From Cepaea nemoralis (Eukaryota > Mollusca > Gastropoda > Stylommatophora > Helicidae), in the NCBI GenBank assembly GCA_014155875.1, contig JACEFZ010006323.1, positions 339,501 through 403,500 on the forward strand: a stretch of DNA of 64,000 nt. The letters are read 5' to 3'. A program made the translations under genes and the position numbers. Shown piece after piece: positions 1 to 64,000 of the stretch; position 1 is the stretch's first letter, and each line of letters opens with the position of its first letter. The notes under the pieces are model-generated. The model saw only the letters and a list, made by a program, of their open reading frames with translations. It was not told where the DNA came from and ran no database searches.

Positions 1-180
1 GACCAAGTGAAATTTTTTTTTTCTGCATGAATTCAAGCTCTTTATCGGCGCTGGAGGATTTGCGTTGAACGCTGTGGTGACAACATCACAAAATGATGCA
101 TTAGTTCTTTATTTTTTCAGAGTATATTTAAAAACAATAAAAAGTAAACATTTAAGGTTTTCAGTTAAAGCACCCTCGTA
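1..180 (+). mobile_element. 3' end of a mariner-like DNA transposon (family mar-2), cut by the window edge
   Basis: The stretch matches the 3' part of the copy at 13130-13548, sharing TTTATCGGC, a NAVVTT-coding stretch and the motif TTCTTTA..TTTTCAG. It ends in CACCCTCGTA at 180. Read in reverse, that terminus is TACGAGGGTGC followed by GAAAACC, which resembles inverted-repeat ends of mariner-like elements at a TA target. No catalytic residues are present in this fragment. Family assignment is inference from the 13-kb copy. Confidence 0.45.
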
Positions 181-250
181 TGTGATCCAGAACACCAAAG
201 ACCGAGTTGTGTGGAGAGACATGAAAGCCTACGCCCTTTGCCAAGAATCA
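181..250 (+). mobile_element. LINE family A, extreme 3' coding end
   Basis: The translation VIQNTKDRVVWRDMKAYA matches the C-terminal LIQ(N/K)TKDRDLWRAMNAYA motif of the copies at 11696-12215 and 44466-44765. The fragment is followed directly by a GAT-rich tail, as in those copies, so this is the 3' terminus of a 5'-truncated insertion. Confidence 0.7.
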
Positions 251-251
251 G

Positions 252-264
252 TATGATGATGGTG

Positions 265-315
<51 letters not shown>

Positions 316-322
316 GTGATGT
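252..322 (+). repeat. (GAT)n tract, LINE-A 3' tail
   Basis: A run of ATG/GAT triplets with some GGT interruptions directly follows the LINE-A end. Other LINE-A copies also end in short ATGATG tails, so this microsatellite probably grew from the tail. Between 323 and 890 I see no recognisable gene or repeat. Confidence 0.85.
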
Positions 323-927
323 GTGATATGTATGGGTGCGCTCGGGCGTTTGGGTTTCCCCTCGATATTTAAACAGGAATTTCCGTTAAGAAAGCTAAAA
401 CATCTGAAATGACTTCGGTAACAGCAACACCGCACCAAACTGAACCCGTTCACAAATATCCGTCGAAATCGCCCCTGAGCAGTGATAGCTTTATACCGGC
501 ATGCTTCTGAGAGGGGCTCTGTCAAGTTTACACGGGTCACAGTCTAACGCAGTTATGCAAGTCGGCAGAGACGCGGACTCCTGAGGCCGCTTTCATTTTG
601 TGCCGCCATGCCAATCGGATTTTCTCTTTCCGGCCGCAGTTATTGATTGCTTTTTCCTGACACTACTAATGCGTAATCGATAGGCGCTATGTTTGGTCCC
701 AGCTAGGTTAACTGAGAATGGTTCTTAAATAAAATAAAAAGTCCTTCTGTCTCGACGACACCCCTTCAGATTCCTTGTTTAACTCCATCTTTTCTCGGTA
801 ATTGCTCGAGGCCGTCTGTGTGTATTTATGTGGTTGTTGTGTCCGGTGTCCGGGTCATTTACAGACAGATTAGGGTAGGGTATTGGGGAGGTGTTTGATA
901 TATTAACATTTAAAAGAGACAGATTGG

Positions 928-1015
928 GGGGGGGGGGGGAGAGACAGTCTAGTAAAAAGGCAGACAGAGGAAGAAAATTAGAGAGGAGAGGAGAGGAGAG
1001 AAGAGAGAGAGAGAA

Positions 1016-1046
<31 letters not shown>

Positions 1047-1132
1047 GAGGGAGAGAGAAAGACATAACAAGCAAGACTGACAGAAATCGGACTGGCTTAC
1101 AGACAAATTTAGAGCGATAGAGAAACAGAGAT

Positions 1133-1224
<92 letters not shown>

Positions 1225-1368
1225 GGCAGACAGACAAGTTTTAGAGAGAGACAGAGGAAGAGGGATTAATAAAGAGAGAGACAGAAAAAAAGAGAGAGAT
1301 GAGACATACATACAGACAGACAAGATTTAGAGAGAGATAAAGAAATAAAGAGAGAGAGAGAGAGAGAT

Positions 1369-1428
<60 letters not shown>

Positions 1429-1570
1429 GGCAGACAGACAAGTTTTAGAGAGAGACAGAGGAAGAGGGATTAATAAAGAGAGAGACAGAAAAAAAGAGAG
1501 AAATGAGACATACAGAGAGACAGACAAGATTTAGAGAGAGATAAAGAAATAAAGAGAGAGAGAGAGAGAT

Positions 1571-1657
<87 letters not shown>

Positions 1658-1668
1658 AATTAGACTGG
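928..1668. repeat. (GA)n microsatellite cluster with a duplicated 206-bp block
   Basis: The tract is almost pure GA dinucleotide with short unique islands. The island beginning GGTGGCAGACAGACAAG at about 1222 recurs at about 1427 with the same following sequence (GAAGAGGGATTAATAAAG), giving a tandem duplication of roughly 206 bp. The SLSLSL frames here are artefacts. Confidence 0.95.
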
Positions 1669-1674
1669 AAGATA

Positions 1675-1900
1675 AACAGTCGTTTGGCTAGACAGACATA
1701 CTGACAGACAGACTGACAGGCAAGCGAATTAACAGACGGATTTGCAGGCAGACAAACAAACCGCCAAACAGATAGACATGAAAACAGACAAACGGATTGA
1801 CCAACAAATGTACAGACAGACGCACAGTCAGACAGACAGAAGACAGAAAGACATAAAGCAGATAGACATAAGACAGACAGAAAGACAGACAATCAGAAGA
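1675..1900. repeat. Degenerate CAGA-rich simple sequence
   Basis: GACAGACAGA-type tetranucleotides with many substitutions continue from the GA tract. Similar sequence resumes at 2240-2345. Confidence 0.8.
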
Positions 1901-2145
1901 GGTCTCGTGGTGAAGTAGTTACGCCGCCTGCCACGCGCTCCGAAGGCCGTGTGTATGTTACCGGATTCCGTCTTTCTGTTCGAGGGCGAGATTGGTTCGA
2001 TCACTTCTATGAGTCATCACCAGATCTACGAAGTTGGTCTGTGTACGACGCTTCCCACATATCGCGCTGCGGAAAGAGACCGCGCCATAGGGATAAAATG
2101 CGGTGCAATGAAGTCGATTCCCCCAAATTTAAACCTTTAAGACAG
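1901..2145 (+). mobile_element. tRNA-derived SINE, family S1
   Basis: The A-box-like segment TGGTGAAGTAGTTACG starts the element, with GGTTCGATC further in. The body GCGGAAAGAGACCG, then ATGCGGTGCAATGAAGTCGA, is shared with copies at 12356-12556, 22291-22535 and 56605-56832. Confidence 0.7.
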
Positions 2146-2377
2146 GCAAGCAGAAAGACAGGCCGGCGGACATTGATATTAATAGACATAAATGAATAAA
2201 AAAGGTATGCAGGAAATTTTAGGTTAGAGATGATACCATTTCACTAGACAGATAAATAGACAGACAGTGAGAAAAAGAAAAAAAAAACAGAGAAAGAAGC
2301 AGACAAATTGATAGAGGGAGAAATTTAAAGACAGAAGACAGAAAGGTGGACGTAGGTGTTCAAAGACAGTTATTTAG

Positions 2378-2524
2378 GGTGTATGTTAATTGCTGTGGGG
2401 TGTTTGAACATATTGCCGTTCCAAAGTTTGTATTCACCCTCTGTGAACACATGCAGTATAAAAGGTAAATACAAAACTTGAAACGGCAATATTTTCAAAA
2501 ACCTCATGGTCATTAACGATACAC
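2378..2524. mobile_element. Foldback MITE, family M1, copy 1
   Basis: The left half, starting GGTGTATGTTAATTGC, is nearly the reverse complement of the right half ending CATTAACGATACAC. Arms of about 58 bp surround a loop of about 30 bp (ACCCTCTGTGAACACATGC). Three more copies lie at 12587, 57020 and 58615. From 2525 to 2880 I see nothing else. Confidence 0.85.
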
Positions 2525-2879
2525 AGTGTGGATAAAGAAGCCATTCAGGTAATTACAGGTGGTAAACACCAGAAAAAGGCACTTTTTCGCGCCTGAAAGT
2601 GGGTTGGGCATATGGTGCTAAACCCATATTTGTATAGACCCGTCAGCTCTCAGTGGGTGATATGGTCAGTATCCCACAGGCAGCCTTTACTTCCAATGAT
2701 ATTTCCTAGTGCCCATTTCACCTGGATCGATCTGGGAGCTCGGTTCAATTTTTAAAATCTGCTGCTGATGCGGATTCGAAGCATTAGTGCAACTGCCAGT
2801 TATAGGTGGGATACATGCTAACTGCACACAGGCAGTCCGAGAACTATATGGACAGGCGGACGTAAGAATGAATCTTCTG

Positions 2880-3676
2880 CCTCCTCTTTTCTTCTCCTTC
2901 CTCCCTCCTCTCCGCCTTTCCTCCCTCATCTCCTTACCTCCTCCCTCATCTCCTTACCTCCTCCCTCATCTCCTTACCTCCTCCCGTCTCTCCTTACCTT
3001 CAGCCGTTTCTCCTTTACTCATCTTGCGTCTCCTTCTTTCCTCCTGCCACGTCTTCCTTCATTCAGTCTTTTTTTTCTTCTTTCCTCCTCTTCTTCCTCC
3101 TCCCGTCTTCATCCGTCTTTCATCTTCCTCCTTCCTTCCTTCTTCTTCTTCATCTTCTAATAGTTCTCCCACCTCTCCTTCCTTCCACATACCTCTTCTT
3201 CCTTCTTTCCGCTACTCCCTCATTCCTTCCACCTCTTCTTTCTTCCTCTCTCTTCTTCTTCCTCCTTCCGTCTTCATCCGTCTTCCATCTTCCCCTTTCT
3301 TCCTCCGCCTCCTCCTCCCTCTTCTTCTTCTTCTTCTTCTTCTTCTTCTTCTTCTTCTTCTTCTTCTTCTTCTTCTTCTTCTTCTTCTTCTTCTTCTTCT
3401 TCTTCTTCTTCTTCTTCTTCTTCTAGTCCTTCCGCCTCTCCTGCCTTCCTCCATCATTTCCTTTCATCCTCCCGCCTCTCCTTCCTTCTTCCCACCTCTT
3501 CTTCCTTCCTCTCGCCTCTCCTTCCTTTCTCTCTTTTCTTTTTCCTTCTTCATCCGTCCTCCATCTTCCTTCATCCTTCCTTCCTCTTCTTCTTCTTCTT
3601 CTTCTTCTTCTTCTTCTTCTTCTTCTTCTTCTTCTTCTTCTTCTTCTTCTTCTTCTTCTTCTTCTTCTTCTTCTTC
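2880..3676. repeat. Pyrimidine tract with two (CTT)n expansions
   Basis: A C/T-rich strand holds a 20-bp repeat (CTCCTTACCTCCTCCCTCAT, about 4 copies near 2910-3010) and long (TTC)n runs at 3318-3423 and 3583-3676. The second run sits exactly at the 3' end of the reverse-strand LINE-C copy, whose tail is (GAA)n. Confidence 0.95.
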
Positions 3677-4080
3677 AGCGTTCCGAGCCATTGAGGTTCT
3701 TTGCTGCAAATACAATCTGTCTCCATTCGTCTCTCTGGTGGACCTTCTCTTGCCAGTCGTTGATTCCAAGTGCTTGTAGGTCTGTATGTATATTATCTCC
3801 CCACCGCCTTCTTGGTCTACCTCGGGGTCTACGGTCATTTATTTCCTGAGTGAAAGCGAGTTTTGTTTCCCTATTATCTTCCATTCTTTCTATATGCCCC
3901 AGCCATTGTAGTCTATTAGCCTTCATGATACCAGTGATTAGCGGGGACTTAAACAAATCATAAATGTCTTTGTTACTTCTTCTTTTCCACTCTCCACTTT
4001 GTGTATCCCTAATGGGTCCAAAGATGCGTCTTAAAATTTTGTTCTCAAAGGTTTGTAACAAGGCTTCGTCTCTTTTCGTT
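3677..4080 (-). mobile_element. LINE family C, C-terminal ORF2 fragment
   Basis: The reverse-strand translation runs from DEALLQTFENKILRRIFGPI through WLGHIERMEDNRETK and RPRGRPRRRWGDN to AAKNLNGSER and stop. It is the region downstream of reverse transcriptase in non-LTR retrotransposons. It is 5' truncated, with no polymerase motifs left, and the stop is followed by the (GAA)n tail. A longer relative is at 13762-14402. Confidence 0.85.
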
Positions 4081-4256
4081 GTACTCCTTCTTCTTCTGCT
4101 TCTTCTAATAGTCCTTGCCGTGTGCTGTTGCCGATCTTGTCTGTTCACAACTTTCTATCTTGTGTATTGCCAATTATTTCTGATACCGATGCTCCTCCAT
4201 CTATGACGTCAATCTGTTCAGTTCCTTCTTTCTTGGTCTTCCCTTCTTCTTCACCC
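4081..4256 (-). mobile_element. LINE family D, 3' end, host of the 27-bp array
   Basis: On the reverse strand, KKKGRPRKKELNRL and then SEIIGNTQDRKL, with a stop and frame shifts, resemble the C-terminal GRGRPRK..W and NTKDRxLW motifs of LINE ORF2. A GAA-rich tail (4081-4110) ends it and abuts LINE-C. Upstream on the same strand it passes straight into the minisatellite. Confidence 0.65.
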
Positions 4257-7200
4257 CTCCAGCTTTTCCGCTGTGACAACATACTCCAACTTTCCCGTTG
4301 TGACAACATACTCCAACTTTCCCGTTGTGACAACATACTCCAGCTGTCCCGTTGTGACAACATACTCCAGCTGTCCCGTTATGACAACATACTCCAGCTG
4401 TCCCGCTGTGACAACATACTCCAACTTTCACGTTGTGACAACATACTCCAACTTTCCCGTTGTGACAACATACTCCAACTTTCCCGTTGTGACAACATAC
4501 TCCAACTTTCCCGTTATGACAACAAACTCCAGCTGTCCCGCTGTGACAACATACTCCAACTTTCCCGTTGTGACAACATGCTCCAACTTTCCCGTTGTGA
4601 CAACATACTCCAGCTGTCCCGTTGTGACAACATACTCCAGCTGTCCCGTTATGACAACATACTCCAGCTGTCCCGTTGTGACAACATACTCCAGCTGTCC
4701 CGTTGTGACAACATACTCCAAGTGTCCCGTTATGACAACATACTCCAGCTGTCCCGTTATGACAACATACTCCAGCTGTCCCGTTGTGACAACATACTCT
4801 AGCCTTCCCGTTGTGACAACATACTCCAGCTGTCCCGTTGTGACAACATACTCCAAGTGTCCCGTTATGACAACATACTCCAGCTGTCCCGTTGTGACAA
4901 CATGCTCCAGCTGTCACGTTGTGACAACATACTCCAGCTGTCCCGCTGTGACAAACATACTCCAGCTGTCCCGTTGTGACAACATACTCCAAGTGTCCCG
5001 TTATGACAACATACTCCAGCTGTCCCGTTATGACAACATACTCCAGCTGTCCCGTTGTGACAACATGCTCCAGCTGTCCCGTTGTGACAACATACTCCAG
5101 CTGTCCCGTTGTGACAACATGCTCCAGCTGTCCCGTTATGACAACATACTCCAGCTGTCCCGCTGTGACAACATACTCCAGCTTTCCCGTTGTGACAACA
5201 TGCTCCAACTTTCCCGTTATGACAACATGCTCCAACTTTCCCGTTATGACAACATACTCCAGCTGTCCCGCTGTGACAACATGCTCCATCTTTCCCGTTA
5301 TGACAACATACTCCAACTTTCCCGTTGTGACAACATACTCCAGCTGTCCCGTTGTGACACCATACACCAAGTGTCCCGTTATGACAACATACTCCAGCTG
5401 TCCCGTTATGACAACATACTCCAGCTGTCCCGTTGTGACAACATGCTCCAGCTGTCCCGCTGTGACAACATACTCCAGCTTTCCCGTTGTGACAACATGC
5501 TCCAACTTTCCCGTTATGACAACATGCTCCAACTTTCCCGTTATGACAACATACTCCAGCTGTCCCGCTGTGACAACATGCTCCAACTTTCCCGTTATGA
5601 CAACATACTCCAACTTTCCCGTTGTGACAACATACTCCAGCTGTCCTGTTGTGACAACATACTCCAGCTGTCCCGTTGTGAAAACATACTCCAGCTGTCC
5701 CGTTATGACAACATACTCCAGCTGTCCCGTTGTGACAACATACTCCAAGTGTCCCGTTGTGACAACATACTCCAGCTGTCCCGCTGTGACAATATACTCC
5801 AGCTGTCCCGTTGTGACAACATACTCCAGCTGTCCCGTTGTGACAACATACTCCAACTTTCCCGTTGTGACAACATACTCCAGCTGTCCCGTTGTGACAA
5901 CATACTCCAGCTGTCCCGTTATGACAACATACTCCAACTTTCCCGTTATGACAACATACTCCAGCTGTCCCGTTGTGACAACATACTCCAGCTGTCCCGT
6001 TATGACAACATACTCCAGCTGTCCCGTTATGACAACATACTCCAGCTGTCCCGTTATGACAACATGCTCCAGCTGTCCCGTTGTGACAACATACTCCAGC
6101 TGTCCCGTTGTGACAACATACTCCAGCTGTCCCGTTGTGACAACATACTCCAGCTGTCCCGTTGTGACAACATACTCCAGCTGTCCCGTTGTGACAACAT
6201 ACTCCAGCTGTCCCGTTGTGACAACATACTCCAAGTGTCCCGTTATGACAACATACTCCAGCTGTCCCGTTATGACAACATACTCCAGCTGTCGCGTTGT
6301 GACAACATACTCTAGCCTTCCCGTTGTGACAACATACTCCAGCTGTCCCGTTGTGACAACATACTCCAAGTGTCCCGTTATGACAACATACTCCAGCTGT
6401 CCCGTTGTGACAACATGCTCCAGCTGTCACGTTGTGACAACATACTCCAGCTGTCCCGCTGTGACAACATACTCCAGCTGTCCCGTTGTGACAACATACT
6501 CCAAGTGTCCCGTTATGACAACATACTCCAGCTGTCCCGTTATGACAACATACTCCAGCTGTCCCGTTGTGACAACATGCTCCAGCTGTCCCGTTGTGAC
6601 AACATACTCCAGCTGTCCCGTTGTGACAACATGCTCCAGCTGTCCCGTTATGACAACATACTCCAGCTGTCCCGCTGTGACAACATACTCCAGCTTTCCC
6701 GTTGTGACAACATGCTCCAACTTTCCCGTTATGACAACATGCTCCAACTTTCCCGTTATGACAACATACTCCAGCTGTCCCGCTGTGACAACATGCTCCA
6801 TCTTTCCCGTTATGACAACATACTCCAACTTTCCCGTTGTGACAACATACTCCAGCTGTCCCGTTGTGACACCATACACCAAGTGTCCCGTTATGACAAC
6901 ATACTCCAGCTGTCCCGTTATGACAACATACTCCAGCTGTCCCGTTGTGACAACATGCTCCAGCTGTCCCGCTGTGACAACATACTCCAGCTTTCCCGTT
7001 GTGACAACATGCTCCAACTTTCCCGTTATGACAACATGCTCCAACTTTCCCGTTATGACAACATACTCCAGCTGTCCCGCTGTGACAACATGCTCCAACT
7101 TTCCCGTTATGACAACATACTCCAACTTTCCCGTTGTGACAACATACTCCAGCTGTCCTGTTGTGACAACATACTCCAGCTGTCCCGTTGTGAAAACATA

Positions 7201-10200
7201 CTCCAGCTGTCCCGTTATGACAACATACTCCAGCTGTCCCGTTGTGACAACATACTCCAAGTGTCCCGTTGTGACAACATACTCCAGCTGTCCCGCTGTG
7301 ACAATATACTCCAGCTGTCCCGTTGTGACAACATACTCCAGCTGTCCCGTTGTGACAACATACTCCAACATTCCCGTTGTGACAACATACTCCAGCTGTC
7401 CCGTTGTGACAACATACTCCAGCTGTCCCGTTATGACAACATACTCCAACTTTCCCGTTATGACAACATACTCCAAGCTGTCCCGTTGTGACAACATACT
7501 CCAGCTGTCCCGTTATGACAACATACTCCAGCTGTCCCGTTATGACAACATACTCCAGCTGTCCCGTTATGACAACATGCTCCAGCTGTCCCGTTGTGAC
7601 AACATACTCCAGCTGTCCCGTTGTGACAACATACTCCAGCTGTCCCGTTGTGACAACATACTCCAGCTGTCCCGTTGTGACAACATACTCCAGCTGTCCC
7701 GTTGTGACAACATACTCCAGCTGTCCCGTTGTGACAACATACTCCAGCTGTCCCGTTGTGACAACATACTCCAGCTGTCCCGTTGTGACAACATACTCCA
7801 GCTGTCCCGTTGTGACAACATACTCCAGCTGTCCCGTTGTGACAACATACTCCAGCCTTCCCGTTGTGACAACATACTCTAGCCTTCCCGTTGTGACAAC
7901 ATACTCCAGCTGTCCCGTTGTGACAACATACTCCAGCTGTCACGTTGTGACAACATACTCCAACTTTCCCGTTGTGACAACATACTCCAGCTGTCCCGTT
8001 GTGACAACATACTCCAGCTGTCCCGTTGTGACAACATACTCCAGCTGTCCCGTTATGACAACATACTCCAGCTGTCCCGTTGTGACAAGATACACCAGCT
8101 GTCCCGTTGTGACAACATACTCCAGCTGTCCCGTTATGACAACAAACTCCAGCTGTCCCGTTGTGACAACATACTCCAGCTGTCCCGTTGTGACAACATA
8201 CTCCAGCTGTCCCGTTGTGACAACATACTCCAGCTGTCCCGTTATGACAACATACTCCAGCTGTCCCGTTGTGACAACATACTCCAGCTGTCCCGTTGTG
8301 ACAACATACTCCAGCTGTCCCGTTGTGACAACATACTCCAGCTGTCCCGTTGTGACAACATACTCCAGCTGTCCCGTTGTGACAACATACTCCAGCTGTC
8401 CCGTTGTGACAACATACTCCAGCTGTCCCGTTGTGACAACATACTCCAGCTGTCCCGTTGTGACAACATACTCCAACTTTCCCGTTATGACAACATACTC
8501 CAGCTGTCCCGTTGTGACAACATACTCCAGCTGTCCCGTTGTGACAACATACTCCAGCTGTCCCGTTATGACAACATACTCCAGCTGTCCCGTTATGACA
8601 ACATACTCCAGCTGTCCCGTTATGACAACATACTCCAGCTGTCCCGTTGTGACAACATACTCCAGCTGTCCCGTTGTGACAACATACTCCAGCTGTCCCG
8701 TTATGGCAACATACTCCAGCTGTCCCGTTGTGACAACATACTCCAGCTGTCCCGTTGTGACAACATACTCCAGCTGTCCCGTTATGACAACATACTCCAG
8801 CTGTCCCGTTATGACAACATACTCCAGCTGTCCCGTTATGACAACATACTCTAGCCTTCCCGTTGTGACAACATACTCCAGCTGTCCCGTTATGACAACA
8901 TACTCCAGCTGTCCCGTTATGACAACATACTCTAGCCTTCCCGTTATGACAACATACTCCAGCTGTCCCGTTATGACAACATACTCCAGCTGTCCCGTTT
9001 TGACAACATACTCCAGCTGTCCAGTTATGACAACATACTCCAGCTGTCCCGTTGTGACAACATACTCCAGCTGTCCCGTTATGACAACATACTCCAGCTG
9101 TCCCGTTATGACAACATACTCCAGCTGTCCCGTTATGACAACATACTCCAGCTGTCCCGTTATGACAACATACTCCAGCTGTCCCGTTGTGACAACATAC
9201 TCCAGCTGTCCCGTTGTGACAACATACTCTAGCCTTCCCGTTGTGACAACATACTCCAGCTGTCCCGTTGTGACAACATACTCCAGCTGTCCCGTTGTGA
9301 CAACATACTCCAGCTGTCCCGTTGTGACAACATACTCCAGCTGTCCCGTTGTGACAACATACTCCAGCTGTCCCGTTGTGACAACATACTCCAGCTGTCC
9401 CGTTGTGACAACATACTCCAACTTTCCCGTTATGACAACATACTCCAGCTGTCCCGTTGTGACAACATACTCCAGCTGTCCCGTTGTGACAACATACTCC
9501 AGCTGTCCCGTTATGACAACATACTCCAGCTGTCCCGTTGTGACAACATACTCTAGCCTTCCCGTTGTGACAACATACTCCAGCCGTCCCGTTATGACAA
9601 CATACTCCAGCTGTCCCGTTATGACAACATACTCCAGCTGTCCCGTTATGACAACATACTCTAGCCTTCCCGTTGTGACAACATACTCCAGCTGTCCCTT
9701 TATGACAACATACTCCAGCTGTCCCGTTATGACAACATACTCCAGCTGTCCCGTTATGACAACATACTCCAGCTGTCCCGTTATGACAACATACTCCAGC
9801 TGTCCCGTTATGACAACATACTCCAGCTGTCCCGTTGTGACAACATACTCCAGCTGTCCCGTTGTGACAACATACTCCAGCTGTCCCGTTGTGACAACAT
9901 ACTCCAGCTGTCCCGTTATGACAACATACTCTAGCATTCCCGTTGTGACAACATACTCCAGCTGTCCCGTTGTGACAACATACTCCAGCTGTCCCGTTGT
10001 GACAACATACTCTAGCCTTCCCTTTGTGACAACATACTCCAGCTGTCCCGTTGTGACAACATACTCCAACTTTCCCGTTGTGACAACATACTCCAGCTGT
10101 CCCGTTATGACAACATACTCTAGCCTTCCCGTTGTGACAACATACTCCAGCTGTCCCGTTGTGACAACATACTCCAGCTGTCCCGTTGTGACAACATACT

Positions 10201-11184
10201 CCAGCTGTCCCGTTGTGACAACATACTCTAGCCTTCCCGTTGTGACAACATACTCCAGCTGTCCCGTTATGACAACATACTCCAGCTGTCCCGTTGTGAC
10301 AACATACTCTAGCCTTCCCGTTGTGACAACATACTCCAGCTGTCCCGTTGTGACAACATACTCCAGCTGTCCCGTTATGACAACATACTCCAGCTGTCCC
10401 GTTGTGACAACATACTCTAGCCTTCCCGTTGTGACAACATACTCCAGCTGTCCCGTTATGACAACATACTCTAGCTGTCCCGTTGTGACAACATACTCTA
10501 GCCTTCCCGTTGTGACAACATACTCCAGCTGTCCCGTTGTGACAACATACTCCAGCTGTCCCGTTGTGACAACATACTCCAGCTGTCCCGTTGTGACAAC
10601 ATACTCCAGCTGTCCCGTTGTGACAACATACTCCAGCTGTCCCGTTGTGACAACATACTCTAGCCTTCCCGTTGTGACAACATACTCCAGCTGTCCCGTT
10701 ATGACAACATACTCCAGCTGTCCCGTTGTGACAACATACTCCAACTTTCCCGTTGTGACAACATACTCCAGCTGTCCCGTTGTGACAACATACTCCAGCT
10801 GTCCCGTTGTGACAACATACTCCAGCTGTCCCGTTGTGACAACATACTCCAACTTTCCCGTTGTGACAACATACTCCAGCTGTCCCGTTGTGACAACATG
10901 CTCCAGCTGTCCCATTATGACAACATACTCCAGCTGTCCCATTATGACAACATACTCCAGCTGTCCCATTATGACAACATACTCCAGCTGTCCCATTATG
11001 ACAACATACTCCAGCTGTCCCATTATGACAACATGCTCCAGCTGTCCCATTATGACAACATACTCCAGCTGTCCCATTATGACAACATACTCCAGCTGTC
11101 CCGTTGTGACAACATGCTCCAGTTGTCCCGTTGTGACAACATACTCCAGCTGTCCCGTTGTGACAACATGCTCCAGTTGTCCCC
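4257..11184. repeat. 27-bp minisatellite, about 256 units, inside a LINE coding region
   Basis: The unit is CCAGCTGTCCCGTTG followed by TGACAACATACT. Common variants are AACTTTCCCG, GTTATGAC, ACATGCTCC and TCTAGCCTTCCCG. Because 27 is divisible by 3, most frames stay open for long distances and give meaningless repetitive proteins (MTTYSSCPV, LEYVVTTGQ, GVCCHNGTA). The reverse-strand frame LEYVVTTGQ matches the LINE motif ENIVTTGK, and LINE sequence lies on both edges. One-base insertions at about 4953 and 7475 shift the frame. Confidence 0.98.
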
Positions 11185-11216
11185 TTCTGGTGACATGTCC
11201 ATACAATGAACATTCT
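11185..11216 (-). mobile_element. LINE family D, upstream edge of the array
   Basis: Reverse-strand residues YGHVTRRGQLEHVVTTG match the LINE-A motif FGHVMRREALENIVTTG. This small remnant shows what the array expanded from. Unique sequence starts beyond 11216. Confidence 0.6.
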
Positions 11217-11389
11217 ACTTCAGACGCTACTAAAGGAATGAATGAATGGATGGATGACAAAACGAGTACTAAAATAATTCGGTAGCTTGGTTGGTTCTGG
11301 ATTAATTTGTAAAGGAAAACTGTCACTGCACTCTAATATAATTATAAGTGCTTCAGTCGCCTCCTATAGATCACACAAGGAGAATCTCA

Positions 11390-11690
11390 GTTGACATATG
11401 ATGACATGGGGCGAATATGATGAAATGGTGTAACATGTGAATACATGGGGTGACATGGGGTGACATGTGATGGCATGGGGTGATATGTGTTAACATATTA
11501 TGACAAAGTGTGACATGTGATGAAATTTGATGAATTGTGATGACACGAAATGACATGTGATAACATGTCATCACATTGACATCTGATGGCATGCAATAAC
11601 ATTGGGTGACTTGTGGTGACATTGGGTGACATGCGATGACATATGATGACATTGGGTGACATGTGGGGACATGTGATGATATAGGGTGAA
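11390..11690. repeat. Degenerate short repeat of GACATG(T/G)G(A/G)T
   Basis: Irregular repeats of TGACATGTGATGACAT and TGACATGGGG run with a period near 10 bp and heavy divergence. They abut the 3' tail of the next LINE-A copy. Confidence 0.8.
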
Positions 11691-11695
11691 GTTTT

Positions 11696-12215
11696 CAGGT
11701 ATAATCATCATGAAGTACCATGCCGGCTGGTGTAGGTGTTCATGGCTCTCCACAGATCTCGGTCTTAGGTATTCTGGATCAACTCTGCTGATGATATTCT
11801 TCCATGCCACCGTCTCAATCCATCCAGCATCATTTCTCTTGGTCGGCCTCTGCTTCTCCACACCTCGATCTTTTCAGTTGTCACGATGTTCTCCAGTGCT
11901 TTTCTTCTCATCACGTGACCAAAGAAAGATGTTTCGTCTCGTTCTTATTGTTGTATATAATGTTCTAGTGTCATTAACCTCTTTCAGGCAGTCGTTGTTA
12001 GTACTCTGTCAGTCCAAGGAATTCGCAACATTCGTCTTAGGAACCACATCTCTGTTGCTTCCAAGTTCTTCCTAATTTATTCATTTACATTCCAAGATTC
12101 ACTGCCTTACAGCAAAACTGGTTCTGTATAGCACTTCAGCACTTTCTTTCTTACATTCAATGATAGTGACTTATTGCATACGATACTTTTCAGGTATACG
12201 TTGATATAAAGCAAA
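11696..12215 (-). mobile_element. LINE family A, C-terminal ORF2 fragment
   Basis: Reverse-strand pieces include NNDCLKEVNDTRTLYTTIR, MMLDGLRRWHGR and LIQNTKDRDLWRAMN-like sequence, with several frame breaks. This is the region downstream of the reverse transcriptase. The short CATCAT tail is at the 11696 end. Closest relatives here are 27445-28103, 44466-44765 and 63480-64000. Confidence 0.8.
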
Positions 12216-12355
12216 TGGACTGAGTGTCAAGGAAAAGGGTTTTTGGAAAAGCTGATCCGCTACCCAGCACAAAAGAATAAATAAGGTGCGATATGTGCAA
12301 TAGTAAACTAGACTATTCCTCCAAGCAGTTACAACTACAAAATGTTTAAAAGGGA

Positions 12356-12556
12356 TTATAAAGCAAGAGGTTGGACTTCATTGCACCAAGTTTTATCCCA
12401 TATGGCACGGTCTCTTACGGCAGAGCGGCCTGCCGAAAGTGTCTCAAAGAGCACCAACTCCGTAGCTCCAGCGGCAACCCCCAGGAGCTTCTGAGAAAAC
12501 ACAACCTTTAGACCGTAAGGCGAGCGTTTTAACCACTTCGCCACGGAGGCCAACAC
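12356..12556 (-). mobile_element. tRNA-derived SINE, family S1
   Basis: On the reverse strand it starts TGGCCTCCGTGGCGAAGTGG, an A-box-like tRNA head, then AAAACGCTCGCC. It continues with GGAGCTACGGAGTTGGTGC and ends in GGTGCAATGAAGTCCAACC. The B box is decayed. A ~30-bp piece (12557-12586) separates it from a MITE. Confidence 0.8.
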
Positions 12557-12586
12557 TCTACTACAAAATGCGATGGTCCTAATACA

Positions 12587-12706
12587 GGGTGTATTTTTAA
12601 TGACTGTGGGGTTTTTGAAAATGTTGCCGTTCCAAGTTTTGTATTCGCCCTCTGTGGAGTTCATGCAACATAAAAGGTAAATACAAAACGTGGAACGGCA
12701 ATATTA
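12587..12706. mobile_element. Foldback MITE, family M1, copy 2 (right end lost)
   Basis: The left arm GGGTGTATTTTTAATGACTG is complete. The right arm stops after CGGCAATATT, so the terminal ~30 bp are missing. Confidence 0.8.
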
Positions 12707-12724
12707 AGGCACGCTAGCGAAGTT

Positions 12725-12880
12725 GATCCGAAGCTGCGGTGGCAAAGTCATGAGTGCAGTCAGATGAGGGCTCGACTTCTGCTGAACGACGTCTCGCCAA
12801 GTGAGAGAGAGGCTGATAACTTATTTCTCCGTGCTCTCGGGGCCTATAAAATGCAATGGTCGTATCACATGATTGACTCA
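12725..12880 (+). mobile_element. Possible SINE, family S5
   Basis: The 3' part CCTATAAAATGCAATGG, then TATCACATGATTG, resembles CCTACAAAATGCAATTG with TATTACATCACCG at 55580-55610. The head is weakly tRNA-like. I am unsure of this family. From 12881 to 13130 nothing is recognised. Confidence 0.3.
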
Positions 12881-13129
12881 TAGCAGCTTCCATAGCTTCC
12901 TCTCCACCTCCATCTTTGCCCCGCCTCCTTTTCTCCATAGGACAACGAAGACTTTATGAAAGTGGCTAGTTTGTAATACGAGTTAGCATCATATGAAAAC
13001 CTTAAAAGTGTGATAGAAATTACAGTAAACATGCCATTGTCTTGCGACCTGCCAATATTGTTGTTAAGGATCTCAAGGCTTTTAAGCACGTCACGTCACG
13101 TTGCAGACGAATACGGTGACGTCAAAAAG

Positions 13130-13548
13130 ACAGTTTAAAGATGGCCACCCATCTTTTGACATGCACCAAAGAGGAACAGCATTCTGTTATCCGTTTACAT
13201 TTTAATCAGTGAAGCGGTGATATAAATCCATCAGCGAATGAAGATTGAGTATTGTGATTCATACCTGTCAGTCCAGCAAGTGTATGAGTGGAGTAAGAAG
13301 TTTCAAAACGGCGTGATCTCTGATACAGACTGTTCACCACCGGGTCAGGCACACCAAGTAGTGACCCCAGAGTCGATTTTTCTACAGAAATCCTGGCACT
13401 TTATCGGCACTGAAGTGCTTGAACTGAATGCCGTGGTGACTACATAGAAAAATGTTACATTTGTTCTTTACCTTTTCAGAATATATCCACCATTAAAAAC
13501 AAAAACAAAACACAGAACGTGTAAGGTTTTCATGTGAAACCGCCTCGT
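13130..13548 (+). mobile_element. mar-2 DNA transposon, internally deleted copy
   Basis: It begins MATHLLTCTKEEQHSVIRL and continues, after a stop, YCDSYLSVQQVYEWSKKFQ. This is the helix-turn-helix N-terminus seen in mariner-type transposases. It then jumps to a distal segment shared with 1-180 and ends CGCCTCGTA at 13548, the reverse of a TACGAGG terminus. The catalytic core (the GDES and HDNARPH regions) is absent, so the copy is non-autonomous and dead as a gene. The 5' inverted repeat was not found. Confidence 0.6.
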
Positions 13549-13761
13549 ATGTGTACACAGCACATGGCGTCATGTATGGCCACTGTACCAGAACAGGCAA
13601 CACATGCTACCGTGCACGCGACACACATGGCGGGACTTAACGCAGTAAGTGACAGATGCTGCCGCTTGCATGACTCCTGTACTCACGAAAGGTACGGGAT
13701 CACCAGAGCCAGGCACTGTTAATTGCCTCATGCATTTTCCAATGCTACTGATAGGCACGTA

Positions 13762-14402
13762 TAGAATTAGATACACCAGTGGCTTTTTATACCTGGGTAC
13801 AATCTTCAACTGCTCAAACATCATAAGGGAAGAAATACAAACTAGAGTCAACTCTGGAAATAAGATATACTATGCACTACAACATCTACTAAAATCAAAG
13901 GCGCTATCTCGTAACACCAAAATCACAATATACAAAACACTGATCAGACCAGTTGTGCTGTATGGCTCTGAAACCTGGAGTACAACGAAAGGAGACGAAG
14001 CCTTGTTACAAACCTTTGAGAACAAAATTTTAAGACGCATCTTAGGACCCATTAGGGATACACAAAATGGAGAGTGGAAAAGAAGAAGTAACAAAGACAT
14101 TATGATCTGTTTAAGTCCCCGCTAATCACTGGTATCATGAAGGCTAATAGACTACAATGGCTGGGGCATATAGAAAGAATGGAAGATAATAGGGAAACAA
14201 AACTCGCTTACACTCAGGAAATAAATGACCGTAGACCCCGAGGTAGACCAAGAAGGCGGTGGAGAGGTAATACATATACAGATCTACAAGCACTTGGAAT
14301 CAACGTCCGGCAAGATAAGGTCCACCAGAGAGACGAATGGAGACGGATTGTATCTGCAGCAAAGAACCTCAATGGCTCGGAACGCTGAAGAAGAAGAAGA
14401 AG
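13762..14402 (+). mobile_element. LINE family C, ORF2 C-terminal part with GAA tail
   Basis: The translation runs from FLYLGTIFNCSNIIREEI through YKTLIRPVVLYGSETWSTT, FENKILRRILGPIRDTQNG and LQWLGHIERMEDNRETK to AKNLNGSER and stop. This is the thumb and post-RT region of a non-LTR ORF2. One frameshift at about 14100 (GACATTATGATC against GACATTTATGAT in the other copy) splits it. The reverse transcriptase catalytic motifs lie upstream and are missing. A (GAA)n tail follows the stop at 14389-14402. Confidence 0.88.
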
Positions 14403-14504
14403 TGGCTTTTTATATTTGTTACATAGCAACAGAGTACATTTTGCCTTGCTGTCATAGTGTTCTCGTCAGGCCGTCTTGCGTTGATTTTCATACACTGGTA
14501 TGTG

Positions 14505-14630
14505 TGCCGGTCGTTAAGAAAGCTATGGCAAACTGCTGAACGTAAATTTGCTAAGAAATCACTAACAACCACACAATTGTGGGGTTGACTTTAGTTTAGG
14601 ATATTAAGATAACTTTTAAAAGTGTTTTCC
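14505..14630 (+). mobile_element. SINE family S2, body
   Basis: GCCGGTCGTTAAGAAAGC, then ATGGCAAACTGCTGAACG and TTGCTAAGAAATCACTAAC, are shared with copies at 19984-20220, 20308-20432 and 63060-63180. The tRNA-like head is missing. From 14631 to 14756 a segment reading CTGACGAAGGCTTTGGCCGC may be an old Penelope-like end (weak). Confidence 0.6.
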
Positions 14631-14756
14631 ATGTAGGTGTATCAGTGTGTGTTTGTGGTTTGTGTACTGACGAAGGCTTTGGCCGCAACGTCTATTCTGT
14701 TACTCCTGATTGTGTTCTAGTACAGCTTACCGATTCGAATTCTCGTTATTTGACGA

Positions 14757-15564
14757 TTCATTCACGTACTACGAGTAATTCTATTAACACCGTGTCACCC
14801 TTCTCGTTCTACGAGTAATTCTATCAACAATGTGTCATCATTCTCTTACTACGAGTAATTCGATTAACACTGTGTCATCATTCTCTTACTACGAGTAATT
14901 CGATTAACACTGTGTCATCATTCTCTTACTACGAGTAATTCGATTAACACTGTGTCATCATTCTCTTACTACGAGTAATTCGATTAACACTGTGTCATCA
15001 TTCTCGTACTACGAGTAATTCGATTAACACTGTGTCATCATTCTCGTACTACGAGTAATTCTATTAACACTGTGTCACCATTCTCGTACTATGAGTAATT
15101 CTATTAACATTGTGTCACCATTCTGGTGCAACGAGTAATTCTATTAACACTGTGTCACGATTCTGGTACTACGAGTAATTCCATTAACACTGTGTCATCA
15201 TTCTCGTACTATGAGTAATTCTATCAGCACTGTGTCACAATTCTGATACTACGAGTAATTATATTAACACTGTGTCACCATTCTCGTGCTACGAGTAATT
15301 CCATTAACACTGTCTGACTATTCTCGTACTACGAGTAATTATATCAACACCATGTCATCATTCTGGTACTACGAGTAATTCTATTCACACCATGACACCA
15401 TTCTCGTACTAGGAGTAATTCTTTTAAGTCTATGACACCATTCTCGTACTACGAGTAATTCTATCAACACTGTGTCACCATTCTCGTACTACAAGTAATT
15501 CTATCAACTCTGTTTCACCATTCTCATACTACTAGTAATTATATCAACACTGTTTCACCATTCT
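14757..15564. repeat. 40-bp minisatellite, about 20 units, each with a 13-nt palindrome
   Basis: The unit is TTCTCGTACTACGAGTAATT followed by CTATTAACACTGTGTCACCA. CTCGTA-C-TACGAG inside the unit is a perfect interrupted palindrome in the consensus, though several units carry changes. Units 3-7 are the most alike and the 3' units are the most diverged. Confidence 0.97.
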
Positions 15565-15609
15565 CCAATGCTTGTTATGAATTTAGTTCAACAATTATCC
15601 AAGAAACAC

Positions 15610-16548
15610 ACAGATTATATCACACGGGGTACCATCAATCTTTATTGGCAACGCCGAACTGGAGATAGTAGACTAGTTTACATTTCTAGGATCAAATTTA
15701 AACAGTAAATTATCGCTAGATCAGGAAATCAACATCAGGACAGGTAAGACAGCAACGACAATGAAAAGTTTAACAGGCTAGGAGAATAGGAAGCTTATTG
15801 CCAAAACAAAATCCCTGGTCTATCAAGCCTTTGTCCTTAGTACTTTTATTGATGGCAGTGTGGCCTGGACAACTTACTCACACCAAGAGAAACGTTTAAA
15901 CAGCTTTCATATGCGGTGTCTGTGAAGAATACCTGGTATTAAGCGGCAAGACAAAATCACAAATATCGGGATTATTTGGCGGTTTGTTCCATGCTCAGTC
16001 TTCGTAGACTTAGATTGATAGGACACGTTAGGAGGACATTTTATTTGGTGGATTACAGTTGGGTAAAAGATCTCGGGGTCTGCCTCTACTACGATACAAC
16101 GATGTGTGTAAGCGGGACATGATTGATGCAGGCATTGATATTGCACTTTGGGAGAAATCGCCGCTGATAGTGTTGCATGGAAGGCAAAGATCATAAATGG
16201 AATAAAGACAAAGCAGAAAATGACTGCAGACAGGCCACACACTGAACGTGTGAGACGTCAGATGGTGCATGATGGTGGAAATGATCATGTGTTCACATGC
16301 ATCCATTGTGAATGCACATTTACAGAGAGGATTGGTATGATCCGTCACATTCGTTTTCTTAATAGGTTGTGGTTATTATGCATGTGTAAGCACAATGAAA
16401 CAAACTATCGTCTGTCAAGACTGCAAGGTGCCAGCGTGTTACCATTAGAGCTTGTCAATGAAAGAATCACAAGTATCTCGTATTACGAGGGTAAGTCACA
16501 AAATCAATCAGTCAATCAGTAACATCAATCAATCAATCAGTAGCATGT
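15610..16548 (+). mobile_element. LINE family I, ORF2 C-terminal part with CAAT tail
   Basis: Pieces in several frames include FTFLGSNLNSKLSLDQEIN, TKSLVYQAFVLSTFIDGS and FTCIHCECTFTERIGMIRH, the last a C2H2-like knuckle typical of the C-terminus of some non-LTR ORF2 proteins. Many frameshifts and stops show a pseudogene. It ends in repeated CAATCAATCAGTCAAT (16503-16545), the family's 3' tail. A short relative is at 62870-63005. Confidence 0.75.
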
Positions 16549-16900
16549 CCATTGCAGAACCTCGCTGCCATAACAACCCTCCAGAAAACTGCTCGATCAC
16601 AAGCAAGATGTCCCGCGTCTGATACACCAATCTGGAGATCATCCGCCACATCCTGCACCCATCTTCTCTTTGGCCTTCTTCTTCCTCTCTTCCCAGGCAT
16701 ATACCCCCCCCCCCCCATTATTGTTCTCTCCAAACTTTCATGACGTTTCAAGTGACCAAAATATATCAATTTTCTTTGTTTTATCGTCTTTAATAGCCAA
16801 CCCTCTTCAATATTCAGCTCTTGAAGTATGGATGCATTTGTTCTTTTCTTTACCCAACATATTCTTACAACCCGTCTATATCATTTATATTCAGAAGCAC
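16549..16900 (-). mobile_element. LINE family H, C-terminal fragment
   Basis: Reverse-strand YMPGKRGRRRPKRRWVQDVA, then DAGHLACDRAVFWRVVMAAR, ending FCNGHATD, is a post-RT LINE C-terminus. A run of C (16707-16717) causes a frame slip. It sits tail-to-tail against LINE-I. A second copy is at 46317-46655. Confidence 0.75.
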
Positions 16901-17188
16901 ATATGCGCTGTTCAGCTTGTTTAGTAGTCACAAAATACTTTGTCATAATTTTATAGGAACATCGGCAAACGATGGATGTTTTGGTCAATATGATGCTGGC
17001 CGCCTTTATTGTCCGTGATGTCTTCAGTTACCCATTTAATCTGGGTAGAACTACAAGCCTTGGTTAGTTAAACATAAAAACATCCGTTTCACTGGAGATT
17101 GTAACATATTAAAAAGGGTTCAGAAGTACACATCTTCCTTATCTATTTGCTCTTCATCGACAACGACTGCTATTACTATCACACTACT

Positions 17189-17280
17189 GCTGCTGCTGTT
17201 GCTGCTGCGACTTCTGCGGCTGCTGCTGCTGCTACTACTACTACAACTACTACAGCTGCTGTTGCTGCTGCTGCTAATTT
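17189..17280. repeat. (CTG)n/(ACT)n triplet tract
   Basis: CTGCTGCTGTTGCTGCTGCG and CTACTACTACAACTACTAC triplets are interspersed. Apart from this, 16901-17860 holds nothing I can assign. Confidence 0.9.
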
Positions 17281-17859
17281 ATACAACATAAGCAACCCAT
17301 ACATATATACTTTCATATATACATACTCATGCACAAACGCAACCACACGCACAGACATAGACATACATATGTTTACATAAATACCCAACTGACAACGAGA
17401 TGCAGACAGCCATCCATCAATCACTTTCAGATTCTGACAGACCTTGCAAAATAGATAAGTCAATTACCTAAGAACCCCAGACACAAGAGCGCCAACATCG
17501 TAGGAGGTCCAGTATGGTCAAACTAATGGAAATAGCCCAGGCTCCGGAATTACTGCAACCCACAGAAGCACAGACACATCAAAAAGAGTCGGCGAAGCGT
17601 GAATTTTTGTGCTCTGGAAATTTTTACCGTCTTGAAGCTGAATTAAAAGGGGCATTTTATTCTGGTTACTTGTATGGATTGCCTTTGGGAGTTGGGCTGC
17701 GAGATCGATCTCTGTTGGAAGTCATTACGTTTCTTTCGTTTGGGAATGGGTATAATAGGTTTGAAATTAGAGAGCTTTCACAATGGAATGGGAAACAAAA
17801 GGTATGTGTGTGGAGAATGAGGGGGTTAGGTTAATAGCTAAGTAGATTGGTAGACTGAT

Positions 17860-18002
17860 GCACGGACGGACGGACAGGCAGGCAGACAGAAGGAAACAGA
17901 ATCCGAGTTAGATACAGAATGACACACAGAATTATGAAGAAAGACAGAAAGACACTGAGACAGACAGAAACAAAGAGATGGAAAAACAGAGGGAGATTAA
18001 GT

Positions 18003-18059
<57 letters not shown>

Positions 18060-18260
18060 AGAGAAAGAGGGTGAGAGAAAGAGAGAGAAAGAAAGAGAGA
18101 GAGAGATAGAGAGAGAAAGATAGCAATAGAGAGAGAACGAGAGAGATAGAGAGACAGTCATATGGAGAAGAACACAGAGGAAGACAAAGAGTAACAGAGA
18201 GGGAGACAAAAAGTAACAGAGAAATAGACTGACAGATAGATAGACAGACAGACATAATAG
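17860..18260. repeat. GA and CAGA simple sequence
   Basis: Long (GA)n at 18004-18055 is flanked by degenerate GACAGA and GAAAGA motifs. Confidence 0.95.
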
Positions 18261-18417
18261 GATAGAAATATCAATCGCTGGGGAAATTGTCAGCACTGAA
18301 ATAGCACTGGAAATTATTCTGGTTGCATAGTGGAACACTGTTAGTTTTCAACATAAAGGAACATTTTTGTTATAAAAGAAGAATGTTATTTTTATATAAA
18401 GGAATGATAACTTACTA

Positions 18418-18712
18418 ATTAAATAACGAACGAACGAAAGAACCAACGAACGAATTAACGAACAAACAAATAAACAAACAATCGAGCGAAACAGCGAACG
18501 AACGAACAAACTAACTAACTACCTAACTAACTCGCTACCAACTAATTAGTTAACTAACCAACTAACTAAATAACTAATTAGCTAACCAACTAACAAGCTA
18601 ACCAACTAATTAGCCAACAACCCAACTAACTAAGTCACTAACTAGCTAACTAAGTCACTAACTAGCTAAGTAACTAAGTAGCTAACTAACGAACCAGCTA
18701 GCTGGAATATAG
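18418..18712. repeat. Degenerate (GAAC)n to (AACT)n tetranucleotide tract
   Basis: The tract begins as AACGAACGAACGAAAG and drifts into ACTAACTAACTAGCTAACTA-like repeats. A GTGCGCGCGC/GTGTGT tract follows at 18781-18812. Confidence 0.9.
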
Positions 18713-19011
18713 TGTTTAATTATATTTCATTCATACGATAGTGACGTAGATCTCCGCTCAATAATACCACGAAGGAATGTGCGTGTGCGCGCGCGCAAGT
18801 GTGTGTGTGTGTAAAAATATCTCTACGCTGAAGAGACCAACATTTTAGCCAGAAGGATGTTAACTACAGACCGAGAGAACTTAATTAATCTTAGAAAGAG
18901 GGACCTTTATTGCAGTGAGAGAAACATAACTGAGACAGGGGGCCGTTCATTGACGAAAGAGATAACCCGTTATCGCAGACAGGAAGCTTCATTACAACAC
19001 GTTTTCGTTCG

Positions 19012-19300
19012 CTTTCAGAGAGACCTCCATTGCTATCAGAGAGACCTCCATTGCTGTCAGAGAGACCCCCATTATTGTCAGAGATACCTCTATTACTGTC
19101 AGAGATACCTCCATTTCTGTCAGAGAGACCTCCGCTGCTGTCAGAGATCCTTTCATTGCTGCCAGAGAGACCTCCATTGCTTTCAGAGAGACCTACATTG
19201 CTGTCAGAGAGAACTCCAATGCTGTCAGAGAGACCCCCCATTGCTGTCAGACAGATTTCCATTGCTGTCAGACAGATTTCAATTGCAGACAGAGAGAGAT
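19012..19300. repeat. 21-bp minisatellite, about 13 units
   Basis: The unit is AGAGACCTCCATTGCTGTCAG with 1-4 changes per copy. The length, a multiple of 3, leaves frames open (RDLHCCQ on plus, LTAMEVS on minus) without indicating a gene. Confidence 0.92.
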
Positions 19301-19385
19301 ATATTGATGGCACAGGGACCTTAATTACTTACAGAAGGTCCTTCTTTGTACAAAAAGAGATCATCATTGCAGATATACTACTGAG

Positions 19386-19460
19386 CGTAATCTTGCCAAG
19401 AAATCAACAGACAGCTGAAAGATGCTGCTGTTGACAGCGATGTCCTGAAAAGGATATGCA
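19386..19460 (+). mobile_element. SINE family S2, 3' fragment
   Basis: CTTGCCAAGAAATCAACAG is followed by GTTGACAGCGATGTCCTG, the 3' part of S2. An A-run follows at 19461-19478. Confidence 0.55.
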
Positions 19461-19562
19461 AAAAAAAAAAAAAAAAAATTGCAGATATAGGGACCTTCAT
19501 TGTTAGCAGATAGACCATTTCAGGTAGCGAGGATTTCATTGTAGCCAGAGAGACCTTAATAA

Positions 19563-19566
<4 letters not shown>

Positions 19567-19655
<89 letters not shown>
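19567..19655. repeat. (GA)n microsatellite
   Basis: About 43 uninterrupted GA dinucleotides. Confidence 0.97.
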
Positions 19656-19656
<1 letters not shown>

Positions 19657-19983
19657 AAAACAGAGACAGAGAGAGACAGATAGCTTTATTTTATACAGAA
19701 CGATCATCAATGTAGATGGAGAGACCCTTCATAGCTCTAACAGCCTTTCATTGCAGATTAAGAGACCTTGGCTTTGTCTATATTCCAAAGCGGTGTGTAC
19801 AGAATGGATAGGTACCACCGTTGTCCATATTTAATTGTTGTGTGTATAGAATAAATATACCGCAATGTTGCCACATTTAAATGTGTGTGTATAGTCTGGC
19901 AAACTACTAATATTGTCGATATTTCATAGTGTGAAATTAGAGCGGTACAATGGATTAAATGCAGAAGTATGGTCTTCATTGTC

Positions 19984-20220
19984 GCTCTCCGTGGCGAAAT
20001 GCTTACGGACGCGATTCGTAAGCCCGCTTACCCGCGTTTGAAACACAGCTGCGACTGATTTGGCAGCAGATAGCGTTGCGCTGAGTTTTAACGAGTTGGT
20101 ATGGGAGCCAGTCGTTCAGAAAGCAATGGCAAACTGCTGAACGTAAACTTGCCAAAACATCAACAACAGCAGTAAAATGCTGGTGTTGACAGCGATGTCC
20201 TGTAAGAAGGTATGAAAAAA
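19984..20220 (+). mobile_element. SINE family S2, near full length with tRNA-like head
   Basis: The head is CGTGGCGAAATGCTTACGG, an A-box-like segment, with a weak B box in GCGTTTGAAACAC. The body is AAGCAATGGCAAACTGCTG, then TTGCCAAAACATCAAC and GACAGCGATGTCCTG. This copy suggests S2 is a tRNA-derived SINE. Confidence 0.65.
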
Positions 20221-20221
20221 A

Positions 20222-20302
20222 TGGTCTTAATTACACAGGGTTCTACCCTACATAGCTCAGCCTTCTTTTCGTGTAGCCGCCTGCCGAAAGCAGGTGGTTT
20301 CA
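20222..20302 (-). mobile_element. SINE family S1, 3' fragment
   Basis: Reverse complement of the S1 body: TAATTACACAGGGTTCTACC, then CTCAGCC and GCCTGCCGAAAGCAGG. Confidence 0.5.
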
Positions 20303-20307
20303 TAGAA

Positions 20308-20432
20308 TGATATTAGTGCCAGTCGTTTATAAAGCAATGACAAACTACTGAACGTAAACTTGCTACGAAATCACAAAGAGTCAAGTAATATCGGGGTTGA
20401 CTGCGACGTAAAGTGAAGAATATGAAAGTAAT
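20308..20432 (+). mobile_element. SINE family S2, body
   Basis: GCCAGTCGTTTATAAAGC, then AATGACAAACTACTGAACG and GGGGTTGACTGCGACG. Confidence 0.6.
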
Positions 20433-20447
20433 TGTTTCAAGCTCCTC

Positions 20448-20520
20448 CTTGGCAAAGTAGTTAAACCGCCAGCCTCGCACTACAAAGGGCATGGGTTCGT
20501 TTTCGGTCACAGTTATTCTG
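20448..20520 (+). mobile_element. tRNA-like SINE head (S1-type)
   Basis: CTTGGCAAAGTAGTTAAACC resembles the S1 head, with CATGGGTTCG as a partial B box. It is truncated by the MITE that begins at 20521. Confidence 0.5.
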
Positions 20521-20743
20521 TTAACTAATTCAGTGCCGAAGGATAATATATCGCCACATGTGAACTCCCATTTGGACAGAAAGGCGATATATCACAATAC
20601 TAGAGTCATTGTGTTATTTTGTTTGTCTTATAGTATCGTCTGTTTCAATACTCAGTGAACGGAAAGTTACATTAAAATACTTGTTGATTTCGCTCTGCAC
20701 CATCTTTAGTCTAAACTTTTTGTTTGGCACTGAATCAGTTAAT
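20521..20743. mobile_element. MITE family M2, copy a
   Basis: Terminal inverted repeats TTAACTAATTCAGTGCC and GGCACTGAATCAGTTAA (one mismatch) bound a 223-bp AT-rich element. An inner motif GGATAATATATCGCC pairs with GGCGATATATCAC. Other copies are at 46742-46969 and 59068-59290, with a fragment at 58020-58060. No coding capacity. From 20744 to 21144 nothing is recognised. Confidence 0.8.
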
Positions 20744-21142
20744 CAAGGCAGTTTCCTCTGATAAGGGAAGCAATAGTTACAGCAAGACGCCACAATACAT
20801 AATGAAAACAGTCAGGTCTGTGCGAGTCCTATGAACAAGTCAGAGATAATACGTTAGTCATAGTTAGTTGCGGTTCCAACTTCACGGCAAAGGGTCGCCC
20901 CATTATGCTCCGCTTCTCTGCCAGTGAATATCACACAAAATGCTTCTCACAGTCCCATGTGAAAAGTGGAACAGACAGGATTCTCGACAAACCAACAACC
21001 CGCACAGGTATATTATACATAATGCCGCTGTCAGAATGCCAACACAAAAGTCGGCCTCGAAAAATAGAGACAATAAACATATACATAACTTACATATATC
21101 TTACAACGAAGGCAAATCCGGTAAACGGAAATCACAGTGAAA

Positions 21143-21144
<2 letters not shown>

Positions 21145-21198
<54 letters not shown>
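21145..21198. repeat. (AAT)n microsatellite
   Basis: About 18 uninterrupted AAT triplets. Downstream, AACGTTTCGATCTTAGTGAT at 21261-21280 is faintly like a Penelope-type terminal motif but is not enough to call. Nothing else is seen to 21682. Confidence 0.95.
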
Positions 21199-21199
<1 letters not shown>

Positions 21200-21682
21200 G
21201 TAAAAGTAAGATAAAAATAAGTTACACCACAATACTCAACTCAATACTCAATACAATAATCAACGTTTCGATCTTAGTGATCTTCATTACGAACACTATT
21301 AACAGATCTGAAGACTAACAATGTTTATTTAATTAATCAAAAAGTAACAATTGAAACATTAAAACTTTTAGCGCTCACTTTTTCACTGTCATGAATCTTG
21401 CATACCAAACTGTCTTCGATGTTCTCAGAAACTCGTGCCGGTCGTCGTTGGCGCTACGGAGTTCATGGTCTGTGCGATACTTCTCGCAGGTCGCCTTGTG
21501 GACAGATGACCGAACCATACTGGCTAGAAAGTGGAGCAATGAACTCGATTATATGATCTCTAACATTTTAACCCATGAAATGCACTATCGAAGAATGGAC
21601 CAAAGCACAAATAATTTACTCGACATTCAAATGCATTGTCGCGGTACTTAACACTTAACGGACATTATTTTCTCAATTGAGG

Positions 21683-21899
21683 AGGTCAGCATGGCCGAAT
21701 GGATAAGAATTCGCGTTCTTGAACATCCTTTGTGTTGAAACCGAGGTAAGAATAAATACCTCTGAAATCGGAGTGGGTTCGCCTGACGGCGATGGAACCT
21801 GGTAATTGGAAAAGCTAATCCCCAGGCAAAATTCAGTAAAGTATACTAGAAATAGTACTATATGTATGGACTACGCTTGAGTTCAAAACGTGAGAGATC

Positions 21900-21940
<41 letters not shown>

Positions 21941-21944
21941 AACT
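21683..21944 (+). mobile_element. tRNA-derived SINE, family S3, full length with (CAA)n tail
   Basis: The head GGTCAGCATGGCCGAATGG is a clear tRNA-like A box. The body has GGAGTGGGTTCGCCTGACGG and GAAAAGCTAATCC, then GACTACGCTTGAGTTCAAA, and the element ends in about 14 CAA units. It is the best-preserved S3 copy. Others are at 22197, 24320, 45262, 46019, 59700 and 63215. Confidence 0.8.
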
Positions 21945-22196
21945 TTGCGCCACACTAAAAATTATTGTTGATGTTTGTACCACATGAAGTATAAAATACG
22001 TCATTGCCAAATGTGAAATACTCTCCTCAGTTCTAAATTACAGTGACAATCATATCATATCCTGGCTTAAAGTATATCCTCAATAACGAAGCATTAAGTT
22101 ATCATTGTCACAAATGAAATACTTTTTACCGCACTACAGTGATCATTGCCACAACTGAAATCATATTTATATCTCTAACATAGGCTGATGTTTTTG

Positions 22197-22680
22197 ATGA
22201 TAGGCGCTCACTCACTTTGAACTCAAGCGTAGTCCATAAATGCTTACTTCTAGTAGCACTCGACTGCATTTTACGTGTAGATTAGCTTTCCTTAAAAACA
22301 AAGTCGCTTAAAAGTCGACAGGGTCGACTTAATTGCACCGGGTTGTAACCCACATGGCTCGGTCTCTTTCCGCAGCGCAGAAAGCGTCGCAGCAAGCACG
22401 AACTCCGTAGCTCTAGCGACGACCCACAGGAGTCTCCGAAAAATTTCACTCGTGAACCGAAGGACGCGGCCCGGAATCGAACTCACAATCTTCGGAGCCC
22501 AAGTCAAACGGCTTGACCACTTCGCCATATTACCAGTGTCCCTCGCTCTCGGGCGATCCCACTCGGACTTCAGAGGTAATTTACTTCCCCAAGTTAACGA
22601 GAAGTCAACATTTTAGTCCAACTAACCGTTGAAGGAGTTGAACCCCTAACTTCGGCTCAATTGAAATAATTATGACACTA
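22197..22680 (-). mobile_element. SINE family S3 split by a nested S1
   Basis: The reverse-strand S3 3' part (CTTTGAACTCAAGCGTAGTC to GATTAGCTTTCCTT) ends near 22290. It resumes at 22536 with ACCAGTGTCCCTCGCTCTC and continues into the tRNA-like half (GTTAACGAGAAGTCAAC, then GTCCAACTAACCG). The interruption is the S1 copy at 22291-22535. Confidence 0.75.
22291..22535 (-). mobile_element. tRNA-derived SINE, family S1, inserted into S3
   Basis: On the reverse strand: ATATGGCGAAGTGGTCAAG (A box), GAGTTCGATTCCGGG (intact B box), then GAGACTCCTGTGGGTCG and GGTGCAATTAAGTCGAC. This is the best S1 copy, with both Pol III boxes recognisable. The gap to 22850 holds only AT-rich unassigned sequence. Confidence 0.8.
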
Positions 22681-22849
22681 AAATATTCCGATGATCTTCG
22701 TCACAAATGAAATAATGTGTACAACCCAAAATATGGCGACGATCGTCGTCACAAATGAAATAAGATTTATAATATCAAAGAACGCTAGGGAATCACTGTC
22801 TTTACTAATCTAAGTTTCTTAGTATTATATTACACGCAGTAAACTTCTT

Positions 22850-23935
22850 TCCCAGCAGAACCCAGAAGACTTCTGTCCCAGCAGACCACAGGAGCCCCCT
22901 GTCCAAGCAGATCTCAGAAACCCGTGAGCCTCTGTCCCAACAGATCTCAGAAACCCGTGAGACCTCTGTCCCAACAGATCTCAGAGACCCGTGAGACCTC
23001 TGTCCCAGCTGATCTTAGAAACCCGTGAGACCTCTGTCCCAACAGATCTCAGAAACCCGTAAGACCTCTGTCCCAACAGATCTCAGAAACCCGTGAGACC
23101 TCTGTCCCAACAGATCTCAGAGACCCGTGAGACCTCTGTCCCAGCTGATCTTAGAAACCCGTGAGACCTCTGTCCCAACAGATCTCAGAAACCCGTAAGA
23201 CCTCTGTCCCAACAGATCTCAGAAACCCGTGAGACCTCTGTCCCAGCAGATCTCAGAAACCCGTGAGACCTCTGTCCCAACAGATCTCAGAAACCCGTGA
23301 GACCTCTGTCCCAACAGATCTCAGAAACTCGTGAGACCTCTGTCCCAACAGATCTCAGAGACCCGTGAGACCTCTGTCCCAGCAGATCTCAGAAATTCGT
23401 AAGACCTCTGTCCCAACAGATCTCATAAACCCGTGAGACCTCTGTCCCAACAGATCTCAGAAACCCGTGAGACATCTGTCCCAAAAAGATCTCAGAAACC
23501 CGTGAGACCTCTGTCCCAACAGATCTCAGAAAGCCTTGAGACCTCTGTCCCAACAGATCTCATAAACCCGTGAGACCTCTGTCCCAGCAGATCTCAGAAA
23601 CCCGTGAGACGTCTGTCCCAGCAGATCTCAGAAACCCGTGAGACCTCTGTCCCAACAGATCTCAGAAACCCGTGAGACCTCTGTCCCAACAGATCTCAGA
23701 AACCCGTGAAACCTCTGTCCCAACAGATCTCAGAAACCCGTGAAACCTCTGTCCCAACAGAACCTAAGAAACTTCTGACCCATGATGCTTCTATTCCATC
23801 TGAACCCAGAAGACTTCTGTCCCAGCTGAACCCAGGAGACTTCTGTCCAAGAAGAACCCAAGAGACTTATGTTCCATCAGAACCCAAGAGACCTCTGTGT
23901 CAGCCGAACCCAGAAGGCCTCTTTCCCAGCATATT
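22850..23935. repeat. 34-bp minisatellite (about 25 units) with diverged 27-bp edge units
   Basis: The core unit is CCCGTGAGACCTCTGTCCCA followed by ACAGATCTCAGAAA. The edges (22850-22895 and 23757-23935) instead carry units near 27 bp built on GAACCCAGAAGACTTCTGTC then CCAGCA. The 23706-24041 open frame arises from this array. From 23936 to 24320 nothing is recognised. Confidence 0.95.
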
Positions 23936-24319
23936 TATCAGAGTGATCGCCTACCGAACGAGCGATCCAAGGTCAGTTCTCAATAGAGGCAGGATTTCAC
24001 CTGTTTCCGACCTGCACGGTCCGCCGATCAACCCAGACTAATGCAAATGAATAGCAGATAATTTTTAGAATTGTCTGGCAATAGCCTGGGGACGAAACAG
24101 ACACCGAGGAAGCAAACTGACCTCTCTACCACATAATACTGCGACTAAGAACATGTAACATCTTAACACACCACACGCCCTTCCCCTGGGGAAAAGAAGG
24201 CGGGAGAGGAGATTTTCAGTCAAGGGACTATCTTTTCTCTAACGAGCTAAAAAAAAAAAAATTTTTTTTGACGTTCCATATACGGGTTACTACTTCTGGT
24301 GCACAGGACGGATTTTTTT

Positions 24320-24478
24320 TTTCTTTTTCGTGGATTAGCTTGTGATTTCCGTCCCCAAGTCAAGGACGAGAAGCAAATATTTTAGTCAAACTGACCGGTG
24401 TAGAGGATGAAGCCCGCTACCTCGACATCAGCGCACCGGATGTTTAAGACCGAGCGCTCTTGTCCATTCAGTCATGCT
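24320..24478 (-). mobile_element. SINE family S3, head-side part
   Basis: Reverse-strand copy containing GTCCCCAAGTCAAGGACGAG, CAAACTGACCGGTGTAGAGG and GTCCATTCAGTCATGCTGAC. Confidence 0.75.
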
Positions 24479-24589
24479 GACTCTCAAGCTACAGTCTCAC
24501 AACATCATGATATAATGTCTTAGGATGACGGCGTGGCGATAGATTCAACGCGACTAAACGTCCTCTTCTGAATACTGTGTAGTGGGTTC

Positions 24590-24725
24590 GCTCCACGCGC
24601 CAGTCAGTTGGCCTTCGGAGTTTTCTCGTTCAGTAAGCCATGGAAAACCACTAAATGTAGAACTACCAAGTAAATCATCAACAGCTGGGTTTTACCGCAA
24701 TGTACCTGCAAAGGATGTGCCATTT
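24590..24725 (+). mobile_element. SINE family S2, diverged
   Basis: TTCAGTAAGCCATGGAAAAC, then CCAAGTAAATCATCAACAGC and CCTGCAAAGGATGTGCC. Confidence 0.5.
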
Positions 24726-24729
24726 TGTT

Positions 24730-24899
24730 TTGGGGGGGGGGGGGGGGAGGAGGGGGTGGGGGAGGGGAGTTTAAAATGTCCCATCTTACGAAATTATACA
24801 GGCCGGCTAGCCTCCTGCGACAGAATATTTCTAGACGGTACACACTCTCAATATGCGTATTTGTATATTTAAATATATATATATGGGCGCGAGCGCGCG

Positions 24900-24941
<42 letters not shown>

Positions 24942-24985
24942 CGTGCGTGCGAGCGTGCGTGTGTGTGTGAGTGTATGTTGATATT
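24730..24985. repeat. Poly-G run and (GT)n microsatellite
   Basis: A 17-base G run at 24732-24748 is followed by more G-rich sequence. (GT)n with GCGT variants covers 24901-24970. Confidence 0.95.
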
Positions 24986-25213
24986 TCAGTGTTAACAACT
25001 CAGAAATGAGCGGTTTGCCGAAGCACAAATTCTCCACCCAACACACCGTGTCACGTGTGTACGATCCTCGGTAAGGTTAGGGCAATGGCAAGCACAAATC
25101 GTAATCTGTTCACTGATACAGACATGCCCCACGGCAAGAACCGTGAACATTTGAACTGTTAGGATTATCACTCCTTATAGGTATGAGAGCACCAAGGAAT
25201 TGAACTGAACCAA

Positions 25214-26425
25214 GCTCCTGGATCTACCGACAGAGCCATGAGAGTCTCACCTATACTAGATCCCCTGCCAGAGCCATGAAAGCCTCACCTATCCTAGATT
25301 CACCGCCGGAGAAGTGAAAGCCTCACCTATCCTAGATCCACCACTGGAGACATGAAAGCATCATCTATCCTAGATTCACCGCCGGAGACATGAAAGCCTC
25401 ACCTATCCTAGATCCACCACTGGAGACATGAAAGCATCATCTATCCTAGATTCACCGCCGGAGAAGTGAAAGCCTCACCTATCCTAGATCTACCACCGGA
25501 GCCATGAAAGCCTCACCTATCCTAGATCCACCACTGGAGCCATGAAAGCCTCACCTATCCTAGATCCACCACTGGAGACATGAAAGCATCATCTATTCTA
25601 GATTCACCGCCGGAGAAGTGAAAGCCTCACCTATCCTAGATCTACCACCGGAGCCATGAAAGCCTCACCTATCCTAGATCTAGCACCGGAGCCATGAAAG
25701 CCTCACCTATCCTAGATCTATCGGCGCAGCCGTGAAAGCCTCACCTATCCTAGATCTATCGGCGCAGCCGTGAAAGCCTCACCTATCCTAGATCTATCGG
25801 CGCAGCCGTGAAAGCCTCACCTATCCTAGATCTAGCACCGGAGCCATGAAAGCCTCACCTATCCTAGATCTATCGGCGCAGCCGTGAAAGCCTCACCTAT
25901 CCTAGATCTAGCACCGGAACCATGAAAGCCTCACCTATCCTAGATCTACCGCCGGAGCCATAAAAGCCTCGTCTATCATAGATTCGCCACCGGAGCCATG
26001 AAAGCCTCACCTATCCTAGATCTATCGGCGCAGCCGTGAAAGCCTCACCTATCCTAGATCTAGCACCGGAACCATGAAAGCCTCACCTATCCTAGATCTA
26101 GCACCGGAACCATGAAAGCCTCACCTATCCTAGATCTAGCACCGGAGCCATGAAAGCCTCACCTATCCTAGATCTATCGGCGCAGCCGTGAAAGCCTCAC
26201 CTATCCCAGATCTAGCACCGGAACCATGAAAGCCTCACCTATCCTAGATCTACCGCCGGAGCCATAAAAGCCTCGTCTATCATAGATTCGCCACCGGACC
26301 GCCGGAGACATGAAAGAATTAACTACCCTAGATCCACCACCGGAGCAATGAACGCCTAATCTATCCTAGATCTACTACCGGAGGCATGAAAGCCTCACCT
26401 ATCCTAGAACCACCACCGGAGCCAG
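25214..26425. repeat. 38-bp minisatellite, about 32 units, with an 8-unit higher-order repeat
   Basis: The unit is GATCTACCACCGGAGCCATG followed by AAAGCCTCACCTATCCTA, with subtypes TATCGGCGCAGCCGTG and CCACTGGAGACATG. A block holding the rare GTCTATCATAGATTCGCC recurs 304 bp apart (25971 and 26275), equal to eight units. From 26426 to 27108 I see no gene; TTTCTCTCATAGCGAAGG at about 26480 is weakly tRNA-like. Confidence 0.95.
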
Positions 26426-27108
26426 AAAAGTACACATGGAAAAGTACGAATGGAAAAGAACAAGAGCGTGCAGACACCCATTTTCTCTCATAGCGAAGGT
26501 CGAGAGCTGGCATCGAATCTCGTCCGACTGCGCTCATGCGACTGTCAACGTTAAGTAAGGTCTACAACGTACCGACTAATTGGGGCAGCGGACTGTACTC
26601 TTCAACCCAGTAAAATCCCCCGACCCACAACCGCCAAGACACGACTACACGAACGGCCTCAACATTAAACAGTTATATTTATCCCACAATATCATTCTAT
26701 TACATCATAATTTTCATAGAACATAACATATGCTGTAACATTATCATTGCATAAACACAAATAAAAACTATAGCACGTTAAAAATTAACGATCAATGGAA
26801 CTGTATAGACAAAAGTAATCGATGTTTGGAAAAGAAAATAGCACATACGATTGCTACCTATGAGGAAACATTCGCTTTATATCCAATTGGGTATTTCTAA
26901 ACATACTCCATCTGTCTACAACACCCAACGCCCTACAGTGACTGCATCTTTGAGCAAATGAAACCAGCTTGGTGAAATAAAATCAATATTTCTTAAGGCA
27001 GTCAGGCGCAGCCAGCAGAGGGAAATTGTTACTTCGCAGCATGCGCCCGCCAGCCATGTTGACCTAGTTTCTCAACAACTTCCGGCTACATAAGAGCTAT
27101 AAAAAACC

Positions 27109-27123
27109 CACTGAGAGAGAGAG

Positions 27124-27189
<66 letters not shown>
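27109..27189. repeat. (GA)n microsatellite
   Basis: About 38 GA units, one interruption. Confidence 0.95.
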
Positions 27190-27191
<2 letters not shown>

Positions 27192-27444
27192 TTCCACGAT
27201 AGAGTATCATTGACACACAAAATAAACGAACAAATTTGTTAAGTCTGTGTACACACGGCGAGAGGAGGGAAGTGAGTAGGAAATGGGGAGACTAGCTTCC
27301 TTTCCAATCGTATTTTGTGTCCCCAGATCGTATGAGAATTAGGTGCCCATTTCACGGCAGCAGCTCTAAAAACTTAGAATTTGCTGAAATTAATCAGTTG
27401 CCCATAAATACATTACTAAGAACTAAATTATACTTATAAAAGTG

Positions 27445-28103
27445 ATCATCACGATCAAGTACCCTGCCGGCTGGCGTCGGTGTCCATATCTCTTCACAAA
27501 TCTCGGTCTTTGGTTTTCTGTACGAACTGCGATGAATATTCCTCCATGCCTCTGTATGCTAGATGGACAGAGGCAGTGAATGGAGGAATATCATCAACAA
27601 AAATAAGGAGGTCAGCATGGACGAATGGATAAAGGCACTTCCGGTGTGCTAATACAAAGGTAGCGGGCTCAACCCCTTCACTGGCCAGCAGCATAATTTC
27701 TCTTGATCTGCCTCTGCCTCTCTTCCCTTGATCTCTTCAGTTGTCACGATGTTCTCTCTTCTCATCACATGACCAAAGAAAGATGTCTGCCTTCTTCTTA
27801 TTGGTGTATATAATGTTCTAGTTTAATTAGCTTCTTTTAGGCAATCATTGTTAGCTACTATGACAGACCATGAAGTTCGAAACATTCGTCTCAGGAAACA
27901 CATTTCTGTTGCTTCTAAGTTCTTCCTCATTTGTTCGTTAACGTTCCAAGATTCACCCTCATCTCGTACAACAAAACCGGCTCTATATAGCATTTCAGCA
28001 CTCTCTTACATTCAGTGACAGTAACTTAACGCATATGATACTTTTCATTTTCTGAAATTTAGCTTTTACTTGCACTATCCTTCTCTTAATCTTAATGTAT
28101 ATA
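27445..28103 (-). mobile_element. LINE family A, C-terminal fragment interrupted by a SINE head
   Basis: Reverse-strand pieces read ESWNVNEQMRKNLEATEMCF, NNDCLKEANKTRTLYTPIR and FFGHVMRRENIVTTE. The sequence between ATTCCTCCATGCC (27549) and CCAGCATAATTTCTC (about 27688) is foreign: it holds an S3 SINE head and an inverted duplication. The GATCATCA tail is at the low-coordinate end. Confidence 0.8.
27549..27697 (+). mobile_element. SINE S3 head inside LINE-A, with a local hairpin
   Basis: GGAGGTCAGCATGGACGAAT, then AGCGGGCTCAACCCC (B-box-like), is an S3 head without its body. Just before it, GATGAATATTCCTCCATGCC (27529) pairs with GGAATATCATC (27583), forming a roughly 65-bp foldback. Confidence 0.6.
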
Positions 28104-28320
28104 AGTGAGTGTCATCTCATCTCATCTCATCATGTTCTTCTTGCACCTTGCGGTGTCGAGGTGAAGTATAAACTTCGTGAGAGTGCCCGGTTATGGGCTT
28201 CATATATCGATATTCTCATGGACTCTGCTATTCCCTCCGTCCAACGTTTACGTGGTCGGCCTCTTCCTGTTTCCATCTGGTCTGTACATCATTGCTAGTT
28301 GTGGTATGCTGTTGAATGGT
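28104..28320 (-). mobile_element. LINE family E, 3' end (downstream half of the split element)
   Basis: Read on the reverse strand from 28320, the translation includes PFNSIPQLAMMYRP and ETGRGRPRKRWTEGI, then ESMRISIYEAH, a LINE C-terminus. It ends with CACCGCAAGGTG and an (ATGAG)n tail near 28104-28125. Its upstream half, with reverse transcriptase motifs, is 13.8 kb away at 42146-43145, on the other side of the palindrome. Confidence 0.8.
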
Positions 28321-28326
28321 AACCTA
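28321..28326. repeat. Target-site duplication AACCTA, left copy
   Basis: The hexamer lies flush with the first base of the palindrome and is repeated flush with its last base at 42140-42145. Using it once restores the LINE-E reading frame. Confidence 0.85.
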
Positions 28327-28355
28327 AGTAGTATTATATGATGCCTACTAGCCCC

Positions 28356-28447
28356 AAGGAGAAGGAGCTAAAGGAGCGCTCCTTCAGGAGCTGAAGGAGC
28401 CTGAAGGAGCGGGTCGTGAAGGAGCGCGAAGGCGTCTGAAGGAGCGG
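28356..28447. promoter_or_regulatory. Terminal GAAGGAGC box cluster with hairpins, left end
   Basis: About nine copies of (G)AAGGAGC lie within 30-120 bp of the element end. AAGGAGCGCTCCTT is a perfect palindrome, and GCTCCTTC pairs with GAAGGAGC across a 7-nt loop. Reiterated boxes and hairpins this close to a terminus could be protein-binding or replication-start sites, but that role is inference. Confidence 0.5.
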
Positions 28448-29160
28448 GTTATGTCTGCTCCTTCTGTGGTGTGATATTGACTCCTTCTAACACCTGCCTA
28501 GTTGTGTCTTTGGCTTGTTAACCTCGGTATTTTTTGGCGGGTAAATTTTTTTAAAAAGAAAAAAAGTCTGATCTAATGAGCTGGATGCTGTTAATGTCTG
28601 TGGTCAGGGTGGAGTGGAAGGAGCCGGCGTAAATAGTAAGCGCAAAGAAGGTGGTGGCCGGTGGTGCGACGTGTATAGTGACGTCATCGGTCCCTCGTAG
28701 TTGTATGTTTGGGCTATTAGGGTCGAATTTTTGGTGGAAAAGTATGGTCTAAGGGGTAGCGGGGGTATTAGAGGTGATGTCTCCGCACCTCCTTGTCGCA
28801 TCTTTACCTTGTTAAGATCGTTGTTTTGGCAGGAAAAGTATGTTTTTTTTTAAATTAAAAATAATTTAATTTTTTTTTTTAATTTAAAAAATATTTCAAT
28901 GGAAAATAAAAGATATTGGTTAATAGTGGTTGGGTGGGGCATAAAATCTATTATCAAACGGTGTTAGCTCATTAAATGAAAATCTTAAAAAGAGTAAAGA
29001 TGGCCGCTAGTTCGTGTTGTAGTGGTATGGCTTAGTGTTATTTGATGTTAAGGGGTGGGTGAGTGAAAGCGTATCTTGATGAGTGCTTCCAAACAATATC
29101 ATCATAGGTATCAGATCGTTAAAGAAACAAGTAAAGATGGCCGTCGGTGTCCTCCGTGGG

Positions 29161-29187
29161 TGCCGGGTTCGAATCCCGGTAGGGCTG
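29161..29187 (+). other. tRNA T-arm-like motif, left arm
   Basis: CCGGG-TTCGAAT-CCCGG is a perfect T-arm with a B box. No matching acceptor or D-arm lies at tRNA distance, so it is a relic or mimic and not a tRNA gene. A weaker GGGTCGAATCTCGG follows at about 29327. The mirror copy is at about 41280-41306. Confidence 0.4.
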
Positions 29188-30678
29188 TTTAGTGGTAGAA
29201 GAAATATTGATGTTTTTGTTACTTAGTTGTGATGGCGTTAGCGGGTGGTAGTAATCAGGCTATGTGTAGCAAAGGAGAGGTGGTGTGTTGGTTGAAGCTT
29301 AGGTGGTACCCCAGACGAGATGACAGGGTCGAATCTCGGTGCTGTGCCACTGGTAAGGGTAATAGTCGTCAGAGTGAGTGGGGTGTCTAGTTAGTCATAC
29401 GGGTTAGGATTAGGGACGGTCTGTCTTTTCATGTCGCTGTGTCCACAAGTCCAAGGGGAAAACAGGCAGCCGATCTCACCTTTGTACCTACGAGTCACAA
29501 AATATAACCTAACTTAAAAATCAGAATATGATTCATAACCTCAACAGGTGTTGCCAAAAATCAATACTCATTTTCATAACGGCTAATCCAGGGGCTTATC
29601 GTCGTCGTAATGACTAAGATGGGGTATTGATATTACTAATATCTCCGTCGTTGCAAATAGTTCGCGATATTAATAAAGGTTCATATAAAGGCTGGTATGG
29701 GATTAAGAGATTAACACCTATTGTTGGGCCATCCACAGAAAATCAATACCAACACGCTAGATTCTTCTCATAATTGCGACCAGTGGCTTATAGATATAAC
29801 CGTTATTGCAGACGCAGCTATGTGCAGACTAATCTACCAGGTCACAGGTCTATGCCGTATCGACAAAAACGGTGAATGAAAGCTAAGGAATATTCACTAT
29901 ACAAAGCAGTTTCTACCAGCCGATCAGATCGGGGAAACCAGACAGGACAACCTCTTGTTACGAGTCCACAACAGCAGATATCGTGTATAAAAGACGACCA
30001 GCCTATGTCATGCAGAAGTACCTCTATCTGACAACACCAAAACAGAGCTCACCATGTGGCAACTCGCTAATGTTAAGTTGGATGTCGATAAATCTTTCAC
30101 ATTTTCGTTATGATTCTTCATGTCGACACAACACTAACCTAACAAAAGAAAAACCTAGTATAATACAGGGGGATATATAGGACTAGATGCATATAACTGA
30201 CGAGGAAACAATAAAACATTGTCTTAATATTTCATATTAGGTTATGTCTCCCTTCTCTCACTTTTCTATGTCCGAGTCGTCCTGTGGCTACCGAGTAAAG
30301 CTAAAGAACACCTCGACATCAATATAACATAAACCGGTCTCGAAAAGCAGCATAGGCGCGTGTAAAAAAGTCATCACATTGTCCGACTAAGCCTTTCTCA
30401 TAGTCATAGGGGAGAGATGTGATCACCGACGCTAGTCAGGGCAATACGTCCTACGACAGTTAATATAATGCGTGAAGTCAAATTTGCGACTGCAAAATAT
30501 GTTTTCATGTCATATGTATATAAGAAGCTATATACAGGTGTTTTCTAAGGACAAATTTCTCCATGTCACGGTGTAAAAATTACAGATGTCGTTTACATTT
30601 ATACATTAAGAGGGGGGGGAAAAGTCTGTTGTAGACACGGTATTTCATATTTTCTTGTGGGACTTGGTCATTTGTTGT

Positions 30679-30895
30679 TCTATCTTGTCATGGTATGTAT
30701 ATTTTCCACACATCTCCACTGATGTTTTTAACTTGTCTACCCATTGTCCTCGCTTCATATTCATACAATAGTATAGGTCCTATGTAGTGATTAAACACTC
30801 TTTTTCTCCTTGTAATTGACATCTTTATATTAGTCATGTTTTCTACCTTACCAAAGACTATCTTCAACATATCGAACATTGGTCTATCCTCTCAA
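30679..30895 (-). mobile_element. LINE fragment (family A-like) in the left arm
   Basis: Reverse-strand FDMLKIVFGKVENMTN and RKRVFNHYIGPILLYEYEAR align in pattern with AFQKMKSILCNKSLSMN and RKRVLKCYIEPVLMYGSES of the LINE-A copy at 63480-64000. It is a diverged ORF2 piece carried inside the palindromic element. Confidence 0.6.
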
Positions 30896-31697
30896 AGACA
30901 ACTTCTTCTTGTAGTCTCTTGGCTACATTTTTCCCGTATCAAGCTTCATGTCTCTACTCGTCTGTATTAGTATGTTAGAAGTAAACCAACATCACATAAG
31001 ATAACCATATATTACCACAATGTATACAAAAAAGAAGCAATACACATAGACACAGTATATAAATATAGTACTAAATAGACAGTAGTATAAAGAATTCAAG
31101 TATTTTATTACAAGGTAAATTACACAAATTAAATACAGTGATTTGTATAAAATATCACACACCTGTGTTACATTACCAAATAAGTACAAAACACAAGGGA
31201 ATGAATACGTTGGTGTATTACTTACATACATATGGACCATACAATACACCGGCACGTCCGCTATGGGACCTAACTCGTGTGAAGGTATGTCTATAACATA
31301 CAGAATTGTGTGTGGGGTAATAACTACGATGTCTGTCTTTCATCATGTATCTGACCTGATGGCGTACCACCGCAAGACTTCGTTCACTTGTGGTCTACAA
31401 CCAATCAGGTTAAATGTCTTAGAATTTACCCACATTTTATGTTAGGCAAGCATTGATTGGGTGTCAACTATGCGGTAGGCGGGGCTTACTGTATGTAATA
31501 TATATCCCACTCACCACATCTCACTCACTTTGTGATGTACGCAAGAACGACGAAAGATTGGATCTTCAGTTTTGTGGTTATTAGGTGACTATGTGCCTTC
31601 AAGTATAGAAAGTTAGTCAGTCACCGTTTTGTTTCAGTATTCACGGACTATCAGCCATATACGGACATATGGATGTAGCGTCTCTTTCTTCCAGTTC

Positions 31698-31883
31698 TTA
31701 GACATTCACAACTGCCTTGGAAGATTTATCAACCAGATTCTTACCCACACGCATCCAAAGTGTAAGCAACCTCATTATTCTGCCATAGTTTACAACGTCA
31801 TCTGTAAAGAAGTCATCGGCGCTTGAAACAAAGACAGAGAAAAAGTGCTCAGGATTGATACGGTTTACTAGACTAGTGAACAT
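31698..31883 (-). CDS. Small frame resembling the BH1 region of Bcl-2 family proteins, left arm
   Basis: A 61-codon frame with its own ATG reads FVSSADDFFTDDVVNYGRIM and then RLLTLWMRVGKNLVDK. The pattern D-x-F-x-D-x-V-x-N-(Y/W)-G-R-I followed by a hydrophobic helix is the BH1 signature of Bcl-2 proteins, which control mitochondrial apoptosis and are often carried by large DNA viruses. A full Bcl-2 fold needs about 150 residues. BH3 and BH2 are not evident here, so this is either an exon, a decayed gene or chance. A neighbouring frame on the same strand (31913-32050) in another phase holds a helix-like LNIFSFYLSPKVAD that might be an N-terminal part. It is divergent from the zinc-finger gene, about 165 bp away. 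The protein is identical in the other arm. Confidence 0.35.
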   Translation of the reverse strand: MFTSLVNRINPEHFFSVFVSSADDFFTDDVVNYGRIMRLLTLWMRVGKNLVDKSSKAVVNV

Positions 31884-32048
31884 ACATCTTGTTGTTTGAG
31901 TATTTGACTTTCCTATCTAGCCAACATCGTGTCAGCTACCTTTGGTGAAAGATAGAAACTAAATATATTCAACGCTATATTCATCGGCTCGCTGTGAACG
32001 TGTATCAAGTCGACTGTTGCTTGTCTCAGTAGCAAGTCGCTAGTGAAC

Positions 32049-32888
32049 ATGTCTAAAAATACAAAGATGTCAACTAGGCAATCATCTGAGAACCACTTAT
32101 GTGCAACCTGTGGGAAAGGTTTCACTGAAAATCGCAATCTGCTTCGCCATACTCTGACCAGTCACAATACCAAGGAGCAAGTGTATTCGTGTCACATTTG
32201 TGGTCATATATTTAACAGGAAAGACAATCTACAATGCCACATTACAAAGAAACACACTACACCAGGAGTATCACCCAGTGTAATACCAGCAGACGCTTCA
32301 ACACCCGCTTCAGCAACACTACGTAAGAGACATGTGACTACTAATAGTGATGTGGCAGTCAGCGAGAAGAAGACTAAACAAGACGAAAACTCCCATCCAG
32401 TCAGTGACACACAACCCAAGGATGAAGCGGCTTCTTTACACACTCTTCCAGATAATATTAGACAAATATACACCGACAACTGGAGTAGTATCAAAACACA
32501 TCACAAGATAAACAAATATATGTCTGTCTATACATTTTATATTAGCCCACACACAATCCACCCTAAAGACTGGACATCTACCTTGAACAAGATCTTTACC
32601 ATTCAAAAGAGCATATTCAAAATCAACTTTAGTTATCATATAGTCCTTAGGCACAGCGAAACAGACGCTCTTCGGTTGTATCACGCATCTTCAAATAATG
32701 CTTCTGTCTTAGAACTTCCACAACTAATCAAAAGTAGACAAGACTTTGATGAATTTATCAAAATAGTACACGAAAATGACGTTCTTACCTACGCTATGCA
32801 ACAACGTCCAAATACCAAATACACTACAGAGACGATTCCAGCTATATGTTTTTATCTCTATCATATCCCAGAATTCCGGCTTGTTTAA
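32049..32888 (+). CDS. Two-finger C2H2 zinc-finger protein with unrecognised C-terminal domain, left arm
   Basis: This intact frame has 279 codons plus stop. I start at the first ATG (32049); the open frame begins two codons earlier with GTG. Residues 18-39 (C-x2-C-x12-H-x4-H, within CATCGKGFTENRNLLRH) and 48-69 (CHICGHIFNRKDNLQCH) are classical C2H2 fingers, implying nucleic-acid binding. A Ser/Thr/Lys-rich linker (about 70-130) with EKKTKQ could hold a nuclear localisation signal. The rest (about 133-279) is a compact, mixed alpha/beta-looking region starting DNIRQIYTDNWSSIKTHH. I believe I have seen this arrangement in virus-like or large transposon proteins of animals, but cannot name a family. 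Its preservation in both arms, with identical protein, suggests recent insertion or selection. It is the best gene candidate of the element, perhaps a replication or regulatory factor. No intron is needed. Confidence 0.8.
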   Translation: MSKNTKMSTRQSSENHLCATCGKGFTENRNLLRHTLTSHNTKEQVYSCHICGHIFNRKDNLQCHITKKHTTPGVSPSVIPADASTPASATLRKRHVTTNSDVAVSEKKTKQDENSHPVSDTQPKDEAASLHTLPDNIRQIYTDNWSSIKTHHKINKYMSVYTFYISPHTIHPKDWTSTLNKIFTIQKSIFKINFSYHIVLRHSETDALRLYHASSNNASVLELPQLIKSRQDFDEFIKIVHENDVLTYAMQQRPNTKYTTETIPAICFYLYHIPEFRLV

Positions 32889-33183
32889 TAAATAACCATC
32901 CTTTTATGACCCACGTTGGGCACAACTGTGCATGATCATACTAGATATAACATCCCATATTTAACCATCCGTTTTGTATACTGGCATTACGCTTGTTCAT
33001 TTTTTGTGTAAAATTTGCTGGAAATACTGTAAAATAAACAGTTATATGTATTATAAGTGCGTTCACTTGTTGGTTTTTAGTGTTGACGGTACATATGAGT
33101 GTCATGTGGTGAGCGGGTGTTACATGTTGATGGCCAAGTCAAGAAATATCTCAGCCATTCTTATAAAAATTAGGAAAATATGT

Positions 33184-34070
33184 TAACCTAATGAGAAAAA
33201 TATTGACCAAGTGAAGAAATATCTCAACCATACTTATGAAAAGGAGAAAAATGTGTTATCCAAAAGGGAAAAATATTGTCCAAGTAAAGACATGTTTCAA
33301 CTAGTCTTATAAATATGTCGTCTAAACTCATGAAAAGGAGAAAAATGTGTTATCCAAAAGGGAAAAATATTGACCAAGTGAAGAAATATCTCAACCATAC
33401 TTATGAAAAGGAGAAAAATGTGTTAACCTAATGAGAACAATATTGCCCAAGTGAAGAAAAATTTACACAAAACTTATAAAACTTAGGAAAATGTGTTAAC
33501 CTAATGAGAAAAATATTGCCCAAGTGAAGAAAAATTTACACAAAACTTATAAAACTTAGGAAAATCTGTTAACCTAATGAGAAAAATATTGCCCAAGTGA
33601 AGAAAAATTTACACAAAACTTATAAAACTTAGGAAAATCTGTTAACCTAATGAGAAAAATATTGCCCAAGTGAAGAAAAATTTACACAAAACGTATAAAA
33701 CTTAGGAAAATGTGTTAACCTAATGAGAAAAATATTGCCCAAATGAAGAAAAAATTTACACAAAACTTATAAAACTTAGGAAAATGTGTTAACCTAATGA
33801 GAAAAATATTGCCCAAGTGAAGAAAAAATTTACACAAAACTTATAAAACTTAGGAAAATGTGTTAACCTAATGAGAAAATATTGCCCAAGTGAAGAAAAC
33901 ATTTACACCAAACTTATGAAAAGTATGAAAATTTGTTAACCAAAGGGGAAAAAATATGGGCTAAACTATGAAGTATGTTGACCGAAGTAAGAAAATGTGT
34001 TAACCAAATGGGGAAAAATGTTGGCCAAAACATGAAACATCTTAACCAAACTTATAAATATCTCGTGTAA
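33184..34070. repeat. 73-bp tandem array, left arm (one unit more than the right arm)
   Basis: Repeated TTAACCTAATGAGAAAAATA, then TTGCCCAAGTGAAGAAAAA and TTTACACAAAACTTATAAAA, with more diverged units at both edges. The variant AAAATCTGTT occurs twice here and once in the right arm, which locates the extra unit. Confidence 0.92.
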
Positions 34071-34375
34071 ACTTTTAAATAAGGAGGAAAAAAAATATTG
34101 CGTCTGTAGTTATGTCAAAAGTATCTTGAACTTTTATCTGAACAGACATTTCACAAGACATAATCATCAACGTCAACACTTTCCCTCTTTTACGTTACCG
34201 AAAGTTTCAACTTACCATTCCAGAGTAGCTGCTAAAGACGCACTTATACATGCTAATCACCCATCTGGCCACACTCTTGGTTGTTGTCTTCTAACATAAA
34301 ATATCTCTGTCTTTCGTAGATGTCTTCACAACTTTTCCATGTCACAGCCCCAAGAACTGCAAACCTCCATTGTAC

Positions 34376-34717
34376 ATGAGCTCCAATAAAACAGTCATAA
34401 CAACATTTATGGTAATGCAATCTGTGGCTCCACCTGGGATAGTTTCAATATCATCTGAGTATTCGTCAGCAAAGAGCTATTACCCATGGCTGACATCTTC
34501 AACTTTCTATACCACAATGACACTAACCTTCCATTGTTCCATCTTTCAACAATACAAAGGGTGTTCTCGAAGTCTAACTAACATAATATTTCTTACTTTG
34601 GCCACCTCTTTCACACGTTGTCATTTCACAGCTGCGATAACGACAAGTCTGCAACCAACACTGTCTGTTATGAAGTCGACCTTTCTTAAAACCACGTCTG
34701 TCTTAATGAGCCCTTAA
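34376..34717 (+). CDS. Unassigned 113-codon frame, left arm
   Basis: The frame starts at ATG 34376 and is rich in Ser and Thr. I recognise no domain. It exists in both arms with one Ile/Leu difference, which any frame in a palindrome would show, so coding status is doubtful. Confidence 0.15.
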   Translation: MSSNKTVITTFMVMQSVAPPGIVSISSEYSSAKSYYPWLTSSTFYTTMTLTFHCSIFQQYKGCSRSLTNIIFLTLATSFTRCHFTAAITTSLQPTLSVMKSTFLKTTSVLMSP

Positions 34718-34904
34718 ATACCCTCTACCAGATCTTATAACCGACTTTCAACGTTTCATACCAAATAACATTAACACTCTCTTTGATTACAGAACAACCG
34801 ATTTTCTGCTGACTAGGCAGGTTTCTCAATCTAATGGAGATAAGTCACCTGTCCTCCTAACATACTAGGCACTATTCTAGACAACGAATATGGTCATCAA
34901 CCAG

Positions 34905-35040
34905 CACCCCTAAGAAGAACTTGAAATCAGCAACAGAGATTGGGTTCCTGAGACGAATTCCTTGGACTACCAGAGTAACTAACGCTGATCGCCTAAAAGA
35001 GCCTACAAAACATAGAGCCTTATATACATCAAACACAACA
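34905..35040 (+). mobile_element. LINE-A fragment near the palindrome centre, left arm
   Basis: ATEIGFLRRIPWTTRVTNAD followed by RLKEPTKHRALYT matches ATEMWFLRRMLRIPWTARVT and CLKEANETRTLYT of LINE-A at 63.7-63.9 kb. It runs into the telomere-like tract. Confidence 0.75.
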
Positions 35041-35052
35041 AACTCTTTCTTA

Positions 35053-35117
35053 CTAACCCTAACTATACATCATCTAACCCTAACCCTAACCCCTAACCCT
35101 TAACCCTAACCCTAACC
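35053..35117. repeat. Telomere-like (CCCTAA)n tract, left arm
   Basis: Seven CCTAACC-type units with slips (CCCCTAACCC, CCCTTAACCC) match the animal telomere motif. The C-rich strand reads toward the centre, so this is not the arrangement expected of a head-to-head telomere fusion. Confidence 0.9.
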
Positions 35118-35230
35118 ATACAGCAAAAACAACAAACTGTCTTAAGAGACATAGATACAAACCAGTGTTAGAAATGGAAAAAGTTAAATTTTAATTAAAA
35201 TTTAAAACTAATAAATCGCAATTTTATTGC

Positions 35231-35309
35231 TCGCTTCACTTAATATACAGATATAGGCTAAGTATAGGTATAAGTTAGGTATAAGACGTATATCGAGGTT
35301 ACATCTTGC
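35231..35309. other. 79-bp spacer at the centre of the palindrome
   Basis: The unpaired sequence between the arms (TCGCTTCACTTAATATACAG at its start, ATCGAGGTTACATCTTGC near its end) contains short direct repeats of AGGTATAAG. It does not resemble a sequencing hairpin adapter. Confidence 0.9.
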
Positions 35310-35422
35310 GCAATAAAATTGCGATTTATTAGTTTTAAATTTTAATTAAAATTTAACTTTTTCCATTTCTAACACTGGTTTGTATCTATGTCTCTTAAGA
35401 CAGTTTGTTGTTTTTGCTGTAT

Positions 35423-35487
35423 GGTTAGGGTTAGGGTTAAGGGTTAGGGGTTAGGGTTAGGGTTAGATGATGTATAGTTAGGGTTAG
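35423..35487. repeat. Telomere-like (TTAGGG)n tract, right arm
   Basis: Mirror of 35053-35117, reading TTAGGG away from the centre. Confidence 0.9.
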
Positions 35488-35499
35488 TAAGAAAGAGTT

Positions 35500-35635
35500 T
35501 GTTGTGTTTGATGTATATAAGGCTCTATGTTTTGTAGGCTCTTTTAGGCGATCAGCGTTAGTTACTCTGGTAGTCCAAGGAATTCGTCTCAGGAACCCAA
35601 TCTCTGTTGCTGATTTCAAGTTCTTCTTAGGGGTG
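35500..35635 (-). mobile_element. LINE-A fragment, right arm
   Basis: Mirror of 34905-35040 on the opposite strand. Confidence 0.75.
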
Positions 35636-35822
35636 CTGGTTGATGACCATATTCGTTGTCTAGAATAGTGCCTAGTATGTTAGGAGGACAGGTGACTTAT
35701 CTCCATTAGATTGAGAAACCTGCCTAGTCAGCAGAAAATCGGTTGTTCTGTAATCAAAGAGAGTGTTAATGTTATTTGGTATGAAACGTTGAAAGTCGGT
35801 TATAAGATCTGGTAGAGGGTAT

Positions 35823-36164
35823 TTAAGGGCTCATTAAGACAGACGTGGTTTTAAGAAAGGTCGACTTCATAACAGACAGTGTTGGTTGCAGACTTGTCGT
35901 TATCGCAGCTGTGAAATGACAACGTGTGAAAGAGGTGGCCAAAGTAAGAAATAGTATGTTAGTTAGACTTCGAGAACACCCTTTGTATTGTTGAAAGATG
36001 GAACAATGGAAGGTTAGTGTCATTGTGGTATAGAAAGTTGAAGATGTCAGCCATGGGTAATAGCTCTTTGCTGACGAATACTCAGATGATATTGAAACTA
36101 TCCCAGGTGGAGCCACAGATTGCATTACCATAAATGTTGTTATGACTGTTTTATTGGAGCTCAT
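35823..36164 (-). CDS. Unassigned 113-codon frame, right arm
   Basis: Mirror of 34376-34717 with one residue changed. No recognisable domain. Confidence 0.15.
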   Translation of the reverse strand: MSSNKTVITTFMVMQSVAPPGIVSISSEYSSAKSYYPWLTSSTFYTTMTLTFHCSIFQQYKGCSRSLTNILFLTLATSFTRCHFTAAITTSLQPTLSVMKSTFLKTTSVLMSP

Positions 36165-36469
36165 GTACAATGGAGGTTTGCAGTTCTTGGGGCTGTGACA
36201 TGGAAAAGTTGTGAAGACATCTACGAAAGACAGAGATATTTTATGTTAGAAGACAACAACCAAGAGTGTGGCCAGATGGGTGATTAGCATGTATAAGTGC
36301 GTCTTTAGCAGCTACTCTGGAATGGTAAGTTGAAACTTTCGGTAACGTAAAAGAGGGAAAGTGTTGACGTTGATGATTATGTCTTGTGAAATGTCTGTTC
36401 AGATAAAAGTTCAAGATACTTTTGACATAACTACAGACGCAATATTTTTTTTCCTACTTATTTAAAAGT

Positions 36470-37283
36470 TTACACGAGATATTTATAAGTTTGGTTAAGA
36501 TGTTTCATGTTTTGGCCAACATTTTTCCCCATTTGGTTAACACATTTTCTTACTTCGGTCAACATACTTCATAGTTTAGCCCATATTTTTTCCCCTTTGG
36601 TTAACAAATTTTCATACTTTTCATAAGTTTGGTGTAAATGTTTTCTTCACTTGGGCAATATTTTCTCATTAGGTTAACACATTTTCCTAAGTTTTATAAG
36701 TTTTGTGTAAATTTTTTCTTCACTTGGGCAATATTTTTCTCATTAGGTTAACACATTTTCCTAAGTTTTATAAGTTTTGTGTAAATTTTTTCTTCATTTG
36801 GGCAATATTTTTCTCATTAGGTTAACACATTTTCCTAAGTTTTATACGTTTTGTGTAAATTTTTCTTCACTTGGGCAATATTTTTCTCATTAGGTTAACA
36901 GATTTTCCTAAGTTTTATAAGTTTTGTGTAAATTTTTCTTCACTTGGGCAATATTTTTCTCATTAGGTTAACACATTTTCCTAAGTTTTATAAGTTTTGT
37001 GTAAATTTTTCTTCACTTGGGCAATATTGTTCTCATTAGGTTAACACATTTTTCTCCTTTTCATAAGTATGGTTGAGATATTTCTTCACTTGGTCAATAT
37101 TTTTCCCTTTTGGATAACACATTTTTCTCCTTTTCATGAGTTTAGACGACATATTTATAAGACTAGTTGAAACATGTCTTTACTTGGACAATATTTTTCC
37201 CTTTTGGATAACACATTTTTCTCCTTTTCATAAGTATGGTTGAGATATTTCTTCACTTGGTCAATATTTTTCTCATTAGGTTA
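36470..37283. repeat. 73-bp tandem array, right arm
   Basis: Mirror of 33184-34070 with one unit fewer. Confidence 0.92.
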
Positions 37284-37578
37284 ACATATTTTCCTAATTT
37301 TTATAAGAATGGCTGAGATATTTCTTGACTTGGCCATCAACATGTAACACCCGCTCACCACATGACACTCATATGTACCGTCAACACTAAAAACCAACAA
37401 GTGAACGCACTTATAATACATATAACTGTTTATTTTACAGTATTTCCAGCAAATTTTACACAAAAAATGAACAAGCGTAATGCCAGTATACAAAACGGAT
37501 GGTTAAATATGGGATGTTATATCTAGTATGATCATGCACAGTTGTGCCCAACGTGGGTCATAAAAGGATGGTTATTTA

Positions 37579-38418
37579 TTAAACAAGCCGGAATTCTGGG
37601 ATATGATAGAGATAAAAACATATAGCTGGAATCGTCTCTGTAGTGTATTTGGTATTTGGACGTTGTTGCATAGCGTAGGTAAGAACGTCATTTTCGTGTA
37701 CTATTTTGATAAATTCATCAAAGTCTTGTCTACTTTTGATTAGTTGTGGAAGTTCTAAGACAGAAGCATTATTTGAAGATGCGTGATACAACCGAAGAGC
37801 GTCTGTTTCGCTGTGCCTAAGGACTATATGATAACTAAAGTTGATTTTGAATATGCTCTTTTGAATGGTAAAGATCTTGTTCAAGGTAGATGTCCAGTCT
37901 TTAGGGTGGATTGTGTGTGGGCTAATATAAAATGTATAGACAGACATATATTTGTTTATCTTGTGATGTGTTTTGATACTACTCCAGTTGTCGGTGTATA
38001 TTTGTCTAATATTATCTGGAAGAGTGTGTAAAGAAGCCGCTTCATCCTTGGGTTGTGTGTCACTGACTGGATGGGAGTTTTCGTCTTGTTTAGTCTTCTT
38101 CTCGCTGACTGCCACATCACTATTAGTAGTCACATGTCTCTTACGTAGTGTTGCTGAAGCGGGTGTTGAAGCGTCTGCTGGTATTACACTGGGTGATACT
38201 CCTGGTGTAGTGTGTTTCTTTGTAATGTGGCATTGTAGATTGTCTTTCCTGTTAAATATATGACCACAAATGTGACACGAATACACTTGCTCCTTGGTAT
38301 TGTGACTGGTCAGAGTATGGCGAAGCAGATTGCGATTTTCAGTGAAACCTTTCCCACAGGTTGCACATAAGTGGTTCTCAGATGATTGCCTAGTTGACAT
38401 CTTTGTATTTTTAGACAT
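37579..38418 (-). CDS. Two-finger C2H2 zinc-finger protein, right arm
   Basis: Mirror of the gene at 32049-32888, with identical translation. The start ATG is at 38418 on the reverse strand. Having two intact identical copies facing each other means the element could make one dimer-type DNA-binding protein from either side. Confidence 0.8.
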   Translation of the reverse strand: MSKNTKMSTRQSSENHLCATCGKGFTENRNLLRHTLTSHNTKEQVYSCHICGHIFNRKDNLQCHITKKHTTPGVSPSVIPADASTPASATLRKRHVTTNSDVAVSEKKTKQDENSHPVSDTQPKDEAASLHTLPDNIRQIYTDNWSSIKTHHKINKYMSVYTFYISPHTIHPKDWTSTLNKIFTIQKSIFKINFSYHIVLRHSETDALRLYHASSNNASVLELPQLIKSRQDFDEFIKIVHENDVLTYAMQQRPNTKYTTETIPAICFYLYHIPEFRLV

Positions 38419-38583
38419 GTTCACTAGCGACTTGCTACTGAGACAAGCAACAGTCGACTTGATACACGTTCACAGCGAGCCGATGAATATAGCGTTGAAT
38501 ATATTTAGTTTCTATCTTTCACCAAAGGTAGCTGACACGATGTTGGCTAGATAGGAAAGTCAAATACTCAAACAACAAGATGT

Positions 38584-38769
38584 ATGTTCACTAGTCTAGT
38601 AAACCGTATCAATCCTGAGCACTTTTTCTCTGTCTTTGTTTCAAGCGCCGATGACTTCTTTACAGATGACGTTGTAAACTATGGCAGAATAATGAGGTTG
38701 CTTACACTTTGGATGCGTGTGGGTAAGAATCTGGTTGATAAATCTTCCAAGGCAGTTGTGAATGTCTAA
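38584..38769 (+). CDS. BH1-like small frame, right arm
   Basis: Mirror of 31698-31883, with identical translation and the key residues NYGRI. See the left-arm entry for the limits of the Bcl-2 call. Confidence 0.35.
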   Translation: MFTSLVNRINPEHFFSVFVSSADDFFTDDVVNYGRIMRLLTLWMRVGKNLVDKSSKAVVNV

Positions 38770-39211
38770 GAACTGGAAGAAAGAGACGCTACATCCATAT
38801 GTCCGTATATGGCTGATAGTCCGTGAATACTGAAACAAAACGGTGACTGACTAACTTTCTATACTTGAAGGCACATAGTCACCTAATAACCACAAAACTG
38901 AAGATCCAATCTTTCGTCGTTCTTGCGTACATCACAAAGTGAGTGAGATGTGGTGAGTGGGATATATATTACATACAGTAAGCCCCGCCTACCGCATAGT
39001 TGACACCCAATCAATGCTTGCCTAACATAAAATGTGGGTAAATTCTAAGACATTTAACCTGATTGGTTGTAGACCACAAGTGAACGAAGTCTTGCGGTGG
39101 TACGCCATCAGGTCAGATACATGATGAAAGACAGACATCGTAGTTATTACCCCACACACAATTCTGTATGTTATAGACATACCTTCACACGAGTTAGGTC
39201 CCATAGCGGAC

Positions 39212-39475
39212 GTGCCGGTGTATTGTATGGTCCATATGTATGTAAGTAATACACCAACGTATTCATTCCCTTGTGTTTTGTACTTATTTGGTAATGTAAC
39301 ACAGGTGTGTGATATTTTATACAAATCACTGTATTTAATTTGTGTAATTTACCTTGTAATAAAATACTTGAATTCTTTATACTACTGTCTATTTAGTACT
39401 ATATTTATATACTGTGTCTATGTGTATTGCTTCTTTTTTGTATACATTGTGGTAATATATGGTTATCTTATGTGA
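39212..39475 (+). CDS. Unassigned hydrophobic 87-codon frame, right arm (mirror 30992-31255)
   Basis: The C-terminal half is rich in I, L, V, Y and F and could form one or two membrane helices (YLICVIYLVIKYLNSLYY). AATAAA lies at 39358 inside the frame. AT-rich composition alone could give this pattern, so it is only a candidate. Confidence 0.2.
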   Translation: MPVYCMVHMYVSNTPTYSFPCVLYLFGNVTQVCDILYKSLYLICVIYLVIKYLNSLYYCLFSTIFIYCVYVYCFFFVYIVVIYGYLM

Positions 39476-39571
39476 TGTTGGTTTACTTCTAACATACTAA
39501 TACAGACGAGTAGAGACATGAAGCTTGATACGGGAAAAATGTAGCCAAGAGACTACAAGAAGAAGTTGTCT

Positions 39572-39788
39572 TTGAGAGGATAGACCAATGTTCGATATGT
39601 TGAAGATAGTCTTTGGTAAGGTAGAAAACATGACTAATATAAAGATGTCAATTACAAGGAGAAAAAGAGTGTTTAATCACTACATAGGACCTATACTATT
39701 GTATGAATATGAAGCGAGGACAATGGGTAGACAAGTTAAAAACATCAGTGGAGATGTGTGGAAAATATACATACCATGACAAGATAGA
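39572..39788 (+). mobile_element. LINE fragment, right arm
   Basis: Mirror of 30679-30895. Confidence 0.6.
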
Positions 39789-41279
39789 ACAACAAATGAC
39801 CAAGTCCCACAAGAAAATATGAAATACCGTGTCTACAACAGACTTTTTCCCCCCTCTTAATGTATAAATTTAAACGACATCTGTAATTTTTACACCGTGA
39901 CATGGGGAAATTTGTCCTTAGAAAACACCTGTATATAGCTTCTTATATACATATGACATGAAAACATATTTTGCAGTCGCAAATTTGACTTCACGCATTA
40001 TATTAACTGTCGTAGGACGTATTGCCCTGACTAGCGTCGGTGATCACATCTCTCCCCTATGACTATGAGAAAGGCTTAGTCGGACAATGTGATGACTTTT
40101 TTACACGCGCCTATGCTGCTTTTCGAGACCGGTTTATGTTATATTGATGTCGAGGTGTTCTTTAGCTTTACTCGGTAGCCACAGGACGACTCGGACATAG
40201 AAAAGTGAGAGAAGGGAGACATAACCTAATATGAAATATTAAGACAATGTTTTATTGTTTCCTCGTCAGTTATATGCATCTAGTCCTATATATCCCCCTG
40301 TATTATACTAGGTTTTTCTTTTGTTAGGTTAGTGTTGTGTCGACATGAAGAAATCATAACGAAAATGTGAAAGATTTATCGACATCCAACTTAACATTAG
40401 CGAGTTGCCACATGGTGAGCTCTGTTTTGGTGTTGTCAGATAGAGGTACTTCTGCATGACATAGGCTGGTCGTCTTTTATACACGATATCTGCTGTTGTG
40501 GACTCGTAACAAGAGGTTGTCCTGTCTGGTTTCCCCGATCTGATCGGCTGGTAGAAACTGCTTTGTATAGTGAATATTCCTTAGCTTTCATTCACCGTTT
40601 TTGTCGATACGGCATAGACCTGTGACCTGGTAGATTAGTCTGCACATAGCTGCGTCTGCAATAACGGTTATATCTATAAGCCACTGGTCGCAATTATGAG
40701 AAGAATCTAGCGTGTTGGTATTGATTTTCTGTGGATGGCCCAACAATAGGTGTTAATCTCTTAATCCCATACCAGCCTTTATATGAACCTTTATTAATAT
40801 CGCGAACTATTTGCAACGACGGAGATATTAGTAATATCAATACCCCATCTTAGTCATTACGACGACGATAAGCCCCTGGATTAGCCGTTATGAAAATGAG
40901 TATTGATTTTTGGCAACACCTGTTGAGGTTATGAATCATATTCTGATTTTTAAGTTAGGTTATATTTTGTGACTCGTAGGTACAAAGGTGAGATCGGCTG
41001 CCTGTTTTCCCCTTGGACTTGTGGACACAGCGACATGAAAAGACAGACCGTCCCTAATCCTAACCCGTATGACTAACTAGACACCCCACTCACTCTGACG
41101 ACTATTACCCTTACCAGTGGCACAGCACCGAGATTCGACCCTGTCATCTCGTCTGGGGTACCACCTAAGCTTCAACCAACACACCACCTCTCCTTTGCTA
41201 CACATAGCCTGATTACTACCACCCGCTAACGCCATCACAACTAAGTAACAAAAACATCAATATTTCTTCTACCACTAAA

Positions 41280-41306
41280 CAGCCCTACCGGGATTCGAAC
41301 CCGGCA
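41280..41306 (-). other. tRNA T-arm-like motif, right arm
   Basis: Mirror of 29161-29187: CCGGG-ATTCGAA-CCCGG. Confidence 0.4.
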
Positions 41307-42018
41307 CCCACGGAGGACACCGACGGCCATCTTTACTTGTTTCTTTAACGATCTGATACCTATGATGATATTGTTTGGAAGCACTCATCAAGATACGCTT
41401 TCACTCACCCACCCCTTAACATCAAATAACACTAAGCCATACCACTACAACACGAACTAGCGGCCATCTTTACTCTTTTTAAGATTTTCATTTAATGAGC
41501 TAACACCGTTTGATAATAGATTTTATGCCCCACCCAACCACTATTAACCAATATCTTTTATTTTCCATTGAAATATTTTTTAAATTAAAAAAAAAAATTA
41601 AATTATTTTTAATTTAAAAAAAACATACTTTTCCTGCCAAAACAACGATCTTAACATGGTAAAGATGCGACAAGGAGGTGCGGAGACATCACCCCTAATA
41701 CCCCCGCTACCCCTTAGACCATACTTTTCCACCAAAAATTCGACCCTAATAGCCCAAACATACAACTACGAGGGACCGATGACGTCACTATACACGTCGC
41801 ACCACCGGCCACCACCTTCTTTGCGCTTACTATTTACGCCGGCTCCTTCCACTCCACCCTGACCACAGACATTAACAGCATCCAGCTCATTAGATCAGAC
41901 TTTTTTTCTTTTTAAAAAAATTTACCCGCCAAAAAATACCGAGGTTAACAAGCCAAAGACACAACTAGGCAGGTGTTAGAAGGAGTCAATATCACACCAC
42001 AGAAGGAGCAGACATAAC

Positions 42019-42110
42019 CCGCTCCTTCAGACGCCTTCGCGCTCCTTCACGACCCGCTCCTTCAGGCTCCTTCAGCTCCTGAAGGAGCGCTCCTTTAGCT
42101 CCTTCTCCTT
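42019..42110. promoter_or_regulatory. Terminal GCTCCTTC box cluster with hairpins, right end
   Basis: Mirror of 28356-28447. Confidence 0.5.
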
Positions 42111-42139
42111 GGGGCTAGTAGGCATCATATAATACTACT

Positions 42140-42145
42140 AACCTA
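42140..42145. repeat. Target-site duplication AACCTA, right copy
   Basis: Flush with the last base of the palindrome; pairs with 28321-28326. Confidence 0.85.
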
Positions 42146-43145
42146 CTTGCATGGTCAAACTAATTGACTTGCTCCTTTCTAATAAAATCTGTTGCTGCTA
42201 TAACTCCCACTCCTGATTTCTTTATTTCTGATCTTATCTCTTCTTGACGCGTTGAGTATTCTTCTCAGGAATATAATTTCTGTTGTTGTGATTTATCTTT
42301 TCTCTTTTTCTGTCATTGTCAAGGTTTGGCATTGGTAGCATAGAGTTGGTAGGAAGATTGTGTTGTAAAGTGCTTTCTTAGTAGTTATTGACACATGTTT
42401 GTTTTTAGTATTGGTGTCATTTGTCCAATGAGTTGGTTTGCCTTATTGCATCTATTTTCGATCTCGTCTTCTCATCTACCATTTGATGATATTATACTTC
42501 CTAGGTACTTGAAACTCTTTTTCTCAAGAGATGTTCGTTCAGGTGAATTGTTTTTTTTTTCTTCTTTAGTTATAGTCATTACCTCTGTTTTACTTGTGCT
42601 AATTTTCATGTTATGTTCCCTACACATTTCGTTTAGACTATTCATGTGGTCTTGTAATTCAGTTTCTGATTTTGCTATTAGTGCTTGGTCGTGGGCAAAC
42701 AGGAGTTCTCTAATGGTTAGATATGCAGATGGTTCTTCTTCTGTGTTCTCGTCATGCGGTATTCTTGCGGTCTCTGCTTGGCTGGTTTCTTTACATATGT
42801 TGTCTATATATGTTATGAACAAGAGAGGGGACATGACACAACCTTGTCGTACTTTAGATCTTATGGTGAAGGGTTCTAAGTGTCCTCCAGTTGCCCTCAC
42901 TATGCATTCAGCGTTGTTGTATAAGCTTGTACTTAGGTTTGTTAGATGTGTACTCACACCATATTGGATTTCCCACAGCTTGTTTCTATCTACTCTATCA
43001 AATGCCTTTTCTTGATCGACAAAGGCTAAGTAGAATGTTTCATTGAATTCGATTGATTTTTCTACAAGTTGTCTAAGAGCAAAAATGGCATCTGTGCATC
43101 CTTTGTTTTTCCTAAATCCAAGTTGTGTTGAGTAACATAATGTAA
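42146..43145 (-). mobile_element. LINE family E, reverse transcriptase part (upstream half of the split element)
   Basis: Reverse-strand motifs in order: GFRKNKGCTDAIFALRQL, then FVDQEKAFDRVDR (RT motif with the first catalytic Asp), VRQGCVMSPLLFITYID, LLFAHDQALIAKSETEL, KTEVMTITKE and FKYLGSIIS. This is a non-LTR reverse transcriptase from the fingers to the thumb. The usual (Y/F)ADD box reads FAHD, so one catalytic Asp is lost, and stops occur toward 42146. The product would have copied RNA at a nicked target, but this copy is dead. The C-terminus continues at 28320-28104. Confidence 0.85.
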
Positions 43146-43149
43146 TTAT

Positions 43150-43438
43150 TGATTAGGGAAATTAGACGTAGACAGTCAACATTTTGGACATGTTATGAGA
43201 AGAAATAAATTGAAGAACTTGGTGACAACTGGCGAGATCGAGGAGAAGAGAATAAGGGGAAGACAGAGAAGTAAAGACCTGGATAGCTTGACCACGTGGC
43301 ATGGTCGAGACAAGAACACCGAGCTGATCCATGACTCTCGTGATCGAGTTAAATGGAGATTTATGACCGCCCACGCTTACCGGCATGGCACATGCTGGAT
43401 GGATGGAACATAAAGTAAAGTAAAGTAAAGTAACGGGG
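43150..43438 (+). mobile_element. LINE family B, C-terminal end with (AAAGT)n tail
   Basis: MRRNKLKNLVTTGEIEEKR, RGRQRSKDLDSLTTWHG, then WRFMTAHAYRHGT parallels the LINE-A C-terminus but is a distinct family. It ends in four AAAGT units. It lies tail-side against a mar-2 remnant and opposite in strand to LINE-E. Confidence 0.75.
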
Positions 43439-43439
43439 A

Positions 43440-43475
43440 CACAACCACAACGGTTTTCATTTGAAGCCCCTTCGT
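43440..43475 (+). mobile_element. mar-2 terminal remnant
   Basis: CGGTTTTCATTTGAAGCC, then CCTTCGTA, matches only the last ~30 bp of the elements at 1-180 and 13130-13548. Confidence 0.45.
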
Positions 43476-43694
43476 ACACTTGGATTATGAACGTTTCTTA
43501 CCTGTAGACTTTCGACACCTGGCAAGGACAAAATCCCATATATATTGAAGCTGTCCAAACCTGGCAGGGTCACAGGGTGATGGTGGGGCCGCATCACACA
43601 TTGTCAGGTTTGTGTGGCCATAGAAGTAAGGCAGACATTGACATCAACTCCATCAGCTGCATTTTAACTGGTAGTCAGTCACTTTGATGAGTGA

Positions 43695-43815
43695 AGAGTG
43701 TCTTTAAAGATGGAAGGATGTCGTTCTAATGTAGGAGTGCCTTTCTACAGTGGTGAGTGTATCTTTAGTGTGGGGAGTGTCTTTTTAGAGTGGGGAGTGT
43801 CTTTTTAGAGTGATG
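43695..43815. repeat. About five units of a 20-21-bp repeat
   Basis: GGGGAGTGTCTTTTTAGAGT and weaker GTGAGTGTATCTTTAGTGT. Confidence 0.8.
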
Positions 43816-43870
43816 AATCTGCCAGATGTTTTGTAACAATCATAGCTCGTCTTCCTGAAAATGTAATAGA

Positions 43871-43871
<1 letters not shown>

Positions 43872-43929
<58 letters not shown>

Positions 43930-43950
43930 TCATCATCATCATCAACACTA
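43872..43950. repeat. (CAT)n microsatellite
   Basis: About 23 CAT triplets, one AAA interruption. Confidence 0.97.
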
Positions 43951-44060
43951 TAAATGAGTGGTAATAGTAGTGATAAAGCAGACGAGACAGCAGTAGCTAC
44001 AACAACAGCAGCAGTTTTCATGCATTATTAGTAAAAGTATATTACTGTAGCTAATATAAA

Positions 44061-44100
44061 CAAATAGCAGCAGCAGCAGCAGCAGTAGTAGTAACAGTAG
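44061..44100. repeat. (CAG)n/(TAG)n microsatellite
   Basis: Seven CAG units followed by TAG/TAA variants. Confidence 0.9.
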
Positions 44101-44465
44101 AAGTAGTATCTGTAGTTGTTGTTTACGTAGTTTTGGTTTGTGTTGATGGTCGTGGTAGCTTTCATTGTAGGATTAGTAACTGTAGTTGTCTTTATGGTTG
44201 TGGCACAGCTTGTAACAACAATGGCACACAAGCTGCTGCAGTAATTTAGTGCGTAGCTTGTGTGGTGAAGCCCTGACCGCTATTAAGGAGGCGGACATTA
44301 TTAAGGCTATTATCTATCATTATTCAACCGGGCTGTAAGGAAGTAACAGGTGTAGCTTCTCACTCTTTCCTGCCAATGGAAACGAAAGTAAAGGACTCTT
44401 TTTCACGCCATGAGGAGTATTGGTTTTATGAAGATATCCCCCACATTTTGTAGTTCCTTGTGTCA

Positions 44466-44765
44466 TCATCATCAAGTGCCCTGCCAGCTGGCGTAGGCGT
44501 TCATGGCTCTCCACAGATCTCGGTCTTTGGTTTTCTGGATCAACTCTGCTGCTGATATTCCTCCGTGCCACCGTTTCAATCCATCCAGCATCATTTCTAA
44601 TAGTCTGCCTCTGCTTCTCTTCCCCTCGATCTTTCCAGTTGTCACGATGTTCTCCAATGCCTCTCTTTTCATTACATGACCAAAGAAAGCTGTTTGTCTC
44701 TTTCTTATTGTTATACATTGTGTTCTAGTTTCATTAGCCTGTTTCGGGCAGTTCCCTGTGCGGCT
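44466..44765 (-). mobile_element. LINE family A, 3' end
   Basis: Reverse-strand FGHVMKREALENIVTTGKIE, then KRSRGRLLEMMLDGLKRWHG and LIQKTKDRDLWRAMNAYASW. The tail is GATGATGATGAC. This is the best-preserved C-terminus of family A here and shows the ENIVTTGKIE motif from which the 27-bp array unit can be derived. Confidence 0.85.
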
Positions 44766-44774
44766 CAATGAATA

Positions 44775-45240
44775 GGCTCAGGAAGATAGAGATGGGGTGG
44801 GTCCGGAGACAGTGGCGTTGTCTCCGGGGTGGTCACGGCTGGCAGAGATTAGTTTCATTTTCGTGCCAGGACATGCGGGTGTACAGAGAAATGTGCAGAC
44901 TGACAGGCTTGCGGGTAAGGCTATTGTGGACGGCTACGAGCGATGGACCAGGCTGATATACTGAATCTCTACGAGAAGTAACTCTTTGCGAGAACAAAGT
45001 GATGACTGTGAATCTACAACCATGGTCAGACTGCCAGAACAACATGTTAAAAGAGGTATGGCCAAACAAGAATGCTATGTAGGAAAGCAAAGAAGATTAA
45101 TAAACCAACACAGAACTGGTGTCGTTAGCTTGACACTTTGGGGCATTTACTGAGCAGGGGATCCGAGAACTTATGAACTGAATGGTTCCATGTGCAATGA
45201 GGATGATCTTCTCGACTAACTAACGACTAACTAATTAAGC
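44775..45240 (+). mobile_element. LINE family F, RNase H domain and 3' part
   Basis: Frame pieces read ISFIFVPGHAGVQRNVQTD, then RLAGKAIVDGYERW, the (P)GHxGVxGNExAD-LAG motif of RNase H in non-LTR elements, with the GNE reading RNV. Downstream VKRGMAKQECYVGKQRRLIN, then NQHRTGV, continues the element. Frame breaks occur throughout. RNase H would remove the RNA strand after reverse transcription. Confidence 0.75.
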
Positions 45241-45261
45241 CCCATATTTTTAAAGATCAAC

Positions 45262-45478
45262 CCGTATTCGATGAATAATACAGACAATATCACGTCCTCG
45301 GCCTTGACTTGGGGGGGGGGGGGACGTAAATTACACGCACCTCAGAAGCCGGAGTGAGTTCTCCTTACGTCGACGGACGCTGGTAATAGGGAAAGCTAAT
45401 GCACAAGCTAATTCAGACCAGTCCCACTAGAACTAGTGTGTATGGACTATGTTTGAGATCAAACATGCGAGCGAGCGC
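45262..45478 (+). mobile_element. SINE family S3, headless
   Basis: CCTCAGAAGCCGGAGTGAG, GGTAATAGGGAAAGCTAATG and GTGTATGGACTATGTTTGAG. A G12 run is at 45311. A-rich sequence follows to 45530. From 45530 to 46018 nothing is assigned. Confidence 0.7.
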
Positions 45479-46018
45479 AAGAAAAAAAAAGAAAAAAAAA
45501 AACTAATTAACAAAAAAAAAAAAAAAGCTAACGTTACTTTGCAGACAAAAGATTTTATCACTCAACATATAAACATGAATACTTAACTATAAAATGAAAC
45601 GTCACAATGAGAAATAAGTAATCCACACGTTTCATGGATATGTTTGCTGGCAAATGAGATCTTGGAATGTAGCTGGAACAGACTTTGCACAGTCTTGCAT
45701 CATGTTATTAAAGGATGACAGCACAGCAGTTGATACAATCTGCCAGGGAAGGTGAGCAGGGAAATATCAATTGTTGGGATCGTTTGAGGTATTTGAGATT
45801 GCATGAGAAATACATCCACAAGCGCTGGACAGAAATCGACTGCAGTGTTACTGATGGGCACTCGAAGGAGATGAAGAAAGGCGTGGGAAGTATAGGGCGC
45901 GCAAGACAAAAATAACAGTTTAGAAAGTGGCCGCGCCGGGTTTCTAGCAAACCGTTTCTAGATGATAACGACGTCTAACTGACGGAACAAGTGTACTTAG
46001 GGATACGACCAACTAGAC

Positions 46019-46236
46019 ATATAAACCCTTTCCGGGGTAGCGGGTTTAATCCCTAGATAGGTCATTTGGACTAAAATGTTGACTTCTCGTACTTGAAATG
46101 AGTATCTAAATTACAAGTACCTCAGAAATCAGAGTGGGTTCGCCTAATGGCGATGGACACGTAATAGAAAACACCAGTCCAGTGCTACTATAATTATTAG
46201 TATGTGTATGTACTTCGCTTGAGTTCAAATGTTTGC
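46019..46236 (+). mobile_element. SINE family S3, partial
   Basis: GGGTAGCGGGTTTAATCCC, CCTCAGAAATCAGAGTGGG, then TTCGCCTAATGGCGATGG and TACTTCGCTTGAGTTCAAA. Confidence 0.7.
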
Positions 46237-46316
46237 ATTAACTAGGTCTATCAATCCCTCGATTTCACAGTTATGGGATTAGCCGATTTCGTTTGCTATC
46301 ATCTAATCGAATATAA

Positions 46317-46655
46317 ATGTTATCGACGAGTTTTAAGAATATCTTGGATACAGAAAAGAACACATACATCCAACGACAAGATCTGAATATTGGAGAAAGT
46401 TGGCTATTAAAGATAAAAAAATGCAAATATTTTGAAAACTTGAAAAGTCATAAAAGTTTTGAGAGAACAATAATGCAGGGGTATATGCCCGGGAAGAGAG
46501 GAAGAGGAAAGCCACAGAGAAGATAGGTGAAAGGTGTGGCATATGATCGCCAGATGAGTGTATCGGACGCGGGACGTCTTGCTTATGACTAAGAAGTTTT
46601 CCGGAAGGTTGTTATGGGAGCGAGATTCTGCAAAGGAAAGGCTACTGAATGAAAA
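46317..46655 (+). mobile_element. LINE family H, C-terminal fragment
   Basis: SFERTIMQGYMPGKRGRGKP, then a stop, DRQMSVSDAGRLAYD and FCKGKATE. This is a second copy of the fragment at 16549-16900. It is followed within 90 bp by a MITE. Confidence 0.75.
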
Positions 46656-46741
46656 TGAATGATCTAAATATGATGAAAGGATTCGGACATGTATATTAAC
46701 CAAGCAAAGGTCAGACAAGAAACACATAATGAAAGCTAAAT

Positions 46742-46969
46742 TTAACTGATGAAGTACCCACAAAAGGTAGTTTCTGGGCCAAACATGGTGCACAGTCAAA
46801 TAAACACATATTATAATGTAAATTTCAATTAACTGAGCATTAAAATAACAGAAGACACAACGAAGCAAAACAAATAAAACGATGAGTGTAGTATGATGAT
46901 ATATCGCCCTTTTGTCTAATCGGGAGGTCAATTTCCCGATATATTATCCTTTCGCACTGAAACAGTTAA
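46742..46969. mobile_element. MITE family M2, copy c
   Basis: Bounded by TTAACTGATGAAGTACC and CACTGAAACAGTTAA, with inner GATGATATATCGCCC and CCCGATATATTATCC. From 46970 to 47500 no assignment, apart from CCTTGCGGTGTC at 47088, a LINE-E/J 3'-end motif. Confidence 0.7.
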
Positions 46970-47529
46970 GAACCGAATCCTTGCGCTCCCATAAATGTCT
47001 GTAGCCATCTTTAAAAGCCACCGAAGAGGTCCCAAGTTGATGTTTATCATCATCACCTCATCATGTTCCTCTTATACCTTGCGGTGTCCTGGCCATTTGG
47101 GTTAGTCCGATTAAGCTTCTTCTTCGCCGAGCAATAGGAAAAATAATCTTCCAGCTTGCTTGGCCATTTATTCTCTGGTTAAGGACTGGAAAATCAGACC
47201 AAGAAGGGATCCGTCCCCCCTGGCCAGCCAGAACTCAGTTCTTCTATGTTCTCATTGTCATTGTTCACCGGTCTACACCATGGGGAGGTGGGACTGACTT
47301 GTGTAATCTGCGTGTCATCAGTAAGCTACTAAGTTTCCCTTTTCAACTCTCCTGTGAAAGACTAGCCGATCCTAAACCTACTGGCTTGAGGGCCAGGCGT
47401 GGTACAAACCCTATACATCATGCTGATTGTTCAAGTAGCGATTGGATTAAAAGTCGGCCTGGATTGTTCTCTATGTCTTGAGTATCAACCAGGCCCTCTA
47501 AAATCCTTCTGAGCCATTATTTCTTGATA

Positions 47530-47760
47530 AGGATACTCCGTTTGCTGCACTCTCTAATCAATCCCAGAGAGTCTTAACCACACCGTATTCATTATGAGTA
47601 GGTCTCCACGCAATCCCAGGGAGTCTTTAACACACATAGCTCTTCACACAATCCCAGAGAGTCTTAAACACGCCTTCTTTATCATAAGTATGTCTCCACT
47701 CGCTCCCAGAGTCTTAACCACGCCTTCTTTATCATAAGTAGGTCTCCACTCAGAGGGACA
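47530..47760. repeat. About four units of a ~55-bp tandem repeat
   Basis: AGTCTTAACCACGCCTTCTT, then TATCATAAGTAGGTCTCCAC and TC.CTCCCAGAG, repeat within the 3' part of a LINE-F fragment. Confidence 0.85.
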
Positions 47761-47815
47761 ACAGCAGCTAATCTATGAGCTTGTTCAATGCCCCGCACAC
47801 CTGCATGCCCTGGGC
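47690..47815 (-). mobile_element. LINE family F, RNase H motif next to the 22-bp array
   Basis: Reverse-strand PGHAGVRGIEQAHRLAAV is the RNase H GHAGVxGxExA motif, with changes at catalytic-region residues. Its upstream neighbour on this strand, SWIFC, is already the first unit of the 22-bp array. Confidence 0.7.
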
Positions 47816-48808
47816 AGAATATCCACGATGTGATAGCAGAATATCCACGATGTGCTGGCATAATATCCATGATGTGCTGGCATAATATCCATGATGTGCT
47901 GGCATAATATCCATGATGTGCTGGCAGAATATCCACGATGTGATAGCAGAATATCTACGATGTGATAGCACAATATCCATGATGTGCTGGCACGATATCC
48001 ATGAAGTGCTGGCACGATATCCATGATGTGCTGGCAGAATAACCACTATATTCTGGCAAAATGTCTACGATGTACTAGCAGAATATCCACGATGTACTGG
48101 CAGAATATCCATGATGTGCTGACAGAATATCCACAATTATTTGGACAGAATATCCATAATGTGCTTGCAGAATATCCATGATATGCTTGCAGAATATCCA
48201 CGATGATCTGGGCAGCATATCCATGATGTGCTGGCAGAATATTCATGATGTGCTGGCAGAATATTCACGGTGTTCTGGCAGAATATCCATGATGTGCTGG
48301 CAGAATATCCATGATATACTGGCAGTATATCCGTGATGTGCTGGCAGAATATCTACGAGTATTTGGACAGAATATCCATAATGTGCTGACAGAATATCTA
48401 TGGTGTGCTTGCAGAATATCCATGATGATCTGGGAAGAATATCCATAATGTGCGTGCAGAATATCCATGATCTCTTGGCAGAATATCTACGATGTTATAG
48501 CAGAATATCCACGATGTGCTGGCAGACTGTTAACGATGTGCTGGCAGATTATCCACGATGATTTGGACAGAATATCCATAATGTTCGGGCAGAATATCCA
48601 CAATGTACTTGCAGAATATCCATGATATACTGGCATAATATCCATGATGTGCTGGCAGAATATTCACGATGATCTGGGCGGAATATCGATGATGTGATGG
48701 CAGAATTTCCACGATGATCTGGGCAGAATATCCACGATGATCTGGGCAGAATATTCACGATGAACTGGGCAGAATATCCATGATGTGCTGACAGAATATC
48801 CATGATCT
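47815..48808. repeat. 22-23-bp minisatellite, about 44 units
   Basis: The unit is CAGAATATCCATGATGTGCT then GG, with a 23-bp subtype ending GATCTGGG or ATTTGGA. The reverse-strand core GGATATTCTGCC also occurs in the adjoining LINE-F sequence (GGATATTCTGCCCAGGGC). Beyond 48808, 48809-49204 shows nothing. Confidence 0.95.
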
Positions 48809-49204
48809 GCTGGTAGTCTCATTCCACTTTAAGCGATGCTGGCCGCTCCACCCGGAACATAACATAGATGGGCCAGTTGTACAGAAGAGACACTATTGCA
48901 TTGTGTTACACAGGCACTGGCACAGTTGATCGGGAACTCCACTGCTAATGCCGTGAGCACAGTGGGACGAGGGTTCAAATAAGGGACTCGCCGCTTGTCA
49001 AAAATGCTGGAAACGTTGGCCGCCTATTCCTCCTTGTTCTCGGGCTTTAAAAAATGTGATAATGCTATCACATCAAAGGCACATAGCATGAAACATTTTA
49101 CAAAGTCTGTACACATTATATATACACAAATGTCAGCTTTTGTAGAACAATCCTGCTGCATATGCAGGACCTCACTCCATGGCATGCAACTTGCCAAGAC
49201 AAGA

Positions 49205-49300
49205 AGGGGACACACTAGACAAAACAACACACTATACACGAAGGGGACACACTAGACATCAAGGAGACACACTAGACAAGGAGGGGACACACTAAACAAT
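49205..49300. repeat. Four or five copies of a ~22-bp repeat
   Basis: GGGGACACACTAGACA with AAGGA spacers. From 49301 to 49960 nothing is assigned. Confidence 0.8.
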
Positions 49301-49959
49301 CTCAGAATTGGGAACAGAGAAGAAGATGATCCCACACACGCGAAGGCACTTGATGATGGCGACAATGATAATAAAAACGACGCCTTTCGTCCTAATTTGC
49401 TTAGGGTGGCTCTACGAGTTATCTAAATTGCCCATGACATTTGCCCTTTTCTTATATACATATCTTTGTTTCGAAGACATTAATAGAATGATACGTGAGC
49501 TGCATAAAGCTGATTACATGTGGCACAACTAGATGTGCAAGGGATAGGAGTGCATGACCAGAGGAGGTGTATGAAGAATAAATGAGGAATGGGCGGCTGA
49601 GAAGTGAGTAGGTCCGGCTCAAGTTTAGACGTGACCCGGTTCAAGTTCAGCATAGGGGGGCAGACTGTTTATAAGATCTATGTGTATATAACGATATCAC
49701 ATGTTCTTCTGTAGTCGTATGGGTAGTAACTGAATACCTAGTCTTCTAGGATAAGGGCAAAAAAGTAGTTCTATGTGCTCGTTGTGTACGTTAAAGTCCA
49801 ACGGTGGTTGGGAATCGCAAAGAGTAGGCCGCAAGGCGAATGCGCTGATAAGAGTGTGAGAAAAGAAAACATATGACTAGGTCAGACATGTTGCATAGGA
49901 TCGCATTTGCTAAAGGAGACAAATTTGACACACAAACATGTCGAAGAGGGATACACCGG

Positions 49960-50455
<496 letters not shown>

Positions 50456-52399
50456 GTGGTGGCGATGGTGGTAGTTAAAGTAACATCAAAATCAGCGATG
50501 GTATTCGCATTTGCACTTGTATATTTAATGGAAGCAATTCTAAACACCACATAATGTAAATGTTGGTTATCTATAGCTGTCACATAATAGACCAACGTGA
50601 TTTAACCAGTGATGAGAATAAAAGGCGTTCTGAATTAGGGGCATGTTCGAGACCAAAGGTTGTTTCAACAAATCCAGAAAATGTAACTGCACGTGTTTAC
50701 TTCTGGTCAGCGGATTAGGAACACTCGGTGGTGAGTGAGACGGGGCCCTGCATCGCTTTGACAGTTTGTCAACATTCGAATACAGATGGAACCCGTCGGA
50801 TCCTGGTTGCAATCAGATGTCAGCCATCACAGGTCGGGCAAAGTTAACAGCTGCAGATGTGTAGGGGAAGTGAGTGAGATGAGTCCATACATCGCTTTGA
50901 CAGTTTATAAACAGGTCGGATTGAAAGCGGAAGTACTCAGCTCGGAAGATAACAGTCCGTCTGTCATCTAGAGTTTCCGGACATCAAGAAGATTGGCGGT
51001 TTGTTGTGGAAAACTGTTGTTGGATCACACAGGAACTCGCTAGCTTGTTGTGGGAGTCAAAACAAGTGATGACGACTCTGACAGTGACTAAGCCAGGGAG
51101 GATAGATTCTTGACAATGGATGATATGTCCAAATAACACCTGTGTGGACATAATGAATACCGTCACGTGACCAATTTTAGGTTTTGCCATAAACCATGAT
51201 TGGGAGAAACAGTGTTGACCAAAACCGTGGATTATGATGGACGTGTTTGTGGGAGAGCTCTACAGTGTTAGATTAATTTAATATTAACTAGCATGTGTCG
51301 TTATGGCAAAGTGTAGCAGCCATCCCAGAATGAGGCGGTTTTGCATAAGGTTCCCTCTGGTTGGAAGGAAGAACACGGAACCAAGGAAAAATCCGATCCC
51401 GGATAAAGTTTGGCGCAGGAAGATTGGCCAGCAACTTTATCAATGAGCCTATGCTAGAGGAAGATGATCAGCATTGCTCAGGGGAGCTGAATGATAGAAG
51501 TATCCTACAGGATAAGTACCGAAGGAGTTATAGGTCATCCCAGTCTTTAACACACCAATAGTGATTGAGGTTCACATTGGAGGAAAGATAACACTTAAGT
51601 GTAGTTGTTCCACATATCTAGAAACATTATAACGTTAAGACAATAACGAGAAAATAAGGAAATCCATAGAACATTTCGCAAGAAGGACAAAAGCCATGTT
51701 CATGGGACAGTGTTGTATTGTTTTTTTGTACTGTGCAGGAATTATGAGATCTCAGTTTTCTACAAACTATTAGGAACAGTTTTGTTAGGAACAAACATTA
51801 ATAGTGTTCCCGGACTGTAGTTTCGAATGGGACTCAGATTTCATGGTTATCAAGGTTCATGGAGGATAACAAGTCTGGCGGAAAAGAAGCGGCAATTGGT
51901 GAGGTCTATTGTACTGACTCGTGTGATGTCGTGTAATCCTTGCCATGATGAGTGGACTCTGATCCTGAACTTTGAAGGCTGACCTATACATTTACATCAG
52001 AATACACGACACACATTTTCTTCACAGACACGTCTCATATACGTTACACTTTTCTTTTAATAAATTAATCTTTATTAATTTTTAGAAGCAAGAGTTGTTG
52101 AGTATGTTGCGTTGGGGAAGTATGAGAGGGGGCATAGTACGACAGTGAGAGAGTGATAGGGAAAGGTGTCCACGGGCTGATGGAGTGTGTTGAACGGAAG
52201 CTGGTGGATTCTCCAGGATATTGATAAAGGAAAAAATAATATTATAATGTGGGTGTTGACTCTCCTCACTCCAGGGACGACACTTTAAAGGAGGACACGA
52301 CAATAGCTTAAGTGGTAATGAATACATTTTAACAACCCTTACGATATTTAAGCCCAGGAGCAGGATATTTGCGTGCAGCTCGCTGTGCGTTGATTTTCA

Positions 52400-52475
52400 C
52401 AATGGTATGAGACATCAAACGTTCGAAAATCAATGGCAAACTAGTCAAAGTAACACTGCCTCGAAGATCACAAAC
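52400..52475 (+). mobile_element. SINE family S2, fragment
   Basis: TCAATGGCAAACTAGTCAAA, then CTCGAAGATCACAAAC. Confidence 0.4.
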
Positions 52476-52640
52476 ATTTGTTTTGCTCTCGCTTTCTTTT
52501 ACCTCATGTTTATTGCATACATGCAGAGATTTCTTTTTTCCCGCACATTTATGTAATTGTCATTGGCGATCAATCAAATACACCAAACTCCATCTTCTCC
52601 TCTAACTTTCCATCTGCAGCAGCTAGTTGTCCTGCAGCTG

Positions 52641-53195
52641 GGGCAATGACAATAGTTTGGGCAGTGACAGACAACAGTTGGGGCAGTGACAACAGTTGGG
52701 ACAGTGACAACAGTTGGGGCAGTGACAACAGTTGGGACAGTGACAACAGTTGGGGCAGTGACAACAGCTGGGGCAGTGACAACAGTTGGGACAGTGACAA
52801 CAGTTGGGACAGTGACAACAGTTGGGGCAGTGACATCAGTTGGGGCAGTGACAACAGTTGGGGCAGTGACAACAGTTGGGGCAGTGACAACAGTTGGGGC
52901 AGTGACAACAGTTGGGGCAGTAACAACAGTTGGGGCAGTGACAACAGCTGGGGCAGTGAAAACAGTTGGGGCAGTGACAACAGTTGGGGCAGTGACACAG
53001 TTGGTGCGGTGACAATAGTTAGAGCAGTGACAAAAATTGGGGCAGTGACAACAGTTGGGGCAGTGACAATACTTGGAGCAGTGACAACAGTTGGGGCAGT
53101 AACAATAGTTGGGGCAGTGACAATAGTTAGGGCAGTAACAATAGTTGGGTCAGTGACAACAGTTGGGGCAGTGACAACAGTTGGGGCAGTGACTA
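52641..53195. repeat. 18-bp minisatellite, about 31 units
   Basis: The unit is CAGTTGGGGCAGTGACAA. Six-residue periodic frames (NSWGSD on plus, LSLPQL on minus) follow from the unit length and are not gene evidence. Edges show older units (ATAGTTAGAGCAGTGACA). From 53196 to 53985 nothing is assigned. Confidence 0.97.
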
Positions 53196-53986
53196 ACATT
53201 TGAGGCAGCAGCTGGAATAGCAGCAAATGTAGCACACAGAGAACATCCTACCTCACTGATCAGCTCTCATACATTGAGACTACCCAGAGCACCAGAAAAG
53301 AGTCACGGCCAGAAGGGCTCAACAGAAGCTGCAGCTGCCTTGAGATACATCGCAATTTTGATTGCAACTTGGTCATCAGCCAAGATGAGGCAGAACACAC
53401 CAACTAGTTATAATATAAATAGCTTGCAGTTATCCAAGTCGTTGTGCCGTTTTTAGCTAATGTGGGATCTCAAAGGCGCTGTTGATCTCGAGGGACAACC
53501 AAGTGATACAACCAATATCACCTTACAGTGTTTATATCACAAATTATATTCCTTGCATGAGTGTTGGCTCGCGAATTATAACCCCTGCATGAGTGTTATT
53601 TTGCGAACTGCAAGTCCTACCTTCGTTTTACTTTACGAATTTAAGCACCTTCTATCTGTTTATAATTAGATATATTTAACACGTGACAACTAATTTCGTT
53701 TTTTTTTCTTATTTTAGCACACAACCTCAAAAGACGCCTGGCGTTATTTGATACGAACCTGATGTAACTTTGGATCAGTGACCGCACCTCTATATTAGCC
53801 CTTATCTGCGACAGGCAGATTTATATTATGTGACCCTGAGAATTTTTTTTTTTTTTTTCGCAAGAGAGATGAGTGTACAAGATATTAACAAAACAGATTT
53901 AGAAGTGGTATTACCGAGGGCAATATTAAAGCAGCAGGATGAAGTGCATTATTTTTACATATTACTTTTTTTTTCAATAACGAAAA

Positions 53987-54190
53987 CCACTGTAGCTCAG
54001 TGGCTAGTACGATCACATGCTGTCCACTGGTCAAGTGTTCGAATCCTATTAAAGGCAAAGATTTCATTTTTAAATGTCAAGGGTTCCCAGGAGGCCTCAG
54101 CCATAAACGGGTACCTGAAAATGTTCTTTGAAGTAAAGCGGCCGGCGTGAGCCTGATCACGGCAGTCATCGAGTTCTATAAACACCAGGT
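53987..54190 (+). mobile_element. tRNA-derived SINE, family S4
   Basis: ACTGTAGCTCAGTGGCTAGT (A box), then GTGTTCGAATCC (B box), 40 nt apart, is a clear Pol III promoter. The body is AAGGGTTCCCAGGAGGCCTC and GCCGGCGTGAGCCTGATCAC. No tRNA cloverleaf is retained. Confidence 0.7.
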
Positions 54191-54471
54191 GTGTGTGTGT
54201 TATAAGGTCCGGTCACTGAACAGAAGATATTTCGTTACATTGTGCTTCAAAACAGTCATAATAACATCAATCTAGGGATGGAGTTATTATATCTTTCCAT
54301 AGCACAAAGCCTGGGCTTAATGACCATGCAATGCCCGTTCAGTATGAACCTTCTCTCGGCCTGCCCAGTTTACTCCAGAGGAAATGTAACATAATTATAT
54401 TTTGGAACAAGACAAGCCCATAAACGGACACTCTCCCGCTGTTTATGCTTCACCTCAACACCTGACTCTCA

Positions 54472-54956
54472 TGCCAGATCACAGGCTCCTTAAACGAACC
54501 TTTTTACTGCGTGCTGCGTTGTGGTAAACGCTCCCAAGGCGGCCAGATGAAACGCTTTAAAGTAAAGACACTGAAGATCTCACTAAAATCTTTTGGAATT
54601 CATCACGATACTTGGGAGACTGCTGCCAAAGCACCGAAATTCGTGGCATACAAGGGTGCAGTCACTTGTGAAGCAAACAAAAATGCAAGAGTTGTGAAAA
54701 GAAAAAGGCTGGATAGAAAAACCACTGTAGGAGATCCTCATGCTGGAACGTCAAGCATTGTTTGCCCACATTGTCAAAGAATATTTCGAGCCAAAATAGG
54801 CCTTGCCAGCCATCTTGAAACTCACGACTCCATACTTTGAACCCCACTGGATGAAGTGTATGGTCATCATCATTCTTGATGGACAAACAACAACCTCGAC
54901 ACCGCAAGGTATATGAGATGAGATGAGATGAGATTAGATGAGATGAGATGAGATAG
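54472..54956 (+). mobile_element. LINE family J, C-terminal end with (GAGAT)n tail
   Basis: MPDHRLLKRTF, frameshift at about 54515, KRSQGGQMKRFKVKTLKISL, KSFGIHHDTWETAA, then CPHCQRIFRAKIGLASHLET and stop. This is the end of a non-LTR ORF2 with a C2H2-like knuckle. The 3' region has CTCGACACCGCAAGGTATAT, shared with LINE-E, then TGAGA repeats. Confidence 0.85.
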
Positions 54957-55049
54957 TGCAGCTTGGAGAGAATGGTGCTGCAGGGAGGATCTGGCCGACA
55001 CTCAAAACTCCGAGGAAAGGCCAGACGGACACATAATCAGACTGCTACT

Positions 55050-55160
55050 GGTACCATTAGTATTGGGACTCGTCGCTGGCTGTTGCAGATGAGGACGGAG
55101 CACTTATGGGATTGTCCCTAGTGCTGTAATGTCGGTTTTCGTCACAACTCAACTCCTCTC
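55050..55160 (+). mobile_element. LINE family G, 3' end
   Basis: GGGACTCGTCGCTGGCTGTT, then CTAGTGCTGTAATGTCGG and AACTCAACTC matches the reverse-strand copy at 58470-58590. Confidence 0.55.
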
Positions 55161-55479
55161 GGTTTCGCTGATTCATTCCAACATGGAGGAAGCTCTAAAT
55201 ATGGCTGCCAGTAATTAAAGAATGCTACAGGAAGATAACACCCACCTTCCTGGGATTCACACATTCAGGAAACAGAAACAAATAATCAGTCAGACTACTG
55301 ACACTTGTGAACTATTTGGATGAAACTGACTGGGGAGCCAACACTAACATATGGAAACAAGGTGTTTACAGGAAATGGTGGCCTCCTAATGGTAATCGGA
55401 AACGGCGCGTTATCAAAGGTGGTACCACAATTGCTCTGATCATGTCATAAGAACGACCGGGCAGACTCTCGGGCAGTGA

Positions 55480-55615
55480 AATGTGCTGATAATGTCTTGA
55501 ACACGGACTGGCGCGGGTTCAACGCCTAGCTCATCGACTGAGAAAGTGAGGGTGAAAGATTGACCATCTATTCCAGTGAGAATTCAGGCCTACAAAATGC
55601 AATTGCGCTATTACA
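55480..55615 (+). mobile_element. Possible SINE, family S5
   Basis: GCGCGGGTTCAACGCC is B-box-like. The 3' part resembles 12840-12880. From 55616 to 56600 I see nothing beyond AT-rich CCAGAATCA repeats (55975-56170). Confidence 0.3.
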
Positions 55616-55959
55616 TCACCGATCCATATCAGTAAAATGCTGCGGGATTAGAAACAATAAAATTGTATTAGGAAAATCTGCCTTGGCTGCGCATTCTTCT
55701 TTAGTTTTCGACGTGGGGTGTGCAGAGGGGCGGTAGGTGTAATTTTATATTTTTCGCTTGTATTGTTGCTTGTGCTAATGTACTGATGGATTGATTCAGT
55801 GTTAATTGTGCTCCACCCAGTCATCTATTCATGGGTCGTAATCTCGGCTTGTATACCGATGATCATAATGTGGAACGCGATGATCGCTGGTTGAAATTGT
55901 GCCTCGGCTATTGCCGCTAAAAATAGCAGTATCGGGTTAAATAAATAACATAATCCCTG

Positions 55960-56175
55960 AATCAGATTAAGTAAAGAACTTAATCCCAGAATCAGATTAA
56001 CTAAAAAATAAACAAAATAATAGAATCAGGTAAATTAAAGAACAACATTCCAGAATTAAATTCACGTAACAAAATCCCAGAATCAAGATAATTAAAGAAC
56101 ACAATTCCAAAATATCAAGTTAACTAAATAACAAAATTCCAGAATCAAGTTAACTAAAGAACAAAATGCAAGTAT
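55960..56175. repeat. Degenerate AT-rich repeat, period near 30 bp
   Basis: (C/A)CAGAATCAGATTAA and TAAAGAACA motifs alternate about seven times. Confidence 0.7.
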
Positions 56176-56604
56176 ACTCATCATCACTCAAGGATCAAAG
56201 CAACTCAAATCCTCAATACTGAAACCATCACTCGCCTTTATACCAAAGTAGAGATGAAAAATCCCCACCCACTGTGTCAAACTATAAAGAATACAACTAA
56301 GCACATATCACCAGTATTTCAAAGAAAGAAGGATAAAAAAACAAAGGACCAGACTCAAAACAAAACACTTCTGTTAGCTGGCAAGGTTCATAGAAGATGT
56401 AATTCCAAAAGCGACAAAAATGTGTAAGTACCGAAACAATGCAGATCAATGGAAATCTTACCCTCAGAGCAATGTATACACCAAAGAAGTCAATAATAAA
56501 CAGATATATTCAAGCGGCGCCAGCGTGTTATCTGGCACTTAAGGAAAGCAAAGAGCGGTAACAATGTAACCTACCAAGAATGCCATAAGAAAGTGTTTAA
56601 AAGG

Positions 56605-56832
56605 CAAGAAATTCAACTGCATTGCCCCGGGTTTTATCCCATATGGCTCGGTCTCTTTCCGGAGTGTGGACTGCCGGAAGCAACGCACAAAGCATGAACT
56701 TCGTAGCTCCAGCGATGACCCCCAGGAGTCTCCGAGAAAATTTCATTATTGAACAGAACGACGTAAGCCGGAATAGAATCTTCAATCTTCTGAGCGCGAG
56801 GCAGGCAGCAGAACCACTTCTCGCGGAGACTC
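56605..56832 (-). mobile_element. tRNA-derived SINE, family S1
   Basis: Reverse-strand S1 body: GGAGACTCCTGGGGGTCATC, CTACGAAGTTCATGC and CCATATGGGATAAAACCC. The tRNA-like head is eroded. Confidence 0.75.
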
Positions 56833-57019
56833 GGTTGTCGTAAAATATCACTAAGGAGGATTGGTCCTGGGGCTGGCTACCTTTAAAGTTGACCACTTTA
56901 GCTTTGCAGTTCAACTAACCATGACCAAGATAAGGAAACAAGATAAGGTATCCAAAGAAGAGGAAAGGGGCCTCGATCGCAAATTACTACGTTTCACCTT
57001 GGAACATCGCCATAGTATA

Positions 57020-57171
57020 AGGGTGTATTTTTAATGACTGTGCAGCGTTTGAAAATATTGCCGGTCCAAGTTTTGTATTCACCCTCTGTAAAGTTCATGC
57101 AACACAATAGTAAATACAAAACTTGGACCGGCAATATTTCCAAACACTGCACAGTCATTAAAAATACACCT
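57020..57171. mobile_element. Foldback MITE, family M1, copy 3
   Basis: Arms of about 59 bp (GGGTGTATTTTTAATGACTG to CGGTCCAAGTTTTGTATT, and its reverse complement) surround a ~34-bp loop with GTTCATGCAACAC. A transcript would fold into a long hairpin. Confidence 0.9.
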
Positions 57172-57689
57172 TAGATACCTGAAATTTTAGGTGTACGAAT
57201 TTCTGCCACAGGTGGTTAGACAATGAAATATATTATAAGATTAACCATTTTTACTCTGTAAAACAAGGCGAAGGGGAGCAGGGTACAAGCCTCTAAGTGC
57301 AGGTAAGTCATGTCATTAGAACAAGAAATGCAAAAGAAAAAGAGGAAAATAGTGTTTTAACGCACTGACGAAAGAACTAGAATCAGAGATAAATGATATG
57401 GAGTAGGACACTGGGCTAGCGGCAGGAGATGGCTTGGCTGACTAAGATAAGTACCTGTGCTCCAGTATGAGATCAAGGACAAAAGAAGATAAAGACAACT
57501 GTGAGAATAACAAATACTCCATATTCGAAAATTAACTGTGACTGTGTATTTCAACTGATTAAGAGTTATGGGATGATCAATCTTCTTATTCAAACTTCCC
57601 GTAACTACTTTGGGTTTACAAATTAAAAAAATAAAAACAATGTCATTTACTGCCAATATAACACCTTGCGGTGTATGGCAGGGGGGTCT

Positions 57690-57865
57690 TTGAGCCTGAG
57701 GAATTATGGCCGCCTGGCTAGTGCAGTCGCCGCGAACTGCGCAGGATAGAGTTTTCTTTTTGCTCCCGACAGAGAAAAAAAATCCACACCTTACCGAGGA
57801 TTCCAACTCAGGTCTCCCGAAGAGGAATCCGGCATCCTAGGCACTCGGCCAGCGATTCGTCTAAA
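57690..57865 (-). mobile_element. tRNA-like SINE (unclassified)
   Basis: Reverse-strand TGGCCGAGTGCCTAGGATG (A box), then GAGTTGGAATCC (near B box) and GGTAAGGTG. Only one copy in the window, so the family is not defined. Confidence 0.5.
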
Positions 57866-58019
57866 CAAATCAAAATATAGTTAAAATATCTTCACAGTAG
57901 TTTTCCCTATGCAACAATCTTTAATTTGATATACAATACATGTTTGCTACCACACTAATAACTTTTAATTCATAACTTGACACAGCTCTACATCCCATTT
58001 TTCGTCATCCATTTTTATT

Positions 58020-58060
58020 TGGTCCAAACCTACTTTTTGTTTGGCACTGAATCTCTTAAT
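58020..58060. mobile_element. MITE family M2, terminal fragment d
   Basis: CTACTTTTTGTTTGGCACTG, then AATCTCTTAATT, one terminus only. Confidence 0.55.
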
Positions 58061-58094
58061 TGTTTCGCCCAATGTTCTGCTCATCCCATGTGAT

Positions 58095-58185
58095 ATATAA
58101 CTCTGCATCGTGCATCTGATGAGATGCTGCGAAACATGCCAGGCAATAAATAGAGCAACATATTGTTTGAGGCTTCTGTGTGTAC
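58095..58185 (+). mobile_element. Penelope-like element, 3' terminal fragment
   Basis: GATGAGATGCTGCGAAACAT, then GCCAGGCAATAAAT, matches the reverse complement of 61281-61330 downstream of the GIY-YIG domain. Confidence 0.5.
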
Positions 58186-58469
58186 ATTCACCGAGGGAAT
58201 ACGTTCGTTTAAAAAAGGCAATCAGCCGGACGGCATCTCAGGTGTTAAACTTGGAAGTAACTAGAACATAACAATATTTGCTTATGCCTACACTAATGAC
58301 AGCTCAAAGCAAGTGACTCGGATTGAAGTCACAAGCACTGCTTGTAACCACTCTCTTGTCTATGTCCGATAATTCCCTCGCTACTACCTCGCCGAGTTAA
58401 CCGTTGTTCGTGTAGCTTCCAGACTGGACAGACCTACTGACGAAATATCCAAACAATTCTCCTTACCAA

Positions 58470-58590
58470 CAGTTGAGTTGAGTTGAGTTGAGTTAAGAAC
58501 CGACATCACTGCACTCAGGACATTCCCATACGTGCTCAGTTCCCTCGTTCAACAGCCAGCGAAGAGTCATACTACTAATCGTTCCCACCT
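58470..58590 (-). mobile_element. LINE family G, 3' end with (AACTC)n tail
   Basis: Reverse-strand CTCTTCGCTGGCTGTTGAAC, GAGCACGTATGGGAATGTCC, then four AACTC units. Confidence 0.6.
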
Positions 58591-58614
58591 CTATCTGATT
58601 AAAAGTTCTCTACA

Positions 58615-58767
58615 GTGTGTATTTTTAATGACTGTGCACTGTCTGAAAATATTGCCGGTCCAAGTTCTGTATTTACCTATTATGTTGCATGAACTTTACA
58701 GAGGGTAAATACAAAACTTGGATCGGCAATATTTTAAAAGACTGCACAGTCATTAAAAATACACCCC
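58615..58767. mobile_element. Foldback MITE, family M1, copy 4 (inverted loop)
   Basis: Arms as in copy 3, but the loop reads GTTGCATGAACTTTACAGAG, the reverse complement of copy 3, so it inserted in the other orientation. Confidence 0.9.
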
Positions 58768-58831
58768 ACAAATCAGCTATCCAAGATCTGCTTATTATTA
58801 AACACATACAAAGACACACACTGCTTCTTAT

Positions 58832-58832
<1 letters not shown>

Positions 58833-58889
<57 letters not shown>

Positions 58890-58975
58890 GTTCCCTCCCT
58901 CCCTCACCCACCCACCCACCCACCCACCCACCCACTCACTCACTCACTCACTCACTCACTCACTCTCTCATTCAC
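58833..58975. repeat. (CT)n, (CCCA)n and (CACT)n compound microsatellite
   Basis: About 26 CT units, then CCCA and CACT tetranucleotides. Confidence 0.95.
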
Positions 58976-59067
58976 TCTAAAATAACATCGATAGTCCCGT
59001 GAATACCATTACACAGAGACACTCTACAGCATCAAGAAAGTTGATGGTCATGCCACACATTGCAACA

Positions 59068-59290
59068 TTAATTGATTCAGTGCCAAACAAAAAGTATCTT
59101 TGCACCAAAACATAGCACACAATCAAAATCAACAAGTACTGTGATATTAATGACCGTTCACGGAGCATTGAAATTGCGGAAGATACCAAGAAATAAACTA
59201 ACATGATGACCATAGTATGGTGATATATCATCCTTCTGTTCAAGTGGGAGGTCACATTTGGCGATATATTATCCTTCGACACTAATCAAA
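59068..59290. mobile_element. MITE family M2, copy b
   Basis: TTAATTGATTCAGTGCC at the left end and CGACACTAATCAA at the right; inverted relative to copy a. From 59291 to 59690 nothing is assigned. Confidence 0.75.
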
Positions 59291-59699
59291 TGACCAGCTC
59301 TAGACCGCCCCCAAGATCCAGTCACCTGTAGGCACATCTACTTCCACTCCACCAGTCACACAGTTCAGGCGCGAGACAGAACCCCAATCCCAGAGATCAT
59401 CCATCAGACCTATTCCCTACACCAAGAAGCTTGACACCAATTCTGGCAACAAGGAACCACATTGCACATCTAAATACATCGCCGCGCGGATCCCAACCAA
59501 TCGTCTGTAACACCACTTATGATGTAATCTAGTATATGTGAATGTTAATTATGGGATACACATAAGAAGCCTGTGTGTGAGTGCACGCGAAGATGCAGGA
59601 CGTGTGTTGAAGTCTCATTACAAACGACCTTCAATACGGAGACGATAAATGATGAGCATGTTGCCTGCAAGTCATGTTTGTTTTCTTTCGCTCGCTTTG

Positions 59700-59955
59700 A
59701 ACGCCAGCGTAGGGCACGCTAGATTTTATTTCTGCGAGTGGATTAGCTTTCCCTATTACCAATGTCCCTCGCCATCAGGCGAACCCACTCCGACTTCTGA
59801 GGTACTTATAATTTACGGTCTCCAAGTCAAGGACGAGAAGTCAACATGTTAGTCCAACTGACCGGTGTGATGACTGAACCCGCAACCTCGCCATCAACAC
59901 ACCGGAAGTTTAAGAGCAAGCGTTCATCCATTAGGTTACGCCGACCTCCTATTCA
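59700..59955 (-). mobile_element. SINE family S3, near full length
   Basis: Reverse-strand element with GGAGGTCGGCGTAACCTAAT at the head, then GGTTGCGGGTTCAGTCATC (B-box region) and GGAGTGGGTTCGCCTGATGG. Its (CAA)n tail is missing. Confidence 0.75.
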
Positions 59956-59984
59956 AGTGATAAAACAAGATCTTCTTTGGGTGG

Positions 59985-60065
59985 GTAGTGACTTGCCCTG
60001 GAATCACATACAGCCAAAAATGCTGGGGTTGACAGCTACGTCCTGCAAAGGATATGCAATTAACT
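59985..60065 (+). mobile_element. SINE family S2, 3' fragment
   Basis: CTGGGGTTGACAGCTACGTC, then CTGCAAAGGATATGC. Confidence 0.5.
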
Positions 60066-60439
60066 AATTGAAGGACAAAGGGTCACGTTTGAGCAGAACT
60101 GACCTAGCCAATCGCTCACAACCGTCTCACAAACCTATAATTTTCTACATTTTAAAAGTGAGCATTATAAATCAGAAATCTTCTTTCGCACCTTTTTACC
60201 CGAGTTATAATTTTGTAAACACTCCGAAAATAACGCCTGGACGATTTGGGGTCAGAATAATGACGTAGGTTTCAGATATTACATTACAGGTCATCTATTT
60301 AATGGAAGCGTGTTGTAAGTTCAGAGATTTGCCCCAGGTTGACTGATTTTTTATTTTCCCTGTGAAGATTTCGGCCAGGCAACACAATTTATTGGATATT
60401 AAAGCGGTGTCAAATAATCTGTAGATGGGGGAAGTGATG

Positions 60440-60801
60440 GTGGTGGTAAGTGGGAAGAGAAGAAGTAGAGGGAATAGAAGAGCAAAAGAAAGAGGAGGAT
60501 GAGGACAAAAGGAAGGATAAGGAGGAAGATATAGAGGAAGAGGAGGAGGAGGGGGAGGAGGAGAGGGAGGAGGAGAGGGAGGAGGAGAGGGGAGGAGGAG
60601 AAAAGAAGAAGGAGGAGGAGGGGAAGAAGAAGATGAAGCAGAAGAGAAGGAAGGGGGAGAAGAGGAGACGGAGGGGGAGGAGAAAAGGAGAGGGAGAGAA
60701 ATGGAGGAGGGAAGGGGAACAGGTGAAAGAAGAAAAAGAAGATCAGAAAAAGGAAAGAAAGAAGGAAGGAGAATAAGAAACGGGAAATAATATTTGAACG
60801 A

Positions 60802-60833
<32 letters not shown>

Positions 60834-60940
60834 AGAAGAAGAAGAAGAAGAAGAAGAAGAAGAAGAAGAAGAAGAAGAAGAAGAAGAAGAAGAAGAAGAA
60901 GAAGAAGAAGAAGAAGAAGAAGAAGAAGGAGAAGAAGAAA
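60440..60940. repeat. Purine tract with (GAAA)n and (GAA)n
   Basis: G/A only for most of 500 bp: GGAGGA-rich, then eight GAAA units (60799-60830) and about 35 GAA units (60831-60938). Such mirror-symmetric purine tracts can form triplex DNA. Confidence 0.95.
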
Positions 60941-61188
60941 CTAGATAAAATATTGGACTGTAGTGAAAATTATGGAATGCTGCACATCTGCTTGAAACGT
61001 ATTGTACAAATATTAACAAGATTGCGACAATGTCCCTGTAGTTGAAATTGAACGGACATCAGGACAATATAACAGAGAGTGAGACAGCAAACTAAAACGA
61101 GCGCTAAAACATATCTGATATACCTTCTTGTGTTCTTACTGCACTTCGGCTCGAGTGGTACATAGCTATATCATAATCATGCAACAAA

Positions 61189-61190
61189 AA

Positions 61191-61221
<31 letters not shown>

Positions 61222-61222
61222 A
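61189..61222. repeat. (AAAT)n microsatellite
   Basis: Eight AAAT units, possibly the tail of the adjoining Penelope-like element. Confidence 0.9.
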
Positions 61223-61259
61223 TTCAAAACAATGTTTTCCCGTAGTGAATTTGAATAAC

Positions 61260-61829
61260 AAAGACACAAACAATAGATTGCACGATTTATTGCCTGGCAT
61301 ATTTCGCTGCATCTCTTCAGGTACATACTGCAGAAATCACACAACTTACGTGAATTAACTAGATAAATCCTTCAAGTTGAAATATACAGATATTCGCACA
61401 GTAATGTCAATTATCTACCACGGTAACTTTAAGCTGACTAACATGTCTTTCCGCTTGCACAATTCTGGCTTACGTTGATTGATCATAATTGCTTCTGCAA
61501 ATGTTAACAAGCGAGTATTTTGTGTGTTAAACAACACGCGAAAGGCAGTGTCTCCGTCAACCACATGGCCGCTTTCGACAATGTGCCTACCAATTGAAGA
61601 CGCCGGGAGCTTCCGGTGTGTCGGCCTCACGAGGCTAGCATCTCCTGTGTGTTGTATCTTGTTGACCCATTGAGGTATCTGTTCTGACACTCGTTTGTTA
61701 AGCTGTCTCTCTGTTCTACCAATGTAGAAGGCCTGGCATCTACATGTGAATTGGTAAATACAATTGTTTGTGGCGTACACATCAACTTGTGCCTTTATAT
61801 GTAATTCCCCCCCCTCCCCCATCTTTTCA
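61260..61829 (-). pseudogene. Penelope-like element: GIY-YIG endonuclease domain
   Basis: Reverse-strand translation shows NNCIYQFTCRCQAFYIGRT (the GIY-YIG core, with CIYQ...FYIGRT), ERQLNKRVSEQIP, SSIGRHIVESGHVVDGD, then FAEAIMINQRKPELC with the expected catalytic Glu. In Penelope-like retroelements this C-terminal nuclease nicks DNA to start reverse transcription. No reverse transcriptase is attached here. The frame ends at 61415 and the 3' end continues to about 61260 (ATGCCAGGCAATAAAT). A 43-bp stretch at its upstream end, GAAAAGATGGGGGAGGGG onward, recurs at 63352-63395, which shows that this stretch belongs to the Penelope element and not to the mariner element fused in front. Confidence 0.75.
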
Positions 61830-62755
61830 TCTGTGTGAAACCGTTGCCCCTTGAGAGCTTTTTCTAGAGGTTCGAACAAATGAAAATCATAGGGTGACAA
61901 ATCAGGACCAAAGGCTGGATGTTGCAGAATTTCCCACTTCTTCCTTGCTAATGCTTCCTGCACAATCTGTGCGACATGCGGACGAGCATTATCGTGCAAC
62001 AAAACCACACCGCGAGAAAGCGTTTATTCTTGATGGCTTTTTGCAGCTTGCCTAGTGTTTGCAAGTAGTGGGTAGAGTTGATGTTAACACCAGGTTCTTT
62101 AAAGTCGGCCACCAATAGCCCTTCATGGTCAAAAAATGCGCTCAGCATAGCGTTACCAGCGGAAACCTGTAACTTGAATTTTTTGGCTTTTGGTGATCCA
62201 GCATGCTTCCATTGAATGCTCTCTATTTTGCTGATCGGCTCAAAGTGGTGAAACCATGATTCATCGCCTGCCACTATGCGGAAGAGAAATGCATCACCCT
62301 CCACTCTGTAACGCAGCAAGTGATTCAAACACCATCCCATGTGTTCCTCTTTTTGGTGGTCGGTCAACATTTTGGTACCCACCCATCTTCCGATATTGCT
62401 GTTTCATACGAATGATCTTTTGAATTGTCTCAATTAACACATCAAATTCTTTCGTTAGCGAACGTATGCTTCGACAACGGTTCATCTGTACTGCTGCATC
62501 AATTTTGGCGATGATTTTTTTCTGTTGCAACAGTATGCGCTTAACTCGGCCGTCGAAAATCTGTCGTGAACTGACGTCCTTTCCGAAACATTCGTGCCCA
62601 GTCTGTCACTATAGTTTTCGACACACATTTGTTACCGTACGCTGCCTGCATTCTTCGATGAATGTCCAATGGTCGACATCCTTCAAATGAAAGAAACTGC
62701 ATCACCGCTCTTTGAGCTTCTTTAGACGGATTTTGGATCAACCCGGACATTTTCT
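61821..62755 (-). pseudogene. Mariner (DD34D) transposase, frameshifted and C-terminally truncated
   Basis: It starts at ATG 62750 (MSGLIQNPSKEAQRAVMQFL). An N-terminal helix-turn-helix region (HRRMQAAYGNKCVSKTIVTD) is followed, after frameshifts near 62540, 62380 and 62010, by GDESWFHHFEP (first Asp, about 62264), LHDNARPHVA (second Asp, about 61992) and SPYDFHLFEPLEK (third Asp, about 61887). Exactly 34 residues lie between the last two, the DD34D spacing of mariner, a cut-and-paste transposase acting at TA sites. The frame passes straight into the Penelope nuclease at about 61821-61829, losing roughly the last 60 residues. All three catalytic Asp codons survive, but three frame breaks make it inactive. 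Confidence 0.88.
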
Positions 62756-62869
62756 CAACGGTCAGAAACAGAACCTATGCATCATAGGATGATAAGCACT
62801 TGCTCTTTATTCATTGGTCAGTACTTATCACATGACTATGACATGATAATGTTCAACGTATGCAATTAC

Positions 62870-63005
62870 GCGCGGTGCGGCACGGACGGATTTCAAATGA
62901 ATGCCCATATACGTACGCATGTCAATGGACACCGAACTGGCAGAATTCGTCACTTGGGGAATTGTTGTAGAGGTGATCGGTGCATCAATCAATCAATCAG
63001 TTGCC
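62870..63005 (+). mobile_element. LINE family I, 3' end with CAATCAAT tail
   Basis: CGTDGFQMNAHIRTHVNGHR, a decayed knuckle, followed by CATCAATCAATCAATCAG, like 16500-16545. Confidence 0.5.
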
Positions 63006-63059
63006 GTCTCCATAATGAAGACGATTTGGAAGCATACCGCATTACGCTGGTGTTCATAA

Positions 63060-63180
63060 AATGCTATGAACGTCGGTAGTTCAGAAACAGTAGCAAACTA
63101 CTGACGTAAATTTGCCTAAAATATCACAAACAGACAATACATACTGGGGGTGATTGCAACGTCCTTTTAAAGACATGTAG
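63060..63180 (+). mobile_element. SINE family S2, body
   Basis: GTAGCAAACTACTGACG, then TAAATTTGCCTAAAATATCAC and TGATTGCAACGTCC. Confidence 0.5.
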
Positions 63181-63214
63181 CTAAGTTTTTAAGTGTTCAA
63201 TTCTTTTCTGAACC

Positions 63215-63305
63215 GAAGTCAAAGTTGAAGTCCAGCTAACCGGTGTAGGGGATGAATCCTCTACCGCACCATCAGAGCACCGGAAGTTTAATGCTAGAAG
63301 ATATT
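63215..63305 (-). mobile_element. SINE family S3, fragment
   Basis: CCAGCTAACCGGTGTAGGGG, then AGAGCACCGGAAGTTTAATG. Confidence 0.6.
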
Positions 63306-63351
63306 AATCTGCAGAAGTCCGAATAAAAACACAAAACATGCCAGAGGATCC

Positions 63352-63396
63352 GAAAAGATGGGGGAGGGGGGAATTACATATAAAGGCACAAGTTTC
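63352..63396 (+). mobile_element. Penelope-like fragment
   Basis: Same 43 bp as the reverse complement of 61785-61829 (GAAAAGATGGGGGAGGGG, then AATTACATATAAAGGCAC). Confidence 0.6.
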
Positions 63397-63479
63397 GTCC
63401 GAATTCCTTTACAACTGAACAAAATTAATGAAATCTAAGCCTTTAATCAGCGGGAATGAACGAATTGACGAACCAGCGA

Positions 63480-64000
63480 ACTTTATTTTCATTGGGTCAC
63501 AAATTGGACTTACATGAAAGTGAATCTCAAGTACCAACCCTGGGAACTTGAAAATTAAACAGTATGCCAATGTTACTTATAACATCAGATGGAAGATGTA
63601 CAACGAGCACAATAGGGCAGACAAAAGCCGCATTTCAGAAAATGAAGAGTATCTTATGCAATAAGTCGCTATCAATGAATGTAAGAAAGAGAGTGCTAAA
63701 ATGCTATATAGAACCAGTTTTGATGTATGGCAGCGAATCTTGGAATGTAAATGAACAAATTAGGAAGAACTTAGAAGCAACAGAGATGTGGTTTTTAAGA
63801 CGAATGTTGCGAATTCCTTGGACTGCCAGAGTAACTAACAACGATTGCCTGAAAGAGGCTAATGAAACTAGAACACTATATACAACAATAAGAAAGAGAC
63901 AAACAGCTTTCTTTGGTCATGTGATGAGAAGAGAGGCATTGGAGAACATCGTGACAACTGGAAAGGTCGAGGGGAAGAGAGGCAGAGGCATACCAAGAGA
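63480..64000 (+). mobile_element. LINE family A, RT thumb and C-terminal part, cut by window end
   Basis: TIGQTKAAFQKMKSILCN, RKRVLKCYIEPVLMYGSES, ATEMWFLRRMLRIPWTARVT, FFGHVMRREALENIVTTGK and EGKRGRGIPR in one open frame from about 63590 to the end. This is the most intact family-A copy in the window; the polymerase motifs lie upstream and are absent or decayed. Confidence 0.85.

What the first reader, a model, noticed from the sequence alone, without database searches (positions are those of the whole stretch)
28321..42145. A 13.8-kb near-perfect palindrome that is itself a mobile element
Arms of 6904 and 6830 bp meet at a 79-bp spacer. Both ends stop flush against the same hexamer AACCTA. 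Palindromes made by fold-back reads or telomere fusion would extend into flanking DNA and would have no target duplication. I know of no described animal transposon that is a full-length inverted dimer of this size carrying an intact gene in each arm.
Basis: partly seen in the sequence, partly recalled or inferred. Interest (0 to 1): 0.92.

Follow-up and report, generated by a model that had tools for sequence, protein, structure and literature searches.

The report
Palindromic satellite of a Maverick virus-transposon
The 13.8-kb mirror-image sequence is one copy of a family of virus-derived jumping elements in this animal genome whose two halves are near-identical reverse copies of each other, a form not found in the literature searched here.

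Summary
It is not a one-off. The host assembly (3.47 Gb) shows at least 57 loci of the family. Of 29 loci found through the arm's outer end, 27 of 27 testable ones carry the inverted second arm; of 40 found through the centre, 40 have inverted arm sequence across the spacer. Sixteen of 18 loci with both junctions read have perfect, different 6-bp duplications. Ends are (AGT)2//(ACT)2, the commonest vertebrate Maverick motif (PMC8097293). Each arm has an intact 279-aa zinc-finger gene related to adintovirus/Maverick-type proteins. Subfamilies keep the ends but swap cargo; one carries an intact Bcl-2-like gene. Arms differ 0.05-2.3% within copies, shared blocks 5-7% between subfamilies. Best reading: a non-autonomous, fully palindromic Maverick/adintovirus satellite, copied and integrated by a helper's enzymes. 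No helper was seen: protein and family searches of this genome did not complete.

The parts
28321..28326 (.). target site duplication, left copy (AACCTA)
42140..42145 (.). target site duplication, right copy (AACCTA)
28327..35230 (+). left arm (6904 bp)
35231..35309 (+). 79-bp central spacer; 9 of 10 other copies opened have a 79-bp spacer too, 8 with the same sequence (on either genome strand) and C16096 with one difference
35310..42139 (-). right arm (6830 bp), reverse complement of the left arm
28327..28332 (+). terminal (AGT)2 motif
   Evidence: motif described in PMC8097293
42134..42139 (+). terminal (ACT)2 motif
   Evidence: PMC8097293
28361..28464 (.). cluster of 7 GAAGGAGC/GCTCCTTC octamers behind the left terminus; 4-7 in the first 200 bp of the 15 ends examined, none in the 50,175 bp of the window outside the element
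42002..42105 (.). the same octamer cluster behind the right terminus
32049..32888 (+). 279-aa gene, two C2H2 zinc fingers plus a domain shared with N-termini of proteins that look like adintovirus/Maverick-type polymerase
37579..38418 (-). the same gene in the right arm, identical protein
31701..32158 (-). remnant of a Bcl-2-like gene in two reading frames; the piece 31701-31913 matches Pfam Bcl-2 at E 5e-5, below the curated cut-off (24.2 of 31.4 bits); 31701-32028 is 74% like the intact gene of C20299; mirror copy near 38309-38766
33131..33957 (.). 73-bp minisatellite, copy number differs between the arms
36583..37333 (.). the same minisatellite in the right arm
34911..35032 (+). fragment 70-73% like three other places in the window, with the look of a non-LTR retrotransposon; mirror copy in the right arm
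35074..35117 (+). (CCCTAA)n tract, about 7 units; mirror at 35423-35466

Best explanation
This is one copy of a non-autonomous, fully palindromic element family derived from a Maverick/Polinton-adintovirus type element. SHOWN: the mobile unit is the whole palindrome; insertions made new 6-bp target duplications; the ends are (AGT)2//(ACT)2; behind each end lies a cluster of GAAGGAGC sites; copies of two subfamilies share one centre; the arms within a copy are far more alike than copies of different subfamilies; some arm differences are shared between copies. INFERRED: the dimer is passed on as a dimer and its arms are later evened out; a helper Maverick/adintovirus supplies protein-primed DNA polymerase and integrase in trans. 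The polymerase starts at the AGT repeats by jumping back. The displaced strand, being self-complementary, can snap into one 6.9-kb hairpin with a 79-nt loop, which restores a double-stranded origin; mismatch repair or copying in that hairpin would even out the arms. The integrase then inserts the linear product with a 6-bp duplication. The usual length (10 of 16 measured copies 13.25-14.22 kb) resembles Drosophila-associated adintovirus genomes (13.3-14.6 kb), which fits packaging in a helper's capsid. The original palindrome probably arose once, by fold-back copying of one end of an ancestral element, before the subfamilies split.
For: Palindrome and duplication. Family: 40 long end hits at 29 loci, 27 of 27 testable with inverted arms; 40 centres scored of 1022 first-look candidates, 38 with the arm inverted across the spacer there (one, C4977, over 34 bp only), the other two with 416 and 26 bp of inverted arm on reading; together at least 57 loci. 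Perfect 6-bp duplications at 16 of 18 loci with both junctions read. End motif and its jumping-back role (PMC8097293, section 7 and passages). Protein: the two-sequence profile gave 25 hits among 1991 candidates, from P0001 (itself in the query) to P0025 at 1.6e-10; P0005 and P0009 carry the same domain and run on downstream; the Foldseek top hit among viral models, the only one of 331 with E<=0.001, is a C2H2 protein of Drosophila-associated adintovirus 2, E 6.7e-7. Same spacer in 10 of 11 copies, window included, one difference allowed. Concerted arms: 8/2061 and 0/1254 differences within C16096 against 143/2023 and 73/1231 between it and the window copy in the same blocks. Of 256 within-copy differences in nine copies (134 of them in C19163), 162 are private, 49 are shared as an arm difference by another copy, 45 have both states seen fixed in other copies. 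Lengths; adintovirus lengths (PMC8363768, passages).
Against: No helper element was seen: every protein or family search of the host genome did not complete (17 tries of one protein request, 3 of PF03175). Protein priming, hairpin and packaging are not observed. The polymerase link of the 279-aa gene is indirect: Pfam sees only zinc fingers, P0005's exonuclease-like motif is recognised from memory, and the fold match has 10% identity and low TM-scores (0.33/0.18, rmsd 19.3), as loosely joined domains would give. Within the family the gene shows no clear purifying selection (nonsynonymous:synonymous 8:2, 7:2 and 6:3 for the window against C23657_R, C19163_L and C5460_R), and it is out of frame or shortened in 7 of 18 arms. 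Six of 16 measured copies are 7.4-11.2 kb, and intact vertebrate Mavericks average 16.9 kb, so the packaging-size argument is weak. In 4 of 11 copies one arm is closer to another copy than to its own partner; shared arm differences could also come from conversion between loci. Homogenisation could equally be chromosomal gene conversion.
Confidence: 0.8

Rival explanations
1. Assembly artefact: a fold-back read or collapsed repeat made a false palindrome.
For: Palindromes are hard to assemble; contig C24657 begins at the palindrome centre, and no raw reads could be mapped.
Against: The arms differ by substitutions and by a minisatellite unit, the palindrome stops exactly at a target duplication, and the same architecture with other flanks and duplications recurs at dozens of loci.
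Confidence: 0.02
2. A foldback-type DNA transposon of another superfamily (long inverted repeats, DDE transposase supplied in trans) that happens to carry an adintovirus-like gene.
For: Foldback elements also consist mostly of inverted repeats with internal tandem repeats (recalled; Tetris seen only as a title in a reference list). Other superfamilies also make 6-bp duplications (recalled; Ginger2 prefers 6-bp targets, passage). Subfamilies swap cargo.
Against: The doubled AGT terminus is the commonest vertebrate Maverick end motif, 6-bp duplications mark intact Mavericks, the gene groups with adintovirus-like proteins, and the usual length resembles adintovirus genomes.
Confidence: 0.1
3. Not an inherited dimer: the palindrome is made afresh in every cycle by fold-back replication at a fixed hairpin site of a single-arm element (still of Maverick type).
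For: Arms are nearly identical within copies although the shared blocks of subfamilies differ by 5-7%; a fixed fold-back site would also give a constant spacer.
Against: 49 of 256 within-copy differences are shared as arm differences by other copies, for example in a tract at 29304-29573 (C22389 and C25896 in the same phase, C5521 at five of its sites in the opposite phase), unless conversion between loci put them there; 0 single-arm loci among 27 testable.
Confidence: 0.12
4. Ordinary decayed provirus: a one-time inverted defective genome that integrated once and was spread by segmental duplication.
For: C6378 and C3050 share target duplication and about 97%-identical flank, so duplicated loci or haplotigs occur in the assembly.
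Against: Sixteen loci have different perfect target duplications.
Confidence: 0.02

Closest known systems
Maverick/Polinton elements
   Same: (AGT)2//(ACT)2 ends, 6-bp target duplications, inverted terminal repeats; a gene that looks related to the polymerase N-terminus and reads toward the centre, as the polymerase module does in vertebrate Mavericks (PMC8097293).
   Different: Intact vertebrate Mavericks have 46-1,447-bp terminal repeats, a mean length of 16.9 kb and eight core genes (seven in one frog); here the inverted repeats fill the element (6.8-6.9 kb each) and no core gene is complete.
Adintoviruses
   Same: Three Drosophila-associated ones measure 13.3-14.6 kb, one complete and two near-complete (PMC8363768, passages), against 13.25-14.22 kb for 10 of 16 copies; fold match to a C2H2 protein of Drosophila-associated adintovirus 2; relatives of the gene continue into sequence that looks OTU-like to me, as described for adintovirus PolB (PMC11071296, passages).
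   Different: No frame long enough for hexon or a full polymerase in the element; palindromic throughout.
Symmetric defective adenovirus genomes, e.g. the Ad12 SYREC recombinants (recalled; nothing found)
   Same: Protein-primed replicon type with one viral end at both ends of a palindrome.
   Different: Those are laboratory virus stocks (recalled); this is a germline family with its own subfamilies and target duplications.
Foldback transposons (Galileo, FB, Tetris; recalled)
   Same: Mostly inverted repeat, little unique centre, tandem repeats inside.
   Different: Other ends and other enzyme superfamilies; not known to me to carry an intact gene in each arm at this size.
Y-chromosome palindromes (recalled)
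   Same: Arms kept alike within a copy.
   Different: Those are chromosomal duplications without target duplications; these transpose.

Membership tests
Maverick/Polinton | 6-bp target site duplication | tested here: met
   perfect at 16 of 18 loci with both junctions read; C5460 5 of 6 bases, C3050 the same site as C6378 with one base less on the left
Maverick/Polinton | conserved end motif, (AGT)2//(ACT)2 being the commonest in vertebrates | tested here: met
   present at both ends in 17 of these 18 loci; the C11472 left end has lost one AGT, the C7210 right end has three ACT; outside the 18, the C19163 right end is decayed and the C12166 right end missing
Maverick/Polinton | terminal inverted repeats of the described size (46-1,447 bp in intact vertebrate elements) | tested here: not met
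   repeats of 6,904/6,830 bp fill the element (range)
Maverick/Polinton | encodes protein-primed PolB, integrase, ATPase, protease, capsid proteins | tested here: not met
   longest stop-to-stop frame in the arm 296 aa, the next 140 aa; Pfam on 10 of the other 68 listed frames found no core gene. Hence a derivative, not an autonomous member; short fragments are not excluded
Maverick/Polinton | autonomous relative with the same ends in the host genome | not tested
   PF03175 and protein searches of the host did not complete (76 and its repeats)
Adintoviridae | OTU-bearing PolB, hexon and chromodomain integrase | tested here: not met
   no frame long enough for PolB or hexon in the arm
Adintoviridae | shares an adintovirus-type protein | tested here: inconclusive
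   Foldseek E 6.7e-7, probability 1.00, but TM 0.33/0.18 to a C2H2 protein of Drosophila-associated adintovirus 2
Foldback transposons | element made mainly of long inverted repeats with a short centre | tested here: met
Foldback transposons | mobilised by a DDE transposase of a named superfamily | not tested
   no helper could be searched for; comparison with Galileo or FB ends would be from memory only
Bcl-2 family (cargo of sister subfamily) | Pfam Bcl-2 above the gathering score | tested here: met
   L024 169 aa E 3.3e-15 (56.9 bits, cut-off 31.4), L028 158 aa E 3.1e-18 (66.6 bits)

The most novel reading that the evidence does not exclude
A germline satellite virus with a self-complementary genome: a palindromic replicon of one adintovirus genome length that borrows a helper's polymerase, integrase and capsid, snaps into a hairpin as single strand (so needs no second-strand origin and repairs its arms against each other), and carries exchangeable cargo in duplicate, including a Bcl-2-like gene that could keep host cells alive and zinc-finger proteins that could compete for replication origins.
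Probability: 0.3. Interest if true: 0.95.

Novelty: new variant of a known kind. Interest (0 to 1): 0.85.

Why it matters
Mavericks and adintoviruses sit between transposons and viruses. A large family found here only as palindromes, with arms kept alike over subfamily splits, would show that protein-primed integrating elements spawn stable satellites, and it gives a natural record of how a self-complementary genome is copied: arm-to-arm differences, their sharing and their loss can be read from dozens of insertions. It also makes testable whether such satellites are packaged and whether their cargo (Bcl-2, zinc fingers) serves the satellite, the helper or the host.
Full report
OBSERVATION. 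The element runs 28327-42139 (13,813 bp): left arm 6904 bp, spacer 35231-35309 (79 bp), right arm 6830 bp, flanked on both sides by AACCTA. With a 73-bp minisatellite and a poly-C tract masked the arms differ by 7 of 5,985 compared bases; the length difference is mainly one minisatellite unit. The termini read AGTAGT...ACTACT.

A FAMILY, NOT A SINGLETON. The window lies in G000:C5870 of a 3.47-Gb assembly of an unnamed host; neighbouring LINE- and mariner-like fragments suggest an arthropod, which is my inference. The outer 1 kb of the arm gave 42 matches, 40 of them long, after 40 of 2343 first-look candidates were scored. The 40 lie at 29 loci. At 11 loci (window included) two hits stand inverted within 10-14.2 kb. 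Of the 18 single hits, 12 have the inverted partner in the stretch I fetched and 4 more have it, shortened or truncated, nearer by (C6508, C2536, C21766, C23251); C13936 and C24657 are cut by contig ends. So 27 of 27 testable loci have the second arm inverted. C6378 and C3050 share one insertion site, so these may be 26 insertions. The scored hits are the best-matching ones, so old or divergent copies are under-sampled.

TARGET DUPLICATIONS. Both junctions were read at 18 loci. Sixteen have perfect 6-bp duplications, all different: AACCTA (window), TACATG, CGTAAC, TACAAG, GTCACA, CAAATG, CTCGCA, GGTAAT, TTCACC, GGTATG, AAGGAT, GCTCTC, TAGGTG, GCTAAA, AGTGTG and AACATC (C6508). C5460 matches in 5 of 6 bases; C3050 is the twin of C6378. 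C19163 and C12166 have lost the right end; at 7 loci at least one junction was not read. C7210 ends in three ACT units on the right, which would fit slipping or jumping back at a repeat.

THE CENTRE. Nine of the ten further copies opened have a 79-bp spacer, eight with the window's sequence on one strand or the other and C16096 with one difference. C20299 keeps a recognisable spacer inside an asymmetric, partly deleted centre. A search with the inner 179 bp scored 40 of 1022 candidates: all 40 are centres, and in 38 the arm recurs inverted directly across the spacer, in C4977 over 34 bp only; the other two, read directly, have 416 bp (C26218, after a deletion) and 26 bp (C26083) of inverted arm. 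Twelve loci are common to both lists, so at least 57 assembly loci are known; some could be haplotigs of one site. The centre of the C6378/C26234 subfamily was not read.

CONCERTED ARMS. Within a copy the arms differ by 0.05-2.3% in the 11 copies aligned. The window copy and C16096 differ by 143/2023 in the outer and 73/1231 in the inner shared block, while the arms of C16096 differ by 8/2061 and 0/1254 in the same blocks; the window and C20299 differ by 98/2037 in the outer block. Since the subfamilies share the centre, the palindrome is most simply older than their split, and the arms have been evened out since. In nine main-subfamily copies, 256 within-copy differences (counted once for each copy that has them; 134 are in C19163) divide into 162 private ones, 49 that another copy shares as an arm difference, and 45 whose states are seen fixed in other copies. 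Shared ones (for example in the tract 29304-29573 of C22389 and C25896, and at five of its sites, in opposite phase, in C5521) suggest that a heterozygous dimer was passed on; states fixed in both arms of other copies suggest conversion from arm to arm afterwards. Conversion between loci could also contribute. The old copy C19163 (2.3%) suggests that conversion in the chromosome is slow. In 6 of 11 copies (window, C7668, C23657, C5460, C20299, C16096) the two arms are closer to each other than to any other arm; in C16247 they tie; in C22389, C5521, C25896 and C19163 another copy's arm is closer. The pattern is a mosaic.

CARGO. The 279-aa gene has two C2H2 fingers and a well-modelled domain (from about residue 123 to 281, most blocks with pLDDT 75-96; mean of the whole 76.7). 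A full-length search found one relative, P0001, E 1.2e-16; the two-sequence profile found 25 proteins among 1991 candidates, P0001 included. P0017 (239 aa, 48%) ends at about the same place as the window protein, so the short form seems to exist elsewhere; its contig was not seen. P0005 and P0009 have the domain near their N-terminus and run on through a stretch that looks OTU-like and a DIET motif that I recognise, from memory, as that of family B polymerases; Pfam confirms neither. [quoted passage not shown] The best fold match among viral models is a C2H2 protein of Drosophila-associated adintovirus 2 (E 6.7e-7; the only one of 331 at or below 0.001; TM 0.33/0.18); a MELD virus polymerase B is 15th (E 0.027). 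In 18 main-subfamily arms the gene is open at 278-279 aa in 11, ends at 234 aa in both arms of C5521, and is shifted out of frame by 1-bp indels in 5. Eight of nine copies have at least one open arm. No clear purifying selection is visible within the family (8:2, 7:2 and 6:3 nonsynonymous to synonymous in the three most distant comparisons).

Subfamilies share the outer 1.9-2.4 kb of the arm (88-94%); C16096 also shares the inner 1.2 kb (92%). The middle differs. C16096 and C20299 carry an intact Bcl-2-like gene (Pfam 3.1e-18 and 3.3e-15; pN 0.091, pS 0.115 between them) plus a frame of 280-385 aa without Pfam match; C5339 shows relatives of both by sequence (not run against Pfam). C6378, C3050 and C26234 carry a 168-aa frame and a 132-aa two-finger protein; C16833 the 168-aa frame in the stretch read. 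The window copy keeps a broken Bcl-2-like remnant.

ENDS AND SIZE. (AGT)2//(ACT)2 is the commonest end motif of vertebrate Mavericks and is thought to serve jumping back in protein-primed replication (PMC8097293, section 7 and passages). Behind it lie 4-7 GAAGGAGC octamers within 200 bp in 15 of 15 ends examined; the octamer is absent from the other 50,175 bp of the window. They could be origin-binding sites, perhaps for the zinc-finger protein (inference). Of 16 copies with both ends read and measured, 10 are 13,250-14,218 bp and 6 are 7.4-11.2 kb (C6508 about 7.4 kb); C16833, one end unread, spans about 14.4 kb by its hits. Three Drosophila-associated adintoviruses measure 13.3-14.6 kb (PMC8363768, passages); intact vertebrate Mavericks 12.7-24.6 kb.

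MECHANISM. Shown: transposition of the palindrome with 6-bp duplications, a common centre in two subfamilies, arms kept alike, arm differences shared between copies. Inferred: dimer inheritance with later evening-out, helper polymerase and integrase, protein priming, hairpin intermediate, packaging. The inferred steps follow from the Maverick-type ends and from established adenovirus-type replication. Homogenisation in a hairpin and by chromosomal gene conversion are not separated here.

STATUS. It works like a satellite of a Maverick/adintovirus. It is not an autonomous Maverick, since terminal-repeat size and core genes fail. I found no description of palindromic or non-autonomous Polintons in the searches, which cover open-licence papers only and of which I saw listings.

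Noticed in passing
L024:3161-3667 and L028:3086-3559 (minus strand): Intact Bcl-2-like genes inside sister palindromic elements (Pfam 3.3e-15 and 3.1e-18), an unusual cargo for a transposon.
   Followed up: partly
L040:3415-3918, L040:4911-5306: A further palindromic subfamily carries a 168-aa protein of unknown family and a 132-aa two-finger protein.
   Followed up: partly
L034 right end (C7210): Right terminus has three ACT units against two AGT on the left, as expected if terminal repeats slip or jump back during replication.
   Followed up: no
L047 (C12166) and L020 (C23657): The six bases left of C12166 (CTCGCA) equal the duplication of C23657 although the flanks look different; chance or a shared target preference.
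   Followed up: no
35074-35117 and 35423-35466: Short (CCCTAA)n tracts near the palindrome centre, next to a fragment that resembles a non-LTR retrotransposon.
   Followed up: partly
L038 (contig C24657): The contig begins inside the palindrome centre (arm position 6903 lies at base 32), so the assembly breaks at these elements and copies may be undercounted.
   Followed up: no
L040 and L044: C6378 and C3050 share target duplication and flank (about 97%): haplotigs or a segmental duplication.
   Followed up: partly
4257-11201: A 6.9-kb tandem array whose self-matches are mostly shifted by multiples of 27 bp; open in several frames, so long mechanical ORFs there are not evidence of genes.
   Followed up: no
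42472-42957 (minus): Reverse transcriptase fragment (Pfam RVT_1, 7.1e-17) just right of the element.
   Followed up: no
61415-62008 (minus): Mariner-like transposase fragment by eye, no Pfam match at 0.01.
   Followed up: no
52478-53235: Short tandem array translating to repeated SDNSWG in one frame.
   Followed up: no
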